DNA from: Flectonema sp. DT1601
Lineage: Eukaryota > Euglenozoa > Diplonemea > Diplonemida > Diplonemidae
Assembly: GCA_964019425.1 (NCBI GenBank)
Contig: OZ025845.1
Span: 434,001-498,000, forward strand
DNA length: 64,000 nt
Direction of reading: 5' to 3'
The translations under genes were made by a program, and so were the position numbers. Shown here piece after piece: positions 1-64,000 of this stretch; position 1 is the first letter of the stretch, and each line of letters starts with the position of its first letter. The notes under the pieces were generated by a model. The model did no database searches, was not told where the DNA came from, and saw only the letters and a list, made by a program, of their open reading frames with translations.

Positions 1-1047
1 GAAGCTAAGAGGACTGATGGACTGATATTGATCATTCGTGTGCATTCTGCACCTACACTAACTTACTAATAATGTTGTACACACTTATGTTTTTTAAGGG
101 GTTACACTGCTACTTGAATCAGAGCTTTCGGGTTCAGAACGACGGTCTGGACAATTTCGGAGATCATGAGTAAGAGAGCTGCACTGGCTGCATTGGCGCT
201 TCTTTCTAACAGGCTTCTCGGGGGCACTTTTCCGTTTGCAGGCTCGTTGTTGGATGGTGTGCTCCCTGTCTAACCTTTCAAAAAAGGCTTCTTTTCTTGC
301 TCGTTTATTCTTCAGGGAATCGATATGCTGACTGTGCTCTATCTCTGCAAACTTGTTGTTGTCCGCGGTTGTGTCAAGGGGTGTAGATCCAATAGTGCTC
401 TTCTCAGCTCTAGTAAGGGGAAGCTTATCTGATATTTTGGGCTTGTGGTTCAGTAGCAAAGTAGCCTTACCTCCGTCAAGTGCAAATTGCGGGTTTTCGT
501 CAGAGAAAGCTGTGATATATATCTGACCTGAAGTATCCTTTCGGTAGGTGGGGATGCTGGTTACGGCTGGGATGCGGAGGTTCTGCACACTCACTTCTTG
601 CTCTTCAAAGAAGAGGAATACAAGTGTTGTGTCGCTGAGCGTTCGGAGTACGCCTGCCACCTCGGTGAGGGTACGCACCGGTGCCCACTCTCGATGAGGT
701 CTGGATGACATTTGATATGCTGCCGAAATGCCTGTCACAGTGGCTCTCGTTCTAGAGTATCCTTAATTGTCATTGTTATTTGTGAAGCTGTGATTCAAGC
801 GAGTGACACTCTCCTACTACTACCTTACAAATTGGTCTCAACTGTGCACAAGCATCTTACAGTGTAATACAGTCAATTTCCCCTAAAAATTGCAGAATTT
901 TTGAACTGGTGACAAGTAAAGTTGTATCCCAGACCCGGAATTGAGTTTTCTAATATACAGAGTGGGCCAAAAAAGTGCTCAGACCAAGATTTAGAGGCCA
1001 GCAGTTACCCGTGGTACAAAATAGGCCCTACTTTTGGCACGTCCTCA
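1..1047 (-). mobile_element. End of an unidentified DNA element
   Basis: Sequence unlike the rest of the window stops abruptly at about 1047 (GTCCTCA), where the TA-rich tract of the 3' block begins. Uninterrupted blocks elsewhere run straight through this tract, so 1047 is an insertion boundary. The far end lies outside the window, so the terminal inverted repeat cannot be confirmed. A stretch at 955-980 (ACAGAGTGGGCCAAAAAAGT) looks like a mariner-type terminus but has no partner here. Apart from the zinc-knuckle ORF, the flanks (1-93 and 712-1047) hold no recognisable gene. Confidence 0.5.
94..711 (-). CDS. Zinc-knuckle protein inside a mobile element
   Basis: An open frame of 205 codons from the first ATG at 711; the frame is also open upstream to a GTG at 738. 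The C-terminus holds a CCHC zinc knuckle, CSQCSSLTHDLRNC (C-X2-C-X4-H-X4-C), preceded by a basic, charged, probably helical stretch (KNKRARKEAFFERLDRE, then CKRKSAPEKPVRKKRQ) and followed by an acidic, serine-rich tail. Knuckles of this type bind single-stranded nucleic acid in Gag proteins and occur at the C-terminus of some transposases. The N-terminal half resembles nothing I recognise. It sits inside an inserted element, so a transposon-encoded accessory protein or the last exon of a transposase is likely. It could also be a captured host exon. Confidence 0.45.
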   Translation of the reverse strand: MSSRPHREWAPVRTLTEVAGVLRTLSDTTLVFLFFEEQEVSVQNLRIPAVTSIPTYRKDTSGQIYITAFSDENPQFALDGGKATLLLNHKPKISDKLPLTRAEKSTIGSTPLDTTADNNKFAEIEHSQHIDSLKNKRARKEAFFERLDREHTIQQRACKRKSAPEKPVRKKRQCSQCSSLTHDLRNCPDRRSEPESSDSSSSVTP

Positions 1048-1108
1048 TATATATATTTTTTTTTTTTTTTTTTCATGTTTGATTATTTCCTCTTCATTTT
1101 TTTTTTTC

Positions 1109-1142
<34 letters not shown>

Positions 1143-1331
1143 TCTGCCTCTCTCTTAATTCTGTTCGTTTCTTTGAAACGAAAATTCATTTGAATATTAT
1201 TCCTTGGTCAGCAACCATCATTGTCGCCCTTTGGGCCTGTTAAAAAAAATAAAAATAAAAAGAAAGTTTACATCGGGAATAGGGCAGGAGCCAAAAGCTC
1301 CCAGTCCGTTACTTCCCACTTTATCGAAATT
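1048..1331 (+). repeat. 3' block of the giant retroelement, partial
   Basis: Sense copy of the conserved 3' block, beginning at its TA-rich tract and ending in the stem-loop (GGAGCC-AAAAG-CTCCC area near 1290) and CGAAATT at 1325-1331. It includes the conserved GTTTCTTTGAAAC and GCCCTTTGGGC inverted repeats. The outer part is cut off by the element ending at 1047. It abuts the first satellite monomer of the next block, which indicates a nested insertion. Confidence 0.75.
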
Positions 1332-1582
1332 CTATTTTCCGTCCTGATCGAGACGCTAAACTGATTGTTTCCTTTTTTTAAATAATAAATAAAAAAAAAA
1401 AAAAAAAAAAGAGCATCTCCCTGCTATCCTCATATCCCCACAATAATATTATACCTTTTCATTTTCTCTTTCCTTTTCTGGTCTTTTTTTTTCTTTTTTT
1501 CCGTTTTCATACAACGTTTTTTATTTATATTTTTTTTTTTTTTTTTTTTTTTCATGTTTGATTATTTCCTCTTCATATTTTT

Positions 1583-1614
<32 letters not shown>

Positions 1615-1807
1615 CTCTGCCTCTCTCTTAATTCTGTTCGCTTCTTTGAAACGAAAATTCATTTGAATATTATTCCTTGGTCAGCAACCATCATTGTCGC
1701 CCTTTGGGCCTGTTAAAAAAAAAAAAAAAAAAAAAAAGAAAGTTTACATCGGGAATAGGGCAGGAGCCAAAAGCTCCCAGTCCGTTACTTCCCACTTTAT
1801 CGAAATT
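1332..1807 (+). repeat. 3' block of the giant retroelement
   Basis: Complete sense block: a partial satellite monomer (TCCTGATCGAGACGCTAAAC), poly(A), the GAGCATCTCCCTGCTATCC segment, long C/T-rich tracts, and the terminal stem-loop ending CGAAATT at 1801-1807. The array normally upstream is absent, because the 1048-1331 copy ends inside its first monomer. Confidence 0.75.
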
Positions 1808-2202
1808 CATGCCACAGGCAGGCCCTGCATTCAGCAACTATCCAGCAGTGCTTGGATGTCCTGATCTTCTTCTAAAAAAAAGAAAGAAAAACAAAACTGT
1901 AGCTGGGATCACTCAGGATCAACAGACTACCAATGCTACCTGTTGTACTTGCTCACTATGGGGGGTGATGCCAAACACCCAGAAGTACTAAACTGCTTTC
2001 CTTCTTGCTGCCCAGGAGTTTCTGACCAGAACTAATAGAAAATAAAAAGTAGATGGGAAACAATAAAAAGTAAAATGGATATAACTGAGGTTAAACAAGA
2101 CAAATGAAGTAACAGACCAGAACAGAAAGAGAATTGTAATAGAAGATTACAAATAAAAAAATGCAAGTATCAACACATGATCAAGATACACCAGCAGCTA
2201 AC
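1808..2202 (-). mobile_element. Short related element, internal fragment
   Basis: Matches the internal part of the 1.5-kb element seen complete at 52528-54354, from ATGCCACAGGCAGG to ACACCAGCAGCTAAC. It has lost the terminal 299-bp segment and sits between two oppositely oriented 3' blocks. Element sense is taken as the strand ending in its 3' stem-loop, so the fragment is on minus. Confidence 0.7.
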
Positions 2203-2483
2203 ATTTCGATAAAGTGGGAAGTAACGGACTGGGAGCTTTTGGCTCCTGCCCTATTCCCGATGTAAACTTTCTTTTTATTTTTATTTTTTTTTAACAGGCC
2301 CAAAGGGCGACAATGATGGTTGCTGACCAAGGAATAATATTCAAATGAATTTTCGTTTCAAAGAAACGAACAGAATTAAGAGAGAGGCAGAGGAAAAAAA
2401 AAAAAAAAGAAAGAAAAGAAAAGAAAAAAAAAAATGAAGAGGAAATAATCAAACATGAAAAAAAAAAAAAAAAAAAATATATA
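2203..2483 (-). repeat. 3' block, first part (antisense)
   Basis: Antisense 3' block starting ATTTCGATAAAG, with the stem-loop at 2231-2246 (GGAGC-TTTTG-GCTCC). It is interrupted at its TATATA tract by the pogo-like element and resumes at 4235. Confidence 0.8.
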
Positions 2484-4234
2484 CCGTAATTATAAATATC
2501 ATGGTGTATAAAAAGTCTCCAAATCTCCAAAAAATGGCCAAATCCACCATCTTTATTATATCCAAAGTTTTTTTAGTACAATCATTCACAGAAAACACTT
2601 AGCAAAATTCGGATTCCAGAAAAAAAAAAACTTTTTTTTTTGACCTTTTTCTTTTGACTTTGGTACTAAATTATCGACATTTTGAACTGGTTAAAGTTCT
2701 ACAGGCTGGTCTTGTGTACCAACCTGGTGGGGGATTGATAACTAATGTTGAAGTTGCTTCCAGATACATATCAGGACAACATATCCACAAATAACGTTGT
2801 TGGTAGCTGGTTGCACAGTCTTAATGAATGATGTCAAAATTCCTAAAAGCAGCAAGTAGTAGTCTAGATGAGGCCAACTACAACTAAGGAGTTCCCTTCT
2901 CCAATCGTTGTAATACACCGAGGTATGAGGTGCGGTATTAAAACATGAACTCATGTTCACAACTACGGACTTCAGGAGTACGAGTGGATTTGCAGGATTC
3001 ACAATACCTGCTTTTATAAAACCAGCCGTGATAGTATTTTTCATAATACTATCAAGGGCTGTCACTATCCACCCAATTTGCGGCCCTCGAATGTTCTTCG
3101 TTTTTGTGAGCTCCTTCATCCATTTTGACATGGGTTCGGATTCAGGAGCTCCCTTTGGACCCTTCCCTTTCGCAGCGCGCTTTAAAGTTTCTATCAGCTT
3201 TTTGCTTTGATTTTTTCAACTTTTCCTCCCGCTTGCGCATCTGCTCTGTCATCCACTCACCAAGAAAGCTTGATGCTTCTTTGAAGTTGGCCATGACAGT
3301 TAGATCCGACGGCCGGAGATGAGAAGTCCATCCGCCTTGCACCAGTATAACCGTGATTTTGGCTTCTTCAAATCGACGAAGGACTTCCTCAGTTATCTGC
3401 CCCCTAAACTGGTCATATACTGCGAGACCAGGGTAATCCGATTGGAGTCCCAGCTCCTGGCGTTTCTTAATAAAGTATGGGACTATTGCTCAGAAACCTT
3501 GACCCAGCTGATAGGAGTTCTGCTTCAGGCGCTACTTTCGCAGTGGTTCCAAGACGGTATCCAACCCTTCCGTTCCAGGAACTTGTAGGTCCATGTTGAT
3601 TGTAGGGAACCGGAATCCACGCGTTCCGGCGTATCACCTGTGCTTGAAACCAGAGAAGAGAAGCAAACACAGAGCCACTATAGGCACGGATATTCTCAAT
3701 AAATCGAGCACCTGCTTCCTCATCAGTGGTTAAGATGGTTGGTCTCCCAGATTTCACCTGCCCTTCTAGTGGTTCTCCCTTTGTCTTCCTCTTTTGTTCC
3801 TCAACCAAGAGCTTCATTGCCCTGCCTGCACTGTTGATCTCTTCTTATGGTCCGTGTTGAAGTATGCAATCGCCCTTGACACATTGGCAGCAGAGTTCAC
3901 CATCTCACCAATGTTAAGCAACTCCCCCCTTGACCACTTCTCATAGCAGCGAGACGTTTGTGCTCTTTTACCCGCTCCTCTTTCTTTATCAAACCCAGCT
4001 CCACCTTGCTTACCGACGTCTTCAGGGGTTCAAAAGGATCCCGTTTTTTCAAAAAATTCCGCATAGTGTGAAAAATTTCATCCCCAAAAACTACCATTTT
4101 ACAGTCAAAATGTGTACTTTCATACTTTTTTATAAAAATCCACCAAGTTTTTTTTCCGAGAATCCACCATCTTTTTTATATCCAAAGTTGTTATACTCCA
4201 AATTTTTTATACACCGTGATATTTATAATTACAG
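2484..4234 (-). mobile_element. Pogo-like (Tc1/mariner superfamily) transposon
   Basis: 1751 bp with terminal inverted repeats of about 32 bp: the left end reads CCGTAATTATAAATATCA and the right end, on the minus strand, CTGTAATTATAAATATCA; both continue into GTGTATAAAAA. A TA duplication (2482-2483 and 4235-4236) flanks it in the TA-rich tract of the 3' block, and uninterrupted blocks provide the empty site. A subterminal direct repeat (AATCCACCATCTTT...ATATCCAAAGT) occurs near 2549 and 4162. The body is a decayed DDE_1-type transposase on the minus strand. Confidence 0.85.
2742..4097 (-). pseudogene. Pogo/Tigger-like DDE_1 transposase, frameshifted
   Basis: No single frame is open, but family landmarks appear in order on the minus strand. 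An N-terminal piece at 3897-4097 includes GDEIFHTMRNFLKKRDP. A region at 3467-3817 contains GRPTILTTDEEARF-like sequence, resembling the start of the catalytic domain after the helix-turn-helix. Next comes YDQFRGQITEEVL at about 3410, the context of the second catalytic Asp, then TSHLRPSDLTVMANFKE at about 3310, corresponding to the LQPLD segment of this family. The end is WIVTALDSIMKNTITAGFIKAGI at about 3060. Frame changes near 3135 and 3350-3470 and at least one stop inactivate it. Such enzymes cut and paste DNA at TA sites, which agrees with the TA flanks. Confidence 0.8.
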
Positions 4235-4440
4235 TATATAAATAAAAAACGTTGTATGAAAAAGGAAAAAAAAGAAAAAAAAAAGACCAGAAAAGGAAAG
4301 AGAAAATGAAAAGGTATAATATTATTGTGGGGATATGAGGGATAGCAGGGAGATGCTCTTTTTTTTTTTTTTTTTTTTTTTTCTTATTTATTATTTAAAA
4401 AAAGGAAACAATCAGTTTAGCGTCTCGATCAGGACGGAAA
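4235..4440 (-). repeat. 3' block, second part (antisense)
   Basis: Continuation of the block after the pogo-like insertion: the AAAAACGTTGTATG segment, A-rich tracts, the GGGGATATGAGG and GCAGGGAGATGCTC segments, poly(T), then the first satellite monomer. Confidence 0.8.
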
Positions 4441-7400
4441 ATAGAAATTAATCGACATAGTTGATCGATAGAAAAAAAAACAATGATAACATTGTTTATT
4501 CATTTTTTTTTTTTTTTTTTTTTTTTAAATCTTTTTAATTATTTTAAAGAAAAAACAATCAGTTTAGCGTCTTGACCAGGACGGAAAATAGTAAGTAATC
4601 GACATAGTCGATCGATAAAAAAAAAACAATGATAACATTGTTTATTCCTTTTTTTTTTTTTTTATTCTTTTTATTTATTTTTAAAGAAAAAACAATCAGT
4701 TTAGCGTCCTGACCAGGACGGAAAATAGAAAGTAATCGACATAGTCGATCGATAAAAAAAAACAATGATAACATTGTTTATTCTTTTTTTTTTTTTTTTA
4801 TTTTAATTCTTTTTATTTATTTTTTAAAAAGAAAAAAAATGGAAAATAGAAATTAGTCAACAAAGTCGAACGATAAAAAAAACACAATGATAACATTGTT
4901 TACTCTTTTTCTTTTTATTTTTTTATATTCTTTTTTATTAATTTTGAAAAAAAAAACAATCAGTTTAGCGTCTTGACCAGGACGGAAAATAGAAAGTAAT
5001 CGACATAGTCGATCGATAAAAAAAACAATGATAACATTGTTTATTCTTTTTTTTTTTTATTTTAAATTCTTTTTATTTATTTTTTAAAGAAAAAAAACGG
5101 AAAATAGAAATTAGTCGACAAAGTCGAACGATAAAAAAAAACAATGATAACATTGTTTATTCTTTTTTTTGTATCTTTTTATATTCTTTTTTATTAATTT
5201 TGAAAAAAAAACAATCAGTTTAGCGTCTTGACCAGGACGGAAAATAGAAAGTAATCGACATAGTTGATCGATAAAAAAAACAATGATAACATTGTTTATT
5301 CTTTTTTTTTTTTTTTTTTTAAATTCTTTTTATTAATTTTTTAAGGAAAAAAAACGGAAAATAGAAATTAGTCAACAAAGTCGAACGATAAAAAAAAACA
5401 ATGATAACATTGTTTATTCTTTTTTTTTATTTTTTTTTTTTAATATATTTTTTTTTTCTTTTGAAAAAAAAACAATCAGTTTAGCGTCTTGACCAGGACG
5501 GAAAATAGAAAGTAATCGACATAGTCGATCGATAAAAAAAACAATGATAACATTGTTTATTCTTTTTTTTTTTTTTTTTTTTAAATTCTTTTTATTTATT
5601 TTTTAAAGAAAAAAAACGGAAAATAGAAATTAGTCAACAAAGTCGAACGATAAAAAAAAACAGTGATAACATTGTTTATTCTTTTTTTTATTTTTTTTTT
5701 TTTAATATTTTTTTTATTTTGAAAAAAAAAACAATCAGTTTAGCGTCTTGACCAGGACGGAAAATAGAAAGTAATCGACATAGTCGATCGATAAAAAAAA
5801 CAATGATAACATTGTTTATTCTTTTTTTTTTTTTTTTTTTTAAATTCTTTTTATTTATTTTTTAAAGAAAAAAAACGGAAATAGAAATTAGTCAACAAAG
5901 TCGAACGATAAAAAAAAACATTGATAACATTGTTTATTCTTTTTTTTTATTTTTTTTTTTTAATATTTTTTTTATTTTGAAAAAAAAAACAATCAGTTTA
6001 GCGTCTTGACCAGGACGGAAAATAGAAAGTGATCGACATAGTCGATCGATAAAAAAACAATGATAACATTGTTTATTCTTTTTTTTTATTTTAGATTCTT
6101 TTTATTTATTTTTTAAAGAAAAAAAAAAACGGAAAATAGAAATTAGTCGACAAAGTCGAACGATAAAAAAAACAATGATAACATTGTTTATTCTTTTTTT
6201 TGTATTTTTTTATATTCTTTTTTATTAATTTTGAAAAAAAAAAACAATCAGTTTAGCGTCTTGACCAGGACGGAAAATAGAAAGTGATCGACATAGTCGA
6301 TCGATAAAAAAAAACAATGATAACATTGTTTATTCTTTTTTTTTATTTTAAATTCTTTTTATTTATTCTTTAAAGAAAAGAAACGGAAAATAGAAATTAG
6401 TCGACAAAGTCGAACGATAAAAAAAAACAATGATAACATTGTTTTTCCTTTTTTTTTTTTTTTTTTATATTCTTTTTTATTAATTTTGAAAAAAAAAAAC
6501 AATCAGTTTAGCGTCTTGACCAGGACGGAAAATAGAAAGTGATCGACATAGTCGATCGATAAAAAAACAATGATAACATTGTTTATTCTTTTTTTTTATT
6601 TAAAATCTTTTTATTTATTTTTTAAAGAAAAAAAACGGAAAATAGAAATTAGTCGACAAAGTCGAACGATAAAAAAAAAACAATGATAACATTGTTTATT
6701 CTTTTTTTTTTTTTTTTTTATATTCTTTTTTATTAATTTTGAAAAAAAAACAATCAGTTTAGCGTCTTGACCAGGACGGAAAATAGAAAGTGATCGACAT
6801 AGTCGATCGATAAAAAAACAATGATAACATTGTTTATTCTTTTTTTTTATTTAAAATCTTTTTATTTATTTTTTAAAGAAAAAAAACGGAAAATAGAAAT
6901 TAGTCAACAAAGTCGAACGATAAAAAAAACAATGATAACATTGTTTATTCTTTTTTTTTTTTTTTTTTTTATATTCTTTTTTATTAATTTTGAAAAAAAA
7001 ACAATCAGTTTAGCGTCTTGACCAGGACGGAAAATAGAAAGTGATCGACATAGTCGATCGATAAAAAAACAATGATAACATTGTTTATTCTTTTTTTTTA
7101 TTTTAAATTCTTTTTATTTATTTTTTAAAGAAAAAAAACGGAAAATAGAAATTAGTCGACAAAGTCGAACGATAAAAAAAACAATGATAACATTGTTTAT
7201 TCTTTTTTTTGTATTTTTTTATATTCTTTTTTATTAATTTTGAAAAAAAAAAAACAATCAGTTTAGCGTCTTGACCAGGACGGAAAATAGAAAGTGATCG
7301 ACATAGTCGATCGATAAAAAAAACAATGATAACATTGTTTATTCTTTTTTTTTATTTTAAATTCTTTTTATTTATTCTTTAAAGAAAAGAAACGGAAAAT

Positions 7401-7555
7401 AGAAATTAGTCGACAAAGTCGAACGATAAAAAAAAAACAATGATAACATTGTTTATTCTTTTTTTTTTTTTTTTTTTTATATTCTTTTTTATTAATTTTG
7501 AAAAAAAAACAATCAGTTTAGCATCTTGACCAGGACGGAAAATAGAAAGTGATCG
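4441..7555 (-). repeat. Hairpin satellite array 1
   Basis: Tandem array of two monomer types separated by T-rich tracts. Type A carries CAATCAGTTTAGCGTCTTGA, CCAGGACGGAAAATAGAAAG and the palindrome ATCGACATAGTCGAT. Type B lacks the first part and carries TTAGTCGACAAAGTCGAACG. Both end in AACAATGATAACATTGTT, a 7-bp stem with an ATAA loop. The first monomers next to the block are all type A; from about 4840 on, A and B alternate with a dimer period of about 255 bp. The array is cut at 7555 by the short element. Short ORFs here translate only low-complexity sequence. Confidence 0.9.
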
Positions 7556-8381
7556 GAGTTGAATTTCCAGGTGAGATTTGGACTGTTAGCTTTTGGCTAA
7601 GGCCCTCCCTGAAGAGCAAGAACAAAAAAACTACTCACACCTGAAGAAAACATACACAAAGAACACACTGTAAGCTGTGTGTGTATTTTGTGTTTGTCAC
7701 AACAGGAGAGAAAGAAAGAATGTCAAGGTTGGTCACCTTGCCTATCAACGCACAACATTGGTGGTCTCTACTAGACCCTGAGTGATCCCACTGGATCTCT
7801 CATCGTTCATAGTACCTATGTGAAGTTATAAAATCAAAGGTAAACTATGAACTACAAATGACTTAGCCTGTTATTGTAATGCCACAGGCAGGCCCTGCAT
7901 TCAGCAACTATCCAGCAGTGCTTGAATGTCCTGATCTTCTTCTAAAAAAAAGAAGGAAAAACAAAACTGTAGCTGGGATCACTCAGGATCAACAGACTAC
8001 CAATGCTACCTGTTGTACTTGCTCACTATGGGGGGTGATGCCAAACACCCAGAAGTACTAAACTGCTTTCCTTCTTGCTGCCCAGGGGTTTCTGACCAGA
8101 ACTAATAGAAAATAAAAACAGATGGGAAACAATAAAAAGTAAAATGAATATAACTGAAGTTAAACAAGAATGTTGGTCCTAGACAAGACCTTAAACTGAC
8201 TAACCGGTCTTAATTTTAACTAAGTGTTAACCTAGTTTCCTAGTTTCTAATATGAAATCTTTTTTCTTTTTTTTTCTTTTTGAACAAAATGTAATTATTA
8301 ATGTAAAAAAATGAAGAAACAGACCAGAACAGATAGAGAATAAAAAAGAAAAGATAATTGCAAGAGTTATTGTAGTAAAAG
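7556..8381 (-). mobile_element. Short related element, 5'-truncated copy
   Basis: On the minus strand this copy ends with the complete 3' end (stem-loop GCTAA-TTTTG-TTAGC region, then GGAAATTCAACTC) but begins inside the internal region (TTTTACTACAATAAC). It lies within one satellite palindrome, GTGATCG|ACATAGTC, with essentially no target bases lost. An intact 3' end with a truncated 5' end is the signature of target-primed reverse transcription. It contains the 60-codon frame seen in all copies (7879-8061) and the motif TCCTAGACAAGACCTTAAAC. Confidence 0.75.
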
Positions 8382-8449
8382 ACATAGTCGATCGATAAAA
8401 AAACAATGATAACATTGTTTATTCTTTTTTTTTATTTTAAATTCTTTTT
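8382..8449 (-). repeat. Satellite remnant
   Basis: The second half of the split type A monomer (CATAGTCGATCGAT, hairpin AACAATGATAACATTGTT, T-rich tail). It joins the RT pseudogene directly at 8450. Confidence 0.8.
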
Positions 8450-10121
8450 ACCCTCAGGCATGTCTTAACAGGCTGTCCTGTCTCTTTAACACAAGGGAGG
8501 TTCACGTGGCGTCACGACAGCGTTCTGAAACGCATTGTTATCTTCTTGGAAGAGTTGATAATAAAAGCCAACAAAAGAAAAGAAAACCTCCCGCCTCCCT
8601 CTCAAACTTTTTTAAAAACAGGGGAAAATAAACCCCTAGAAAGAATTTCTAAAGAGACAGGCGAACTTTCACTAGCGAATGATTGGGTCATCCTCGACGA
8701 TGTCGGTGATAACCGCCTAATTGTTCCTCTTGAAGTGTGCCATGTCTCGTCCTCTCTAAGACCAGACATTTTTATTTATTCTTTTTTTGCGAAAAGAGCA
8801 CTGATTCTGGAGCTGACGTGTCCAAATGAAGATCGTTTCGAAACCTCTCATGTCTTAAAGGAAAAAAAATACCTAAAGCTAAGAGACTCGATCATCGCTA
8901 ATGGCTTCGACTGTAACATTTTTACTGAACGACGAGGAACCTCCCCACGTGGCATTCAAGACCACTAATGCGCAGCATTAAAGAAGAACCTGCCACCGCA
9001 AGTTTTATAAAAGATGGTAAAGAAATCTTCCCTATGGAAGAAGTCAAAATCCACAAAGTAACAAAACTGAAAACGATCGAAAAGCTCACCATTGAAAGAT
9101 CGTGGCTTGAGAAATGTCTTATCTGGCAAACTTGTTACGCATCGGCTCTTTCTATTCTACTCATTGCCAATGGTTCTTCTTCCTCCCCGGCCCCTTCTTT
9201 TTTGTTAGATGAGGATGAGCTCACTGGACTCTCCTTGTCATTCTCTTCTATTTCTACTATTGGAAAAAGAGAATCAACACCTGATCGCTGAATGTGATTT
9301 AGTGAAAAGTTCTCTTCTCTCATTAGTTCAAAGAACTAACTCTCTGGAGGAAAAAAGGACGAGCGAGCTGGCGCGACAATCACAAAGAGCGGACCACGCT
9401 GAAATGTTTTATTTCAACTTACAACAAAGGTTCATTCTATTAAACAATGAATTAGAATCTAAGTGTAGGGATGAAACTGGAACAAAAATTCAACTCTATT
9501 TGTCTCAACAAGAGGTCGCAACATTGCGTGCTGGCCCTCAACTGTCCCATTTTTCCCAACAATTTTCCCCAACACCCCCCTTTTTATTCGAATCAACGTC
9601 CACGGTAAAGAATTATCGACTCCCTCTCATCGCAACAACCTATTACTCCTGGACTCCCAAACCCCGTCTTTCCTTTTTTTTTAAACCTCATTCTCCATTG
9701 ATCACGTTCCCTTCTGAACTGTCTCAAAGTAGACTACTGGTATCGTCTTCTGCTCAAACGGAACAAGAAAAAGACAGTGCGGCGACCTCATCGACGGAAG
9801 ATTCACCTATTGCGAGGCAATGGTCCGAAGGTAGACTCGATTTACTGGACAACTACTGTCAAGCGGTAAGTGACTCTCTCCAGACAAATGAGAAAGTGGC
9901 GCTGCTCTCGGAAAAACTAGTGGAAGAGCAACGTCGATGCTCCGAGTTGAGCTATCAACAGAAGACTATCCATAAAGAACAACTGGATCATTCCATGTTG
10001 TTGATGGAGATGGCCAGTGAGCTCTCTGAGCAACTCTATTTGGCAAAAGACCAAAACAGAGCTCTCAAATTTCAGTTACAAACATGGGCAAATGGTTTTA
10101 ACCCACCCGAAAAGGAAGCGC
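8450..10121 (+). pseudogene. RT-endonuclease polyprotein fragment, deleted
   Basis: Near-identical to E1 from about residue 930 (CCHC knuckle, TLRHVLTGC) to residue 1670, but broken. A deletion of about 146 bp after NIFT (near 8930) replaces residues 1090-1138 with a GAAC filler and shifts the frame. A second deletion of about 410 bp at 9257 removes residues 1246-1383 across a CTA microhomology. The endonuclease residues RPD, ELT and KEKKY remain, but the RT domain is missing. The coiled-coil part is the E1 subfamily type. At 10121 a solo 3' copy interrupts it, and the last codons resume at 12361. Confidence 0.9.
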
Positions 10122-10524
10122 AATTTCGATAAAGTGGGAAGTAACGGACTGGGAGCTTTTGGCTCCTGCCCTATTCCCGATGTAAACTTTCTTTTTATTT
10201 TTTTTTTTTTTTTTTTAACAGGCCCAAAGGGCGACAATGATGGTTGCTGACCAAGGAATAATATTCAAATGAATTTTCGTTTCAAAGAAACGAACAGAAT
10301 TGAGAGAGAGGCAGAGAAAAAAAAAAAAAAAAAAAAAAAGAAAGAATAGAAAAAAAAAATATGAAGAGGAAATAATCAAACATGAAAAAAAAAAAAAAAA
10401 AAAAAATATATAAATAAAAAACGTTGTATGAAAAAGGAAAAAAAAGAAAAAAAAAGACCAGAAAAGGAAAGAGAAAATGAAAAGGTATAATATTATTGTG
10501 GGGATATGAGGATAGCAGGGAGAT

Positions 10525-10559
<35 letters not shown>

Positions 10560-12360
10560 TTATTATTTAAAAAAAGGAAACAATCAGTTTAGCGTCTCGA
10601 TCAGGACGGAAAATAGAAATTAATCGACATAGTTGATCGATAGAAAAAAAACAATGATAACATTGTTTATTCTTTTTTTTTTTTTTTTTTTTTTTTAAAT
10701 CCTTTTAATTATTTTAAAGAAAAAACAATCAGTTTAGCGTCTTGACCAGGACGGAAAATAGAAAGTAATCGACATAGTCGATCGATAAAAAAAAAGCAAT
10801 GATAACATTGTTTATTCCTTTTTTTTTTTTTTTTTTTTATTCTTTTCATTTATTTTTAAAGAAAAAACAATCAGTTTAGCGTCCTGACCAGGACGGAAAA
10901 TTGAAAGTGATCGACATAGGCGATCGATAAAAAAACAATGATAACATTGTTTATTCTTTTTTTTTTGTTTTTTTTTTTTTTATTCTTTTTATTTATTTTT
11001 TAAAGAAAAAACAATCAGTTTAGCGTCTTGACCAGGACGGAAAATAGAAATTAGTCGACAAAGTCGATCGATAACAAAACAATGATAACATTGTTTATTC
11101 TTTTTTTTTTTTTTTTTTTTTTTTATTCTTTTTATTTATTTTTAAAGAAAAAACAATCAGTTTAGCGTCCTGACCAGGACGGAAATAGAAAGTAATCGAC
11201 ATAGTCGATCGATAAAAAAAAACAATGATAACATTGTTTAATCTTTTTTTTTTTTTTTTTTTTTTTTTATTCTTTTTATTTTTTTAGAAAAAACGATCAG
11301 TTTAGCGTCTTGACCAGGACGGAAAATAGAAATTAGTCGACAAAGTCGATCGATAAAAAAACAATGATAACATTGTTTATTCTTTTTTTTTTTTTTTTTT
11401 TTAAATTCTTTTTATTTATTTTTTAAGAAAAAAAACGGAAAATAGAAATTAGTCGACAAAGTCGAACGATAAAAAAACTATGATAACATTGTTTATTCTT
11501 TTTTTTATTTTTTTTTTTTATATTCTTTTTTATTAATTTTGAAAAAAAAAAACAATCAGTTTAGCGTCTTGACCAGGACGGAAAATAGAAAGTAATCGAC
11601 ATAGTCGATCGATAAAAAAACAATGATAACATTGTTTATTCTTTTTTTTTTTTTTTTTTTTAAATTCTTTTTATTTATTTTTTAAGAAAATAAAACGGAA
11701 AATAGAAATTAGTCGACAAAGTCGAACGATAAAAAAAACAATGATAACATTGTTTATTCTTTTTTTTATTTTTTTTTTTATATTCTTTTTTATTAATTTT
11801 GAAAAAAAAAAAAAAGAACAATCAGTTTAGCGTCTTGACCAGGACGGAAAATAGAAAGTAATCGACATAGTCGATCGATAAAAAAACAATGATAACATTG
11901 TTTATTCTTTTTTTTTTTTTTTTTCTTTTTAAATTCATTTTATTTATTTTTTAAGAAAAAAAACGGAAAATAGAAATTAGTCGACAAAGTCGAACGATAA
12001 AAAAAACAATGATAACATTGTTTATTCTTTTTTTTATTTTTTTTTTTTTTATATTCTTTTTTATTAATTTTGAAAAAAAAAAAACAATCAGTTTAGCGTC
12101 TTGACCAGGACGGAAAATAGAAAGTAATCAACATAGTCGATCGATAAAAATACAATGATAACATTGTTTAATCTTTTATAATTTTTTATTTTTTTTTTGT
12201 TTTAAAAAAAAAAAAAAAAAAACAAGCGGAATTGATCATAATGGGTGGTAGGGGTTGTTATAACTTCGTTTGAAAATTCTTCTTTTTTGATTTCTTTTTT
12301 TTTTTTCTTTTTACAGGAGTTAAGATCACTGTCAGGAGACAACACATTAACAAGAGCAGC
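10122..12360 (-). mobile_element. Solo 3' copy inserted in the RT gene
   Basis: A 5'-truncated copy holding only the retroelement 3' end: block (10122-10600), satellite array (10600-12175, five type A monomers then A/B dimers) and the start of the tail (ACAGGAGTTAAGATCACT to AACAAGAGCAGC). It splits the RT pseudogene at codons KEAQ|EENE in the orientation opposite to the host gene. The joined target would read GCGCAAGAA, consistent with a 2-bp AA duplication, though the right flank has a few changes. Confidence 0.8.
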
Positions 12361-12473
12361 AAGAAAATGAAACCCCAAAGCGTCCGAGGGAGCGCCTATC
12401 ACAAAAAAAGCGAACTCCACCCTCAACGAATCCTCATGATCGCAGAAGAATCTTTTTAGATGACGATTGCTAA
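12361..12473 (+). pseudogene. RT polyprotein C-terminal tail, resumed
   Basis: Last approximately 36 codons of the E1-type ORF (KRPRERLSQKKRTPPSTN, then DDDC and stop TAA at 12471-12473), displaced by the solo copy. A 3-bp deletion and one substitution lie at the junction. Confidence 0.85.
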
Positions 12474-13194
12474 GTTCTAGTTTCTATTAGTATTAAATTA
12501 TTTGTATTATTTTGTCGATATGTTTATGTCTGTACGATCATAACGTCAATCAGATTACTGCAACTGGAAATATTACTGCGCGGAAAAAACCGCACTAATT
12601 TCCAAATCTGCAAAAAACCGCACTAATTTTTCCACGCAGTAATATTTCCACCGCACTAATATTTCTGCTCAGAAGTGATTTTTTTTCCAGCTGCATTTTT
12701 CTGCTGGTGCCTTACACAGCAAAAAAGCAACCAAATTTTTTTCTACCACCAAGTGGAAAAAACCGCACTAATCTTTTCTCAGAAAAACCGCACTAATTTT
12801 TCCGCGCAGTAATATTTCCCCGCAGTAATTATTCAGCGCAGTAATATTTCCAGTTGCAGTAATTGTTAATTGTAATTGGTTTGAGCGCTTATCAAAAAAA
12901 AAAAAAAAAAAGCGAACTCCAACCTCAACGAACTTTCATGATCGCAGAAGAATCTTTTTAGATGACGATTGCTAAGTTCTAGTTTCTATTAGTATTTATT
13001 TATTTGTATTATTTTGTCGATATGTTTATGTCCGTTAGATCATAACGTTAATCAGATTAATTGTCAACTGTTAATTGTAAATGGTCTAAACCCCAATCCA
13101 AGTTCCCAAGGCTTGGCATAGATTTGAGTGACGCCTTACTGGCCTCCTCATCCTCTATGAGTGGTGAGGGGGCCAGCAATGGTTTTTTTTTTTT
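12474..13194 (+). other. Retroelement 3'UTR with tandem duplication and MITE
   Basis: Matches the E1 3'UTR: a first copy after the stop, an A-rich stretch at 12893-12911, then a second copy of the ORF end plus UTR (12912-13080). The conserved stretch with CCAAGGCTTGG and CCTCATCCTCTATGAG follows, to about 13182. The MITE at 12558-12859 is inserted in the first copy. In the poly(T) near 13185 the sequence switches to the short element. Confidence 0.75.
12558..12859. mobile_element. TA-flanked MITE, 302 bp
   Basis: Terminal inverted repeats of at least 24 bp, starting CTGCAACTGGAAATATTACT at both ends, flanked by TA (12556-12557 and 12860-12861). The empty site is present in E1 near 32775 (CAGATTAATTG), which confirms a precise TA insertion. 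The interior is built of short repeats of CCGCACTAAT and CGCAGTAATATTTCC. It has no coding capacity and is probably mobilised by a Tc1/mariner-type enzyme. Confidence 0.88.
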
Positions 13195-14350
13195 GATTTT
13201 TTGATCTGAGTGTGAGGGAATGACCTGTTAGTGCATTGGGCATAGGCTGGGCTGCAGTTTAGATGTCTTAGGTGTTAATAGGGGGTTCCTCTTAGCATTT
13301 TTCTTTGTTCCCACCTTATGATTTTCTTGAAGAAAAAAAATAGAAGTCATAATGGTGCTTCCCTCTGGAAGGGTTGTAAGCCATGGTGTCCAACTAAATT
13401 AAAGGACAAGTCTGGGATAATCCCTGCCAGAGGGGCGAGTATTCTACCATGGTTGAAATACTCTGGCAACTGATCTTCAATTTTATGTTGTTTGTTAGCT
13501 GCTGGTGTATCTCGATCATGTGTTGATACTTGCATTTTTTTTATTTGTAATCTTCTATTACAATTCTCTTTCTGTTCTGGTCTGTTACTTCATTTGTCTT
13601 GTTTAACTTCAGTTATATCCATTTTACTTTTTATTGTTTCCCATCTACTTTTTATTTTCTATTAGTTCTGGTCAGAAACTCCTGGGCAGCAAGAAGGAAA
13701 GCAGTTTAGTACTTCTGGGTGTTTGGCATCACCCCCCATAGTGAGCAAGTACAACAGGTAGCATTGGTAGTCTGTTGATCCTGAGTGATCCCAGCTACAG
13801 TTTTGTTTTTCTTTCTTTTTTTTAGAAGAAGATCAGGACATCCAAGCACTGCTGGATAGTTGCTGAATGCAGGGCCTGCCTGTGGCATTATAATAACAGG
13901 CTAAGTCATTTGTAGTTCATAGTTTACCTTTGATTTTATAACTTCACACAGGGTACTATGAACGATGAGAGATCCAGTGGGATCACTCAGGGTCTAGTAG
14001 AGACCACCAATGTTGTGCGTTGATAGGCAAGGTGATCAACCTTGACATTCTTTCTTTTCTCTCCTGTTGTGACAAACACAAAATACACGCACAGCTTACA
14101 GTGTGTTCTTTGTGTATGTTTTCTTCAGGTGTGAGTAGTTTTTTTGTTCTTGCTCTTCAGGGAGGGCCTTAGCCAAAAGCTAACAGTCCAAATCTCACCT
14201 GGAAATTCTACTCAGTCCTTGTCAGTTTTGGCATCAAACTTGTAATGGTTTAATCATTACAGGTTATTTACTGAAATATTTGTTCTAAAAGTTGCTAAGT
14301 ATTTCTCACTTAGAAATTTTTTATTTTTTTATTTTCAGCTTAATTAGCTA
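13195..14350 (+). mobile_element. Short related element, tandem junction
   Basis: Sense-strand copy: internal region (13195-13905), the complete 3' segment (about 13906-14207) ending GGAAATTCTACT, and immediately the 5' start of a second unit (AGTCCTTGTCAG...) running to TTAGCTA at 14350. Two units therefore lie head to tail, the second truncated where a 3' block begins. The two short frames seen at 52852 and 53371 recur here on the minus strand (13706-13888 and 13347-13535). Confidence 0.75.
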
Positions 14351-14545
14351 AATTCGATAGAGTGGGAAGTAACGGACTGGGAGCTTTTGGCTCCTGCCCT
14401 ATTCCCGATGTAAACTTTCTTTTTATTTTTTTTTTTTTTTTTTTTAACAGGCCCAGAGGGCGACAATGACTGTTGCTGACCAAGGAATAATATTCAAATG
14501 AATTTTCGTTTCAAAGAAACGAACAGAATTAAGGGAGAGGCAGAG

Positions 14546-14576
<31 letters not shown>

Positions 14577-14773
14577 AAAAAATATGAAGAGGAAATAATC
14601 AAACATGAAAAAAATAAAAAAAAAAAAATAAAAAAAAAAAAATAAAATATAAATAAAAAACGTTGTATGAAAAAGGAAAAAAAAGAAAAAAAAAAAAAAA
14701 AAAAGACCAGAAAAGGAAAGAGAAAATGAAAAGGTATAATATTATTGTGGGGATATGAGGATAGCAGGGAGAT

Positions 14774-14810
<37 letters not shown>

Positions 14811-14830
14811 TTATTATTTAAAAAAAGGAA
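14351..14830 (-). repeat. 3' block (antisense), GATAGAG subtype
   Basis: Starts AATTCGATAGAGTGGG rather than the usual ATTTCGATAAAGTGGG and has CCCAGAGGG instead of CCCAAAGGG. The same subtype occurs at 56216, so the two blocks are closely related although their outer neighbours differ. Confidence 0.8.
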
Positions 14831-15625
14831 ACAATCAGTTTAGCGTCTCGATCGGGACGGAAAATAGAAATTAATCGACATAGTCGATCGATAGAAAAAA
14901 AAACAATGATAACATTGTTTATTCTTTTTTTTTTTGTTTTTTTTTTATATTCTTTTTTATTAATTTTGAAAAAAAAAAAACAATCAGTTTAGCGTCTTGA
15001 CCAGGACGGAAAATAGAAAGTGATCGACATAGTCGATCGATAAAAAAACAATGATAACATTGTTTATTCATTTTTTTTTATTTTTTTTTAAATTCTTATT
15101 ATTTATTTTTTAAAGAAAAAAAACGGAAAATAAAAATTAGTCGACAAAGTCGAACGATAAAAAAAAAACCAATGATAACATTGTTTATTCTTTTTTTTTT
15201 TGTTTTTTTTTTATATTCTTTTTTATTAATTTTGAAAAAAAAAAAACAATCAGTTTAGCGTCTTGACCAGGACGGAAAATAGAAAGTGATCGACATAGTC
15301 GATCGATAAAAAAACAATGATAACATTGTTTATTCATTTTTTTTTATTTTTTTTTAAATTCTTATTATTTATTTTTTAAAGAAAAAAAACGGAAAATAAA
15401 AATTAGTCGACAAAGTCGAACGATAAAAAAAAAACCAATGATAACATTGTTTATTCTTTTTTTTTTTGTTTTTTTTTTATATTCTTTTTTATTAATTTTG
15501 AAAAAAAAAAAACAATCAGTTTAGCGTCTTGACCAGGACGGAAAATAGAAAGTGATCGACATAGTCGATCGATAAAAAAACAATGATAACATTGTTTATT
15601 CATTTTTTTTTATTTTTTTTTAAAT

Positions 15626-16396
15626 CATAGATGGAAGTGCCCTCCAAATTTGGAGGGCGCCTGGTGAAAATCAGCCACAAAAACTTGTAGGGCCAAAATA
15701 GGGCCATTGTAGGGCCAAAATAGGGCCAAAATAGGGCGCTGGAGGGCGCGTAGGGCGCTTTTTTAATTAAATTTAATATAATGCCGAGCTCATTTTGACA
15801 CACCCCTGCCCTCAGCGAGGGTCGAATCGCATCTTATTTGACTTTTCTCCGGTTCGCCTGATCAAATGCGTCTTTGGGATATCAGTTTACTTGCCACCAG
15901 TAAACTTCTTTTTTTTTCTCACAAGGTACCGTGAAGACCGGCCTATTAACAGGTTAGCAAGAACGCACTCTCCCTCCTCGAATCCCTCTATAATCGACTC
16001 GGTGCATTCTGCGGGCTAATCAGCTCCTTGTAGATCTGGGATGCATCGTCCACTGAACTGAGTTTCAGCTTCAGGGATTGCAGCAGGCTCCGGAAGCTCT
16101 CAAGGAGTAGCCCATTGTTTTTGCCATTGTTGACCTCCGAACCATGACCTGGAGGTCTCGGGTTCGAACCCCGTGACACCCTTTTTTCTCTTTTTCGAAA
16201 GACTGCCAAGCATGTCAAAATTTTTTTTTTGCTTCTGCGTCAAAATACTTGTGCGTCAGTGTAAGTCGACGTCAATTTAGCTGTCTTATAGTAATAAAAA
16301 AGGAAAAAAAAAGCGCCCTCCAAAATAATATTTATATTAAAAGCGCCCTACAAGCGCCCTACACGCCCTCCAAATTGTAGGGCACTTCCATCTATG
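15626..16396. mobile_element. DNA transposon with 6-bp target duplication
   Basis: 771 bp bounded by inverted CATAGATGGAAGTGCCCT ends and flanked by TTAAAT (15620-15625 and 16397-16402). A neighbouring satellite repeat gives the empty site. Subterminal regions are packed with GTAGGGC and GCGCCCT repeats in inverse orientation. The unique core (15790-16260) holds no transposase. It includes a short open stretch on minus (SFRSLLQSLKLKLSSVDDAS) next to a splice-acceptor-like T-rich/CACAAG, possibly a captured exon. A 6-bp duplication would fit Dada-type or other less common superfamilies; a TTAA element is less likely because the ends are asymmetric about TTAA. Confidence 0.75.
16130..16185 (+). 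other. tRNA-like B-box sequence
   Basis: GGTTCGAACCC, a perfect pol III B box, lies beside CGGG/CCCG pairing, a GACCTCC/GGAGGTC hairpin just upstream, and a T-run downstream. No matching 5' acceptor strand or A box is found at tRNA spacing, so this is a tRNA- or SINE-derived remnant rather than a tRNA gene. Confidence 0.35.
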
Positions 16397-16916
16397 TTAA
16401 ATTCTTATTATTTATTTTTTAAAGAAAAAAAACGGAAAATAAAAATTAGTCGACAAAGTCGAACGATAAAAAAAAAACCAATGATAACATTGTTTATTCT
16501 TTTTTTTTTTGTTTTTTTTTTATATTCTTTTTTATTAATTTTGAAAAAAAAAAAACAATCAGTTTAGCGTCTTGACCAGGACGGAAAATAGAAAGTAATC
16601 GACATAGTCGATCGATAAAAAAACAATGATAACATTGTTTAATCTTTTTTTTTAAATTCTTTTTATTTATTTTTTAAAGAAAAAAAACGGAAAATAGAAA
16701 TTAGTCGACAATGTCGAACGATAAAAAAACAATGATAACATTGTTTATTCTTTTTTTTTTATTTTTTTTATATTTTTTTTTTAATTAATTTTGAAAAAAA
16801 AAACAATCAGTTTAGCGTCTTGACCAGGACGGAAAATAGAAAGCGATCGACATAGTCGATCGATAAGAAAACAATGATAACATTGTTTATTCTTTTTTTT
16901 TATTTTAAATTCTTTT

Positions 16917-19900
16917 GAATTTCGATAAAGTGGGAAGTAACGGACTGGGAGCTTTTGGCTCCTGCCCTATTCCCGATGTAAACTTTCTTTTTATTTTTTT
17001 TTTTTTTTTTAACAGGCCCAAAGGGCGACAATGATGGTTGCTGACCAAGGAATAATATTCAAATGAATTTTCGTTTCAAAGAAACGAACAGAATTGAGAG
17101 AGAGGCAGAGAAAAAAAAAAAAAAAAAAAAGAAAGAATAGAAAAAAAAAATATGAAGAGGAAATAATCAAACATGAAAAAAAAAAAAAAAAAAAAAATAT
17201 ATATAAATAAAAAACGTTGTATGAAAAAGGAAAAAAAGAAAAAAAAAGACCAGAAAAGGAAAGAGAAAATGAAAAGGTATAATATTATTGTGGGGATATG
17301 AGGATAGCAGGGAGATGCTCTTTTTTTTTTTTTTTTTTTTTTTTTTATTTATTATTTAAAAAAAGGAAACAATCAGTTTAGCGTCTCGATCAGGACGGAA
17401 AATAGAAATTAATCGACATAGTTGATCGATAGAAAAAAAACAATGATAACATTGTTTATTCTTTTTTTTTTTTTTTTTTTTTTTTAAATCCTTTTAATTA
17501 TTTTAAAGAAAAAACAATCAGTTTAGCGTCTTGACCAGGACGGAAAATAGAAAGTAATCGACATAGTCGATCGATAAAAAAAAAACAATGATAACATTGT
17601 TTATTCCTTTTTTTTTTTTTTTTTTTTATTCTTTTCATTTATTTTTAAAGAAAAAACAATCAGTTTAGCGTCCTGACCAGGACGGAAAATTGAAAGTGAT
17701 CGACATAGTCGATCGATAAAAAAACAATGATAACATTGATTAATCATTTTTTTTTTTTTTTTTTTTTTTTTTAACCTTTTAATTATTTTTTAAAGAAAAA
17801 ACAATCAGTTTAGCGTCTTGACCAGGACGGAAAATAGAAAGTGATCGACATAGTCGATCGATAAAAAACAATGATAACATTGTTTATTCTTTTTTTTTTT
17901 TTTTTTTTTTTAATCCTTTTTATTATTTTAAAGAAAAAACAATCAGTTTAGCGTCTTGACCAGGACGGAAAATAGAAAGTGATCGACATAGTCGATCGAT
18001 AAAAAAACAATGATAACATTGTTTATTCTTTTTTTTTTTTTTTTTAAATTCTTTTTATTTATTTTTAAAGAAAAAAAAACGGAAAATAAAAATTAGTCGA
18101 CAAAGTCGAACGATAAAAAACAACAATGATAACATTGTTTATTCTTTTTGTTTTTGTTTTTTTTTATATTCTTTTTTATTAATTTTGAAAAAAAAACAAT
18201 CAGTTTAGCGTCTTGACCAGGACGGAAAATAGAAAGTAATCGACATAGTCGATCGATAAAATAAAAACAATGATAACATTGTTTATTCCTTTTTTTTTTT
18301 TTTTTATTCTTTTTATTTATTTTTAAAGAAAAAACAATCAGTTTAGCGTCCTGACCAGGACGGGAAATAGAAAGTGATCGACATAGTCGATCGATAAAAA
18401 AACAATGATAACATTGTTTATTCTTTTTTTTTTGTTTTTTTTTTTTTATTCTTTTTATTTATTTTTTAAAGAAAAAACAATCAGTTTAGCGTCTTGACCA
18501 GGACGGAAAATAGAAATTAGTCGACAAAGTCGATCGATAACAAAACAATGATAACATTGTTTAATCTTTTTTTTTTTTTTTTTTTTTTTTATTCTTTTTA
18601 TTTATTTAGAAAAAACAATCAGTTTAGCGTCCTGACCAGGACGGGAAATAGAAAGTGATCGACATAGTCGATCGATAAAAAAACAATGATAACATTGTTT
18701 ATTCTTTTTTTTTTGTTTTTTTTCTTTTATTCTTTTTATTTATTTTTTAAAGAAAAAACAATCAGTTTAGCGTCCTGACCAGGACGGAAAATAGAAAGTA
18801 ATCGACATAGTCGATCGATAAAAAAAAACAATGATAACATTGTTTAATCTTTTTTTTTTTTTTTTTTTTTTTTATTCTTTTTATTTATTTAGAAAAAACA
18901 ATCAGTTTAGCGTCTTGACCAGGACGGAAAATAGAAATTAGTCGACAAAGTCGATCGATAAAAAAACAATGATAACATTGTTTATTCTTTTTTTTTTTTT
19001 TTTTTTTAAATTCTTTTTATTTATTTTTTAAGAAAAAAAAACGGAAAATAGAAATTAGTCGACAAAGTCGAACGATAAAAAACTATGATAACATTGTTTA
19101 TTCTTTTTTTTATTTTTTTTTTTTATATTCTTTTTTATTAATTTTGAAAAAAAAAAACAATCAGTTTAGCGTCTTGACCAGGACGGAAAATAGAAAGTAA
19201 TCGACATAGTCGATCGATAAAAAAACAATGATAACATTGTTTATTCTTTTTTTTTTTTTTTTTAAATTCTTTTTATTTATTTTTAAAGAAAAAAAAACGG
19301 AAAATAAAAATTAGTCGACAAAGTCGAACGATAAAAAACAACAATGATAACATTGTTTATTCTTTTTGTTTTTGTTTTTTTTTATATTCTTTTTTATTAA
19401 TTTTGAAAAAAAAACAATCAGTTTAGCGTCTTGACCAGGACGGAAAATAGAAAGTAATCGACATAGTCGATCGATGAAAAAAAAAATGATAACATTGTTT
19501 ATTCTTTTTTTTTTTTTTTTTTTTTTAAATTCTTTTTATTTATTTTTTAAAAAGAAAAAAAACGGAAAATAGAAATTAGTCGACAAAGTCGAACGATAAA
19601 AAAACAATGATAACATTGTTTATTCTTTTTTTTTATTATTTTTTTTTTTATATTCTTTTTTATTAATTTTGAAAAAAAAAAAAAAAAAACAATCAGTTTA
19701 GCGTCTTGACCAGGACGGAAAATAGAAAGTAATCGACATAGTCGATCGATAAAAAAACAATGATAACATTGTTTATTCTTTTTTTTTTTTTTTTTTTTTT
19801 AAATTCATTTTATTTATTTTTTAAGAAAAACGGAAAATAGAAATTAGTCGACAAAGTCGAACGATAAAAAAAACAATGATAACATTGTTTATTCTTTTTT

Positions 19901-20384
19901 TTATTTTTTTTTTTTTTATATTCTTTTTTATTAATTTTGAAAAAAAAAAACAATCAGTTTAGCGTCTTGACCAGGACGGAAAATAGAAAGTAATCGACAT
20001 AGTCGATCGATAAAAATACAATGATAACATTGTTTAATCTTTTATAATTTTTTATTTTTTTTTTGTTTTAAAAAAAAAAAAAAAAAAAACAAGCGGAATT
20101 GATCATAATGGGTGGTAGGGGTTGTTATAACTTCGTTTGAAAATTCTTCTTTTTTGATTTCTTTTTTTTTTTTCTTTTTACAGGAGTTAAGATTACTGTC
20201 AGGAGACAACACATTAACAAGAGCAGCAAGCAGAGTTGACACTATCAATTCAAATTTGAAATACCGGGAATTAATTTACAAGGGGGTATCTCAAGTGACT
20301 TGGTATCTCTAGCGTGTCGGTATCTCTGGAGTGCTGGTATCTCGTATGTGCGTTGGTATCTCATGAGTGATGGTATCTCTTGTG
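16917..20384 (-). mobile_element. Solo 3' copy inserted in a satellite array
   Basis: 5'-truncated copy: block (16917-17385), satellite array (17386-20060, starting with type A monomers only), the GAGTTAAGATTACTGTCAGG tail (20183-20280) and six GGTATCTC minisatellite units (20287-20384). It splits an A/B array whose flanks (AAATTCTTTT and ATTTATTTTTTAAAG) read continuously when the copy is removed. Its 5' limit differs from those of the other solo copies. Confidence 0.8.
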
Positions 20385-21244
20385 CATTTATTTTTTAAAG
20401 AAGAAAAGCGGAAAATAGAAATTAGTCGACAAAGTCGAACGATAAAAAAAAACAATGATAACATTGTTTATTCTTTTTTTTTATTTTTTTTATATTTTTT
20501 TTTTAATTAATTTTGAAAAAGAAAACAATCAGTTTAGCGTCTTGACCAGGACGGAAAATAGAAAGCGATCGACATAGTCGATCGATAAAAAAACAATGAT
20601 AACATTGTTTATTCTTTTTTTTTATTTTAAATTCTTTTTATTTATTTTTTAAAGAAAAAAAAACGGAAAATAGAAATTAGTCGACAAAGTCGAACGATAA
20701 AAAAAAACAATGATAACATTGTTTATTCTTTTTTTTATTTTTTTTTTTATTCTTTTTTATTAACTTTGAAAAAAAAAAAACAATCAGTTTAGCGTCTTGA
20801 CCAGGACGGAAAATAGAAAGTAATCGACATAGTCGATCGATAAAAAAAAAACAATGATAACATTGTTTATTCTTTTTTTTTATTTTAAATTCTTTTTATT
20901 TATTTTTTAAAGAAAAAAAAAACGGAAAATAGAAATTAGTCGACAAAGTCGAACGATAAAAAAAAACAATGATAACATTGTTTATTCTTTTTTTTTTTTT
21001 TTTATTTCTTTTTATTTATTAAAAAAAAAAAACAATCAGTTTAGCGTCTTGACCAGGACGGAAAATAGAAAGTGATCGACATAGTCGATCGATAAAAAAA
21101 AACAATGATAACATTGTTTATTCTTTTTTTTTATTTTAAATTCTTTTTATTTATTTTTTAAAGAAAAAAAAAACGGAAAATAGAAATTAGTCGACAAAGT
21201 CGAACGATAAAAAAAAAACAATGATAACATTGTTTATTCTTTTT
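20385..21244 (-). repeat. Hairpin satellite array, resumed
   Basis: Regular A/B dimers continuing the array interrupted at 16917. At about 21245 the orientation flips: the T-rich linker after a type B monomer joins the linker of an oppositely oriented array. Confidence 0.88.
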
Positions 21245-22256
21245 CAAAATTAATAAAAAAGAATATAAAAAAAAAAAAAAAAAAAAAAAAGAATAAACAA
21301 TGTTATCATTGTTTTTTTATCGATCGACTATGTCGATCACTTTCTATTTTCCGACCTGGTCAAGACGCTAAACTGATTGTTTTTTTTTTCAAAATTAATA
21401 AAAAAGAATATAAAAAAAAAAAAAAAAAAGAATAAACAATGTTATCATTGTTTTTTTTTTATCGTTCGACTTTGTCGACTAATTTCTATTTTCCGTTTCT
21501 TTTCTTTAAAGAATAAATAAAAAGAATTTAAAATAAAAAAAAAGAATAAACAATGTTATCATTGTTTTCTTATCGATCGACTATGTCGATCACTTTCTAT
21601 TTTCCGTCCTGGTCAAGACGCTAAACTGATTGTTTTTTTTTTCAAAATTAATAAAAAAGAATATAAAAAAAAAAAAAAAAAAAAAAGAATAAACAATGTT
21701 ATCATTGTTTTTTTTATTGTTCGACTTTGTTGACTAATTTCTATTTTCCGTTTTTTTTTCTTTAAAAAATAAATAAAAAGAATTTAAAATACAAAAAAAG
21801 AATAAACAATGTTATCATTGTTTTTTTATCGATCGACTATGTCGATCACTTTCTATTTTCCGTCCTGGTCAAGACGCTAAACTGATTGTTTTTTTTTCAA
21901 AATTAATAAAAAAGAATATAAAAAAAAAAAAAAAAAGGAAAAACAATGTTATCATTGTTTTTTTTTTTATCGTTCGACTTTGTCGACTAATTTCTATTTT
22001 CCGTTTCTTTTCTTTAAAGAATAAATAAAAAGAATTTAAAATAAAAAAAATGAATAAACAATGTTATCATTGTTTTTTTTATCGATCGACTATGTCGATC
22101 ACTTTCTATTTTCCGTCCTGGTCAAGACGCTAAACTGATTGTTTTTTTTTCTTCAAAATTAATAAAAAAGAATATAAAAAAATACAAAAAAAAGAATAAA
22201 CAATGTTATCATTGTTTTTTTTATCGTTCGACTTTGTCGACTAATTTCTATTTTCC

Positions 22257-22288
<32 letters not shown>

Positions 22289-24794
22289 CTCTTTAAAGAA
22301 TAAATAAAAAATAATTTAAAATAAAAAAAAGAATAAACAATGTTATCATTGTTTTTTTTTATCGATCGACTATGTCGATCACTTTCTATTTTCCGTCCTG
22401 GTCAAGACGCTAAACTGATTGTTTTTTTTTTCAATAATTAATAAAAAAGAATATTAAAAAAAATACAAAAAAAAGAATAAACAATGTTATCATTGTTTTT
22501 TTTTTTTATCGAACGACTATGTCGATTACTTTCTATTTTCCGTCCTGGTCAAGACGCTAAACTGATTGTTTTTTTTTTTTTTCAAAATAAAAAAAAAATA
22601 TTAAAAATAAAAAATAAAAAAAAAGAATAAACAATGTTATCATTGTTTTCTTTTATCGTTCGACTTTATTGACTAATTTCTATTTTCCGTTTTTTTTTCT
22701 TTAAAAAATAAATAAAAAGAATTTAAAAAAAAAAAAAAAAAAAAAGAATAAACAATGTTATCATTGTTTTTTTTATCGATCGACTATGTCGATTACTTTC
22801 TATTTTCCGTCCTGGTCAAGACGCTAGACTGATTGTTTTTTTTCAAAATTAATAAAAAAGAATATAAAAAAATACAAAAAAAAGAATAAACAATGTTATC
22901 ATTGTTTTTTTTTTATCGTTCGACTTTGTCGACTAATTTCTATTTTCCGTTTTTTTTCTTTAAAAAATAAATAAAAAGAATTTAAAATAAAAAAAAAAAG
23001 AATAAACAATGTTATCATTGTTTTTTTTATCGATCGACTATGTCGATTACTTTCTATTTTCCGTCCTGGTCAAGACGCTAAACTGATTGTTTTTTTTTCA
23101 AAATTAATAAAAAAGAATATAAAAAAAATAAAAAAAAAAAGAATAAACAATGTTATCATTGTTTTTTTTTTATCGTTCGACTTTGTTGACTAATTTCTAT
23201 TTTCCATTTTTTTTTCTTTTTAAAAATAAATAAAAAGAATTAAAATAAAAAAAAAAAAAAAAGAATAAACAATGTTATCATTGTTTTTTTTATCGATCGA
23301 CTATGTCGATTACTTTCTATTTTCCGTCCTGGTCAAGACGCTAAACTGATTGTTTTTTTTTTCAAAATTAAAAAAAAAAAATATAAAAAAATACAAAAAA
23401 AAGAATAAACAATGTTATCATTGTTTTTTTTTATCGTTCGACTTTGTCGACTAATTTCTATTTTCCGTTTTTTTTCTTTAAAGAATAAATAAAAAGAATT
23501 TAAAATAAAAAAAAAAAGAATAAACAATGTTATCATTGTTTTTTTTATCGATCGACTATGTCGATTACTTTCTATTTTCCGTCCTGGTCAAGACGCTAGA
23601 CTGATTGTTTCTTTTTCAAAATTAATAAAAAAGAATATAAAAAAAATAAAAAAAAAAAGAATAAACAATGTTATCATTGTTTTTTTTTATCGTTCGACTT
23701 TGTTGACTAATTTCTATTTTCCATTTTTTTTTCTTTTTAAAAATAAATAAAAAGAATTAAAATAAAAAAAAAAAAAAAAGAATAAACAATGTTATCATTG
23801 TTTTTTTTATCGATCGACTATGTCGATTGCTTTCTATTTTCCGTCCTGGTCAAGACGCTAAACTGATTGTTTTTTTTTTCAAAATTAATAAAAAAAAATA
23901 TAAAAAAATACAAAAAAAAGAATAAACAATGTTATCATTGTTTTTTTTTATCGTTCGACTTTGTCGACTAATTTCTATTTTCCGTTTTTTTTCTTTAAAA
24001 AATAAATAAAAAGAATTTAAAAAAAAAAAAAAAAGAATAAACAATGTTATCATTGTTTTTTTTATCGATCGACTAAGTCGATTACTTTCTATTTTCCGTC
24101 CTGGTCAAGACGCTAAACTGATTGTTTTTTTTTCAAAATTAATAAAAAAGAATATAAAAAAAATAAAAAAAAAAGAATAAACAATGTTATCATTTTTTTT
24201 TATTTTAATTCTTTTTATTTATTTTTAAAAAGAAAAAAAAATGGAAAATAGAAATTAGTCAACAAAGTCGAACGATAAAAAAAAAAGAATAAACAATGTT
24301 ATCATTGTTTTTTTTATCGATCGACTATGTCGATTACTTTCTATTTTCCGTCCTGGTCAAGACGCTAAACTGATTGTTTTTTTTTTCAAAATTAATAAAA
24401 AAGAATATAAAAAAATACAAAAAAAAGAATAAACAATGTTATCATTGTTTTTTTTTATCGTTCGACTTTGTCGACTAATTTCTATTTTCCGTTTTTTTCT
24501 TTAAAAAATAAATAAAAAGAATTTAAAATAAAAAAAAAAAGAATAAACAATGTTATCATTGTTTTTTTTATCGATCGACTATGTCGATTACTTTCTATTT
24601 TCCGTCCTGGTCAGGACGCTAAACTGATTGTTTTTTCTTTAAAAATAAATAAAAAGAATAAAAAGAAAAAAAAAAAAGGAATAAACAATGTTATCATTGT
24701 TTTTTTTTTATCGATCGACTATGTCGATTACTTACTATTTTCCGTCCTGGTCAAGACGCTAAACTGATTGTTTTTTCTTTAAAATAATTAAAAA

Positions 24795-24827
<33 letters not shown>

Positions 24828-24895
24828 AATAAACAATGTTATCATTGTTTTTTTTTCTATCGATCAACTATGTCGATTAATTTCTATTTTCCGTC
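21245..24895 (+). repeat. Hairpin satellite array (sense), end of unit E0
   Basis: Sense-oriented A/B dimers leading into the 3' block at 24896, with type A monomers only in the last few repeats. This is the 3' region of a unit (E0) whose RT gene is not present. Low-complexity A/T runs explain the short F-, K- or I-rich frames here. Confidence 0.88.
24199..24285 (-). repeat. Single inverted satellite monomer
   Basis: One type B monomer (AATAGAAATTAGTCAACAAA on plus) lies backwards within the sense array, bounded on both sides by CAATGTTATCATT hairpin halves. It has lost one hairpin arm. Confidence 0.7.
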
Positions 24896-25083
24896 CTGAT
24901 CGAGACGCTAAACTGATTGTTTCCTTTTTTTAAATAATAAATAAAAAAAAAAAAAAAAAAAAAAAAGAGCATCTCCCTGCTATCCCTCATATCCCCACAA
25001 TAATATTATACCTTTTCATTTTCTCTTTCCTTTTCTGGTCTTTTTTTTTCTTTTTTTTCCTTTTTCATACAACGTTTTTTATT

Positions 25084-25115
<32 letters not shown>

Positions 25116-25151
25116 CATGTTTGATTATTTCCTCTTCATTTTTTTTTTTTC

Positions 25152-25184
<33 letters not shown>

Positions 25185-25377
25185 TCTCTGCCTCTCTCTT
25201 AATTCTGTTCGTTTCTTTGAAACGAAAATTCATTTGAATATTATTCCTTGGTCAGCAACCATCATTGTCGCCCTTTGGGCCTGTTAAAAAAAATAAAAAT
25301 AAAAAGAAAGTTTACATCGGGAATAGGGCAGGAGCCAAAAGCTCCCAGTCCGTTACTTCCCACTTTATCGAAATTCA
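24896..25377 (+). repeat. 3' block of unit E0
   Basis: Complete sense block ending CACTTTATCGAAATTCA, immediately followed by the 5' leader of E1 (GCTTTTTGTGGAGC). The A/T tract at 25086-25100 has expanded into (TA)n. Confidence 0.85.
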
Positions 25378-25651
25378 GCTTTTTGTGGAGCTATCCACTC
25401 TGCGGTCTTTTTAGGCCCCTCTATCTCCTTTGCTTTATAAGACCCAATGTTTCTTCTCATCCAATTGCTTTTCTCAAGTTGCCTCTTCGGCATTCATTTG
25501 CCAACCACATTATTTATCAAAATATATATTATAAACAAGTAGTTACTCCGATTTTTCTGTTTTAGAGCGTAGCTCGTTTTCCTTTAAACAGTATTTACCA
25601 AAAAAAAACTCTAGGGTTAGCTGCCCGAAATCAAAAAAAAAAAGGAATAGT
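25378..25651 (+). other. E1 5' leader, first part
   Basis: Matches the leaders of E2 and E3 (56215 and 62776, running downwards). A perfect hairpin GTGGA-GCTA-TCCAC (25385-25398) lies within 10 bases of the 5' junction. The rest includes CTCTAGGGTTAGCTGCCCG near 25610. The leader resumes after the piggyBac remnant at 27403 and runs to the ORF. No promoter motif is recognised. Confidence 0.65.
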
Positions 25652-27402
25652 TTAACCCTTACACCACCGGAGCTGATATATCAGTCTGAAAAAAAAATTT
25701 TTTTTTGCTAAGTGAAAATTTTGCATTTCTGAGTACAACGATTTCACGGGAGAGGTATTATTGAGATGTCTTTTATGTTCCTTACGTGTTGCGCCGCAAT
25801 AGTTTTTATTAAATGGTAAATTTTCCATTTGCTAAAGCTGGCCAAAATCAACTTGGGAAATATGTCGGTCCACAGTTCTGATGAGGATGCAACAGTATTT
25901 GTTAATCCATCGTCGGTGTGCTCCGATTCGTCACTTGACGAAGTATCTGACTCCAAATGGGGAGGGGAGGTAACAAGGGTTACCAAGAATAAAAACGCGT
26001 TTCCAAGAAACGTTAAAGATTAGAGTTGCAGGCAAGTCGGAGCTGCAGGTTTTTGAGTTTTTCTTCGGATAGTCAGTTTTCCAGCTGATGAAGAAAAACT
26101 CTGAGGTCTATGCCTCACAGAGGGGAAGGAAATTTAAAACCAGTACGCAGGAGCGAAGGGCCTTTGTTGGCACAACACTACTGACGCGCCTCCCAATAAA
26201 ATCTAACCTAGGGGATTCCTGGGGTTTGAATGACATGCTGTTGACCCCCCCTGTTGTTCTTTCCGCAAGTGTTTTCACGTAATCGCTTTGCCGAAATACT
26301 GAGGAACTTACACTTCTCTGCGATATTACCTGCTCCCGAGCATGAGGATCCGAAGTGGAGACGTGTATTTTGAATTCCTTTATCCTGATGCGACGTGGGC
26401 ATGGTGGAATTTGGACGGATAGTAGTGAATCTGGCTGGAGAAGCAAGAGATTCTTATCCTTCAAATTGGCTTTGTTTTGGGCAGCTTAGGTACATTTAAA
26501 CGTACCAGAGCGGCACCAACACTATTAATAACACCATCAGTACCGCCTTCTCCACAATCAGTATCAATCCCTGATCGCCTCAAGCCAGCTTTGGGACACT
26601 ACCCCGGAAAGATGGAAAAGGCTCGTCAGTGTGCAGTTCGCGCAAAGCGCGCACAATCACTAGATTACTGTGAGCGATGCAACCAAGCGCTTTGTGCTTA
26701 CCCATATTTCAAAAGGTATCACATTCTCCAAAACTACAAAATTCCTTGTGATGTTCCTAAACCGCCAACTTCCCAAAAATCCAGTATGCCAGGCTGGTGG
26801 GGTAAAGAGGTGGAAGTTTATAGATCCAGCCCAACACGGTCTGATCTAAGTAGCTGCACTGTTACTAATGAAGTTCCATGATCTGGGATCGATGTTATTT
26901 GTATTTTTCGAGCTTATCAACCCCGATGGTAATCCTCCTGTGTGTCTGAACCTGCTGTGCCATGATGCGGGTTGTTTGTGTATTTTCCGCGACCACAGAG
27001 GGCTTTTACAAGCTCAAAAAACAGGGAAAAAATCTGATTTTTCGATTTAATATCGGCCGTGATTTGGCATTCTCTTTACTTGGGCTCCCTCTGACATGAT
27101 GTTGCGCAGAAACATCATCCCTTTCAAAATACGGGAAGGGAATAACATGCAGCTGCTATGAATGGAAACCGTTGAGTACGTTATTGCGACACTGCCGACT
27201 TTGTTAGTTCTGCTGAATGTGCAACAACGCACCAAGGTACGCACCGTTAGGTGTGTGGGTGACAGGTGCTATTGACCCGTAGGAGTAGTTGTGTCCGGTT
27301 TGGTACATAGGTTTTCTGGGGGGGTACCTTTTCTCTTTTTGAAAAAACAGTAAAATTTTGGACCCGTTGTTTTGGGGGTTCTTACGGTGGTGTAAGGGTT
27401 AA
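25652..27402 (+). mobile_element. piggyBac-type element in the 5' leader
   Basis: 1751 bp including both TTAA sites, with inverted ends TTAACCCTTACACCACCG. The same leader in E2 (near 55945) and E3 (near 62508) has a single TTAA at this point (TTAGTTTAAAAAAA), which proves a precise TTAA insertion after E1 separated from them. The interior carries a decayed piggyBac transposase and otherwise unrecognised sequence (26882-27395). Confidence 0.92.
25861..26881 (+). pseudogene. piggyBac transposase, internally deleted
   Basis: Three family landmarks appear in order. An acidic N-terminus starts at the ATG at 25861 (MSVHSSDEDATVF, then SDSSLDEVSDS). A segment at 26120-26370 (TQERRAFVG...LPI...LGDSWG, then RFAEILRNLHF in another frame) matches the start of the DDE_Tnp_1_7 domain. 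A C-terminal cysteine-rich finger lies at 26605-26740 (CERCNQALCAYPYFKRYH). The central catalytic Asp region is essentially gone, since only about 100 bp separates the second and third landmarks, and stops and frame changes occur. The element is therefore non-autonomous. Confidence 0.85.
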
Positions 27403-27570
27403 AAAAAAAGATCTTAACTCATCGATATTGTTTCTGAGCCATTCTCTTTTCTATTTTTTTTTTTTTTTTTTATTATTGCTACTTCACAACAAAAAAAAAA
27501 AGAAACACCGGGCCGGCGGTGTCATAAAGATACTGGCAACCATCTCTCAGCCAACCCAGCCCCCGAGGCT
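27403..27570 (+). other. E1 5' leader, second part
   Basis: Continuation of the leader: poly(T) 27453-27470, an A-run, then GC-richer sequence (GGGCCGGCGGTG) up to the ORF. The RT frame is open upstream to 27418 but contains no ATG, so any upstream coding extension would use a non-AUG start or a spliced exon. Confidence 0.6.
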
Positions 27571-30500
27571 TTGCAAGAGGCTATTTCGAGATCGGCTCTG
27601 GATGGGGATAAAACTTTAGTAGCCAAATGTCCTTTATGTTTTGAGACATACCTCAAAGGTCCAGTTGCGCATTTTAGACGTAACTGTAAGTTTAGTAAGG
27701 AATTTAAGGACTATAAGTCACGTTTTCCCCCATCTACCCACTCCCAAGTTAAAGATTGTTACCACTTACCTTGTCCAGATTGTGGTAAGCTTTTCAAAAG
27801 TATCGCTACGAGAGCGAAACACTGTGTTAACGGTACATGTAAAGGTACACCTCTGTCTCCCCTCACAGGGAATAATTCAGACCTGGAACCTCCCTTTGTA
27901 GGAGAATCTGTAGATTTTAAAACTTCACAAACAGCTTTCGTTCCTTATAACTCTACAACACCCACTTTTACCCCGTTACACCCGTCTCGTCTCAAATTCC
28001 GATCTTTTGGAACTGAATGGAAGGACATCGACGTTTCTGCTGCAGAAAAACTTCAAACTTTCTCCGTCGAAACAGAAAACTCTTCAAAACCTGCCGACCA
28101 ACTTGATAAACTACTCAAAACGGTTTATCAAATATGTAGCGGTTTCTTTGAAGAAACAAAGCGGAATTTACCCCGCAAACAGAAATCAAGGGAAGAGGTC
28201 ATCCTCGACCAAGAAAAACTTGAATGTCGTCTGGAAATGAAGCAGCTAAGACAGGAGCTCCGCAAATCTGGGCCTTCTATAGAGAACGCTGTCAAATGGA
28301 AAGAGGCAAGAACGAGAATGAAAAGGATTTTCCGAATGTATCGGAATTTAGAAAAGAAAAATTTATTCAAAAAATTACAAGATAAATTTCGTCAAAATCC
28401 GTTTACTGCCATAAAAGAAGAACTCCAAAAAGAAGATCCTCAACCCCCCTCCCTTGATATTCCAGAGGAAAAAATAATTGAACATTTTAAAAACAATTAT
28501 TGTGACAATGAAAAAAAAAAAACTGATTTCACCCATCCCTCTTTTTTACCTAAGTCTGACTACAAGACAATGGATGATATCCAGTTCCCGAGCTTCGAAC
28601 AGTTTGGTATTCTCTTATCAAAGAAAAAAAACAAATGTGCCCCTGGTCCCAATTGCATACCTTATGTTGTATGGAAAAAGGTCCCAACTTTTATGGAAGC
28701 ACTTTACAAGGTATTAAAGAGAATTTTCGAACTCAAGGCCTATCCGGATAGTTGGGGCTTAGCATTTGTAACAATGCTCCCAAAGCCCAACTCCGATGGG
28801 AAAGACATCTCGAAAACGAGACCGATAGCTGTGGGCAACTGCGACGGGAAAATTTTTAATACGGTTATTCAGGAAGCCGTCGCAAACCACACTCTTTCTA
28901 AATTTAATTTTCAAAAAGGCTTTAGGAAAGGTGTCTCTGGGTGTATCGAACATGCCACGATCACCTCAGAGATTTTTAAAGAAGTGAAAGCTCTCCGGAA
29001 AAACCTAACAATTGTCTGGGTGGATTTGGCAGATGCTTTCGGCTCAGTCAAACATCAATTAATTTTCTTTGCTTTAAAATATTTCGGAATTCACGAAAGA
29101 ATAATCGGTTTCTATAAAAGGTATTATTCCTCCATGCGCGTCCAAATCAGAGTTGGAGAAGGCCTGACGCCCACTATCCCTTTTGAAGTTGGTGTCTTTC
29201 AAGGCTGCGTTTCCTCCCCAACCCTTTTTAATTTGGTATTCCAACTACTGCTCTTTTCCTTAGCAGTTCATCAACAGGAAGCCTACGAGTTTAACAATAA
29301 ATCCCTCCAACTATTAGTTGCAGCTTTTGCTGATGATTTACAACTTACCACGTCATCAAAGGCGGGGGCAAAATTGCTAATCAAGTCGCTCGAACAGTTT
29401 CTTTCCTGGTCTCGTGGTATGAAAGCGAAACCCCAGAAATGCATTGCCCACAGCTTTGTACAAGGGAAACCAGCTAACCCGGACCTGAAGATTAACAATG
29501 TTCCGATTACGAATCTCCAGGAAGCTGGAGAGTTCAAATACCTCGGGCGTTGGTTTGAGCCGAACGCCAAAGAACAGAAACTGCGAGAGCGCCTGACCAC
29601 TTTTACCAGGAATTTTTTAAAAAAAGTCGACGCCATGCCACTATATGGGTCTCAGAAGGCTTGGTCTGCCCAACACTTGTTATTGTCAAGGTTAACATGG
29701 AGTTTAATGATCCATGACTTATCTCTCCCTTTTGCCAAAAAATTGGACAAAATTATTAAACCTTTTTTGAAGAAATGGTGGGGATTTGTCCGCTCTGCGA
29801 ACACAGTCATCCTTTTTACCGGTTCAAAGAACACTGTTGGTCTCAGACACAAAAGAGTTGAGACGCTATATAAACAAGCGCAATCAATTAAACTAGACAT
29901 CCTCAGATCCTCACAGGACTCTGACATGCACGGTGTCTACAATGTTATTATGGAGAAATCGTCCAATTGGTCGAAAAAGTTTTCAGCTTCTGCTGAGTGG
30001 GAGCGCCTTATTAAGTTTTTTTCTTACCGTTCTCTTGCGAAGCAATCAGCTGGTCTTGGTCACCGATTGCGCGATCTACGTACTACTCGCCCCGATCTCC
30101 TTAAGCGTTTTGAAGTGGAAGCCACAGATGAACTACTGAACTCTTTGAATAAATTACAAGCCCAAGGACAGTGGAAGGAGTGGTCTAAATGTATGATAAA
30201 CGACTTCACCTGGAATAAGGTACTTAGGGAGGGAAATCCTGCCTATATCTCATTTCAACTGAAAGCGGTTACAAACACCCTCCCCTCACAAGATAATTTA
30301 AAGAGGTGGAACATCACCAATGTGGACCAAAATTGTGTTTTGTGTGGCAAAGTGAATCCTACCCTCAGGCATGTCTTAACAGGCTGTCCTGTCTCTTTAA
30401 CACAAGGGAGGTTCACGTGGCGTCACGACAGCGTTCTAAAACGCATTGTTATCTTCTTGGAAGAGTTGATAATAAAAGCCAACAAAAGAAAGGAAAACCT

Positions 30501-32694
30501 CCCGCCTCCCTCTCAAACTTTTTTAAAAACAGGGGAAAATAAACCCCTAGAAAGAATTTCTAAAGAGACAGGCGAACTCTCACTAGCGAATGATTGGGTC
30601 ATCCTCGACGATGTCGGTGATAACCGCCTAATTGTTCCCCTTGAAGTGTGCCATGTCTCGTCCTCTCTAAGACCAGACATTTTTATTTATTCTTTTTTTG
30701 CGAAAAGAGCACTGATTCTGGAGCTGACGTGTCCAAATGAAGATCGTTTCGAAACCTCTCATGTCTTAAAGGAAAAGAAATACCTAAAGCTAAGAGACTC
30801 GATCATCGCTAATGGCTTCGACTGTAACATTTTTACTATTGAAGTTGGCGTACGAGGAAACATCTGCATGGACCAGCTGAACATCTGGACACGTCACATC
30901 GGTTCACCTTTAGCACCAACAAAAGCTTTATTTTGTGAATGCACCAGAATCGCCAGACAGTGCTCATATGTTCTGTTCCAGACGAGGAACCTCCCCACGT
31001 GGCATTCAAGACCACTAATGCGCAGCATTAAAGAAGAACCTGCCACCGCAAGTTTTATAAAAGATGGTAAAGAAATCTTCCCTATGGAAGAAGTCAAAAT
31101 CCACAAAGTAACAAAACTGAAAACGATCGAAAAGCTCACCATTGAAAGATCGTGGCTTGAGAAATGTTTTATCTGGCAAACTTGTTACGCATCGGCTCTT
31201 TCTATTCTACTCATTGCCAATGGTTCTTCTTCCTCCCCGGCCCCTTCTTTTTTGTTAGATGAGGATGAGCTCACTGGACTCTCCTTGTCATTCTCTTCTA
31301 TTTCTTCCATCTCTCTCCAGAATTCCCCACCTGAACTCATGTCAACGGGATCGCAAACACTTCCTGCTGATTTCGCTATAGTGATAAGAAGTCAATCTGA
31401 CATGGGTTCCCAAACCCCCTTGTACAATAAAAAAGAAGGAAGATTAAGGCTGAAACTTTCCTTGAAATGCCAGATTTTAGAAAACGAACTAGAACAAATG
31501 AAAGAACGAATGTTTTATGTTCTATTTTTATTTTACTTTAATGCGATGTCAGCCTCCCTTGAGAATGACAAGCAGCTACTGAATGGATTGTCTATTGAGA
31601 ACAAAGCATCCAAACAACGGGCCGCCGAGAGTGTATCTCACAGCCCACTCCCTTTAAATCTATCCGCACCCCCATCTGTCTTTAACGTAGAAACGGAACA
31701 GAAAAAACGTGAACTATTGGAAAAAGAGAATCAACACCTGATCGCTGAATGTGATTTAGTGAAAAGTTCTCTTCTCTCATTAGTTCAAAGAACTAACTCT
31801 CTGGAGGAAAAAAGGACGAGCGAGCTGGCGCGACAATCACAAAGAGCGGACCACGCTGAAATGTTTTATTTCAACTTACAACAAAGGTTCATTCTATTAA
31901 ACAATGAATTAGAATCTAAGTGTAGGGATGAAACTGGAACAAAAATTCAACTCTATTTGTCTCAACAAGAGGTCGCAACATTGCGTGCTGGCCCTCAACT
32001 GTCCCATTTTTCCCAACAATTTTCCCCAACACCCCCTTTTTTATTCGAATCAACGTCCACGGTAAAGAATTATCGACTCCCTCTCATCGCAACAACCTAT
32101 TACTCCTGGACTCCCAAACCCCGTCTTTCCTTTTTTTTTAAACCTCATTCTCCATTGATCACGTTCCCTTCTGAACTGTCTCAAAGTAGACTACTGGTAT
32201 CGTCTTCTGCTCAAACGGAACAAGAAAAAGACAGTGCGGCGACCTCATCGACGGAAGATTCACCTATTGCGAGGCAATGGTCCGAAGGTAGACTCGATTT
32301 ACTGGACAACTACTGTCAAGCGGTAAGTGACTCTCTCCAGACAAATGAGAAAGTGGCGCTGCTCTCGGAAAAACTAGTGGAAGAGCAACGTCGATGCTCC
32401 GAGTTGAGCTATCAACAGAAGACTATCCATAAAGAACAACTGGATCATTCCATGTTGTTGATGGAGATGGCCAGTGAGCTCTCTGAGCAGCTCTATTTGG
32501 CAAAAGACCAAAACAGAGCTCTCAAATTTCAGTTACAAACATGGGCAAATGGTTCTAACCCACCCGAAAAGGAAGCGCAAGAAGAGAATGAGACCCCAAA
32601 GCGTCCGAGGGAGCGCCTATCACAAAAAAAGCGAACTCCACCCTCAACGAATCCTCATGATCGCAGAAGAATCTTTTTAGATGACGATTGCTAA
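27571..32694 (+). CDS. RT-endonuclease polyprotein with coiled-coil tail
   Basis: An intact 1707-codon frame (first codon TTG, stop TAA). Order: C2HC finger C20-C23-H34-C39; second finger C68-C71-H84-C90; basic helical linker (190-300); reverse transcriptase about 340-680 with APGPNCIP (357), RPIAVGN (417), motif A VDLADAF (D485), motif B FQGCVSSP (543) and catalytic FADD (586-589); thumb/linker; CCHC knuckle C922-C925-H934-C939; restriction-like endonuclease with RPD (1034-1036), ELT (E1051) and KEKKY (1067-1071). This set makes a non-LTR retrotransposon enzyme that nicks DNA and reverse-transcribes its own RNA at the nick. Residues 1100-1707 lie beyond the usual end of such proteins: helical segments about 1290-1345, 1375-1475 and 1570-1660 with coiled-coil composition, a hydrophobic FYVLFLFYF patch at 1315 and a basic end (RPRERLSQKKRTP). 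No ATG precedes the fingers; the first in-frame Met is residue 223, so initiation is unusual. Domain calls are by eye. Confidence 0.93.
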   Translation: MQEAISRSALDGDKTLVAKCPLCFETYLKGPVAHFRRNCKFSKEFKDYKSRFPPSTHSQVKDCYHLPCPDCGKLFKSIATRAKHCVNGTCKGTPLSPLTGNNSDLEPPFVGESVDFKTSQTAFVPYNSTTPTFTPLHPSRLKFRSFGTEWKDIDVSAAEKLQTFSVETENSSKPADQLDKLLKTVYQICSGFFEETKRNLPRKQKSREEVILDQEKLECRLEMKQLRQELRKSGPSIENAVKWKEARTRMKRIFRMYRNLEKKNLFKKLQDKFRQNPFTAIKEELQKEDPQPPSLDIPEEKIIEHFKNNYCDNEKKKTDFTHPSFLPKSDYKTMDDIQFPSFEQFGILLSKKKNKCAPGPNCIPYVVWKKVPTFMEALYKVLKRIFELKAYPDSWGLAFVTMLPKPNSDGKDISKTRPIAVGNCDGKIFNTVIQEAVANHTLSKFNFQKGFRKGVSGCIEHATITSEIFKEVKALRKNLTIVWVDLADAFGSVKHQLIFFALKYFGIHERIIGFYKRYYSSMRVQIRVGEGLTPTIPFEVGVFQGCVSSPTLFNLVFQLLLFSLAVHQQEAYEFNNKSLQLLVAAFADDLQLTTSSKAGAKLLIKSLEQFLSWSRGMKAKPQKCIAHSFVQGKPANPDLKINNVPITNLQEAGEFKYLGRWFEPNAKEQKLRERLTTFTRNFLKKVDAMPLYGSQKAWSAQHLLLSRLTWSLMIHDLSLPFAKKLDKIIKPFLKKWWGFVRSANTVILFTGSKNTVGLRHKRVETLYKQAQSIKLDILRSSQDSDMHGVYNVIMEKSSNWSKKFSASAEWERLIKFFSYRSLAKQSAGLGHRLRDLRTTRPDLLKRFEVEATDELLNSLNKLQAQGQWKEWSKCMINDFTWNKVLREGNPAYISFQLKAVTNTLPSQDNLKRWNITNVDQNCVLCGKVNPTLRHVLTGCPVSLTQGRFTWRHDSVLKRIVIFLEELIIKANKRKENLPPPSQTFLKTGENKPLERISKETGELSLANDWVILDDVGDNRLIVPLEVCHVSSSLRPDIFIYSFFAKRALILELTCPNEDRFETSHVLKEKKYLKLRDSIIANGFDCNIFTIEVGVRGNICMDQLNIWTRHIGSPLAPTKALFCECTRIARQCSYVLFQTRNLPTWHSRPLMRSIKEEPATASFIKDGKEIFPMEEVKIHKVTKLKTIEKLTIERSWLEKCFIWQTCYASALSILLIANGSSSSPAPSFLLDEDELTGLSLSFSSISSISLQNSPPELMSTGSQTLPADFAIVIRSQSDMGSQTPLYNKKEGRLRLKLSLKCQILENELEQMKERMFYVLFLFYFNAMSASLENDKQLLNGLSIENKASKQRAAESVSHSPLPLNLSAPPSVFNVETEQKKRELLEKENQHLIAECDLVKSSLLSLVQRTNSLEEKRTSELARQSQRADHAEMFYFNLQQRFILLNNELESKCRDETGTKIQLYLSQQEVATLRAGPQLSHFSQQFSPTPPFLFESTSTVKNYRLPLIATTYYSWTPKPRLSFFFKPHSPLITFPSELSQSRLLVSSSAQTEQEKDSAATSSTEDSPIARQWSEGRLDLLDNYCQAVSDSLQTNEKVALLSEKLVEEQRRCSELSYQQKTIHKEQLDHSMLLMEMASELSEQLYLAKDQNRALKFQLQTWANGSNPPEKEAQEENETPKRPRERLSQKKRTPPSTNPHDRRRIFLDDDC

Positions 32695-33110
32695 GTTCTA
32701 GTTTCTATTAGTATTAAATTATTTGTATTATTTTGTCGATATGTTTATGTCTGTCCGATCATAACGTCAATCAGATTAATTGTTAATTGTAATTGGTTTG
32801 AGCGCTTATCAAAAAAAAAAAAAAAGCGAACTCCAACCTCAACGAACTTTCATGATCGCAGAAGAATCTTTTTAGATGACGATTGCTAAGTTCTAGTTTC
32901 TATTAGTATTTATTTATTTGTATTATTTTGTCGATATGTTTATGTCCGTCAGATCATAACGTTAATCAGATTAATTGTCAACTGTTAATTGTAAATGGTC
33001 TAAACCCCAATCCAAGTTCCCAAGGCTTGGCATAGATTTGAGTGACGCCTTACTGGCCTCCTCATCCTCTATGAGTGGTGAGGGGGCCAGCAATGGTTTT
33101 TTTTTTTTTC
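32695..33110 (+). other. E1 3'UTR, tandemly duplicated
   Basis: The last 60 or so bases of the ORF plus UTR (from about 32631) are repeated at 32826-33000 after an A-run, a duplication of about 195 bp also present at 12362-13080. A stretch conserved in both subfamilies follows (33000-33098). It can fold as CCAAG...CTTGG and CTCAT-CCTCT-ATGAG, a candidate RNA structure. Confidence 0.75.
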
Positions 33111-33174
33111 TCTTATTTCTTTTTTTCTTTTTCTTTTACTCTAATATGAAATATTTTTGAACAAAATGTGATTA

Positions 33175-33206
<32 letters not shown>

Positions 33207-33329
33207 TGTAAATGAATAATAAAAAAAAAAAAAAAAAAAACATGCCTTGGGAATACAACCAAAGCCCCAATTAATCGGTCCTTTCTTTTTTCCTTCTTGT
33301 CAAGTGATCGCTCCACTCGTCGATCACCA
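33111..33329 (+). other. Low-complexity linker
   Basis: T- and A-rich tracts, then CATGCCTTGGGAATACAACC and a GATCGCTCCACTCGTCGATC inverted repeat. Also present in E2 at 45010-45230. No coding sequence recognised. Confidence 0.6.
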
Positions 33330-34010
33330 AAACCGATTGTATTTATATCTGTTCTTTTCTCAACGATCGGCTATTACCGATCATTTTTTTTAAAATAATT
33401 GTTTTCTTCTTCTCGACGATCAGATCCAATTGATCGACCTTTTTTTTTTTTTCCTTTATTCCTTCCATCCCTCCCGCTCCCCTTATTTAATAAAAACAAG
33501 ATCAGCTCAGCTTGATCGTTAAACTTTTTTTTATTTATTTATTTATTTTTTCTTTTATTTAAACTGATTGTATTTATATCTGGTTATTTTTCTCAACGAT
33601 CGGCTATGCCGATCGACCTTTAAAATAATTGTCTTCTTCTTCTGGACGACCAGATCCAATTGATCGACCTTTTCTTTTTTTTTCCTTTATTCCTTCCATC
33701 CCTCCCGCTCCCCTTATTTAATAAAAACAAGATCAGCTCAGCTTGATCGTTAAACTTTTTTTATTTATTTATTTATTTTTTTTTTATTTAAACTGATTGT
33801 ATTTATATCTGGTTATTTTTCTCAACGATCGGCTATGCCGATCGACCTTTAAAATAATTGTCTTCTTCTTCTCGACGACCAGATCCAATTGATCGACCTT
33901 TTCTTTTTTTTTCCTTTATTCCTTCCATCCCTCCCGCTCCCCTTATTTTAATAAAAACAAGATCAGCTCAGCTTGATCGTTATTTATTTATTTATTTTTT
34001 TTTTTTTTTT
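33330..34010 (+). repeat. Second satellite, about 240-bp units
   Basis: Three units starting near 33330, 33560 and 33790. Each has GATTGTATTTATATCTG, the near-perfect palindrome CGATCGGCTATGCCGATCG, TCCAATTGATCGACC, a CCATCCCTCCCGCTCCCC segment and GATCAGCTCAGCTTGATC, followed by (ATTT)n. The first unit has ATTACC in the palindrome centre. Its sequence is distinct from the main satellite but it has the same design of GATC-rich palindromes. Confidence 0.85.
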
Positions 34011-34256
34011 GTTGGTCCTAGTCAAGACCTTAAACTGACTAATCGGTCTTAACTTAAACTAAGTGAATGAACCCTTTCCGTTTTCCTTTTCCCTTTATTA
34101 CTCTCTATCTGGTCTGTTATGTCATAAATCTCATTTATTTTATCATTCATTTTAATTTTCACTGTTTCCCATCTACATTTTATTTTCAAATAGTTCCGGT
34201 CTGCCTTTAATTTTAAATAAAACTGATCATGTTAACTCAATATTTTTTCTTATGTG
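34011..34256 (+). other. Linker homologous to the short element
   Basis: Contains GGTCCTAGTCAAGACCTTAA (34014-34033), then CACTGTTTCCCATCTAC and ATAGTTCCGGTCTG. Recognisably related sequence occupies the interior of the 1.5-kb element (53090-53200, opposite strand), linking that element to this family. Confidence 0.65.
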
Positions 34257-34372
34257 CAAGAGATACCAACACGCAAGAGATACCAACGCACATACGAGAT
34301 ACCAGCACTTCCGAGATACCGACACAAAAGAGATACCAAGACACTTAAGATACCAGCAAGGACAGTGAGAGG
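34257..34372 (+). repeat. 17-bp minisatellite
   Basis: Six units of 17-19 bp keyed by GAGATACC (GGTATCTC on minus). Other copies: 20287-20384, 44250-44302, 47358-47455 and 59008-59105. E2 has only three units where E1 and E3 have six. Confidence 0.85.
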
Positions 34373-35139
34373 TAGAATGAACTCTCCTCCTTGTGTCCGA
34401 TCCTGATTATTTTTTGTTGAATTGGTAGTGTTACCTCAGTTTGCTACTCTCGTATCTGTGTTGTGTTAACTCATGTAAGTGATCTTAACTCCTGTTAAAT
34501 AAAAAAAAATTTCAAAAAAAAAGAAATTAAAAAAGAAGAATTTTCAAATGAAGTTATATCAACCCCTGCCACCCATTATGATCAATCCCGCTTGTTTTTT
34601 TTTTTTTTTTTCTTCTTTCTTTTCTTCAAATATAAAAAAAAAATTAAAAAATATAAAAGATGAAACAATGTTATCATTGTTTTTTTTATCGATCGACTAT
34701 GTCGATTACTTCCAGTTTTCCGTCCTGGTCAAGACGCTAAACTGATTGTTTTTTTTTTTTTTAAAAAATTAATAAAAAGAATATAAAAAAAAAAAAAAAA
34801 AGAATAAACAATGTTATCATTGTTTTTTTTTATCGTTCGACTTTGTCGACTAATTTCTATTTTCCGTTTCTTTTCTTTAAAGAATAAATAAAAAGAATTT
34901 AAAATAAAAAAAAAGAATAAACAATGTTATCATTGTTTTTTTATCGATCGACTATGTCGATCACTTTCTATTTTCCGTCCTGGTCAAGACGCTAAACTGA
35001 TTGTTTTCTTTTTCAAAATTAATAAAAAAGAATATAAAAAAAAAAAAAAAAAAGAATAAACAATGTTATCATTGTTTTTTTTATCGATCGACTATGTCGA
35101 TCACTTTCTATTTTCCGTCCTGGTCAAGACGCTAAACTG

Positions 35140-35392
35140 AGGTGGTGCCGGTGTCCCGTCGAATCGAAACGGCCCGGTACAACCCCTACGCAGAAGTAAT
35201 CTGCACCACAGTGTAGATTCTTCTAAGTGATCTCAGACTTGTTAACTGCATGTTCATTCAATTAAGTATACTTCTCTTTCCCAGGTGCATACAGTATAGG
35301 AAGGCTAATTACTGGCCTGGGTACCTGGCCCAGGACTTGGTGGATTTCCTCAGAACCCAAAATATCCCCAATGCTGACAATTATATAGGAGA
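35140..35392 (+). other. Captured unique segment with exon-like end
   Basis: GGTGGTGCCGGTGTCCCGTC to ACAATTATATAG, unlike anything else in the window except its duplicate at 37214-37466. A pyrimidine tract and CCCAG precede an open stretch (YRKANYWPGYLAQDLVDFLR), suggesting a splice acceptor and a captured exon. The protein is not recognised. Confidence 0.45.
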
Positions 35393-37213
35393 TACCAAGA
35401 CACTTAAGATACCAGCAAGGACAGTGAGAGGTAGAATGAACTCTCCTCCTTGTGTCCGATCCTGATTATTTTTTGTTGAATTGGTAGTGTTACCTCAGTT
35501 TGCTACTCTCGTATCTGTGTTGTGTTAACTCATGTAAGTGATCTTAACTCCTGTTAAATAAAAAAAAATTTCAAAAAAAAAGAAATTAAAAAAGAAGAAT
35601 TTTCAAATGAAGTTATATCAACCCCTGCCACCCATTATGATCAATTCCGCTTGTTTTTTTTTTTTTTTTTCTTCTTTCTTTTCTTCAAATATAAAAAAAA
35701 AATTAAAAAATATAAAAGATGAAACAATGTTATCATTGTTTTTTTTATCGATCGACTATGTCGATTACTTCCAGTTTTCCGTCCTGGTCAAGACGCTAAA
35801 CTGATTGTTTTTTTTTTTTTTAAAAAATTAATAAAAAGAATATAAAAAAAAAAAAAAAAAGAATAAACAATGTTATCATTGTTTTTTTTTATCGTTCGAC
35901 TTTGTCGACTAATTTCTATTTTCCGTTTCTTTTCTTTAAAGAATAAATAAAAAGAATTTAAAATAAAAAAAAAGAATAAACAATGTTATCATTGTTTTTT
36001 TATCGATCGACTATGTCGATTACTTTCTATTTTCCGTCCTGGTCAAGACGCTAAACTGATTGTTTTTTTTTTCAAATTAATAAAAAAGAATATAAAAAAA
36101 AAAAAAAAAAAAAAGAATAAACAATGTTATCATTGTTTTTTTTTATTGTTCGACTTTGTTGACTAATTTCTATTTTCCGTTTTTTTTCTTTAAAGAATAA
36201 ATAAAAAGAATTTAAAATAAAAAAAAGAATAAACAATGTTATCACTGTTTTTTTTATCGATCGACTATGTCGATCACTTTCTATTTTCTGTCCTGGTCAA
36301 GACGCTAAACTGATTGTTTTTTTTTTCAAAATTAATAAAAAAGAATATAAAAAAAAAAAAAAAAAAAAGAATAAACAATGTTATCATTGTTTTTTTTTAT
36401 CGTTCGACTTTGTCGACTAATTTCTATTTTCCGTTTCTTTTCTTTAAAAAATAAATAAAAAGAATTTAAAATAAAAAAAAAGAATAAACAATGTTATCAT
36501 TGTTTTTTTTATCGATCGACTATGTCGATCACTTTCTATTTTCCGTCCTGGTCAAGACGCTAAACTGATTGTTTTTTTTTTCAAAATTAATAAAAAAGAA
36601 TATAAAAAAAAAAAAAAAAAAGAATAAACAATGTTATCATTGTTTTTTTTTTATCGTTCGACTTTGTCGACTAATTTCTATTTTCCGTTTCTTTTCTTTA
36701 AAGAATAAATAAAAAGAATTTAAAATAAAAAAAAAGAATAAACAATGTTATCATTGTTTTTTTATCGATCGACTATGTCGATCACTTTCTATTTTCCGTC
36801 CTGGTCAAGACGCTAAACTGATTGTTTTTTTTTTCAAAATTAATAAAAAAGAATATAAAAAAAAAAAAAAAAAAGAATAAACAATGTTATCATTGTTTTT
36901 TTTTTATCGTTCGACTTTGTCGACTAATTTCTATTTTCCGTTTCTTTTCTTTAAAGAATAAATAAAAAGAATTTAAAATAAAAAAAAAGAATAAACAATG
37001 TTATCATTGTTTTTTTATCGATCGACTATGTCGATCACTTTCTATTTTCCGTCCTGGTCAAGACGCTAAACTGATTGTTTTCTTTTTCAAAATTAATAAA
37101 AAAGAATATAAAAAAAAAAAAAAAAAAGAATAAACAATGTTATCATTGTTTTTTTTATCGATCGACTATGTCGATCACTTTCTATTTTCCGTCCTGGTCA
37201 AGACGCTAAACTG
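35140..37213 (+). repeat. 2,074-bp tandem duplication, first copy
   Basis: Repeated from 37214 to about 39200 with almost no difference: a 253-bp unique segment, the tail, and about 1.5 kb of array. A shorter third version lacking the unique segment occupies 34340-35139. The near-identity indicates a very recent duplication, or an assembly repeat. Confidence 0.85.
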
Positions 37214-39668
37214 AGGTGGTGCCGGTGTCCCGTCGAATCGAAACGGCCCGGTACAACCCCTACGCAGAAGTAATCTGCACCACAGTGTAGATTCTTCTAA
37301 GTGATCTCAGACTTGTTAACTGCATGTTCATTCAATTAAGTATACTTCTCTTTCCCAGGTGCATACAGTATAGGAAGGCTAATTACTGGCCTGGGTACCT
37401 GGCCCAGGACTTGGTGGATTTCCTCAGAACCCAAAATATCCCCAATGCTGACAATTATATAGGAGATACCAAGACACTTAAGATACCAGCAAGGACAGTG
37501 AGAGGTAGAATGAACTCTCCTCCTTGTGTCCGATCCTGATTATTTTTTGTTGAATTGGTAGTGTTACCTCAGTTTGCTACTCTCGTAATCTGTGTTGTGT
37601 TAACTCATGTAAGTGATCTTAACTCCTGTTAAATAAAAAAAAATTTCAAAAAAAAAGAAATTAAAAAAGAAGAATTTTCAAATGAAGTTATATCAACCCC
37701 TGCCACCCATTATGATCAATTCCGCTTGTTTTTTTTTTTTTTTTTCTTCTTTCTTTTCTTCAAATATAAAAAAAAAATTAAAAAATATAAAAGATGAAAC
37801 AATGTTATCATTGTTTTTTTTATCGATCGACTATGTCGATTACTTCCAGTTTTCCGTCCTGGTCAAGACGCTAAACTGATTGTTTTTTTTTTTTTTAAAA
37901 AATTAATAAAAAGAATATAAAAAAAAAAAAAAAAAGAATAAACAATGTTATCATTGTTTTTTTTTATCGTTCGACTTTGTCGACTAATTTCTATTTTCCG
38001 TTTCTTTTCTTTAAAGAATAAATAAAAAGAATTTAAAATAAAAAAAAAGAATAAACAATGTTATCATTGTTTTTTTATCGATCGACTATGTCGATTACTT
38101 TCTATTTTCCGTCCTGGTCAAGACGCTAAACTGATTGTTTTTTTTTTCAAATTAATAAAAAAGAATATAAAAAAAAAAAAAAAAAAAAAGAATAAACAAT
38201 GTTATCATTGTTTTTTTTTATTGTTCGACTTTGTTGACTAATTTCTATTTTCCGTTTTTTTTCTTTAAAGAATAAATAAAAAGAATTTAAAATAAAAAAA
38301 AGAATAAACAATGTTATCACTGTTTTTTTTATCGATCGACTATGTCGATCACTTTCTATTTTCTGTCCTGGTCAAGACGCTAAACTGATTGTTTTTTTTT
38401 TCAAAATTAATAAAAAAGAATATAAAAAAAAAAAAAAAAAAAAGAATAAACAATGTTATCATTGTTTTTTTTTATCGTTCGACTTTGTCGACTAATTTCT
38501 ATTTTCCGTTTCTTTTCTTTAAAAAATAAATAAAAAGAATTTAAAATAAAAAAAAAGAATAAACAATGTTATCATTGTTTTTTTTATCGATCGACTATGT
38601 CGATCACTTTCTATTTTCCGTCCTGGTCAAGACGCTAAACTGATTGTTTTTTTTTTCAAAATTAATAAAAAAGAATATAAAAAAAAAAAAAAAAAAGAAT
38701 AAACAATGTTATCATTGTTTTTTTTTTATCGTTCGACTTTGTCGACTAATTTCTATTTTCCGTTTCTTTTCTTTAAAGAATAAATAAAAAGAATTTAAAA
38801 TAAAAAAAAAGAATAAACAATGTTATCATTGTTTTTTTATCGATCGACTATGTCGATCACTTTCTATTTTCCGTCCTGGTCAAGACGCTAAACTGATTGT
38901 TTTTTTTTTCAAAATTAATAAAAAAGAATATAAAAAAAAAAAAAAAAAAGAATAAACAATGTTATCATTGTTTTTTTTTTATCGTTCGACTTTGTCGACT
39001 AATTTCTATTTTCCGTTTCTTTTCTTTAAAGAATAAATAAAAAGAATTTAAAATAAAAAAAAAGAATAAACAATGTTATCATTGTTTTTTTATCGATCGA
39101 CTATGTCGATCACTTTCTATTTTCCGTCCTGGTCAAGACGCTAAACTGATTGTTTTCTTTTTCAAAATTAATAAAAAAGAATATAAAAAAAAAAAAAAAA
39201 AAAAAAAAGAATAAACAATGTTATCATTGTTTTTTTATCGATCGACTATGTCGATTACTTTCTATTTTCCGTCCTGGTCAAGACGCTAAACTGATTGTTT
39301 TTTTTTTCAAAATTAATAAAAAAGAATAAAAAAAAAAAAAAAAAAAAAAAAGAATAAACAATGTTATCATTGTTTTTTTTATTGTTCGACTTTGTTGACT
39401 AATTTCTATTTTCCGTTTTTTTTTCTTTAAAAAATAAATAAAAAGAATTTAAAATACAAAAAAAGAATAAACAATGTTATCATTGTTTTTTTATCGATCG
39501 ACTATGTCGATCACTTTCTATTTTCCGTCCTGGTCAAGACGCTAAACTGATTGTTTTTTTTTCTTCAAAATTAATAAAAAAGAATATAAAAAAATACAAA
39601 AAAAAGAATAAACAATGTTATCATTGTTTTTTTTATCGTTCGACTTTGTCGACTAATTTCTATTTTCC

Positions 39669-39699
<31 letters not shown>

Positions 39700-41804
39700 C
39701 TCTTTAAAAAATAAATAAAAAATAATTTAAAATAAAAAAAAGAATAAACAATGTTATCATTGTTTTTTTTTATCGATCGACTATGTCGATCACTTTCTAT
39801 TTTCCGTCCTGGTCAAGACGCTAAACTGATTGTTTTTTTTTTCAATAATTAATAAAAAAGAATATTAAAAAAAATACAAAAAAAAGAATAAACAATGTTA
39901 TCATTGTTTTTTTTTTTTATCGAACGACTATGTCGATTACTTTCTATTTTCCGTCCTGGTCAAGACGCTAAACTGATTGTTTTTTTTTTTTTTCAAAATA
40001 AAAAAAAAATATTAAAAATAAAAAATAAAAAAAAAGAATAAACAATGTTATCATTGTTTTTTTTTATCGTTCGACTTTATTGACTAATTTCTATTTTCCG
40101 TTTTTTTTTCTTTAAAAAATAAATAAAAAGAATTTAAAAAAAAAAAAAAAAAAAAAGAATAAACAATGTTATCATTGTTTTTTTTATCGATCGACTATGT
40201 CGATTACTTTCTATTTTCCGTCCTGGTCAAGACGCTAAACTGATTGTTTTTTTTCAAAATTAATAAAAAAGAATATAAAAAAATACAAAAAAAAGAATAA
40301 ACAATGTTATCATTGTTTTTTTTTTATCGTTCGACTTTGTCGACTAATTTCTATTTTCCGTTTTTTTTTCTTTAAAAAATAAATAAAAAGAATTTAAAAT
40401 AAAAAAAAAAAGAATAAACAATGTTATCATTGTTTTTTTTATCGATCGACTATGTCGATTACTTTCTATTTTCCGTCCTGGTCAAGACGCTAAACTGATT
40501 GTTTTTTTTTCAAAATTAATAAAAAAGAATATAAAAAAAATAAAAAAAAAAAGAATAAACAATGTTATCATTGTTTTTTTTATCGATCGACTATGTCGAT
40601 TACTTTCTATTTTCCGTCCTGGTCAAGACGCTAAACTGATTGTTTTTTTTTTCAAAATTAAAAAAAAAAAATATAAAAAAATACAAAAAAAAGAATAAAC
40701 AATGTTATCATTGTTTTTTTTTATCGTTCGACTTTGTCGACTAATTTCTATTTTCCGTTTTTTTCTTTAAAAAATAAATAAAAAGAATTTAAAATAAAAA
40801 AAAAAAGAATAAACAATGTTATCATTGTTTTTTTTATCGATCGACTATGTCGATTACTTTCTATTTTCCGTCCTGGTCAAGACGCTAGACTGATTGTTTT
40901 TTTTTCAAAATTAATAAAAAAGAATATAAAAAAAATAAAAAAAAAAAGAATAAACAATGTTATCATTGTTTTTTTTTATCGTTCGACTTTGTTGACTAAT
41001 TTCTATTTTCCATTTTTTTTTTTTTTAAAAATAAATAAAAAGAATTAAAATAAAAAAAAAAAAAAAAGAATAAACAATGTTATCATTGTTTTTTTTATCG
41101 ATCGACTATGTCGATTACTTTCTATTTTCCGTCCTGGTCAAGACGCTAAACTGATTGTTTTTTTTTTCAAAATTAATAAAAAAAAATATAAAAAAATACA
41201 AAAAAAAGAATAAACAATGTTATCATTGTTTTTTTTTATCGTTCGACTTTGTCGACTAATTTCTATTTTCCGTTTTTTTTCTTTAAAAAATAAATAAAAA
41301 GAATTTAAAATAAAAAAAAAAAGAATAAACAATGTTATCATTGTTTTTTTTATCGATCGACTATGTCGATTACTTTCTATTTTCCGTCCTGGTCAAGACG
41401 CTAAACTGATTGTTTTTTTTTCAAAATAAAAAAAAGAATAAACAATGTTATCATTGTTTTTTTTTATCGTTCGACTTTGTCGACTAATTTCTATTTTCCG
41501 TTTTTTTTCTTTAAAAAATAAATAAAAAGAATTTAAAATAAAAAAAAAAAGAATAAACAATGTTATCATTGTTTTTTTTATCGATCGACTATGTCGATTA
41601 CTTTCTATTTTCCGTCCTGGTCAGGACGCTAAACTGATTGTTTTTTCTTTAAAAATAAATAAAAAGAATAAAAAAAAAAAAAAAAAAGGAATAAACAATG
41701 TTATCATTGTTTTTTTTTTATCGATCGACTATGTCGATTACTTACTATTTTCCGTCCTGGTCAAGACGCTAAACTGATTGTTTTTTCTTTAAAATAATTA
41801 AAAA

Positions 41805-41837
<33 letters not shown>

Positions 41838-41905
41838 AATAAACAATGTTATCATTGTTTTTTTTTCTATCGATCAACTATGTCGATTAATTTCTATTTT
41901 CCGTC

Positions 41906-42092
41906 CTGATCGAGACGCTAAACTGATTGTTTCCTTTTTTTAAATAATAAATAAAAAAAAAAAAAAAAAAAAAAAAGAGCATCTCCCTGCTATCCCTCAT
42001 ATCCCCACAATAATATTATACCTTTTCATTTTCTCTTTCCTTTTCTGGTCTTTTTTTTTCTTTTTTTTCCTTTTTCATACAACGTTTTTTAT

Positions 42093-42132
<40 letters not shown>

Positions 42133-42168
42133 CATGTTTGATTATTTCCTCTTCATTTTTTTTTTTTC

Positions 42169-42201
<33 letters not shown>

Positions 42202-42393
42202 TCTCTGCCTCTCTCTTAATTCTGTTCGTTTCTTTGAAACGAAAATTCATTTGAATATTATTCCTTGGTCAGCAACCATCATTGTCGCCCTTTGGGCCTG
42301 TTAAAAAAAATAAAAATAAAAAGAAAGTTTACATCGGGAATAGGGCAGGAGCCAAAAGCTCCCAGTCCGTTACTTCCCACTTTATCGAAATTC
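41906..42393 (+). repeat. E1 3' block
   Basis: Sense block ending CACTTTATCGAAATTCA, with an expanded (TA)n at 42098-42116. It meets the inverted E2 end in a palindrome. Confidence 0.85.
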
Positions 42394-42409
42394 AATTTAA
42401 AAAATTGAA

Positions 42410-44110
42410 TTTCGAAATCTTTTTTTTTAAATTCTTTTTATTTATTTTTTAAAGAAAAAAAAACGGAAAATAGAAATTAGTCGACAATGTCGAACGATAA
42501 AAAAACAATGATAACATTGTTTATTCTTTTTTTTTTATTTTTTTTATATTTTTTTTTTAATTAATTTTGAAAAAAAAAACAATCAGTTTAGCGTCTTGAC
42601 CAGGACGGAAAATAGAAAGCGATCGACATAGTCGATCGATAAGAAAACAATGATAACATTGTTTATTCTTTTTTTTTATTTTAAATTCTTTTTATTTATT
42701 TTTTAAAGAAGAAAAGCGGAAAATAGAAATTAGTCGACAAAGTCGAACGATAAAAAAAAACAATGATAACATTGTTTATTCTTTTTTTTTATTTTTTTTA
42801 TATTTTTTTTTTAATTAATTTTGAAAAAAAAAACAATCAGTTTAGCGTCTTGACCAGGACGGAAAATAGAAAGCGATCGACATAGTCGATCGATAAAAAA
42901 AACAATGATAACATTGTTTATTCTTTTTTTTTATTTTAAATTCTTTTTATTTATTTTTTAAAGAAAAAAAAACGGAAAATAGAAATTAGTCGACAAAGTC
43001 GAACTATAAAAAAAAACAATGATAACATTGTTTATTCTTTTTTTTATTTTTTTTTTTATTCTTTTTTATTAACTTTGAAAAAAAAAAAACAATCAGTTTA
43101 GCGTCTTGACCAGGACGGAAAATAGAAAGTAATCGACATAGTCGATCGATAAAAAAAAAACAATGATAACATTGTTTATTCTTTTTTTTTATTTTAAATT
43201 CTTTTTATTTATTTTTTAAAGAAAAAAAAAACGGAAAATAGAAATTAGTCGACAAAGTCGAACGATAAAAAAAAACAATGATAACATTGTTTATTCTTTT
43301 TTTTTTTTTTTTATTTCTTTTTATTTATTAAAAAAAAAAAACAATCAGTTTAGCGTCTTGACCAGGACGGAAAATAGAAAGTGATCGACATAGTCGATCG
43401 ATAAAAAAAAACAATGATAACATTGTTTATTCTTTTTTTTTATTTTAAATTCTTTTTATTTATTTTTTAAAGAAAAAAAAACGGAAAATAGAAATTAGTC
43501 GACAAAGTCGAACGATAAAAAAAAAACAATGATAACATTGTTTATTCTTTTTTTTATTTTTTTTTTTATTCTTTTCTATTAATTTTGAAAAAAAAAAAAA
43601 AAACAATCAGTTTAGCGTCTTGACCAGGACGGAAAATAGAAAGTAATCGACATAGTCGATCGATAAAAAAAAAACAATGATAACATTGTTTATTCTTTAT
43701 TTTTATTTTAAATTCTTTTTATTTATTTTTTAAAGAAAAAAAAACGGAAAATAGAAATTAGTCGACAAAGTCGAACGATAAAAAAAAACAATGATAACAT
43801 TGTTTATTCTTTTTTTTATTTTTTTTTTATTTTTTTTTTATTCTTTTTTATTAACTTTGAAAAAAAAAAAAACAATCAGTTTAGCGTCTTGACCAGGACG
43901 GAAAATAGAAAGTAATCGACATAGTCGATCGATAAAAAAAACAATGATAACATTGTTTATTCTTTTTTTTTATTTTAAATTCTTTTTATTTATTTTTTAA
44001 AGAAAAAAAAACTGAAAATAGAAATTAGTCGACAAAGTCGAACGATAAAAAAAACAATGATAACATTGTTTATTCTTTTTTTTTATTTTAAATTCTTTTT
44101 ATTTATTTTT
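42410..44110 (-). repeat. E2 hairpin satellite array
   Basis: Antisense A/B dimers, regular, about 255-bp period, ending at the tail (ACAGGAGTTAAGATCACT). Confidence 0.88.
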
Positions 44111-44559
44111 TAACAGGAGTTAAGATCACTTACATGAGTTAACACAACACAGGTACGAGAGTCGCAAACTGAGGTAACACTACCAATTCAACAAAAAATA
44201 ATCAGGATCGGACACAAGGAGGAGAGTTCATTCTACCTCTCATTGTCCTTGCTGGTATCTTAAGTGTCTTGGTATCTCTTGCGTGTTGGTATCTCTTGCA
44301 CATAAAAAAAAAAAATATTGAGTTAACATGATCAGTTTTATTTAACATTAAAGACAGAACGGAACTATTTGAAAATAAAATGTAGATGGGAAACAGTGAA
44401 AATTAAAATGAATGATAAAATTAAATGAGATTTATGACATAACAGACCAGATAGAGAGTAATAAAGGGAAAAGGAAAACGGGAAGGGTTCATTCACTTAG
44501 TTAAAGTTAAGACCGATTAGTCAGTTTAAGGTCTTGACTAGGACCAACAAAAAAAAAAA
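44111..44559 (-). other. E2 tail, minisatellite and linker
   Basis: The tail of the E1/E3 subtype (CTTACATGAGTTAACACAAC), three minisatellite units (44250-44302), then the linker with the TCAGTTTAAGGTCTTGACTA motif (44520-44539). No gene. Confidence 0.7.
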
Positions 44560-45009
44560 AAATAAATAAATAAATAACGATCAAGCTGAGCTGATCTTGT
44601 TTTTATTAAATTAAGGGGAGCGGGAGGGATGGGAGGAATAAAGGAAAAAAAAAGAAAAGGTCGATCAATTGGATCTGATCGTCGAGAAGAAGAAGACAAT
44701 TATTTTAAAGGTCGATCGGCATAGCCGATCGTTGAGAAAAAATAACCAGATATAAATACAATCAGTTTAAATTTAAAAAAAAAAAAAAAAAAAGATTAAC
44801 GATCAAGCTGAGCTGATCTTGTTTTTATTAAAATAAGGGGAGCGGGAGGGATGGAAAGAATTAAGGAAAAAAAAAAAAAAGAAAAAAAAAGTCGATCAAT
44901 TGGATCTGATCGTCGAGAAGAAGAAAACAATTATTTTAAAAAAAATGATCGGTATAGCCGATCGTTGAGAAAAGAACAGATATAAATACAATCGGTTTTG
45001 GTGATCGAC
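44560..45009 (-). repeat. Second satellite in E2
   Basis: Two inverted-orientation units of the 240-bp satellite with the palindrome CGATCGGCATAGCCGATCG and its variant GATCGGTATAGCCGATCG. One unit fewer than in E1. Confidence 0.82.
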
Positions 45010-45485
45010 GAGTGGAGCGATCACTTGACAAGAAGGAAAAAAGAAAGGACCGATTAATTGGGGCTTTGGTTGTATTCCCAAGGCATGTTTTTTTTTTTTT
45101 TTTTTATTATTCATTTACATTATTTTTTTTTTTTTTTTTTTAAATTAATAATCACATTTTGTTCAAAAATATTTAATATTAGAGTAAAAGAAAAAGAAAA
45201 CAAAGAGATAAGAGAAAAAAAAAAAAAAACCATTGCTGGCCCCCTCACCACTCATAGAGGATGAGGAGGCCAGTAAGGCGTCACTCAAATCTATGCCAAG
45301 CCTTGGGAACTTGGATTGGGGTTTAGACCATTTATAATTAACAATTAACAATTAACCTGATTAACGTTATGATCTGACGGACATAAACATATCGATAAAA
45401 TAATACAAACAAAAACGAACAATAAATAATAAATAAGCTAAAAAACTAAATAAACAAAGTGATGTGAAAGTAAGGAAAAAGAGAA
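45010..45485 (-). other. E2 3'UTR and linker
   Basis: Contains the conserved block GCCAAGCCTTGG and CTCATAGAGGATGAGG shared with E1, but the part nearest the stop codon differs from E1 and lacks the 195-bp duplication. Confidence 0.7.
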
Positions 45486-47357
45486 TTACAAGGGGGTGGA
45501 GTCACCGTGAACGTCATCAGCAGAACATCTCCTTCGGTTGTAACGATATCTTGATGGAGGGGTTCGTTTTTTCAGAGTTGAACGCTCAGACTTTCTCGGC
45601 GGAGTTTCATTTTCCTCATGTTCTTCTGTGTCTGGCGGGCTCAAACCTTCTGCCCATGAAGCTAATTGGAACTTCAGGGCCGCAATTTGAGACCGTGCCA
45701 AGGCGAGTTGAGCATTTAAATCGCTCGCCAGTCCCGTTAACATCATGGATTGCTCAAGCTGCTCTGCGTGAGTTGTACACCGTTGGTGATTCAGCTCCGA
45801 GAGGCGAAGTTGGGCATCCAGAAGTTGTTCTGAGAGCTCTGCCGCTTTCTCGTTTGTTTCGAGAGAGTCATCTACTGCTCGACAGTAATTCTCGAGTAAG
45901 TCAATCCTACCCTCGGACCATTGTCTCGCAATAGGTGTATTCTCTTTAACGGAGATAACGTGACTCTCTTGTCGTAAAATCTTGGTCGGCGTGCGGTCGA
46001 GAGCTTCACTCTGCGGCATTGTCGGAGGAATTGAGGCTAGAGGACAAAGAGGGGTGATATAATTAAGGGTAGTGATAAGGGGTTTAATAAGAGGAGTAAA
46101 AAGACTACTCGTAGTTGTATAGAGCGAGAGGTAGTTCTTTGCTATCTTCATCATAGCAACAGATTCATACAAAACGGGGGTTCGGGGGGAAACTTGTTGA
46201 CTAAAGTGGGTCATACGGGGACGCGCGGCACGCAAACTCTCGACCTCCTGTTGAGTATAGAAAAGTCTTATTTTACTTTCTCTTTCCTCATTACACTTGG
46301 TCTCCAATTCGTTCGACAGAAGAACAAACCTTTGATGGTAATTAAAGAGCGCCATTTCCGATAGGTCTGCTCTCTGAGTCAGATTTGCGAGCTCACGTTT
46401 CCTGTAATCTTCCACTAAGTCATATTGTCGAACTAGTGCAGAAAGAGAAGTCTTCGATTCATCGCGTTCTGCTGTTAACCGTTGAATTACTCCTTCCAGA
46501 AGTTCATATTCTTTTCTATCTTTTTCAATAATTAAAACAGGGGGCGCAGGAGGAAGTGAGGATGGATCCTGGTTGGTAGCTTTGATCTCAACAGGTAATC
46601 CATTTAGTAACTGCTTGTCTTTCTCGAGGGAGGCTGACATCGCATTAAAGTAAAATAAAAATAGAACATAAAAAATTCGTTCTTTCATTTGCTCTAATTC
46701 GTTTTCTAAAATCTGGCATTTCAAGGAAAGTTTCAGCCTTAATTTTCCTTCTTTTTTTTTGTACAAGGGGGTTTGAGAACCCATGTCAGATTGAGTTCTT
46801 ATCACCATAGCAAAATCAGTAAGAAGTGTTTGCGATCCCGTTGACATGAGTTCAGGTGGGGGAGTCTGGAAAGAGATGGAAGAAATAGAAGAGAATGACA
46901 AGGAGAGTCCAGTGAGCTCATCCTCATCTAACAAAACAGAAGGGGCCGGGGAGGAAGAACCATTGGCAATAAGTAGAATAGAAAGAGCCGATGCGTAACA
47001 AGTTTGCCAGATAAAACATTTCTCAAGCCACGATCTTTCAATGGTGAGCTTTTCGATCGTTTTCAGTTTTGTTACTTTGTGGATTTTGACTTCTTCCACA
47101 GGGAAGATTTCTTTACCATCTTTTATAAAACTTGCAGTGGCAGGTTCTTCTTTAATGCTGCGCATTAGTGGTCTTGAATGCCACGTGGGGAGGTTCCTCG
47201 TCTGGAACAGAACATATGAGCACTGTCTGGCGATTCTGGTGCATTCACAAAATAAAGCTTTTGTTGGTGCTAAAGGTGAACCGATGTGACGTGTCCAGAT
47301 GTTCAGCTGGTCCATGCAGATGTTTCCTCGTACGCCAACTTCAATAGTAAAAATGTT
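45486..47357 (-). CDS. RT polyprotein segment 3 (C-terminal), subfamily 2
   Basis: About 623 codons equivalent to E1 residues 1088-1707, from NIFTIEVGVRGN to the stop. The first approximately 230 residues are nearly identical to E1; beyond MSASLEKDKQLLNGL the sequence falls to roughly half identity while keeping islands such as IARQWSEGR, ETNEK and KKRTPPS. It keeps the helical, coiled-coil-like character and the basic end. The frame is open from within the solo copy's minisatellite, so a chimeric N-terminus could be translated, but the natural partner is the segment at 50691-52527. Confidence 0.85.
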   Translation of the reverse strand, partial: NIFTIEVGVRGNICMDQLNIWTRHIGSPLAPTKALFCECTRIARQCSYVLFQTRNLPTWHSRPLMRSIKEEPATASFIKDGKEIFPVEEVKIHKVTKLKTIEKLTIERSWLEKCFIWQTCYASALSILLIANGSSSPAPSVLLDEDELTGLSLSFSSISSISFQTPPPELMSTGSQTLLTDFAMVIRTQSDMGSQTPLYKKKEGKLRLKLSLKCQILENELEQMKERIFYVLFLFYFNAMSASLEKDKQLLNGLPVEIKATNQDPSSLPPAPPVLIIEKDRKEYELLEGVIQRLTAERDESKTSLSALVRQYDLVEDYRKRELANLTQRADLSEMALFNYHQRFVLLSNELETKCNEERESKIRLFYTQQEVESLRAARPRMTHFSQQVSPRTPVLYESVAMMKIAKNYLSLYTTTSSLFTPLIKPLITTLNYITPLCPLASIPPTMPQSEALDRTPTKILRQESHVISVKENTPIARQWSEGRIDLLENYCRAVDDSLETNEKAAELSEQLLDAQLRLSELNHQRCTTHAEQLEQSMMLTGLASDLNAQLALARSQIAALKFQLASWAEGLSPPDTEEHEENETPPRKSERSTLKKRTPPSRYRYNRRRCSADDVHGDSTPL

Positions 47358-48736
47358 AGAGATACCATCACTCATGAGATACCAACGCACATACGAGATA
47401 CCAGCACTCCAGAGATACCGACACGCTAGAGATACCAAGTCACTTGAGATACCTCCTTGTAAATTAATTCCCGGTATTTCAAATTTGAATTGATAGTGTC
47501 AACTCTGCTTGCTGCTCTTGTTAATGTGTTGTCTCCTGAAAGTGATCTTAACTCCTGTAAAAAGAAAAAAAAAAAGAAATCAAAAAAGAAGAATTTTCAA
47601 ACGAAGTTATAACAACCCCTACCACCCATTATGATCAATTCCGCTTGTTTTTTTTTTTTTTTTTTAAAACAAAAAAAAAAATAAAAAATTATAAAAGATT
47701 AAACAATGTTATCATTGTATTTTTATCGATCGACTATGTCGATTACTTTCTATTTTCCGTCCTGGTCAAGACGCTAAACTGATTGTTTTTTTTTTTTTCA
47801 AAATTAATAAAAAAGAATATAAAAAAAAAAATAAAAAAAAGAATAAACAATGTTATCATTGTTTTTTTATCGTTCGACTTTGTCGACTAATTTCTATTCT
47901 CCGTTTTTTTCTTAAAAAATAAATAAAAAGAATTTAAAAAAAAAAAAAAAAAAAAAAGAATAAACAATGTTATCATTGTTTTTTTATCGATCGACTATGT
48001 CGATTACTTTCTATTTTCCGTTTTTTTCTTTAAAAATAAATAAAAAGAATAAAAAAAAAAAAAAAAGGAATAAACAATGTTATCATTGTTTTTATTTTAT
48101 CGATCGACTATGTCGATTACTTTCTATTTTCCGTCCTGGTCAAGACGCTAAACTGATTGTTTTTTCTTTAAAAAATAAAAAGAAGGATTTAAAAAAAAGA
48201 AGAAAAAAAAAAAAAAGAATAAACAATGTTATCATTGTTTTTTTATCGATCGACTATGTCGATCACTTTCTATTTTTCGTCCTGGTCAAGACGCTAAACT
48301 GATTGTTTTTTCTTTAAAAATAATAAAAAGGATTTAAAAAAAAAAAAAAAAAAAAAAAGAATAAACAATGTTATCATTGTTTTTTTATCGATCGACTATG
48401 TCGATCACTTTCTATTTTCCGTCCTGGTCAAGACGCAAAACTGATTGTTTTTTTTTCAAAATTAATAAAAAAGAATACAAAAAAAAATAAAAAAAAAAAG
48501 AATAAACAATGTTATCATTGTTTTTTTTTTTATCGTTCGACGTTGTTGACTAATTTCTATTTTCCGTTTTTTTTTTTTCTTTTTAAAAAATAAATAAAAA
48601 GATTTAAAAAAAAAAAAAAAAAGAATAAACAATGTTATCATTGTTTTTTTTATCGATCGACTATGTCGATTACTTTCTATTTTCCGTCCTGGTCAAGACG
48701 CTAAACTGATTGTTTTTTCTTTAAAAAAAAAAAAAG

Positions 48737-48773
<37 letters not shown>

Positions 48774-49548
48774 ATAAACAATGTTATCATTGTTTTTTTT
48801 TTATCGATCGACTATGTCGATCACTTTCTATTTTCCGTCCTGGTCAAGACGCTAAACTGATTGTTTTTTTTTTCAAAATTAATAAAAAAGAATATAAAAA
48901 AAAAAATAAAAAAAAAAGAATAAACAATGTTATCATTGTTTTTTTTTTTATCGTTCGACTTTGTTGACTAATTTCTATTTTCCGTTTTTTTTCTTTTTAA
49001 AATAAAAAGAATTTAAAAAAAAAAAAAAAAAAGAGTAAACAATGTTATCATTGTTTTTTTTATCGATCGACTATGTCGATTACTTTCTATTTTCCGTCCT
49101 GGTCAAGACGCTAAACTGATTGTTTTTTTTTCAAAATTAATAAAAAAGAATATAAAAAAAAACAAAAAAAAAAAGAATAAACAATGTTATCATTGTTTTT
49201 TTTTATCGTTCGACTTTGTCGACTAATTTTTATTTTCCGTTTTTTTTCTTTAAAAATAAATAAAAAGAATTTAAAAAAAAAAAAAAAAAAAGAATAAACA
49301 ATGTTATCATTGTTTTTTTATCGATCGACTATGTCGATCACTTTCTATTTTCCGTCCTGGTCAAGACGCTAAACTGATTGTTTTTTCTTTAAAATAATAA
49401 AAAGGATTAAAAAAAAAAAAAAAAAAAAAAAAGAATAAACAATGTTATCATTGTTTTTTATCGATCGACTATGTCGATCACTTTCTATTTTCCGTCCTGG
49501 TCAAGACGCTAAACTGATTGTTTTTTCTTTTAAAAAATAATTAAAAGG

Positions 49549-49579
<31 letters not shown>

Positions 49580-49971
49580 ATAAACAATGTTATCATTGTT
49601 TTTTTATCGATCGACTATGTCGATCACTTTCAATTTTCCGTCCTGGTCAGGACGCTAAACTGATTGTTTTTTCTTTAAAAATAAATAAAAAGAATAAAAA
49701 AAAAGAAAAAAAAAAGGAATAAACAATGTTATCATTGTTTTTTTTTTATCGATCGACTATGTCGATTACTTTCTATTTTCCGTCCTGGTCAGGACGCTAA
49801 ACTGATTGTTTTTTCTTTAAAAATAAATAAAAAGAATAAAAAAAAAAGAAAAAAAAAAGGAATAAACAATGTTATCATTGTTTTTTATCGATCGACTATG
49901 TCGATCACTTTCTATTTTCCGTCCTGGTCAAGACGCTAAACTGATTGTTTTTTCTTTAAAATAATTAAAAG

Positions 49972-50004
<33 letters not shown>

Positions 50005-50257
50005 ATAAACAATGTTATCATTGTCTTTTTTCTATCGATCGACTATGTGGATCACTTTCAATTTTCCGTCCTGGTCAGGACGCTAAACTGATTGTTTTTT
50101 CTTTAAAAATAAATAAAAAGAATAAAAAAAAAAAAAAAAAAAAGGAATAAACAATGTTATCATTGTTTTTTTTCTATCGATCGACTATGTCGATTAATTT
50201 CTATTTTCCGTCCTGATCGAGACGCTAAACTGATTGTTTCCTTTTTTTAAATAATAA

Positions 50258-50295
<38 letters not shown>

Positions 50296-50690
50296 ATCTC
50301 CCTGCTATCCTCATATCCCCACAATAATATTATACCTTTTCATTTTCTCTTTCCTTTTCTGGTCTTTTTTTTTTCTTTTTTTCCTTTTTCATACAACGTT
50401 TTTTATTTATATTTTATTTTTTTTTTTTTTTTTCATGTTTGATTATTTCCTCTTCATATTTTTTTTCTATTCTTTCTTTTTTTTTTTTTTTTTTTTTTTC
50501 TCTACCTCTCTCTTAATTCTGTTCGTTTCTTTGAAACGAAAATTCATTTGAATATTATTCCTTGGTCAGCAACCATCATTGTCGCCCTTTGGGCCTGTTA
50601 AAAAAAAAAAAAAAATAAAAAGAAAGTTTACGTCGGGAATAGGGCAGGAGCCAAAAGCTCCCAGTCCGTTACTTCCCACTTATCGAAATT
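47358..50690 (+). mobile_element. Solo 3' copy inside the E2 RT gene
   Basis: A 3,333-bp 5'-truncated copy: six minisatellite units, tail, array (47700-50215) and block ending CGAAATT at 50690. The target reads AATGTTACAGTC in intact copies; here AATGTT and TTACAG flank the insertion, a 2-bp TT duplication. It is opposite in orientation to the host gene. Type A monomers dominate next to the block. Confidence 0.88.
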
Positions 50691-52527
50691 TTACAGTCGA
50701 AGCCATTAGCGATGATCGAGTCTCTTAGCTTTAGGTATTTCTTTTCCTTTAAGACATGAGAGGTTTCGAAACGATCTTCATTTGGACACGTCAGCTCCAG
50801 AATCAGTGCTCTTTTCGCAAAAAAAGAATAAATAAAAATGTCTGGTCTTAGAGAGGACGAGACATGGCACACTTCAAGAGGAACAATTAGGCGGTTATCA
50901 CCGACATCGTCGAGGATGACCCAATCATTCGCTAGTGAGAGTTCGCCTGTCTCTTTAGAAATTCTTTCTAGGGGTTTATTTTCCCCTGTTTTTAAAAAAG
51001 TTTGAGAGGGAGGCGGGAGGTTTTCTTTTCTTTTGTTGGCTTTTATTATCAACTCTTCCAAGAAGATAACAATGCGTTTTAGAACGCTGTCATGACGCCA
51101 CGTGAACCTCCCTTGTGTTAAAGAGACAGGACAGCCTGTTAAGACATGCCTGAGGGTAGGATTCACTTTGCCACACAAAACACAATTTTGGTCCACGTTG
51201 GTGATGTTCCACCTCTTTAAATTATCTTGTGAGGGGAGGGTGTTTGTAACCGCTTTCAGTTGAAATGAGATATAGGCAGGATTTCCCTCCCTAAGTACCT
51301 TATTCCAGGTGAAGTCGTTTATCATACATTTAGACCACTCCTTCCACTGACCTTGGACTTGTAATTTATTCAAAGAGTTCAGTAGTTCATCTGTGGCTTC
51401 CACTTCAAAACGCTTAAGGAGATCGGGGCGAGTAGTACGTAGATCGCGCAATCGGTGACCAAGACCAGCTGATTGCTTCGCAAGAGAACGGTAAGAAAAA
51501 AACTTAATAAGGCGCTCCCACTCAGCAGAAGCTGAAAACTTTTTCGACCAGTTGGACGATTTCTCCATAATAACATTGTAGACACCGTGCATGTCAGAGT
51601 CCTGTGAGGATCTGAGGATGTCTAGTTTAATTGATTGCGCTTGTTTATATAGCGTCTCAACTCTTTTGTGTCTGAGACCAACAGTGTTCTTTGAACCGGT
51701 AAAAAGGATGACTGTGTTCGCAGAGCGGACAAATCCCCACCATTTCTTCAAAAAAGGTTTAATAATTTTGTCCATTTTTTTGGCAAAAGGGAGAGATAAG
51801 TCATGGATCATTAAACTCCATGTTAACCTTGACAATAACAAGTGTTGGACAGACCAAGCCTTCTGAGACCCATACAGTGGCATGGCGTCGACTTTTTTTA
51901 AAAAATTCCTGGTAAAAGTGGTCAGGCGCTCTCGCAATTTCTGTTCTTTGGCGTTCGGCTCAAACCAACGCCCGAGGTATTTGAACTCTCCAGCTTCCTG
52001 GAGATTCGTAATCGGAACATTGTTAATCTTCAGGTCCGGGTTAGCTGGTTTCCCTTGTACAAAGCTGTGGGCAATGCATTTCTGGGGTTTCGCTTTCATA
52101 CCACGAGACCAGGAAAGAAACTGTTCGAGCGACTTGATTAGCAATTTTGCCCCCGCCTTTGATGACGTGGTAAGTTGTAAATCATCAGCAAAAGCTGCAA
52201 CTAATAGTTGGAGGGATTTATTGTTAAACTCGTAGGCTTCCTGTTGATGAACTGCTAAGGAAAAGAGCAGTAGTTGGAATACCAAATTAAAAAGGGTTGG
52301 GGAGGAAACGCAGCCTTGAAAGACACCAACTTCAAAAGGGATAGTGGGCGTCAGGCCTTCTCCAACTCTGATTTGGACGCGCATGGAGGAATAATACCTT
52401 TTATAGAAACCGATTATTCTTTCGTGAATTCCGAAATATTTTAAAGCAAAGAAAATTAATTGATGTTTGACTGAGCCGAAAGCATCTGCCAAATCCACCC
52501 AGACAATTGTTAGGTTTTTCCGGAGAG
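50691..52527 (-). CDS. RT polyprotein segment 2 (RT to endonuclease)
   Basis: Equivalent to E1 residues 475-1087, nearly identical throughout: motif A VDLADAF, FQGCVSSP, catalytic FADD, the CCHC knuckle (CVLCGKVNPTLRHVLTGC) and endonuclease RPD, ELT and KEKKY. Open in frame. Cut at its start by the short element and at its end by the solo copy. Confidence 0.9.
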
Positions 52528-52851
52528 AGTTGAATTTCCAGGTGAGATTTGGACTGTTAGCTTTTGGCTAAGGCCCTCCCTGAAGAGCAAGAACAAAAAA
52601 ACTACTCACACCTGAAGAAAACATACACAAAGAACACACTGTAAGCTGTGTGTGTATTTTGTGTTTGTCACAACAGGAGAGAAAAGAAAGAATGTCAAGG
52701 TTGGTCACCTTGCCTATCAACGCACAACATTGGTGGTCTCTACTAGACCCTGAGTGATCCCACTGGATCTCTCATCGTTCATAGTACCCTGTGTGAAGTT
52801 ATAAAATCAAAGGTAAACTATGAACTACAAATGACTTAGCCTGTTATTATA

Positions 52852-53034
52852 ATGCCACAGGCAGGCCCTGCATTCAGCGACTATCCAGCAGTGCTTGGAT
52901 GTCCTGATCTTCTTCTAAAAAAAAGAAAGAAAAACAAAACTGTAGCTGGGATCACTCAGGATCAACAGACTACCAATGCTACCTGTTGTACTTGCTCACT
53001 ATGGGGGGTGATGCCAAACACCCAGAAGTACTAA
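52852..53034 (+). CDS. Short conserved frame in the short element
   Basis: 60 codons starting ATGCCACAGG, kept in all four copies (also 1809-1991, 7879-8061 and 13706-13888) with only isolated changes. It contains CCTCSLWG. The copies are too similar for conservation to mean selection, and the frame runs against the element's sense strand. No family recognised; coding status doubtful. Confidence 0.15.
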   Translation: MPQAGPAFSDYPAVLGCPDLLLKKRKKNKTVAGITQDQQTTNATCCTCSLWGVMPNTQKY

Positions 53035-53370
53035 ACTGCTTTCCTTCTTGCTGCCCAGGGGTTTCTGACCAGAACTAATAGAAAATAAAAACAGATGGGA
53101 AACAATAAAAAGTAAAATGAATATAACTGAAGTTAAACAAGAATGTTGGTCCTAGACAAGACCTTAAACTGACTAACCGGTCTTAATTTTAACTAAGTGT
53201 TAACCTAGTTTCCTAGTTTCTAATATGAAATCTTTTTCTTTTTTTTTCTTTTTGAACAAAATGTAATTATTAATGTAAAAAAATGAAGAAACAGACCAGA
53301 ACAGATAGAGAATAAAAAAGAAAAGATAATTGCAAGAGTTATTGTAGTAAAAGATTACAAATAAAAAAAA

Positions 53371-53559
53371 ATGCAAGTATCAACACATGATCGAGATACA
53401 CCAGCAGCTAACAAACAACATAAAATTGAAGATCAGTTGCCAGAGTATTTCAACCATGGTAGAATACTCGCCCCTCTGGCAGGGATTATCCCAGACTTGT
53501 CCTTTAATCTAGTTGGACACCATGGCTTACAACCCTTCCAGAGGGAAGCACCATTATGA
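53371..53559 (+). CDS. Second short frame in the short element
   Basis: 62 codons (MQVSTHDRDTPAANKQ...), also present complete at 13347-13535 on minus. Same caveats as the preceding frame. No recognised domain. Confidence 0.15.
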   Translation: MQVSTHDRDTPAANKQHKIEDQLPEYFNHGRILAPLAGIIPDLSFNLVGHHGLQPFQREAPL

Positions 53560-53814
53560 CTTCTATTTTTTTTCTTCAAGAAAATCATAAGGTGGGAACA
53601 AAGAAAAATGCTAAGAGGAACCCCCTATTAACACCTAAGACATCTAAACTGCAGCCCAGCCTATGCCCAATGCACTAACAGGTCATTCCCTCACACTCAG
53701 ATCAAAAAATCAAAGTTCAGAGTGCATCTTAGCGTGAATGAGAGAATTTCCTCCCGCTTATTTTGAACAAAAGGGATAGGAGAAGGGATAGAAAACGAAC
53801 ATAAAAATAAAATT

Positions 53815-53970
53815 CTAAGTGAGAAACACTTAGCAGAAACACTTAGCAGCTTTTAAGGAGCTGAAAAGCAAAAAAAAAAACTAAGTGAGAAACACTTAGT
53901 AGAAACAATTTGTAGCTAATTAAGCTGAAAATAAAAAAATAAAAAATTTCTAAGTGAGAAATACTTAGCA
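53815..53970. repeat. Three CTAAGTG hairpins
   Basis: CTAAGTGAGAAACACTTAG occurs at 53815 and 53881, and with a T at 53951. Each is a 7-bp stem around AGAAA, separated by ATTAAGCTGAAAA-like spacers near the element's 5' end. Confidence 0.8.
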
Positions 53971-54354
53971 ACTTTTAGAACAAATATTTCAGTAAATAAC
54001 CTGTAATGATTAAACCATTACAAGTTTGATGCCAAAACTGACAAGGACTGAGTTGAATTTCCAGGTGAGATTTGGACTGTTAGCTTTTGGCTAAGGCCCT
54101 CCCTGAAGAGCAAGAACAAAAAAACTACTCACACCTGAAGAAAACATACACAAAGAACACACTGTAAGCTGTGTGTGTATTTTGTGTTTGTCACAACAGG
54201 AGAGAAAAGAAAGAATGTCAAGGTTGGTCACCTTGCCTATCAACGCACAACATTGGTGGTCTCTACTAGACCCTGAGTGATCCCACTGGATCTCTCATCG
54301 TTCATAGTACCCTGTGTGAAGTTATAAAATCAAAGGTAAACTATGAACTACAAT

Positions 54355-55773
54355 TTTCACTTCTTTAAAAATCTCTGAGGTGATCGTGGCATGTTCGATA
54401 CACCCAGAGACACCTTTCCTAAAGCCTTTTTGAAAATTAAATTTAGAAAGAGTGTGGTTTGCGACGGCTTCCTGAATAACCGTATTAAAAATTTTCCCGT
54501 CGCAGTTGCCCACAGCTATCGGTCTCGTTTTCGAGATGTCTTTCCCATCGGAGTTGGGCTTTGGGAGCATTGTTACAAATGCTAAGCCCCAACTATCCGG
54601 ATAGGCCTTGAGTTCGAAAATTCTCTTTAATACCTTGTAAAGTGCTTCCATAAAAGTTGGGACCTTTTTCCATACAACATAAGGTATGCAATTGGGACCA
54701 GGGGCACATTTGTTTTTTTTCTTTGATAAGAGAATACCAAACTGTTCGAAGCTCGGGAACTGGATATCATCCATTGTCTTGTAGTCAGACTTAGGTAAAA
54801 AAGAGGGATGGGTGAAATCAGTTTTTTTTTTTTCATTGTCACAATAATTGTTTTTAAAATGTTCAATTATTTTTTCCTCTGGAATATCAAGGGAGGGGGG
54901 TTGAGGATCTTCTTTTTGGAGTTCTTCTTTTATGGCAGTAAATGGATTTTGACGAAATTTATCTTGTAATTTTTTGAAGAAATTTTTCTTTTCTAAATTC
55001 CGATACATTCGGAAAATCCTTTTCATTCTCGTTCTTGCCTCTTTCCATTTGACAGCGTTCTCTATAGAAGGCCCAGATTTGCGGAGCTCCTGTCTTAGCT
55101 GTTTCATTTCCAGACGACATTCAAGTTTTTCTTGGTCGAGGATGACCTCTTCCCTTGATTTCTGTTTGCGGGGTAAATTCCGCTTTGTTTCTTCAAAGAA
55201 ACCGCTACATATTTGATAAACCGTTTTGAGTAGTTTATCAAGTTGGTCGGCAGGTTTTGAAGAGTTTTCTGTTTCGACGGTGAAAGTTTGAAGTTTTTCT
55301 GCAGCAGAAACGTCGATGTCCTTCCATTCAGTTCCAAAAGATCGGAATTTGAGACGAGACGGGTGTAACGGGGTAAAAGTGGGTGTTGTAGAGTTATAAG
55401 GAACGAAAGCTGTTTGTGAAGTTTTAAAATCTACAGATTCTCCTACAAAGGGAGGTTCCAGGTCTGAATTATTCCCTGTGAGGGGAGACAGAGGTGTACC
55501 TTTACATGTACCGTTAACACAGTGTTTCGCTCTCGTAGCGATACTTTTGAAAAGCTTACCACATTCTGGACAAGGTAAGTGGTAACAATCTTTAACTTGG
55601 GAGTGGGTAGATGGGGGAAAACGTGACTTATAGTCCTTAAATTCCTTACTAAACTTACAGTTACGTCTAAAATGCGCAACTGGACCTTTGAGGTATGTCT
55701 CAAAACATAAAGGACATTTGGCTACTAAAGTTTTATCCCCATCCAGAGCCGATCTCGAAATAGCCTCTTGCAA
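54355..55773 (-). CDS. RT polyprotein segment 1 (zinc fingers to RT)
   Basis: Equivalent to E1 residues 1-473: both N-terminal zinc fingers (CPLC...H...C, and CPEC where E1 has CPDC), the basic linker and the start of the RT domain (APGPNCIP, RPIAVGN). Only a handful of substitutions relative to E1. First codon TTG, and again no ATG upstream in frame. Cut at SEIFKEVK by the short element. Confidence 0.9.
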
Positions 55774-56215
55774 AGCCTCGGGGGCTGGGTTGGCTGAGAG
55801 ATGGTTGCCAGTATCTTTATGACACCGCCGGCCCGGTGTTTCTTTTTTTTTTTGTTGTGAAGTAGCAATAATAAAAAAAAAAAAAATAGAAAAGAGAATG
55901 GCTCAGAAACAATATCGATGAGTTAAGATCTTTTTTTTTAAACTAATTCTTTTTTTTTAATTTCGGGCAGCTAACCCTAGAGTTTTTTTTGGTAAATACT
56001 GTTTAAAGGAAAAACGAGCTACGCTCTAAAACAGAAAAATCGGAGTAACTACTTGTTTATAATATATATTTTGATAAATAATGTGGTTGGCAAATGAATG
56101 CCGAAGAGGCAACTTGAGAAAAGCAATTGGATGAGAAGAAACATTGGGTCTTATAAAGCAAAGGAGATAGAGGGGCCTAAAAAGACCGCAGAGTGGATAG
56201 CTCCACAAAAGGCTG
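55774..56215 (-). other. E2 5' leader (empty piggyBac site)
   Basis: Matches the E1 leader but lacks the piggyBac element; a single TTAA lies near 55945. The terminal hairpin GTGGATAGCTCCAC (56192-56205) is kept. It abuts the E3 block at 56216. Confidence 0.7.
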
Positions 56216-56398
56216 AATTCGATAGAGTGGGAAGTAACGGACTGGGAGCTTTTGGCTCCTGCCCTATTCCCGATGTAAACTTTCTTTTTTTTTTTTTTAA
56301 CAGGCCCAGAGGGCGACAATGACTGTTGCTGACCAAGGAATAATATTCAAATGAATTTTCGTTTCAAAGAAACGAACAGAATTAAGGGAGAGGCAGAG

Positions 56399-56429
<31 letters not shown>

Positions 56430-56610
56430 AAAAAATATGAAGAGGAAATAATCAAACATGAAAAAAATAAAAAAAAAAAATAAAATATAAATAAAAAACG
56501 TTGTATGAAAAAGGAAAAAAAAGAAAAAAAAAAAAAAAAAAGACCAGAAAAGGAAAGAGAAAATGAAAAGGTATAATATTATTGTGGGGATATGAGGATA
56601 GCAGGGAGAT

Positions 56611-56646
<36 letters not shown>

Positions 56647-56690
56647 TTATTATTTAAAAAAAGGAAACAATCAGTTTAGCGTCTCGATCG
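56216..56690 (-). repeat. E3 3' block, GATAGAG subtype
   Basis: Begins AATTCGATAGAGTGGG and has CCCAGAGGG, as at 14351. It directly adjoins the E2 leader. Confidence 0.83.
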
Positions 56691-56759
56691 GGACGGAAAA
56701 TAGAAATTAATCGACATAGTCGATCGATAGAAAAAAAAACAATGATAACATTGTTTATT

Positions 56760-56793
<34 letters not shown>

Positions 56794-58860
56794 CTTTTAA
56801 TTATTTTAAAGAAAAAACAATCAGTTTAGCGTCTTGACCAGGACGGAAAATAGAAAGTGATCGACATAGTCGATCGATAAAAAAACAATGATAACATTGT
56901 TTATTCATTTTTTTTTATTTTTTTTTAAATTCTTATTATTTATTTTTTAAAGAAAAAAAACGGAAAATAAAAATTAGTCGACAAAGTCGAACGATAAAAA
57001 AAAAACCAATGATAACATTGTTTATTCTTTTTTTTTTGTTTTTTTTTTATATTCTTTTTTATTAATTTTGAAAAAAAAAAAACAATCAGTTTAGCGTCTT
57101 GACCAGGACGGAAAATAGAAAGTAATCGACATAGTCGATCGATAAAAAAACAATGATAACATTGTTTAATCTTTTTTTTTAAATTCTTTTTATTTATTTT
57201 TTAAAGAAAAAAAAACGGAAAATAGAAATTAGTCGACAATGTCGAACGATAAAAAAACAATGATAACATTGTTTATTCTTTTTTTTTTATTTTTTTTATA
57301 TTTTTTTTTTAATTAATTTTGAAAAAAAAAACAATCAGTTTAGCGTCTTGACCAGGACGGAAAATAGAAAGCGATCGACATAGTCGATCGATAAGAAAAC
57401 AATGATAACATTGTTTATTCTTTTTTTTTATTTTAAATTCTTTTTATTTATTTTTTAAAGAAGAAAAGCGGAAAATAGAAATTAGTCGACAAAGTCGAAC
57501 GATAAAAAAAAACAATGATAACATTGTTTATTCTTTTTTTTTATTTTTTTTATATTTTTTTTTTAATTAATTTTGAAAAAAAAAACAATCAGTTTAGCGT
57601 CTTGACCAGGACGGAAAATAGAAAGCGATCGACATAGTCGATCGATAAAAAAAACAATGATAACATTGTTTATTCTTTTTTTTTATTTTAAATTCTTTTT
57701 ATTTATTTTTTAAAGAAAAAAAAACGGAAAATAGAAATTAGTCGACAAAGTCGAACTATAAAAAAAAACAATGATAACATTGTTTATTCTTTTTTTTATT
57801 TTTTTTTTTATTCTTTTTTATTAACTTTGAAAAAAAAAAAACAATCAGTTTAGCGTCTTGACCAGGACGGAAAATAGAAAGTAATCGACATAGTCGATCG
57901 ATAAAAAAAAAACAATGATAACATTGTTTATTCTTTTTTTTTATTTTAAATTCTTTTTATTTATTTTTTAAAGAAAAAAAAAACGGAAAATAGAAATTAG
58001 TCGACAAAGTCGAACGATAAAAAAAAACAATGATAACATTGTTTATTCTTTTTTTTTTTTTTTTATTTCTTTTTATTTATTAAAAAAAAAAAACAATCAG
58101 TTTAGCGTCTTGACCAGGACGGAAAATAGAAAGTGATCGACATAGTCGATCGATAAAAAAAAACAATGATAACATTGTTTATTCTTTTTTTTTATTTTAA
58201 ATTCTTTTTATTTATTTTTTAAAGAAAAAAAAAACGGAAAATAGAAATTAGTCGACAAAGTCGAACGATAAAAAAAAAACAATGATAACATTGTTTATTC
58301 TTTTTTTTATTTTTTTTTTTATTCTTTTCTATTAATTTTGAAAAAAAAAAAAAAAACAATCAGTTTAGCGTCTTGACCAGGACGGAAAATAGAAAGTAAT
58401 CGACATAGTCGATCGATAAAAAAAAAACAATGATAACATTGTTTATTCTTTATTTTTATTTTAAATTCTTTTTATTTATTTTTTAAAGAAAAAAAAACGG
58501 AAAATAGAAATTAGTCGACAAAGTCGAACGATAAAAAAAAACAATGATAACATTGTTTATTCTTTTTTTTATTTTTTTTTTATTTTTTTTTTATTCTTTT
58601 TTATTAACTTTGAAAAAAAAAAAAACAATCAGTTTAGCGTCTTGACCAGGACGGAAAATAGAAAGTAATCGACATAGTCGATCGATAAAAAAAACAATGA
58701 TAACATTGTTTATTCTTTTTTTTTATTTTAAATTCTTTTTATTTATTTTTTAAAGAAAAAAAAACTGAAAATAGAAATTAGTCGACAAAGTCGAACGATA
58801 AAAAAAACAATGATAACATTGTTTATTCTTTTTTTTTATTTTAAATTCTTTTTATTTATT
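56691..58860 (-). repeat. E3 hairpin satellite array
   Basis: Two leading type A monomers, then A/B dimers. From about 57175 onward it is nearly identical to the E2 array at 42420-44110, repeat by repeat, including private variants such as GTCGAACTAT. Confidence 0.88.
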
Positions 58861-59307
58861 TTTTAACAGGAGTTAAGATCACTTACATGAGTTAACACAA
58901 CACAGGTACGAGAGTCGCAAACTGAGGTAACACTACCAATTCAACAAAAAATAATCAGGATCGGACACAAGGAGGAGAGTTCATTCTACCTCTCATTGTC
59001 CTTGCTGGTATCTTAAGTGTCTTGGTATCTCTTGTGTGTCGGTATCTCGGAAGTGCTGGTATCTCGTATGTGCGTTGGTATCTCTTGCGTGTTGGTATCT
59101 CTTGCACATAAAAAAAAAAAATATTGAGTTAACATGATCAGTTTTATTTAACATTAAAGACAGAACGGAACTATTTGAAAATAAAATGTAGATGGGAAAC
59201 AGTGAAAATTAAAATGAATGATAAAATTAAATGAGATTTATGACATAACAGACCAGATAGAGAGTAATAAAGGGAAAAGGAAAACGGGAAGGGTTCATTC
59301 ACTTAGT
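58861..59307 (-). other. E3 tail, minisatellite and linker
   Basis: The tail (ACAGGAGTTAAGATCACT to AGGAGAGTTC), six minisatellite units (59008-59105), then the linker up to TTCATTCACTTAGT, where it joins the inverted RT fragment. No gene. Confidence 0.72.
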
Positions 59308-60257
59308 TTCGAAACCTCTCATGTCTTAAAGGAAAAGAAATACCTAAAGCTAAGAGACTCGATCATCGCTAATGGCTTCGACTGTAACATTTTTACTATT
59401 GAAGTTGGCGTACGAGGAAACATCTGCATGGACCAGCTGAACATCTGGACACGTCACATCGGTTCACCTTTAGCACCAACAAAAGCTTTATTTTGTGAAT
59501 GCACCAGAATCGCCAGACAGTGCTCATATGTTCTGTTCCAGACGAGGAACCTCCCCACGTGGCATTCAAGACCACTAATGCGCAGCATTAAAGAAGAACC
59601 TGCCACTGCAAGTTTTATAAAAGATGGTAAAGAAATCTTCCCTGTGGAAGAAGTCAAAATCCACAAAGTAACAAAACTGAAAACGATCGAAAAGCTCACC
59701 ATTGAAAGATCGTGGCTTGAGAAATGTTTTATCTGGCAAACTTGTTACGCATCGGCTCTTTCTATTCTACTTATTGCCAATGGTTCTTCCTCCCCGGCCC
59801 CTTCTGTTTTGTTAGATGAGGATGAGCTCACTGGACTCTCCTTGTCATTCTCTTCTATTTCTTCCATCTCTTTCCAGACTCCCCCACCTGAACTCATGTC
59901 AACGGGATCGCAAACACTTCTTACTGATTTTGCTATGGTGATAAGAACTCAATCTGACATGGGTTCTCAAACCCCCTTGTACAAAAAAAAAGAAGGAAAA
60001 TTAAGGCTGAAACTTTCCTTGAAATGCCAGATTTTAGAAAACGAATTAGAGCAAATGAAAGAACGAATTTTTTATGTTCTATTTTTATTTTACTTTAATG
60101 CGATGTCAGCCTCCCTCGAGAAAGACAAGCAGTTACTAAATGGATTACCTGTTGAGATCAAAGCTACCAACCAGGATCCATCCTCACTTCCTCCTGCGCC
60201 CCCTGTTTTAATTATTGAAAAAGATAGAAAAGAATATGAACTTCTGGAAGGAGTAAT
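59308..60257 (+). pseudogene. Inverted RT C-terminal fragment, subfamily 2
   Basis: Equivalent to E1 residues of about 1060-1390 (from FETSHVLKEKKY to LLEGVIQ), almost identical to the E2 C-terminal sequence, but on the strand opposite to the rest of E3. At 60257/60258 it runs straight into the antisense N-terminal half at residue 692, so any readthrough frame is a chimera. Confidence 0.88.
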
Positions 60258-62336
60258 TCAATATAGTGGCATGGCGTCGACTTTTTTTAAAAAATTCCTG
60301 GTAAAAGTGGTCAGGCGCTCTCGCAGTTTCTGTTCTTTGGCGTTCGGCTCAAACCAACGCCCGAGGTATTTGAACTCTCCAGCTTCCTGGAGATTCGTAA
60401 TCGGAACATTGTTAATCTTCAGGTCCGGGTTAGCTGGTTTCCCTTGTACAAAGCTGTGGGCAATGCATTTCTGGGGTTTCGCTTTCATACCACGAGACCA
60501 GGAAAGAAACTGTTCGAGCGACTTGATTAGCAATTTTGCCCCCGCCTTTGATGACGTGGTAAGTTGTAAATCATCAGCAAAAGCTGCAACTAATAGTTGG
60601 AGGGATTTATTGTTAAACTCGTAGGCTTCCTGTTGATGAACTGCTAAGGAAAAGAGCAGTAGTTGGAATACCAAATTAAAAAGGGTTGGGGAGGAAACGC
60701 AGCCTTGAAAGACACCAACTTCAAAAGGGATAGTGGGTGTCAGGCCTTCTCCAACTCTGATTTGGACGCGCATGGAGGAATAATACCTTTTATAGAAACC
60801 GATTATTCTTTCGTGAATTCCGAAATATTTTAAAGCAAAGAAAATTAATTGATGTTTGACTGAGCCGAAAGCATCTGCCAAATCCACCCAGACAATTGTT
60901 AGGTTTTTCCGGAGAGCTTTCACTTCTTTAAAAATCTCTGAGGTGATCGTGGCATGTTCGATACACCCAGAGACACCTTTCCTAAAGCCTTTTTGAAAAT
61001 TAAATTTAGAAAGAGTGTGGTTTGCGACGGCTTCCTGAATAACCGTATTAAAAATTTTCCCGTCGCAGTTGCCCACAGCTATCGGTCTCGTTTTCGAGAT
61101 GTCTTTCCCATCGGAGTTGGGCTTTGGGAGCATTGTTACAAATGCTAAGCCCCAACTATCCGGATAGGCCTTGAGTTCGAAAATTCTCTTTAATACCTTG
61201 TAAAGTGCTTCCATAAAAGTTGGGACCTTTTTCCATACAACATAAGGTATGCAATTGGGACCAGGGGCACATTTGTTTTTTTTCTTTGATAAGAGAATAC
61301 CAAACTGTTCGAAGCTCGGGAACTGGATATCATCCATTGTCTTGTAGTCAGACTTAGGTAAAAAAGAGGGATGGGTGAAATCAGTTTTTTTTTTTTCATT
61401 GTCACAATAATTGTTTTTAAAATGTTCAATTATTTTTTCCTCTGGAATATCAAGGGAGGGGGGTTGAGGATCTTCTTTTTGGAGTTCTTCTTTTATGGCA
61501 GTAAATGGATTTTGACGAAATTTATCTTGTAATTTTTTGAAGAAATTTTTCTTTTCTAAATTCCGATACATTCGGAAAATCCTTTTCATTCTCGTTCTTG
61601 CCTCTTTCCATTTGACAGCGTTCTCTATAGAAGGCCCAGATTTGCGGAGCTCCTGTCTTAGCTGTTTCATTTCCAGACGACATTCAAGTTTTTCTTGGTC
61701 GAGGATGACCTCTTCCCTTGATTTCTGTTTGCGGGGTAAATTCCGCTTTGTTTCTTCAAAGAAACCGCTACATATTTGATAAACCGTTTTGAGTAGTTTA
61801 TCAAGTTGGTCGGCAGGTTTTGAAGAGTTTTCTGTTTCGACGGTGAAAGTTTGAAGTTTTTCTGCAGCAGAAACGTCGATGTCCTTCCATTCAGTTCCAA
61901 AAGATCGGAATTTGAGACGAGACGGGTGTAACGGGGTAAAAGTGGGTGTTGTAGAGTTATAAGGAACGAAAGCTGTTTGTGAAGTTTTAAAATCTACAGA
62001 TTCTCCTACAAAGGGAGGTTCCAGGTCTGAATTATTCCCTGTGAGGGGAGACAGAGGTGTACCTTTACATGTACCGTTAACACAGTGTTTCGCTCTCGTA
62101 GCGATACTTTTGAAAAGCTTACCACATTCTGGACAAGGTAAGTGGTAACAATCTTTAACTTGGGAGTGGGTAGATGGGGGAAAACGTGACTTATAGTCCT
62201 TAAATTCCTTACTAAACTTACAGTTACGTCTAAAATGCGCAACTGGACCTTTGAGGTATGTCTCAAAACATAAAGGACATTTGGCTACTAAAGTTTTATC
62301 CCCATCCAGAGCCGATCTCGAAATAGCCTCTTGCAA
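60258..62336 (-). pseudogene. RT polyprotein N-terminal half, truncated
   Basis: 692 codons nearly identical to the E2 copy: both zinc fingers, RT motifs APGPNCIP, VDLADAF, FQGCVSSP and FADD, ending at KKVDAMPLY. Everything downstream (thumb, CCHC knuckle, endonuclease, coiled coil) is missing from this strand. The frame itself has no stop, but without the endonuclease the product could not act alone in target-primed insertion. Confidence 0.88.
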
Positions 62337-62776
62337 AGCCTCGGGGGCTGGGTTGGCTGAGAGATGGTTGCCAGTATCTTTATGACACCGCCGGCCCGGT
62401 GTTTCTTTTTTTTTTTGTTGTGAAGTAGCAATAATAAAAAAAAAAAAAATAGAAAAGAGAATGGCTCAGAAACAATATCGATGAGTTAAGATCTTTTTTT
62501 TTAAACTAATTCTTTTTTTTTAATTTCGGGCAGCTAACCCTAGAGTTTTTTTTGGTAAATACTGTTTAAAGGAAAACGAGCTACGCTCTAAAACAGAAAA
62601 ATCGGAGTAACTACTTGTTTATAATATATATTTTGATAAATAATGTGGTTGGCAAATGAATGCCGAAGAGGCAACTTGAGAAAAGCAATTGGATGAGAAG
62701 AAACATTGGGTCTTATAAAGCAAAGGAGATAGAGGGGCCTAAAAAGACCGCAGAGTGGATAGCTCCACAAAAAGCT
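62337..62776 (-). other. E3 5' leader (empty piggyBac site)
   Basis: As in E2, with a single TTAA near 62508 and the terminal hairpin near 62756. It abuts the 3' block of the next unit at 62777, giving the same tandem junction as at 25377/25378 and 56215/56216. Confidence 0.7.
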
Positions 62777-64000
62777 GAATTTCGATAAAGTGGGAAGTAA
62801 CGGACTGGGAGCTTTTGGCTCCTGCCCTATTCCCGATGTAAACTTTCTTTTTATTTTTATTTTTTTTTAACAGGCCCAAAGGGCGACAATGATGGTTGCT
62901 GACCAAGGAATAATATTCAAATGAATTTTCGTTTCAAAGAAACGAACAGAATTAAGAGAGAGGCAGAGGAAAAAAAAAAAAAAAGAAAGAAAAGAAAAGA
63001 AAAAAAAAAATGAAGAGGAAATAATCAAACATGAAAAAAAAAAAAAAAAAAATATATATCAGTCATTCCTTTTTTTTGCGAACAAAAAACACCATTTTCT
63101 CACCGCCTGAGCAAGGTTACACGATATGTTACTTTTGCTCGATTTTTTATTTTTTGGAATCGGGGAGGGTGCGATCTGTAAAATTAGGCATAGGGATATA
63201 CTTTTAAACATGGTAAGTGCTGCTAAAAAGAGATAAACGTCTCTTTGCAAAATTTCCTTGGTACTACTCAATGATAAATATTAATCCCAGACCTGGAATG
63301 GAAAGATCGAGAAAATCTGAGTAAAAAACACCCCTAATTTTTTTTTTTTCACTATTTTTTCCCCCTTCTCCCGCACTCAAGAGATATGCACCTTTTTACT
63401 AACAAATCAACCCTAGTAGCAATTATGTAAGGAAAATGTTGCATCTGTGGTGGTGATAATGATCATTAAGTATCAAAGTAGGTCCAAAAAGACAGGTAGT
63501 AACAATCTGCCTCACCGGCACATGCTTAGTACTCTTTAATATATTTTTGCTCGATTATTTTTTCTCTGGATCCCGCTGGACCGGCAGTGTAAAATTAGAC
63601 CCTTCGATTAATTTTTAGTTTTGGTACTTGTCCACGGCTGAGCTGATTTAGTAAACCACAAAATCTCTTTTCTCAATTCGGGTGACAAGTATGTGATGCC
63701 AACCTCCCGATTTCGGACGGAAATGAACCCAATGATGCAGCGCATTAAAATGCCGCTTCGATCGAAAATTTTACAATTTTTTTTTGAAAATCTTTTTCAA
63801 TGTCTAAAATTTGTTCGCAAAAAAAAGGAATGACTGATATATATAAATAAAAAACGTTGTATGAAAAAGGAAAAAAAAGAAAAAAAAAAGACCAGAAAAG
63901 GAAAGAGAAAATGAAAAGGTATAATATTATTGTGGGGATATGAGGGATAGCAGGGAGATGCTCTTTTTTTTTTTTTTTTTTTTTTTCTTATTTATTATTT
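62777..64000 (-). repeat. 3' block of unit E4, split by a MITE
   Basis: Antisense block 62777-63058 resuming at 63838 and running to the window end, where its poly(T) segment leads toward the satellite array. It belongs to another minus-strand unit upstream of E3. Confidence 0.82.
63059..63837. mobile_element. TA-flanked non-autonomous transposon, 779 bp
   Basis: Perfect 28-bp inverted ends (TCAGTCATTCC, eight T, GCGAACAAA) in the TA-rich tract of the block; TA on both sides is compatible with a 2-bp duplication but is ambiguous within (TA)n. The interior has no transposase. A stretch CCCAGACCTGGAATG near 63285 resembles one at 926 in the element at the window start, so the two may be related. 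Confidence 0.85.

Follow-up and report, generated by a model that had tools for sequence, protein, structure and literature searches.

The 64-kb stretch of diplonemid DNA analysed here (the window) contains a non-LTR retrotransposon with a restriction-like endonuclease (RLE) which, judging from its sequence, is probably copied from an RNA that would start inside or upstream of one module, composed of a hairpin satellite and an adjoining block, and end at the 3' end of the next module. Because such an RNA would span from module to module, full-length copies would bear satellite and block at both ends, that is, the layout of the element is LTR-like but its mechanism is not. At the DNA level, the reverse transcriptase (RT) and RLE motifs are located in a single ORF, the parts follow in a fixed order, the 3' end is uniform, the 5' truncation is variable, and the junction between the block and the 5' leader is inherited inside the element.

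The first element in the window (E1) is organized as [hairpin satellite, block]–5' leader–RT/endonuclease ORF–195-bp repeat–229-bp minisatellite–GAGATACC segment–[hairpin satellite, block], and three further contigs (C30, C80 and C1) carry units of the same order, some of which are interrupted by other inserts. All these parts are on the forward strand. The 5' hairpin satellite (21229..24966), the outer limit of which is not fixed, has a short break at 24204-24277 and is followed by the 5' block copy (24980..25377), which the 5' leader (F5, 25378..25640) adjoins directly; the last ~960 bp of this satellite and block (24419-25377) are 99.07% identical to 41428-42394. Next to the leader lies a foreign, piggyBac-like insert of 1.75 kb (25652..27400, no strand assigned), which is flanked by TTAA and has the inverted ends CCCTTACACCACCG. 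This insert is outside the element proper and missing from the C30 copy. The element delimited as 25378..42393 in the preliminary description stands from the ORF to the block but includes foreign DNA.

Downstream, the 195-bp repeat (32624..32991, 1.9 copies), which begins within the ORF end, is followed by the 229-bp minisatellite (33330..34010, 3 copies), which has a hairpin core akin to the one in the main satellite, and by the POST segment of GAGATACC repeats (34010..34520). The 3' hairpin satellite (34629..41976; units of ~110 and ~145 bp, higher-order unit of 255 bp) is broken at 35140-35579 and 37214-37654 by a repeated XX+POST piece and leads to the 3' block (41990..42394), with the uniform terminus ...TTTATCGAAATTC(A). 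The satellite-rich 3' region of about 9.7 kb described originally is present in E1, but its size is inflated because the interval 34330-37463 holds two additional segments of ~1.06 and ~2.07 kb. The distance from the stop codon to the block end is 6.0 and 6.7 kb in two C30 units and 5.0 and 5.3 kb in two C1 units, both of which contain a 1.04-kb non-satellite stretch in the same place.

Two further elements occupy the reverse strand. An insert (52528-54354) and a solo copy break up E2 (42420..56601, with its 5' block at 56214-56601), the satellite of which meets E1 without a 3' block of its own. E3 (56214..63950), with an internal deletion/inversion, is arranged head-to-tail with E2, the 5' block of which is also the 3' block of E3. 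The succession from the RT ORF through the second satellite, minisatellite and hairpin satellite to the 3' block is, as originally noted, the same in all three elements, in E3 with the deletion/inversion. The solo 5'-truncated copy (POST-satellite-block; 47359..50690, forward strand) resides inside the E2 RT gene, is flanked by a 3-bp target duplication (TTA) and extends from within the GAGATACC segment to the 3' terminus of the block, in agreement with the claim that solo copies share a 3' end and differ in their 5' limits.

Hairpin 1 hardly varies, and in hairpin 2 a single A-T/G-C swap distinguishes satellite from minisatellite, which is no more than suggestive of structural covariation. 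In RNA folding compared with shuffled sequences, the z score was -3.2 for one satellite unit (-3.0 for the reverse strand), -2.05 for a shorter unit, -2.55 for the leader piece, -0.4 for the minisatellite piece and -1.1 for the block piece; thus, satellite and leader fold more stably than the shuffles, and no clear difference is seen for the minisatellite and block pieces. A self-cleaving ribozyme at the leader was considered and rejected: Rfam gave no match at the gathering score in the whole window and, at E≤5, three weak, unrelated matches in 24960-25660. Joining the satellite flanks of E1 restored the satellite phase, but this does not discriminate the 5' limit of the element, given that a spanning match also arose in 96 of 200 random joins and was equally strong in 49 of these.

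The RT-RLE ORF (27418..32694, forward strand) spans 1758 codons from stop to stop; its first ATG is codon 274, a position taken from the C30 copy of equal length. Pfam identifies RT (28780..29547; PF00078, E 4e-26) and zf-RVT domains in the protein. A CCHC knuckle and the RLE motifs RPD..ELT.P..K..Y are found at 30334..30783, and the motif residues are invariant in all six aligned proteins (E1 and five relatives). A search with residues 150-1250 detected relatives at 25-31% identity, and among relatives of solved structure R2 proteins rank best by sequence. The combination of RT, C-terminal CCHC and PD-(D/E)xK-type RLE motifs in one ORF is that of the RLE class; by its sequence motifs, the product is a non-LTR RT of the R2/NeSL type that is extended at its C terminus by an additional region. 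This C-terminal cassette (31408..32691) looks coiled-coil-like by eye; in a Pfam scan of the proteins that carry it, no family was identified in the cassette part. It has diverged between two subfamilies, with dN/dS ~0.2 for one pair (the C30 and C1 copies).

Genome-wide, the 89.5-Mb assembly contains 800 block 3' termini (≤2 mismatches), 13,309 satellite cores and 75 leader tips (exact only). The first-look candidates for block, RT and leader (1197, 281 and 92, respectively) come from queries of differing length and scoring, with 40 of each scored, and are not copy numbers. Of the block ends, 33 were scored, leaving out alignments that broke off short of query position 175 of 190, and every one of them stops within 5 nt of one point; the 5' limits vary, with truncation in the block, the satellite or the GAGATACC segment, which is the pattern that the preliminary description proposed to look for. 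The block end is followed by the leader in 10 of these 33 cases and by ~20 different flanks in the other 23, namely, satellite, other element parts and other repeats. Viewed from the leader, the block end is directly upstream in all 30 copies read and at 74 of the 75 exact tips. The block is reduced to its last 31-45 bp in some of the 30; satellite is found within 13 bp of the pre-leader block in 22, seven have a shortened block with no satellite in the stretch read, and in one the satellite is 902 bp away, past an insert. Given that 74 of 75 leader tips follow a block end, position 25378, originally taken as the start of the element, is an internal junction and not the 5' end. Likewise, the 3' array is real, but the satellite is not confined to the 3' part: the module preceding the leader in these 22 copies forms long terminal direct repeats, which are not expected of RLE elements.

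The precise junction and the presence of head-to-tail tandems could also be accounted for if new full-length copies inserted exactly after an existing block, as telomeric elements do, in which case the block would not be a 5' part. We consider such self-targeting unlikely because the variety of flanks at the 23 non-leader block ends indicates that targets are not limited to block ends. Moreover, independent events would be expected to yield truncated 5' ends and junction slippage, whereas virtually all leader tips share one junction, and the C30 tandem is bounded by one other repeat on both sides.

Clean empty sites were obtained for three of the six insertions tested: a 3-bp duplication for the solo copy inserted in E2, a 5-bp deletion for a 5'-truncated block-only copy on C30 (by the cut of the script; 2 bp if the shared bases are assigned to the flank), and a 3-bp deletion for a 27-kb C30 tandem located within another repeat; one more insertion, in the minisatellite, shows a gap of 34 bp that is ambiguous. 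Uniform 3' ends together with 5' truncation and small target duplications or deletions are what target priming is expected to leave in DNA. Judged from sequence, the pattern of ends and the empty sites are the signature of target-primed retrotransposition, with the satellite inside the moved unit. The 27-kb insertion may represent one dimer event or a monomer that expanded later.

Among the 43 satellite runs of at least 250 bp in the 224 kb of islands read, which were picked for RT or leader copies, 27 enter the block directly and two lead into a block cut short at position 205; the remaining 14 terminate elsewhere, including in other sequence, at the end of another copy or in masked bases. 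Conversely, satellite units are present in the 400 bp upstream of 13 of 15 sampled block starts. These data support, at the DNA level, the original proposal that array and block travel with the non-LTR element, and arrays mostly lacking the block, as anticipated for an independent satellite, are not seen in these islands chosen for the element (29 of 43 runs join it). An independent satellite, joined to dead elements by capture in either direction and now spread by segmental duplication and unequal exchange only, would be compatible with the 14 runs without a block and with repeated segments in C6 and C1 that point to duplication. Nevertheless, this explanation appears quite improbable in view of the uniform 3' ends with varied flanks, the three clean empty sites, the insertion of a truncated copy, reduced to the block, into a copy of the RT gene, and the satellite ahead of 13 of 15 sampled block starts. 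The best 40 of the 1197 block candidates, to which scoring was confined, match with 100% identity and lie on many contigs, pointing to recent spread, although block copies in the islands read are about 85 to 100% identical.

The 93 listed exact termini on contigs C1-C9 fall into 22 islands, whereas random placement would give 52 (never fewer than 41 in 1000 simulations), with a mean island spacing of ~660 kb on these nine contigs. Arrays of an 8-bp repeat are found at 10 of the 16 contig ends read; the islands on C1-C9 are internal, not at chromosome ends. Such clustering, along with the AT-rich hairpin satellite, would fit islands that are centromeres and a satellite that is the centromeric repeat. 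However, C1, both ends of which bear the 8-bp repeat, has four islands, and on C12, with the repeat at both ends as well, block starts are found at 724-746 and at 1221-1260 kb; unless the contigs are misjoined, this distribution is at odds with a single centromere for each chromosome. We therefore reject this as the main reading and assign it a low probability.

Under the retrotransposon reading, reverse transcription would begin at the block 3' end on the nicked target. By analogy with HeT-A, the promoter might be held in the 5' satellite array, so that either the copy itself or its upstream neighbour would supply the transcription start. Unequal exchange between repeated modules, which alters array length and creates head-to-tail tandems, is well supported: the C30 tandem units are 99.86% identical over 7.07 kb, and the two C1 units 99.6-99.7%. 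Because kilobases of satellite are part of the element, on the 3' side and usually ahead of the gene, copying of the element can spread the satellite genome-wide, and retrotransposition would deliver it into islands. We tentatively propose a broader scenario, possible but short of probable, in which an RLE non-LTR element independently evolved an LTR-like layout with hairpin satellites as regulatory terminal repeats. The 5' array would act as promoter, the 3' array would be reverse-transcribed, array length would be reset by recombination, and the C-terminal cassette would be exchanged between lineages; the satellite, ~2% of the genome by a rough estimate, would thereby be made, spread and maintained in heterochromatin-like islands. 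On the retrotransposon reading as such, there is a direct link between the spread of kilobase-scale satellite and the reverse transcription of a non-LTR element, which opens to test promoter retention by a target-primed element and satellites as a selected part of a transposon.

By the titles and abstract beginnings listed in searches of an open-access library, a scope outside which most subscription papers and bioRxiv fall, no such element is described. The closest known systems are HeT-A/TART, with a long promoter-bearing 3'UTR and head-to-tail arrangement, Giardia GilM/GilT, and Ogre with its 3'UTR satellites. GilM, GilT and GilD have an endonuclease of the RLE class, and that of HeT-A/TART/TAHRE belongs to a different class. 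With respect to the ORF, the available text on Utopia/NeSL-type RLE elements describes N-terminal zinc fingers, RT, a zinc finger and RLE in one ORF (PMC4640811), an architecture that the present ORF shares; those elements are mostly specific for U2 or spliced leader targets, whereas no target is common to the flanks here, and the ORF has an additional C-terminal cassette. According to the part of the source available, the Drosophila HeT-A/TART/TAHRE and Giardia GilM/GilT/GilD elements are non-LTR elements with an unusually long 3'UTR in head-to-tail arrays, and the promoter-to-promoter layout of the former is compared to that of an LTR element (PMC5537684). The long 3' region and tandem arrangement are thus shared with both groups, and the LTR-like layout with the Drosophila elements. 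The original statement that 3'UTRs of hundreds of bases are normal for this class accordingly needs a caveat for the Giardia elements; these lie between subtelomere and telomere, and satellite terminal repeats are absent from the description consulted (PMC5537684). HeT-A/TART/TAHRE are telomeric and poly-A-ended, whereas the present element encodes an RLE, occupies internal islands, ends in a block that lacks an A tail and has satellite arrays in its repeated module. The fungal MoTeR1/FoTeR, likewise non-LTR elements of the RLE class, contain variable tandem repeats that lie mostly on the 5' side, with the largest MoTeR1 array near the 3' end; they are telomere-associated, their arrays are far shorter, the 3' parts measure about 0.34-0.40 kb by our table reading, and the portion of the description seen contains no module common to both ends (PMC12857005). 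Seeding of satellites from transposons was known before, from what the sources seen report of Ogre, of the LTR class, and Tetris, a Drosophila DNA transposon. Ogre carries short arrays of 3'UTR tandem repeats, with expansion into long arrays later and elsewhere; here, in contrast, whole kilobase arrays are themselves inside the mobile unit and, together with the block, form repeats at both of its ends.

The window spans positions 434001-498000 on C66, a 722-kb contig in a source assembly of 89.5 Mb and 92 contigs, and contains nested copies of one non-LTR element together with other repeats. In E1, the copy on the plus strand, the order is block, leader, ORF, 195-bp repeat, 229-bp minisatellite, a segment with GAGATACC repeats (hereafter POST), hairpin satellite and block; here the block is the ~0.4-kb segment that ends the satellite array (5' copy, 24980-25377; 3' copy, 41990-42394), and the leader (25378-25640) lies between the 5' block and the ORF. 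The constant order of parts proposed in the preliminary description recurs in the minus-strand copies E2 and E3, albeit with interruptions, and these two are joined head-to-tail, i.e., the terminal block of E3 is the block ahead of the E2 leader. The 3' region of E1, put at ~9.7 kb in that description, is long but inflated by two extra segments (~1.06 and 2.07 kb), without which it would span about 6.6 kb, comparable to the units on contig C30. A foreign insert of 1.75 kb (25652-27400) has inverted ends, TTAA flanks and no ORF of 200 aa; we take it to be piggyBac-like. Other insertions have repeatedly interrupted the (TA)n stretch within the block (1047-1332, 2203-4345, 62776-63950), which is a possible insertion hotspot.

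The hairpin core of the satellite has 13,309 exact occurrences, ~17 per block terminus, the latter numbering 800 genome-wide at no more than 2 mismatches; at 110-145 bp per unit, the satellite total can be roughly estimated at ~1.7 Mb, or ~2% of the assembly. The question had been raised whether the arrays are mostly independent of the block. In the islands examined, i.e., clusters of element copies totaling 224 kb (the window with 10 kb on either side and stretches of contigs C1, C30, C80 and C6), most are linked to it: 27 of 43 satellite runs lead straight into the block and two into one truncated at position 205; the other 14 end otherwise, including two internal pieces of E1 and runs meeting other sequence. 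Satellite units lie just upstream of 13 of 15 block starts, chosen from 100 listed of 409. Among five C1 arrays with no exact block start, two reach a 93% block and three reach none within the stretch covered.

The expected uniform 3' ends and variable 5' ends were both observed. Scoring of block ends in the islands was limited to alignments that reach at least query position 175 of 190, and all 33 ends scored stop in the last 5 nt. They are followed by the leader in 10 cases; the remaining 23 have 20 different flanks, of which several are satellite or belong to other parts of element copies. The 5' limits fall at block position 69 (C30), at POST position 250 (the solo copy at 47359-50690 within the RT gene of E2) and, in other copies, in the satellite. 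Empty-site tests were clean for three of six insertions, with a 3-bp duplication, a 5-bp deletion by the script's cut (2 bp if shared bases are assigned to the flank) and a 3-bp deletion, respectively; the others comprise a 34-bp ambiguous gap within the minisatellite and two cases that gave no clean site. The moved unit contains satellite in two of the clean cases and consists of the block only in the third. Together, uniform 3' ends, varying 5' ends and small duplications or deletions are the DNA signature of loose-ended target-primed retrotransposition. Past the 3' end of E1 (42384-42418), its last bases recur inverted (TCGAAATTCA ATTTAAAAAA TTGAATTTCGA), resembling snap-back filler at a junction.

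The element start previously placed at 25378 did not hold: the block 3' end directly precedes the leader in all 30 copies read, and 74 of the 75 exact leader tips genome-wide are joined to the block end ATTCA. Satellite lies within 13 bp of this block in 22 of the 30 copies and 902 bp away, past an insert, in one more; none was seen upstream in the other seven within the stretch covered. Over the last 967 aligned columns, the 5' and 3' modules (satellite plus block) of E1 share 99.07% identity. Many other flanks border block ends elsewhere, so an RNA starting with the leader would have left leader tips beside non-block DNA. The most economical interpretation places the block-leader junction inside the element and the RNA start further upstream.

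These sequence comparisons show a mobile unit whose 3' end consists of satellite and block, which inserts anchored at that end and which has the same module ahead of the leader. We propose that transcription would proceed from the 5' satellite, or from the satellite of a neighboring copy, and terminate at the block, whose end would be the priming site. Sense promoters in the long 3'UTR of HeT-A and TAHRE are able to serve the downstream element (PMC5537684). One satellite unit (z -3.2) and a leader piece (z -2.55) both fold better as RNA than shuffled sequences.

On C30, two tandem units (12.3 and 11.5 kb, the second with a broken ORF) are preceded by satellite-block, and one other repeat lies on both flanks of the tandem, with a 3-bp deletion. 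On C1, three leaders lie 10.8 and 10.6 kb apart. Two neighboring units there are 99.6-99.7% identical, and each has 1.04 kb of non-satellite sequence at a matching point in the satellite. Unequal exchange between repeated modules explains these tandems, dimeric RNA being a possible alternative. The repeat targeted by the C30 tandem contains CACACTGTAAGCTG and is often found as a neighbor within islands; four copies stand in a row with 1359-bp spacing on C80 (~303,200-307,300).

The RT ORF of E1 has 1758 codons, stop to stop, and its protein matches RVT_1 (E 4e-26) and an RT zinc-binding domain in Pfam; the best solved structures by sequence are R2 retrotransposon proteins, followed by LINE-1 ORF2. 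A protein search with residues 150-1250 yielded 16 relatives among 7982 candidates scored, the best seven with 26-31% identity, and the only names on them are two of "hypothetical protein". The CCHC knuckle and the restriction-like endonuclease (RLE) residues RPD..ELT.P..K..Y are invariant in E1 and five aligned relatives. In the C30 copy, no ATG was found in the first 273 codons (E1 27418-28240), despite two CxxC-type fingers at codons 71 and 119; therefore, translation must start either by unusual initiation or after splicing. One copy from subfamily A (C30) and one from subfamily B (C1) are ~99.5% identical from the leader through the endonuclease and ~97.5% in the first repeats past the C-terminal region, but only ~60% in the 1.2-kb stretch encoding that region (31408-32691 and its counterpart in C1 copies). 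Given this pattern and a dN/dS ratio of 0.21 over the last 416 aligned codons (dN 0.31; dS ~1.5, near saturation), the C-terminal region is maintained under selection and was swapped as a cassette between otherwise near-identical elements. By eye it looks coiled-coil-like. Four of the five aligned relatives stop shortly past the endonuclease; P0005 extends further, and a UCH-type domain (PF00443) lies in this extension.

The 93 listed exact block termini on contigs C1-C9 fall into 22 islands vs. 52 expected. Contig C1 has four islands although it bears an 8-bp terminal repeat at both ends, an observation that speaks against a centromere at each island. Arrays of this repeat occur at 10 of the 16 contig ends examined (contigs C1, C12, C30, C48, C66, C80 and C84), on the plus strand always as GGGTTTGC at left ends (n=4) and GCAAACCC at right ends (n=6), so that the G-rich strand points inward, the reverse of ordinary telomere polarity; internal arrays are present near the left end of C66. 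The end arrays represent an unusual type of telomere or, alternatively, a subterminal satellite whose orientation is fixed.

No description of a comparable element was found in the open-access papers searched, judged by titles and the beginnings of abstracts. The element was compared with Ogre, in which satellites are LTR-borne (PMC7004042), with known RLE elements containing tandem repeats (PMC12857005) and with known target-specific RLE elements (PMC4640811); relative to these three systems, the combination of features described here is new.
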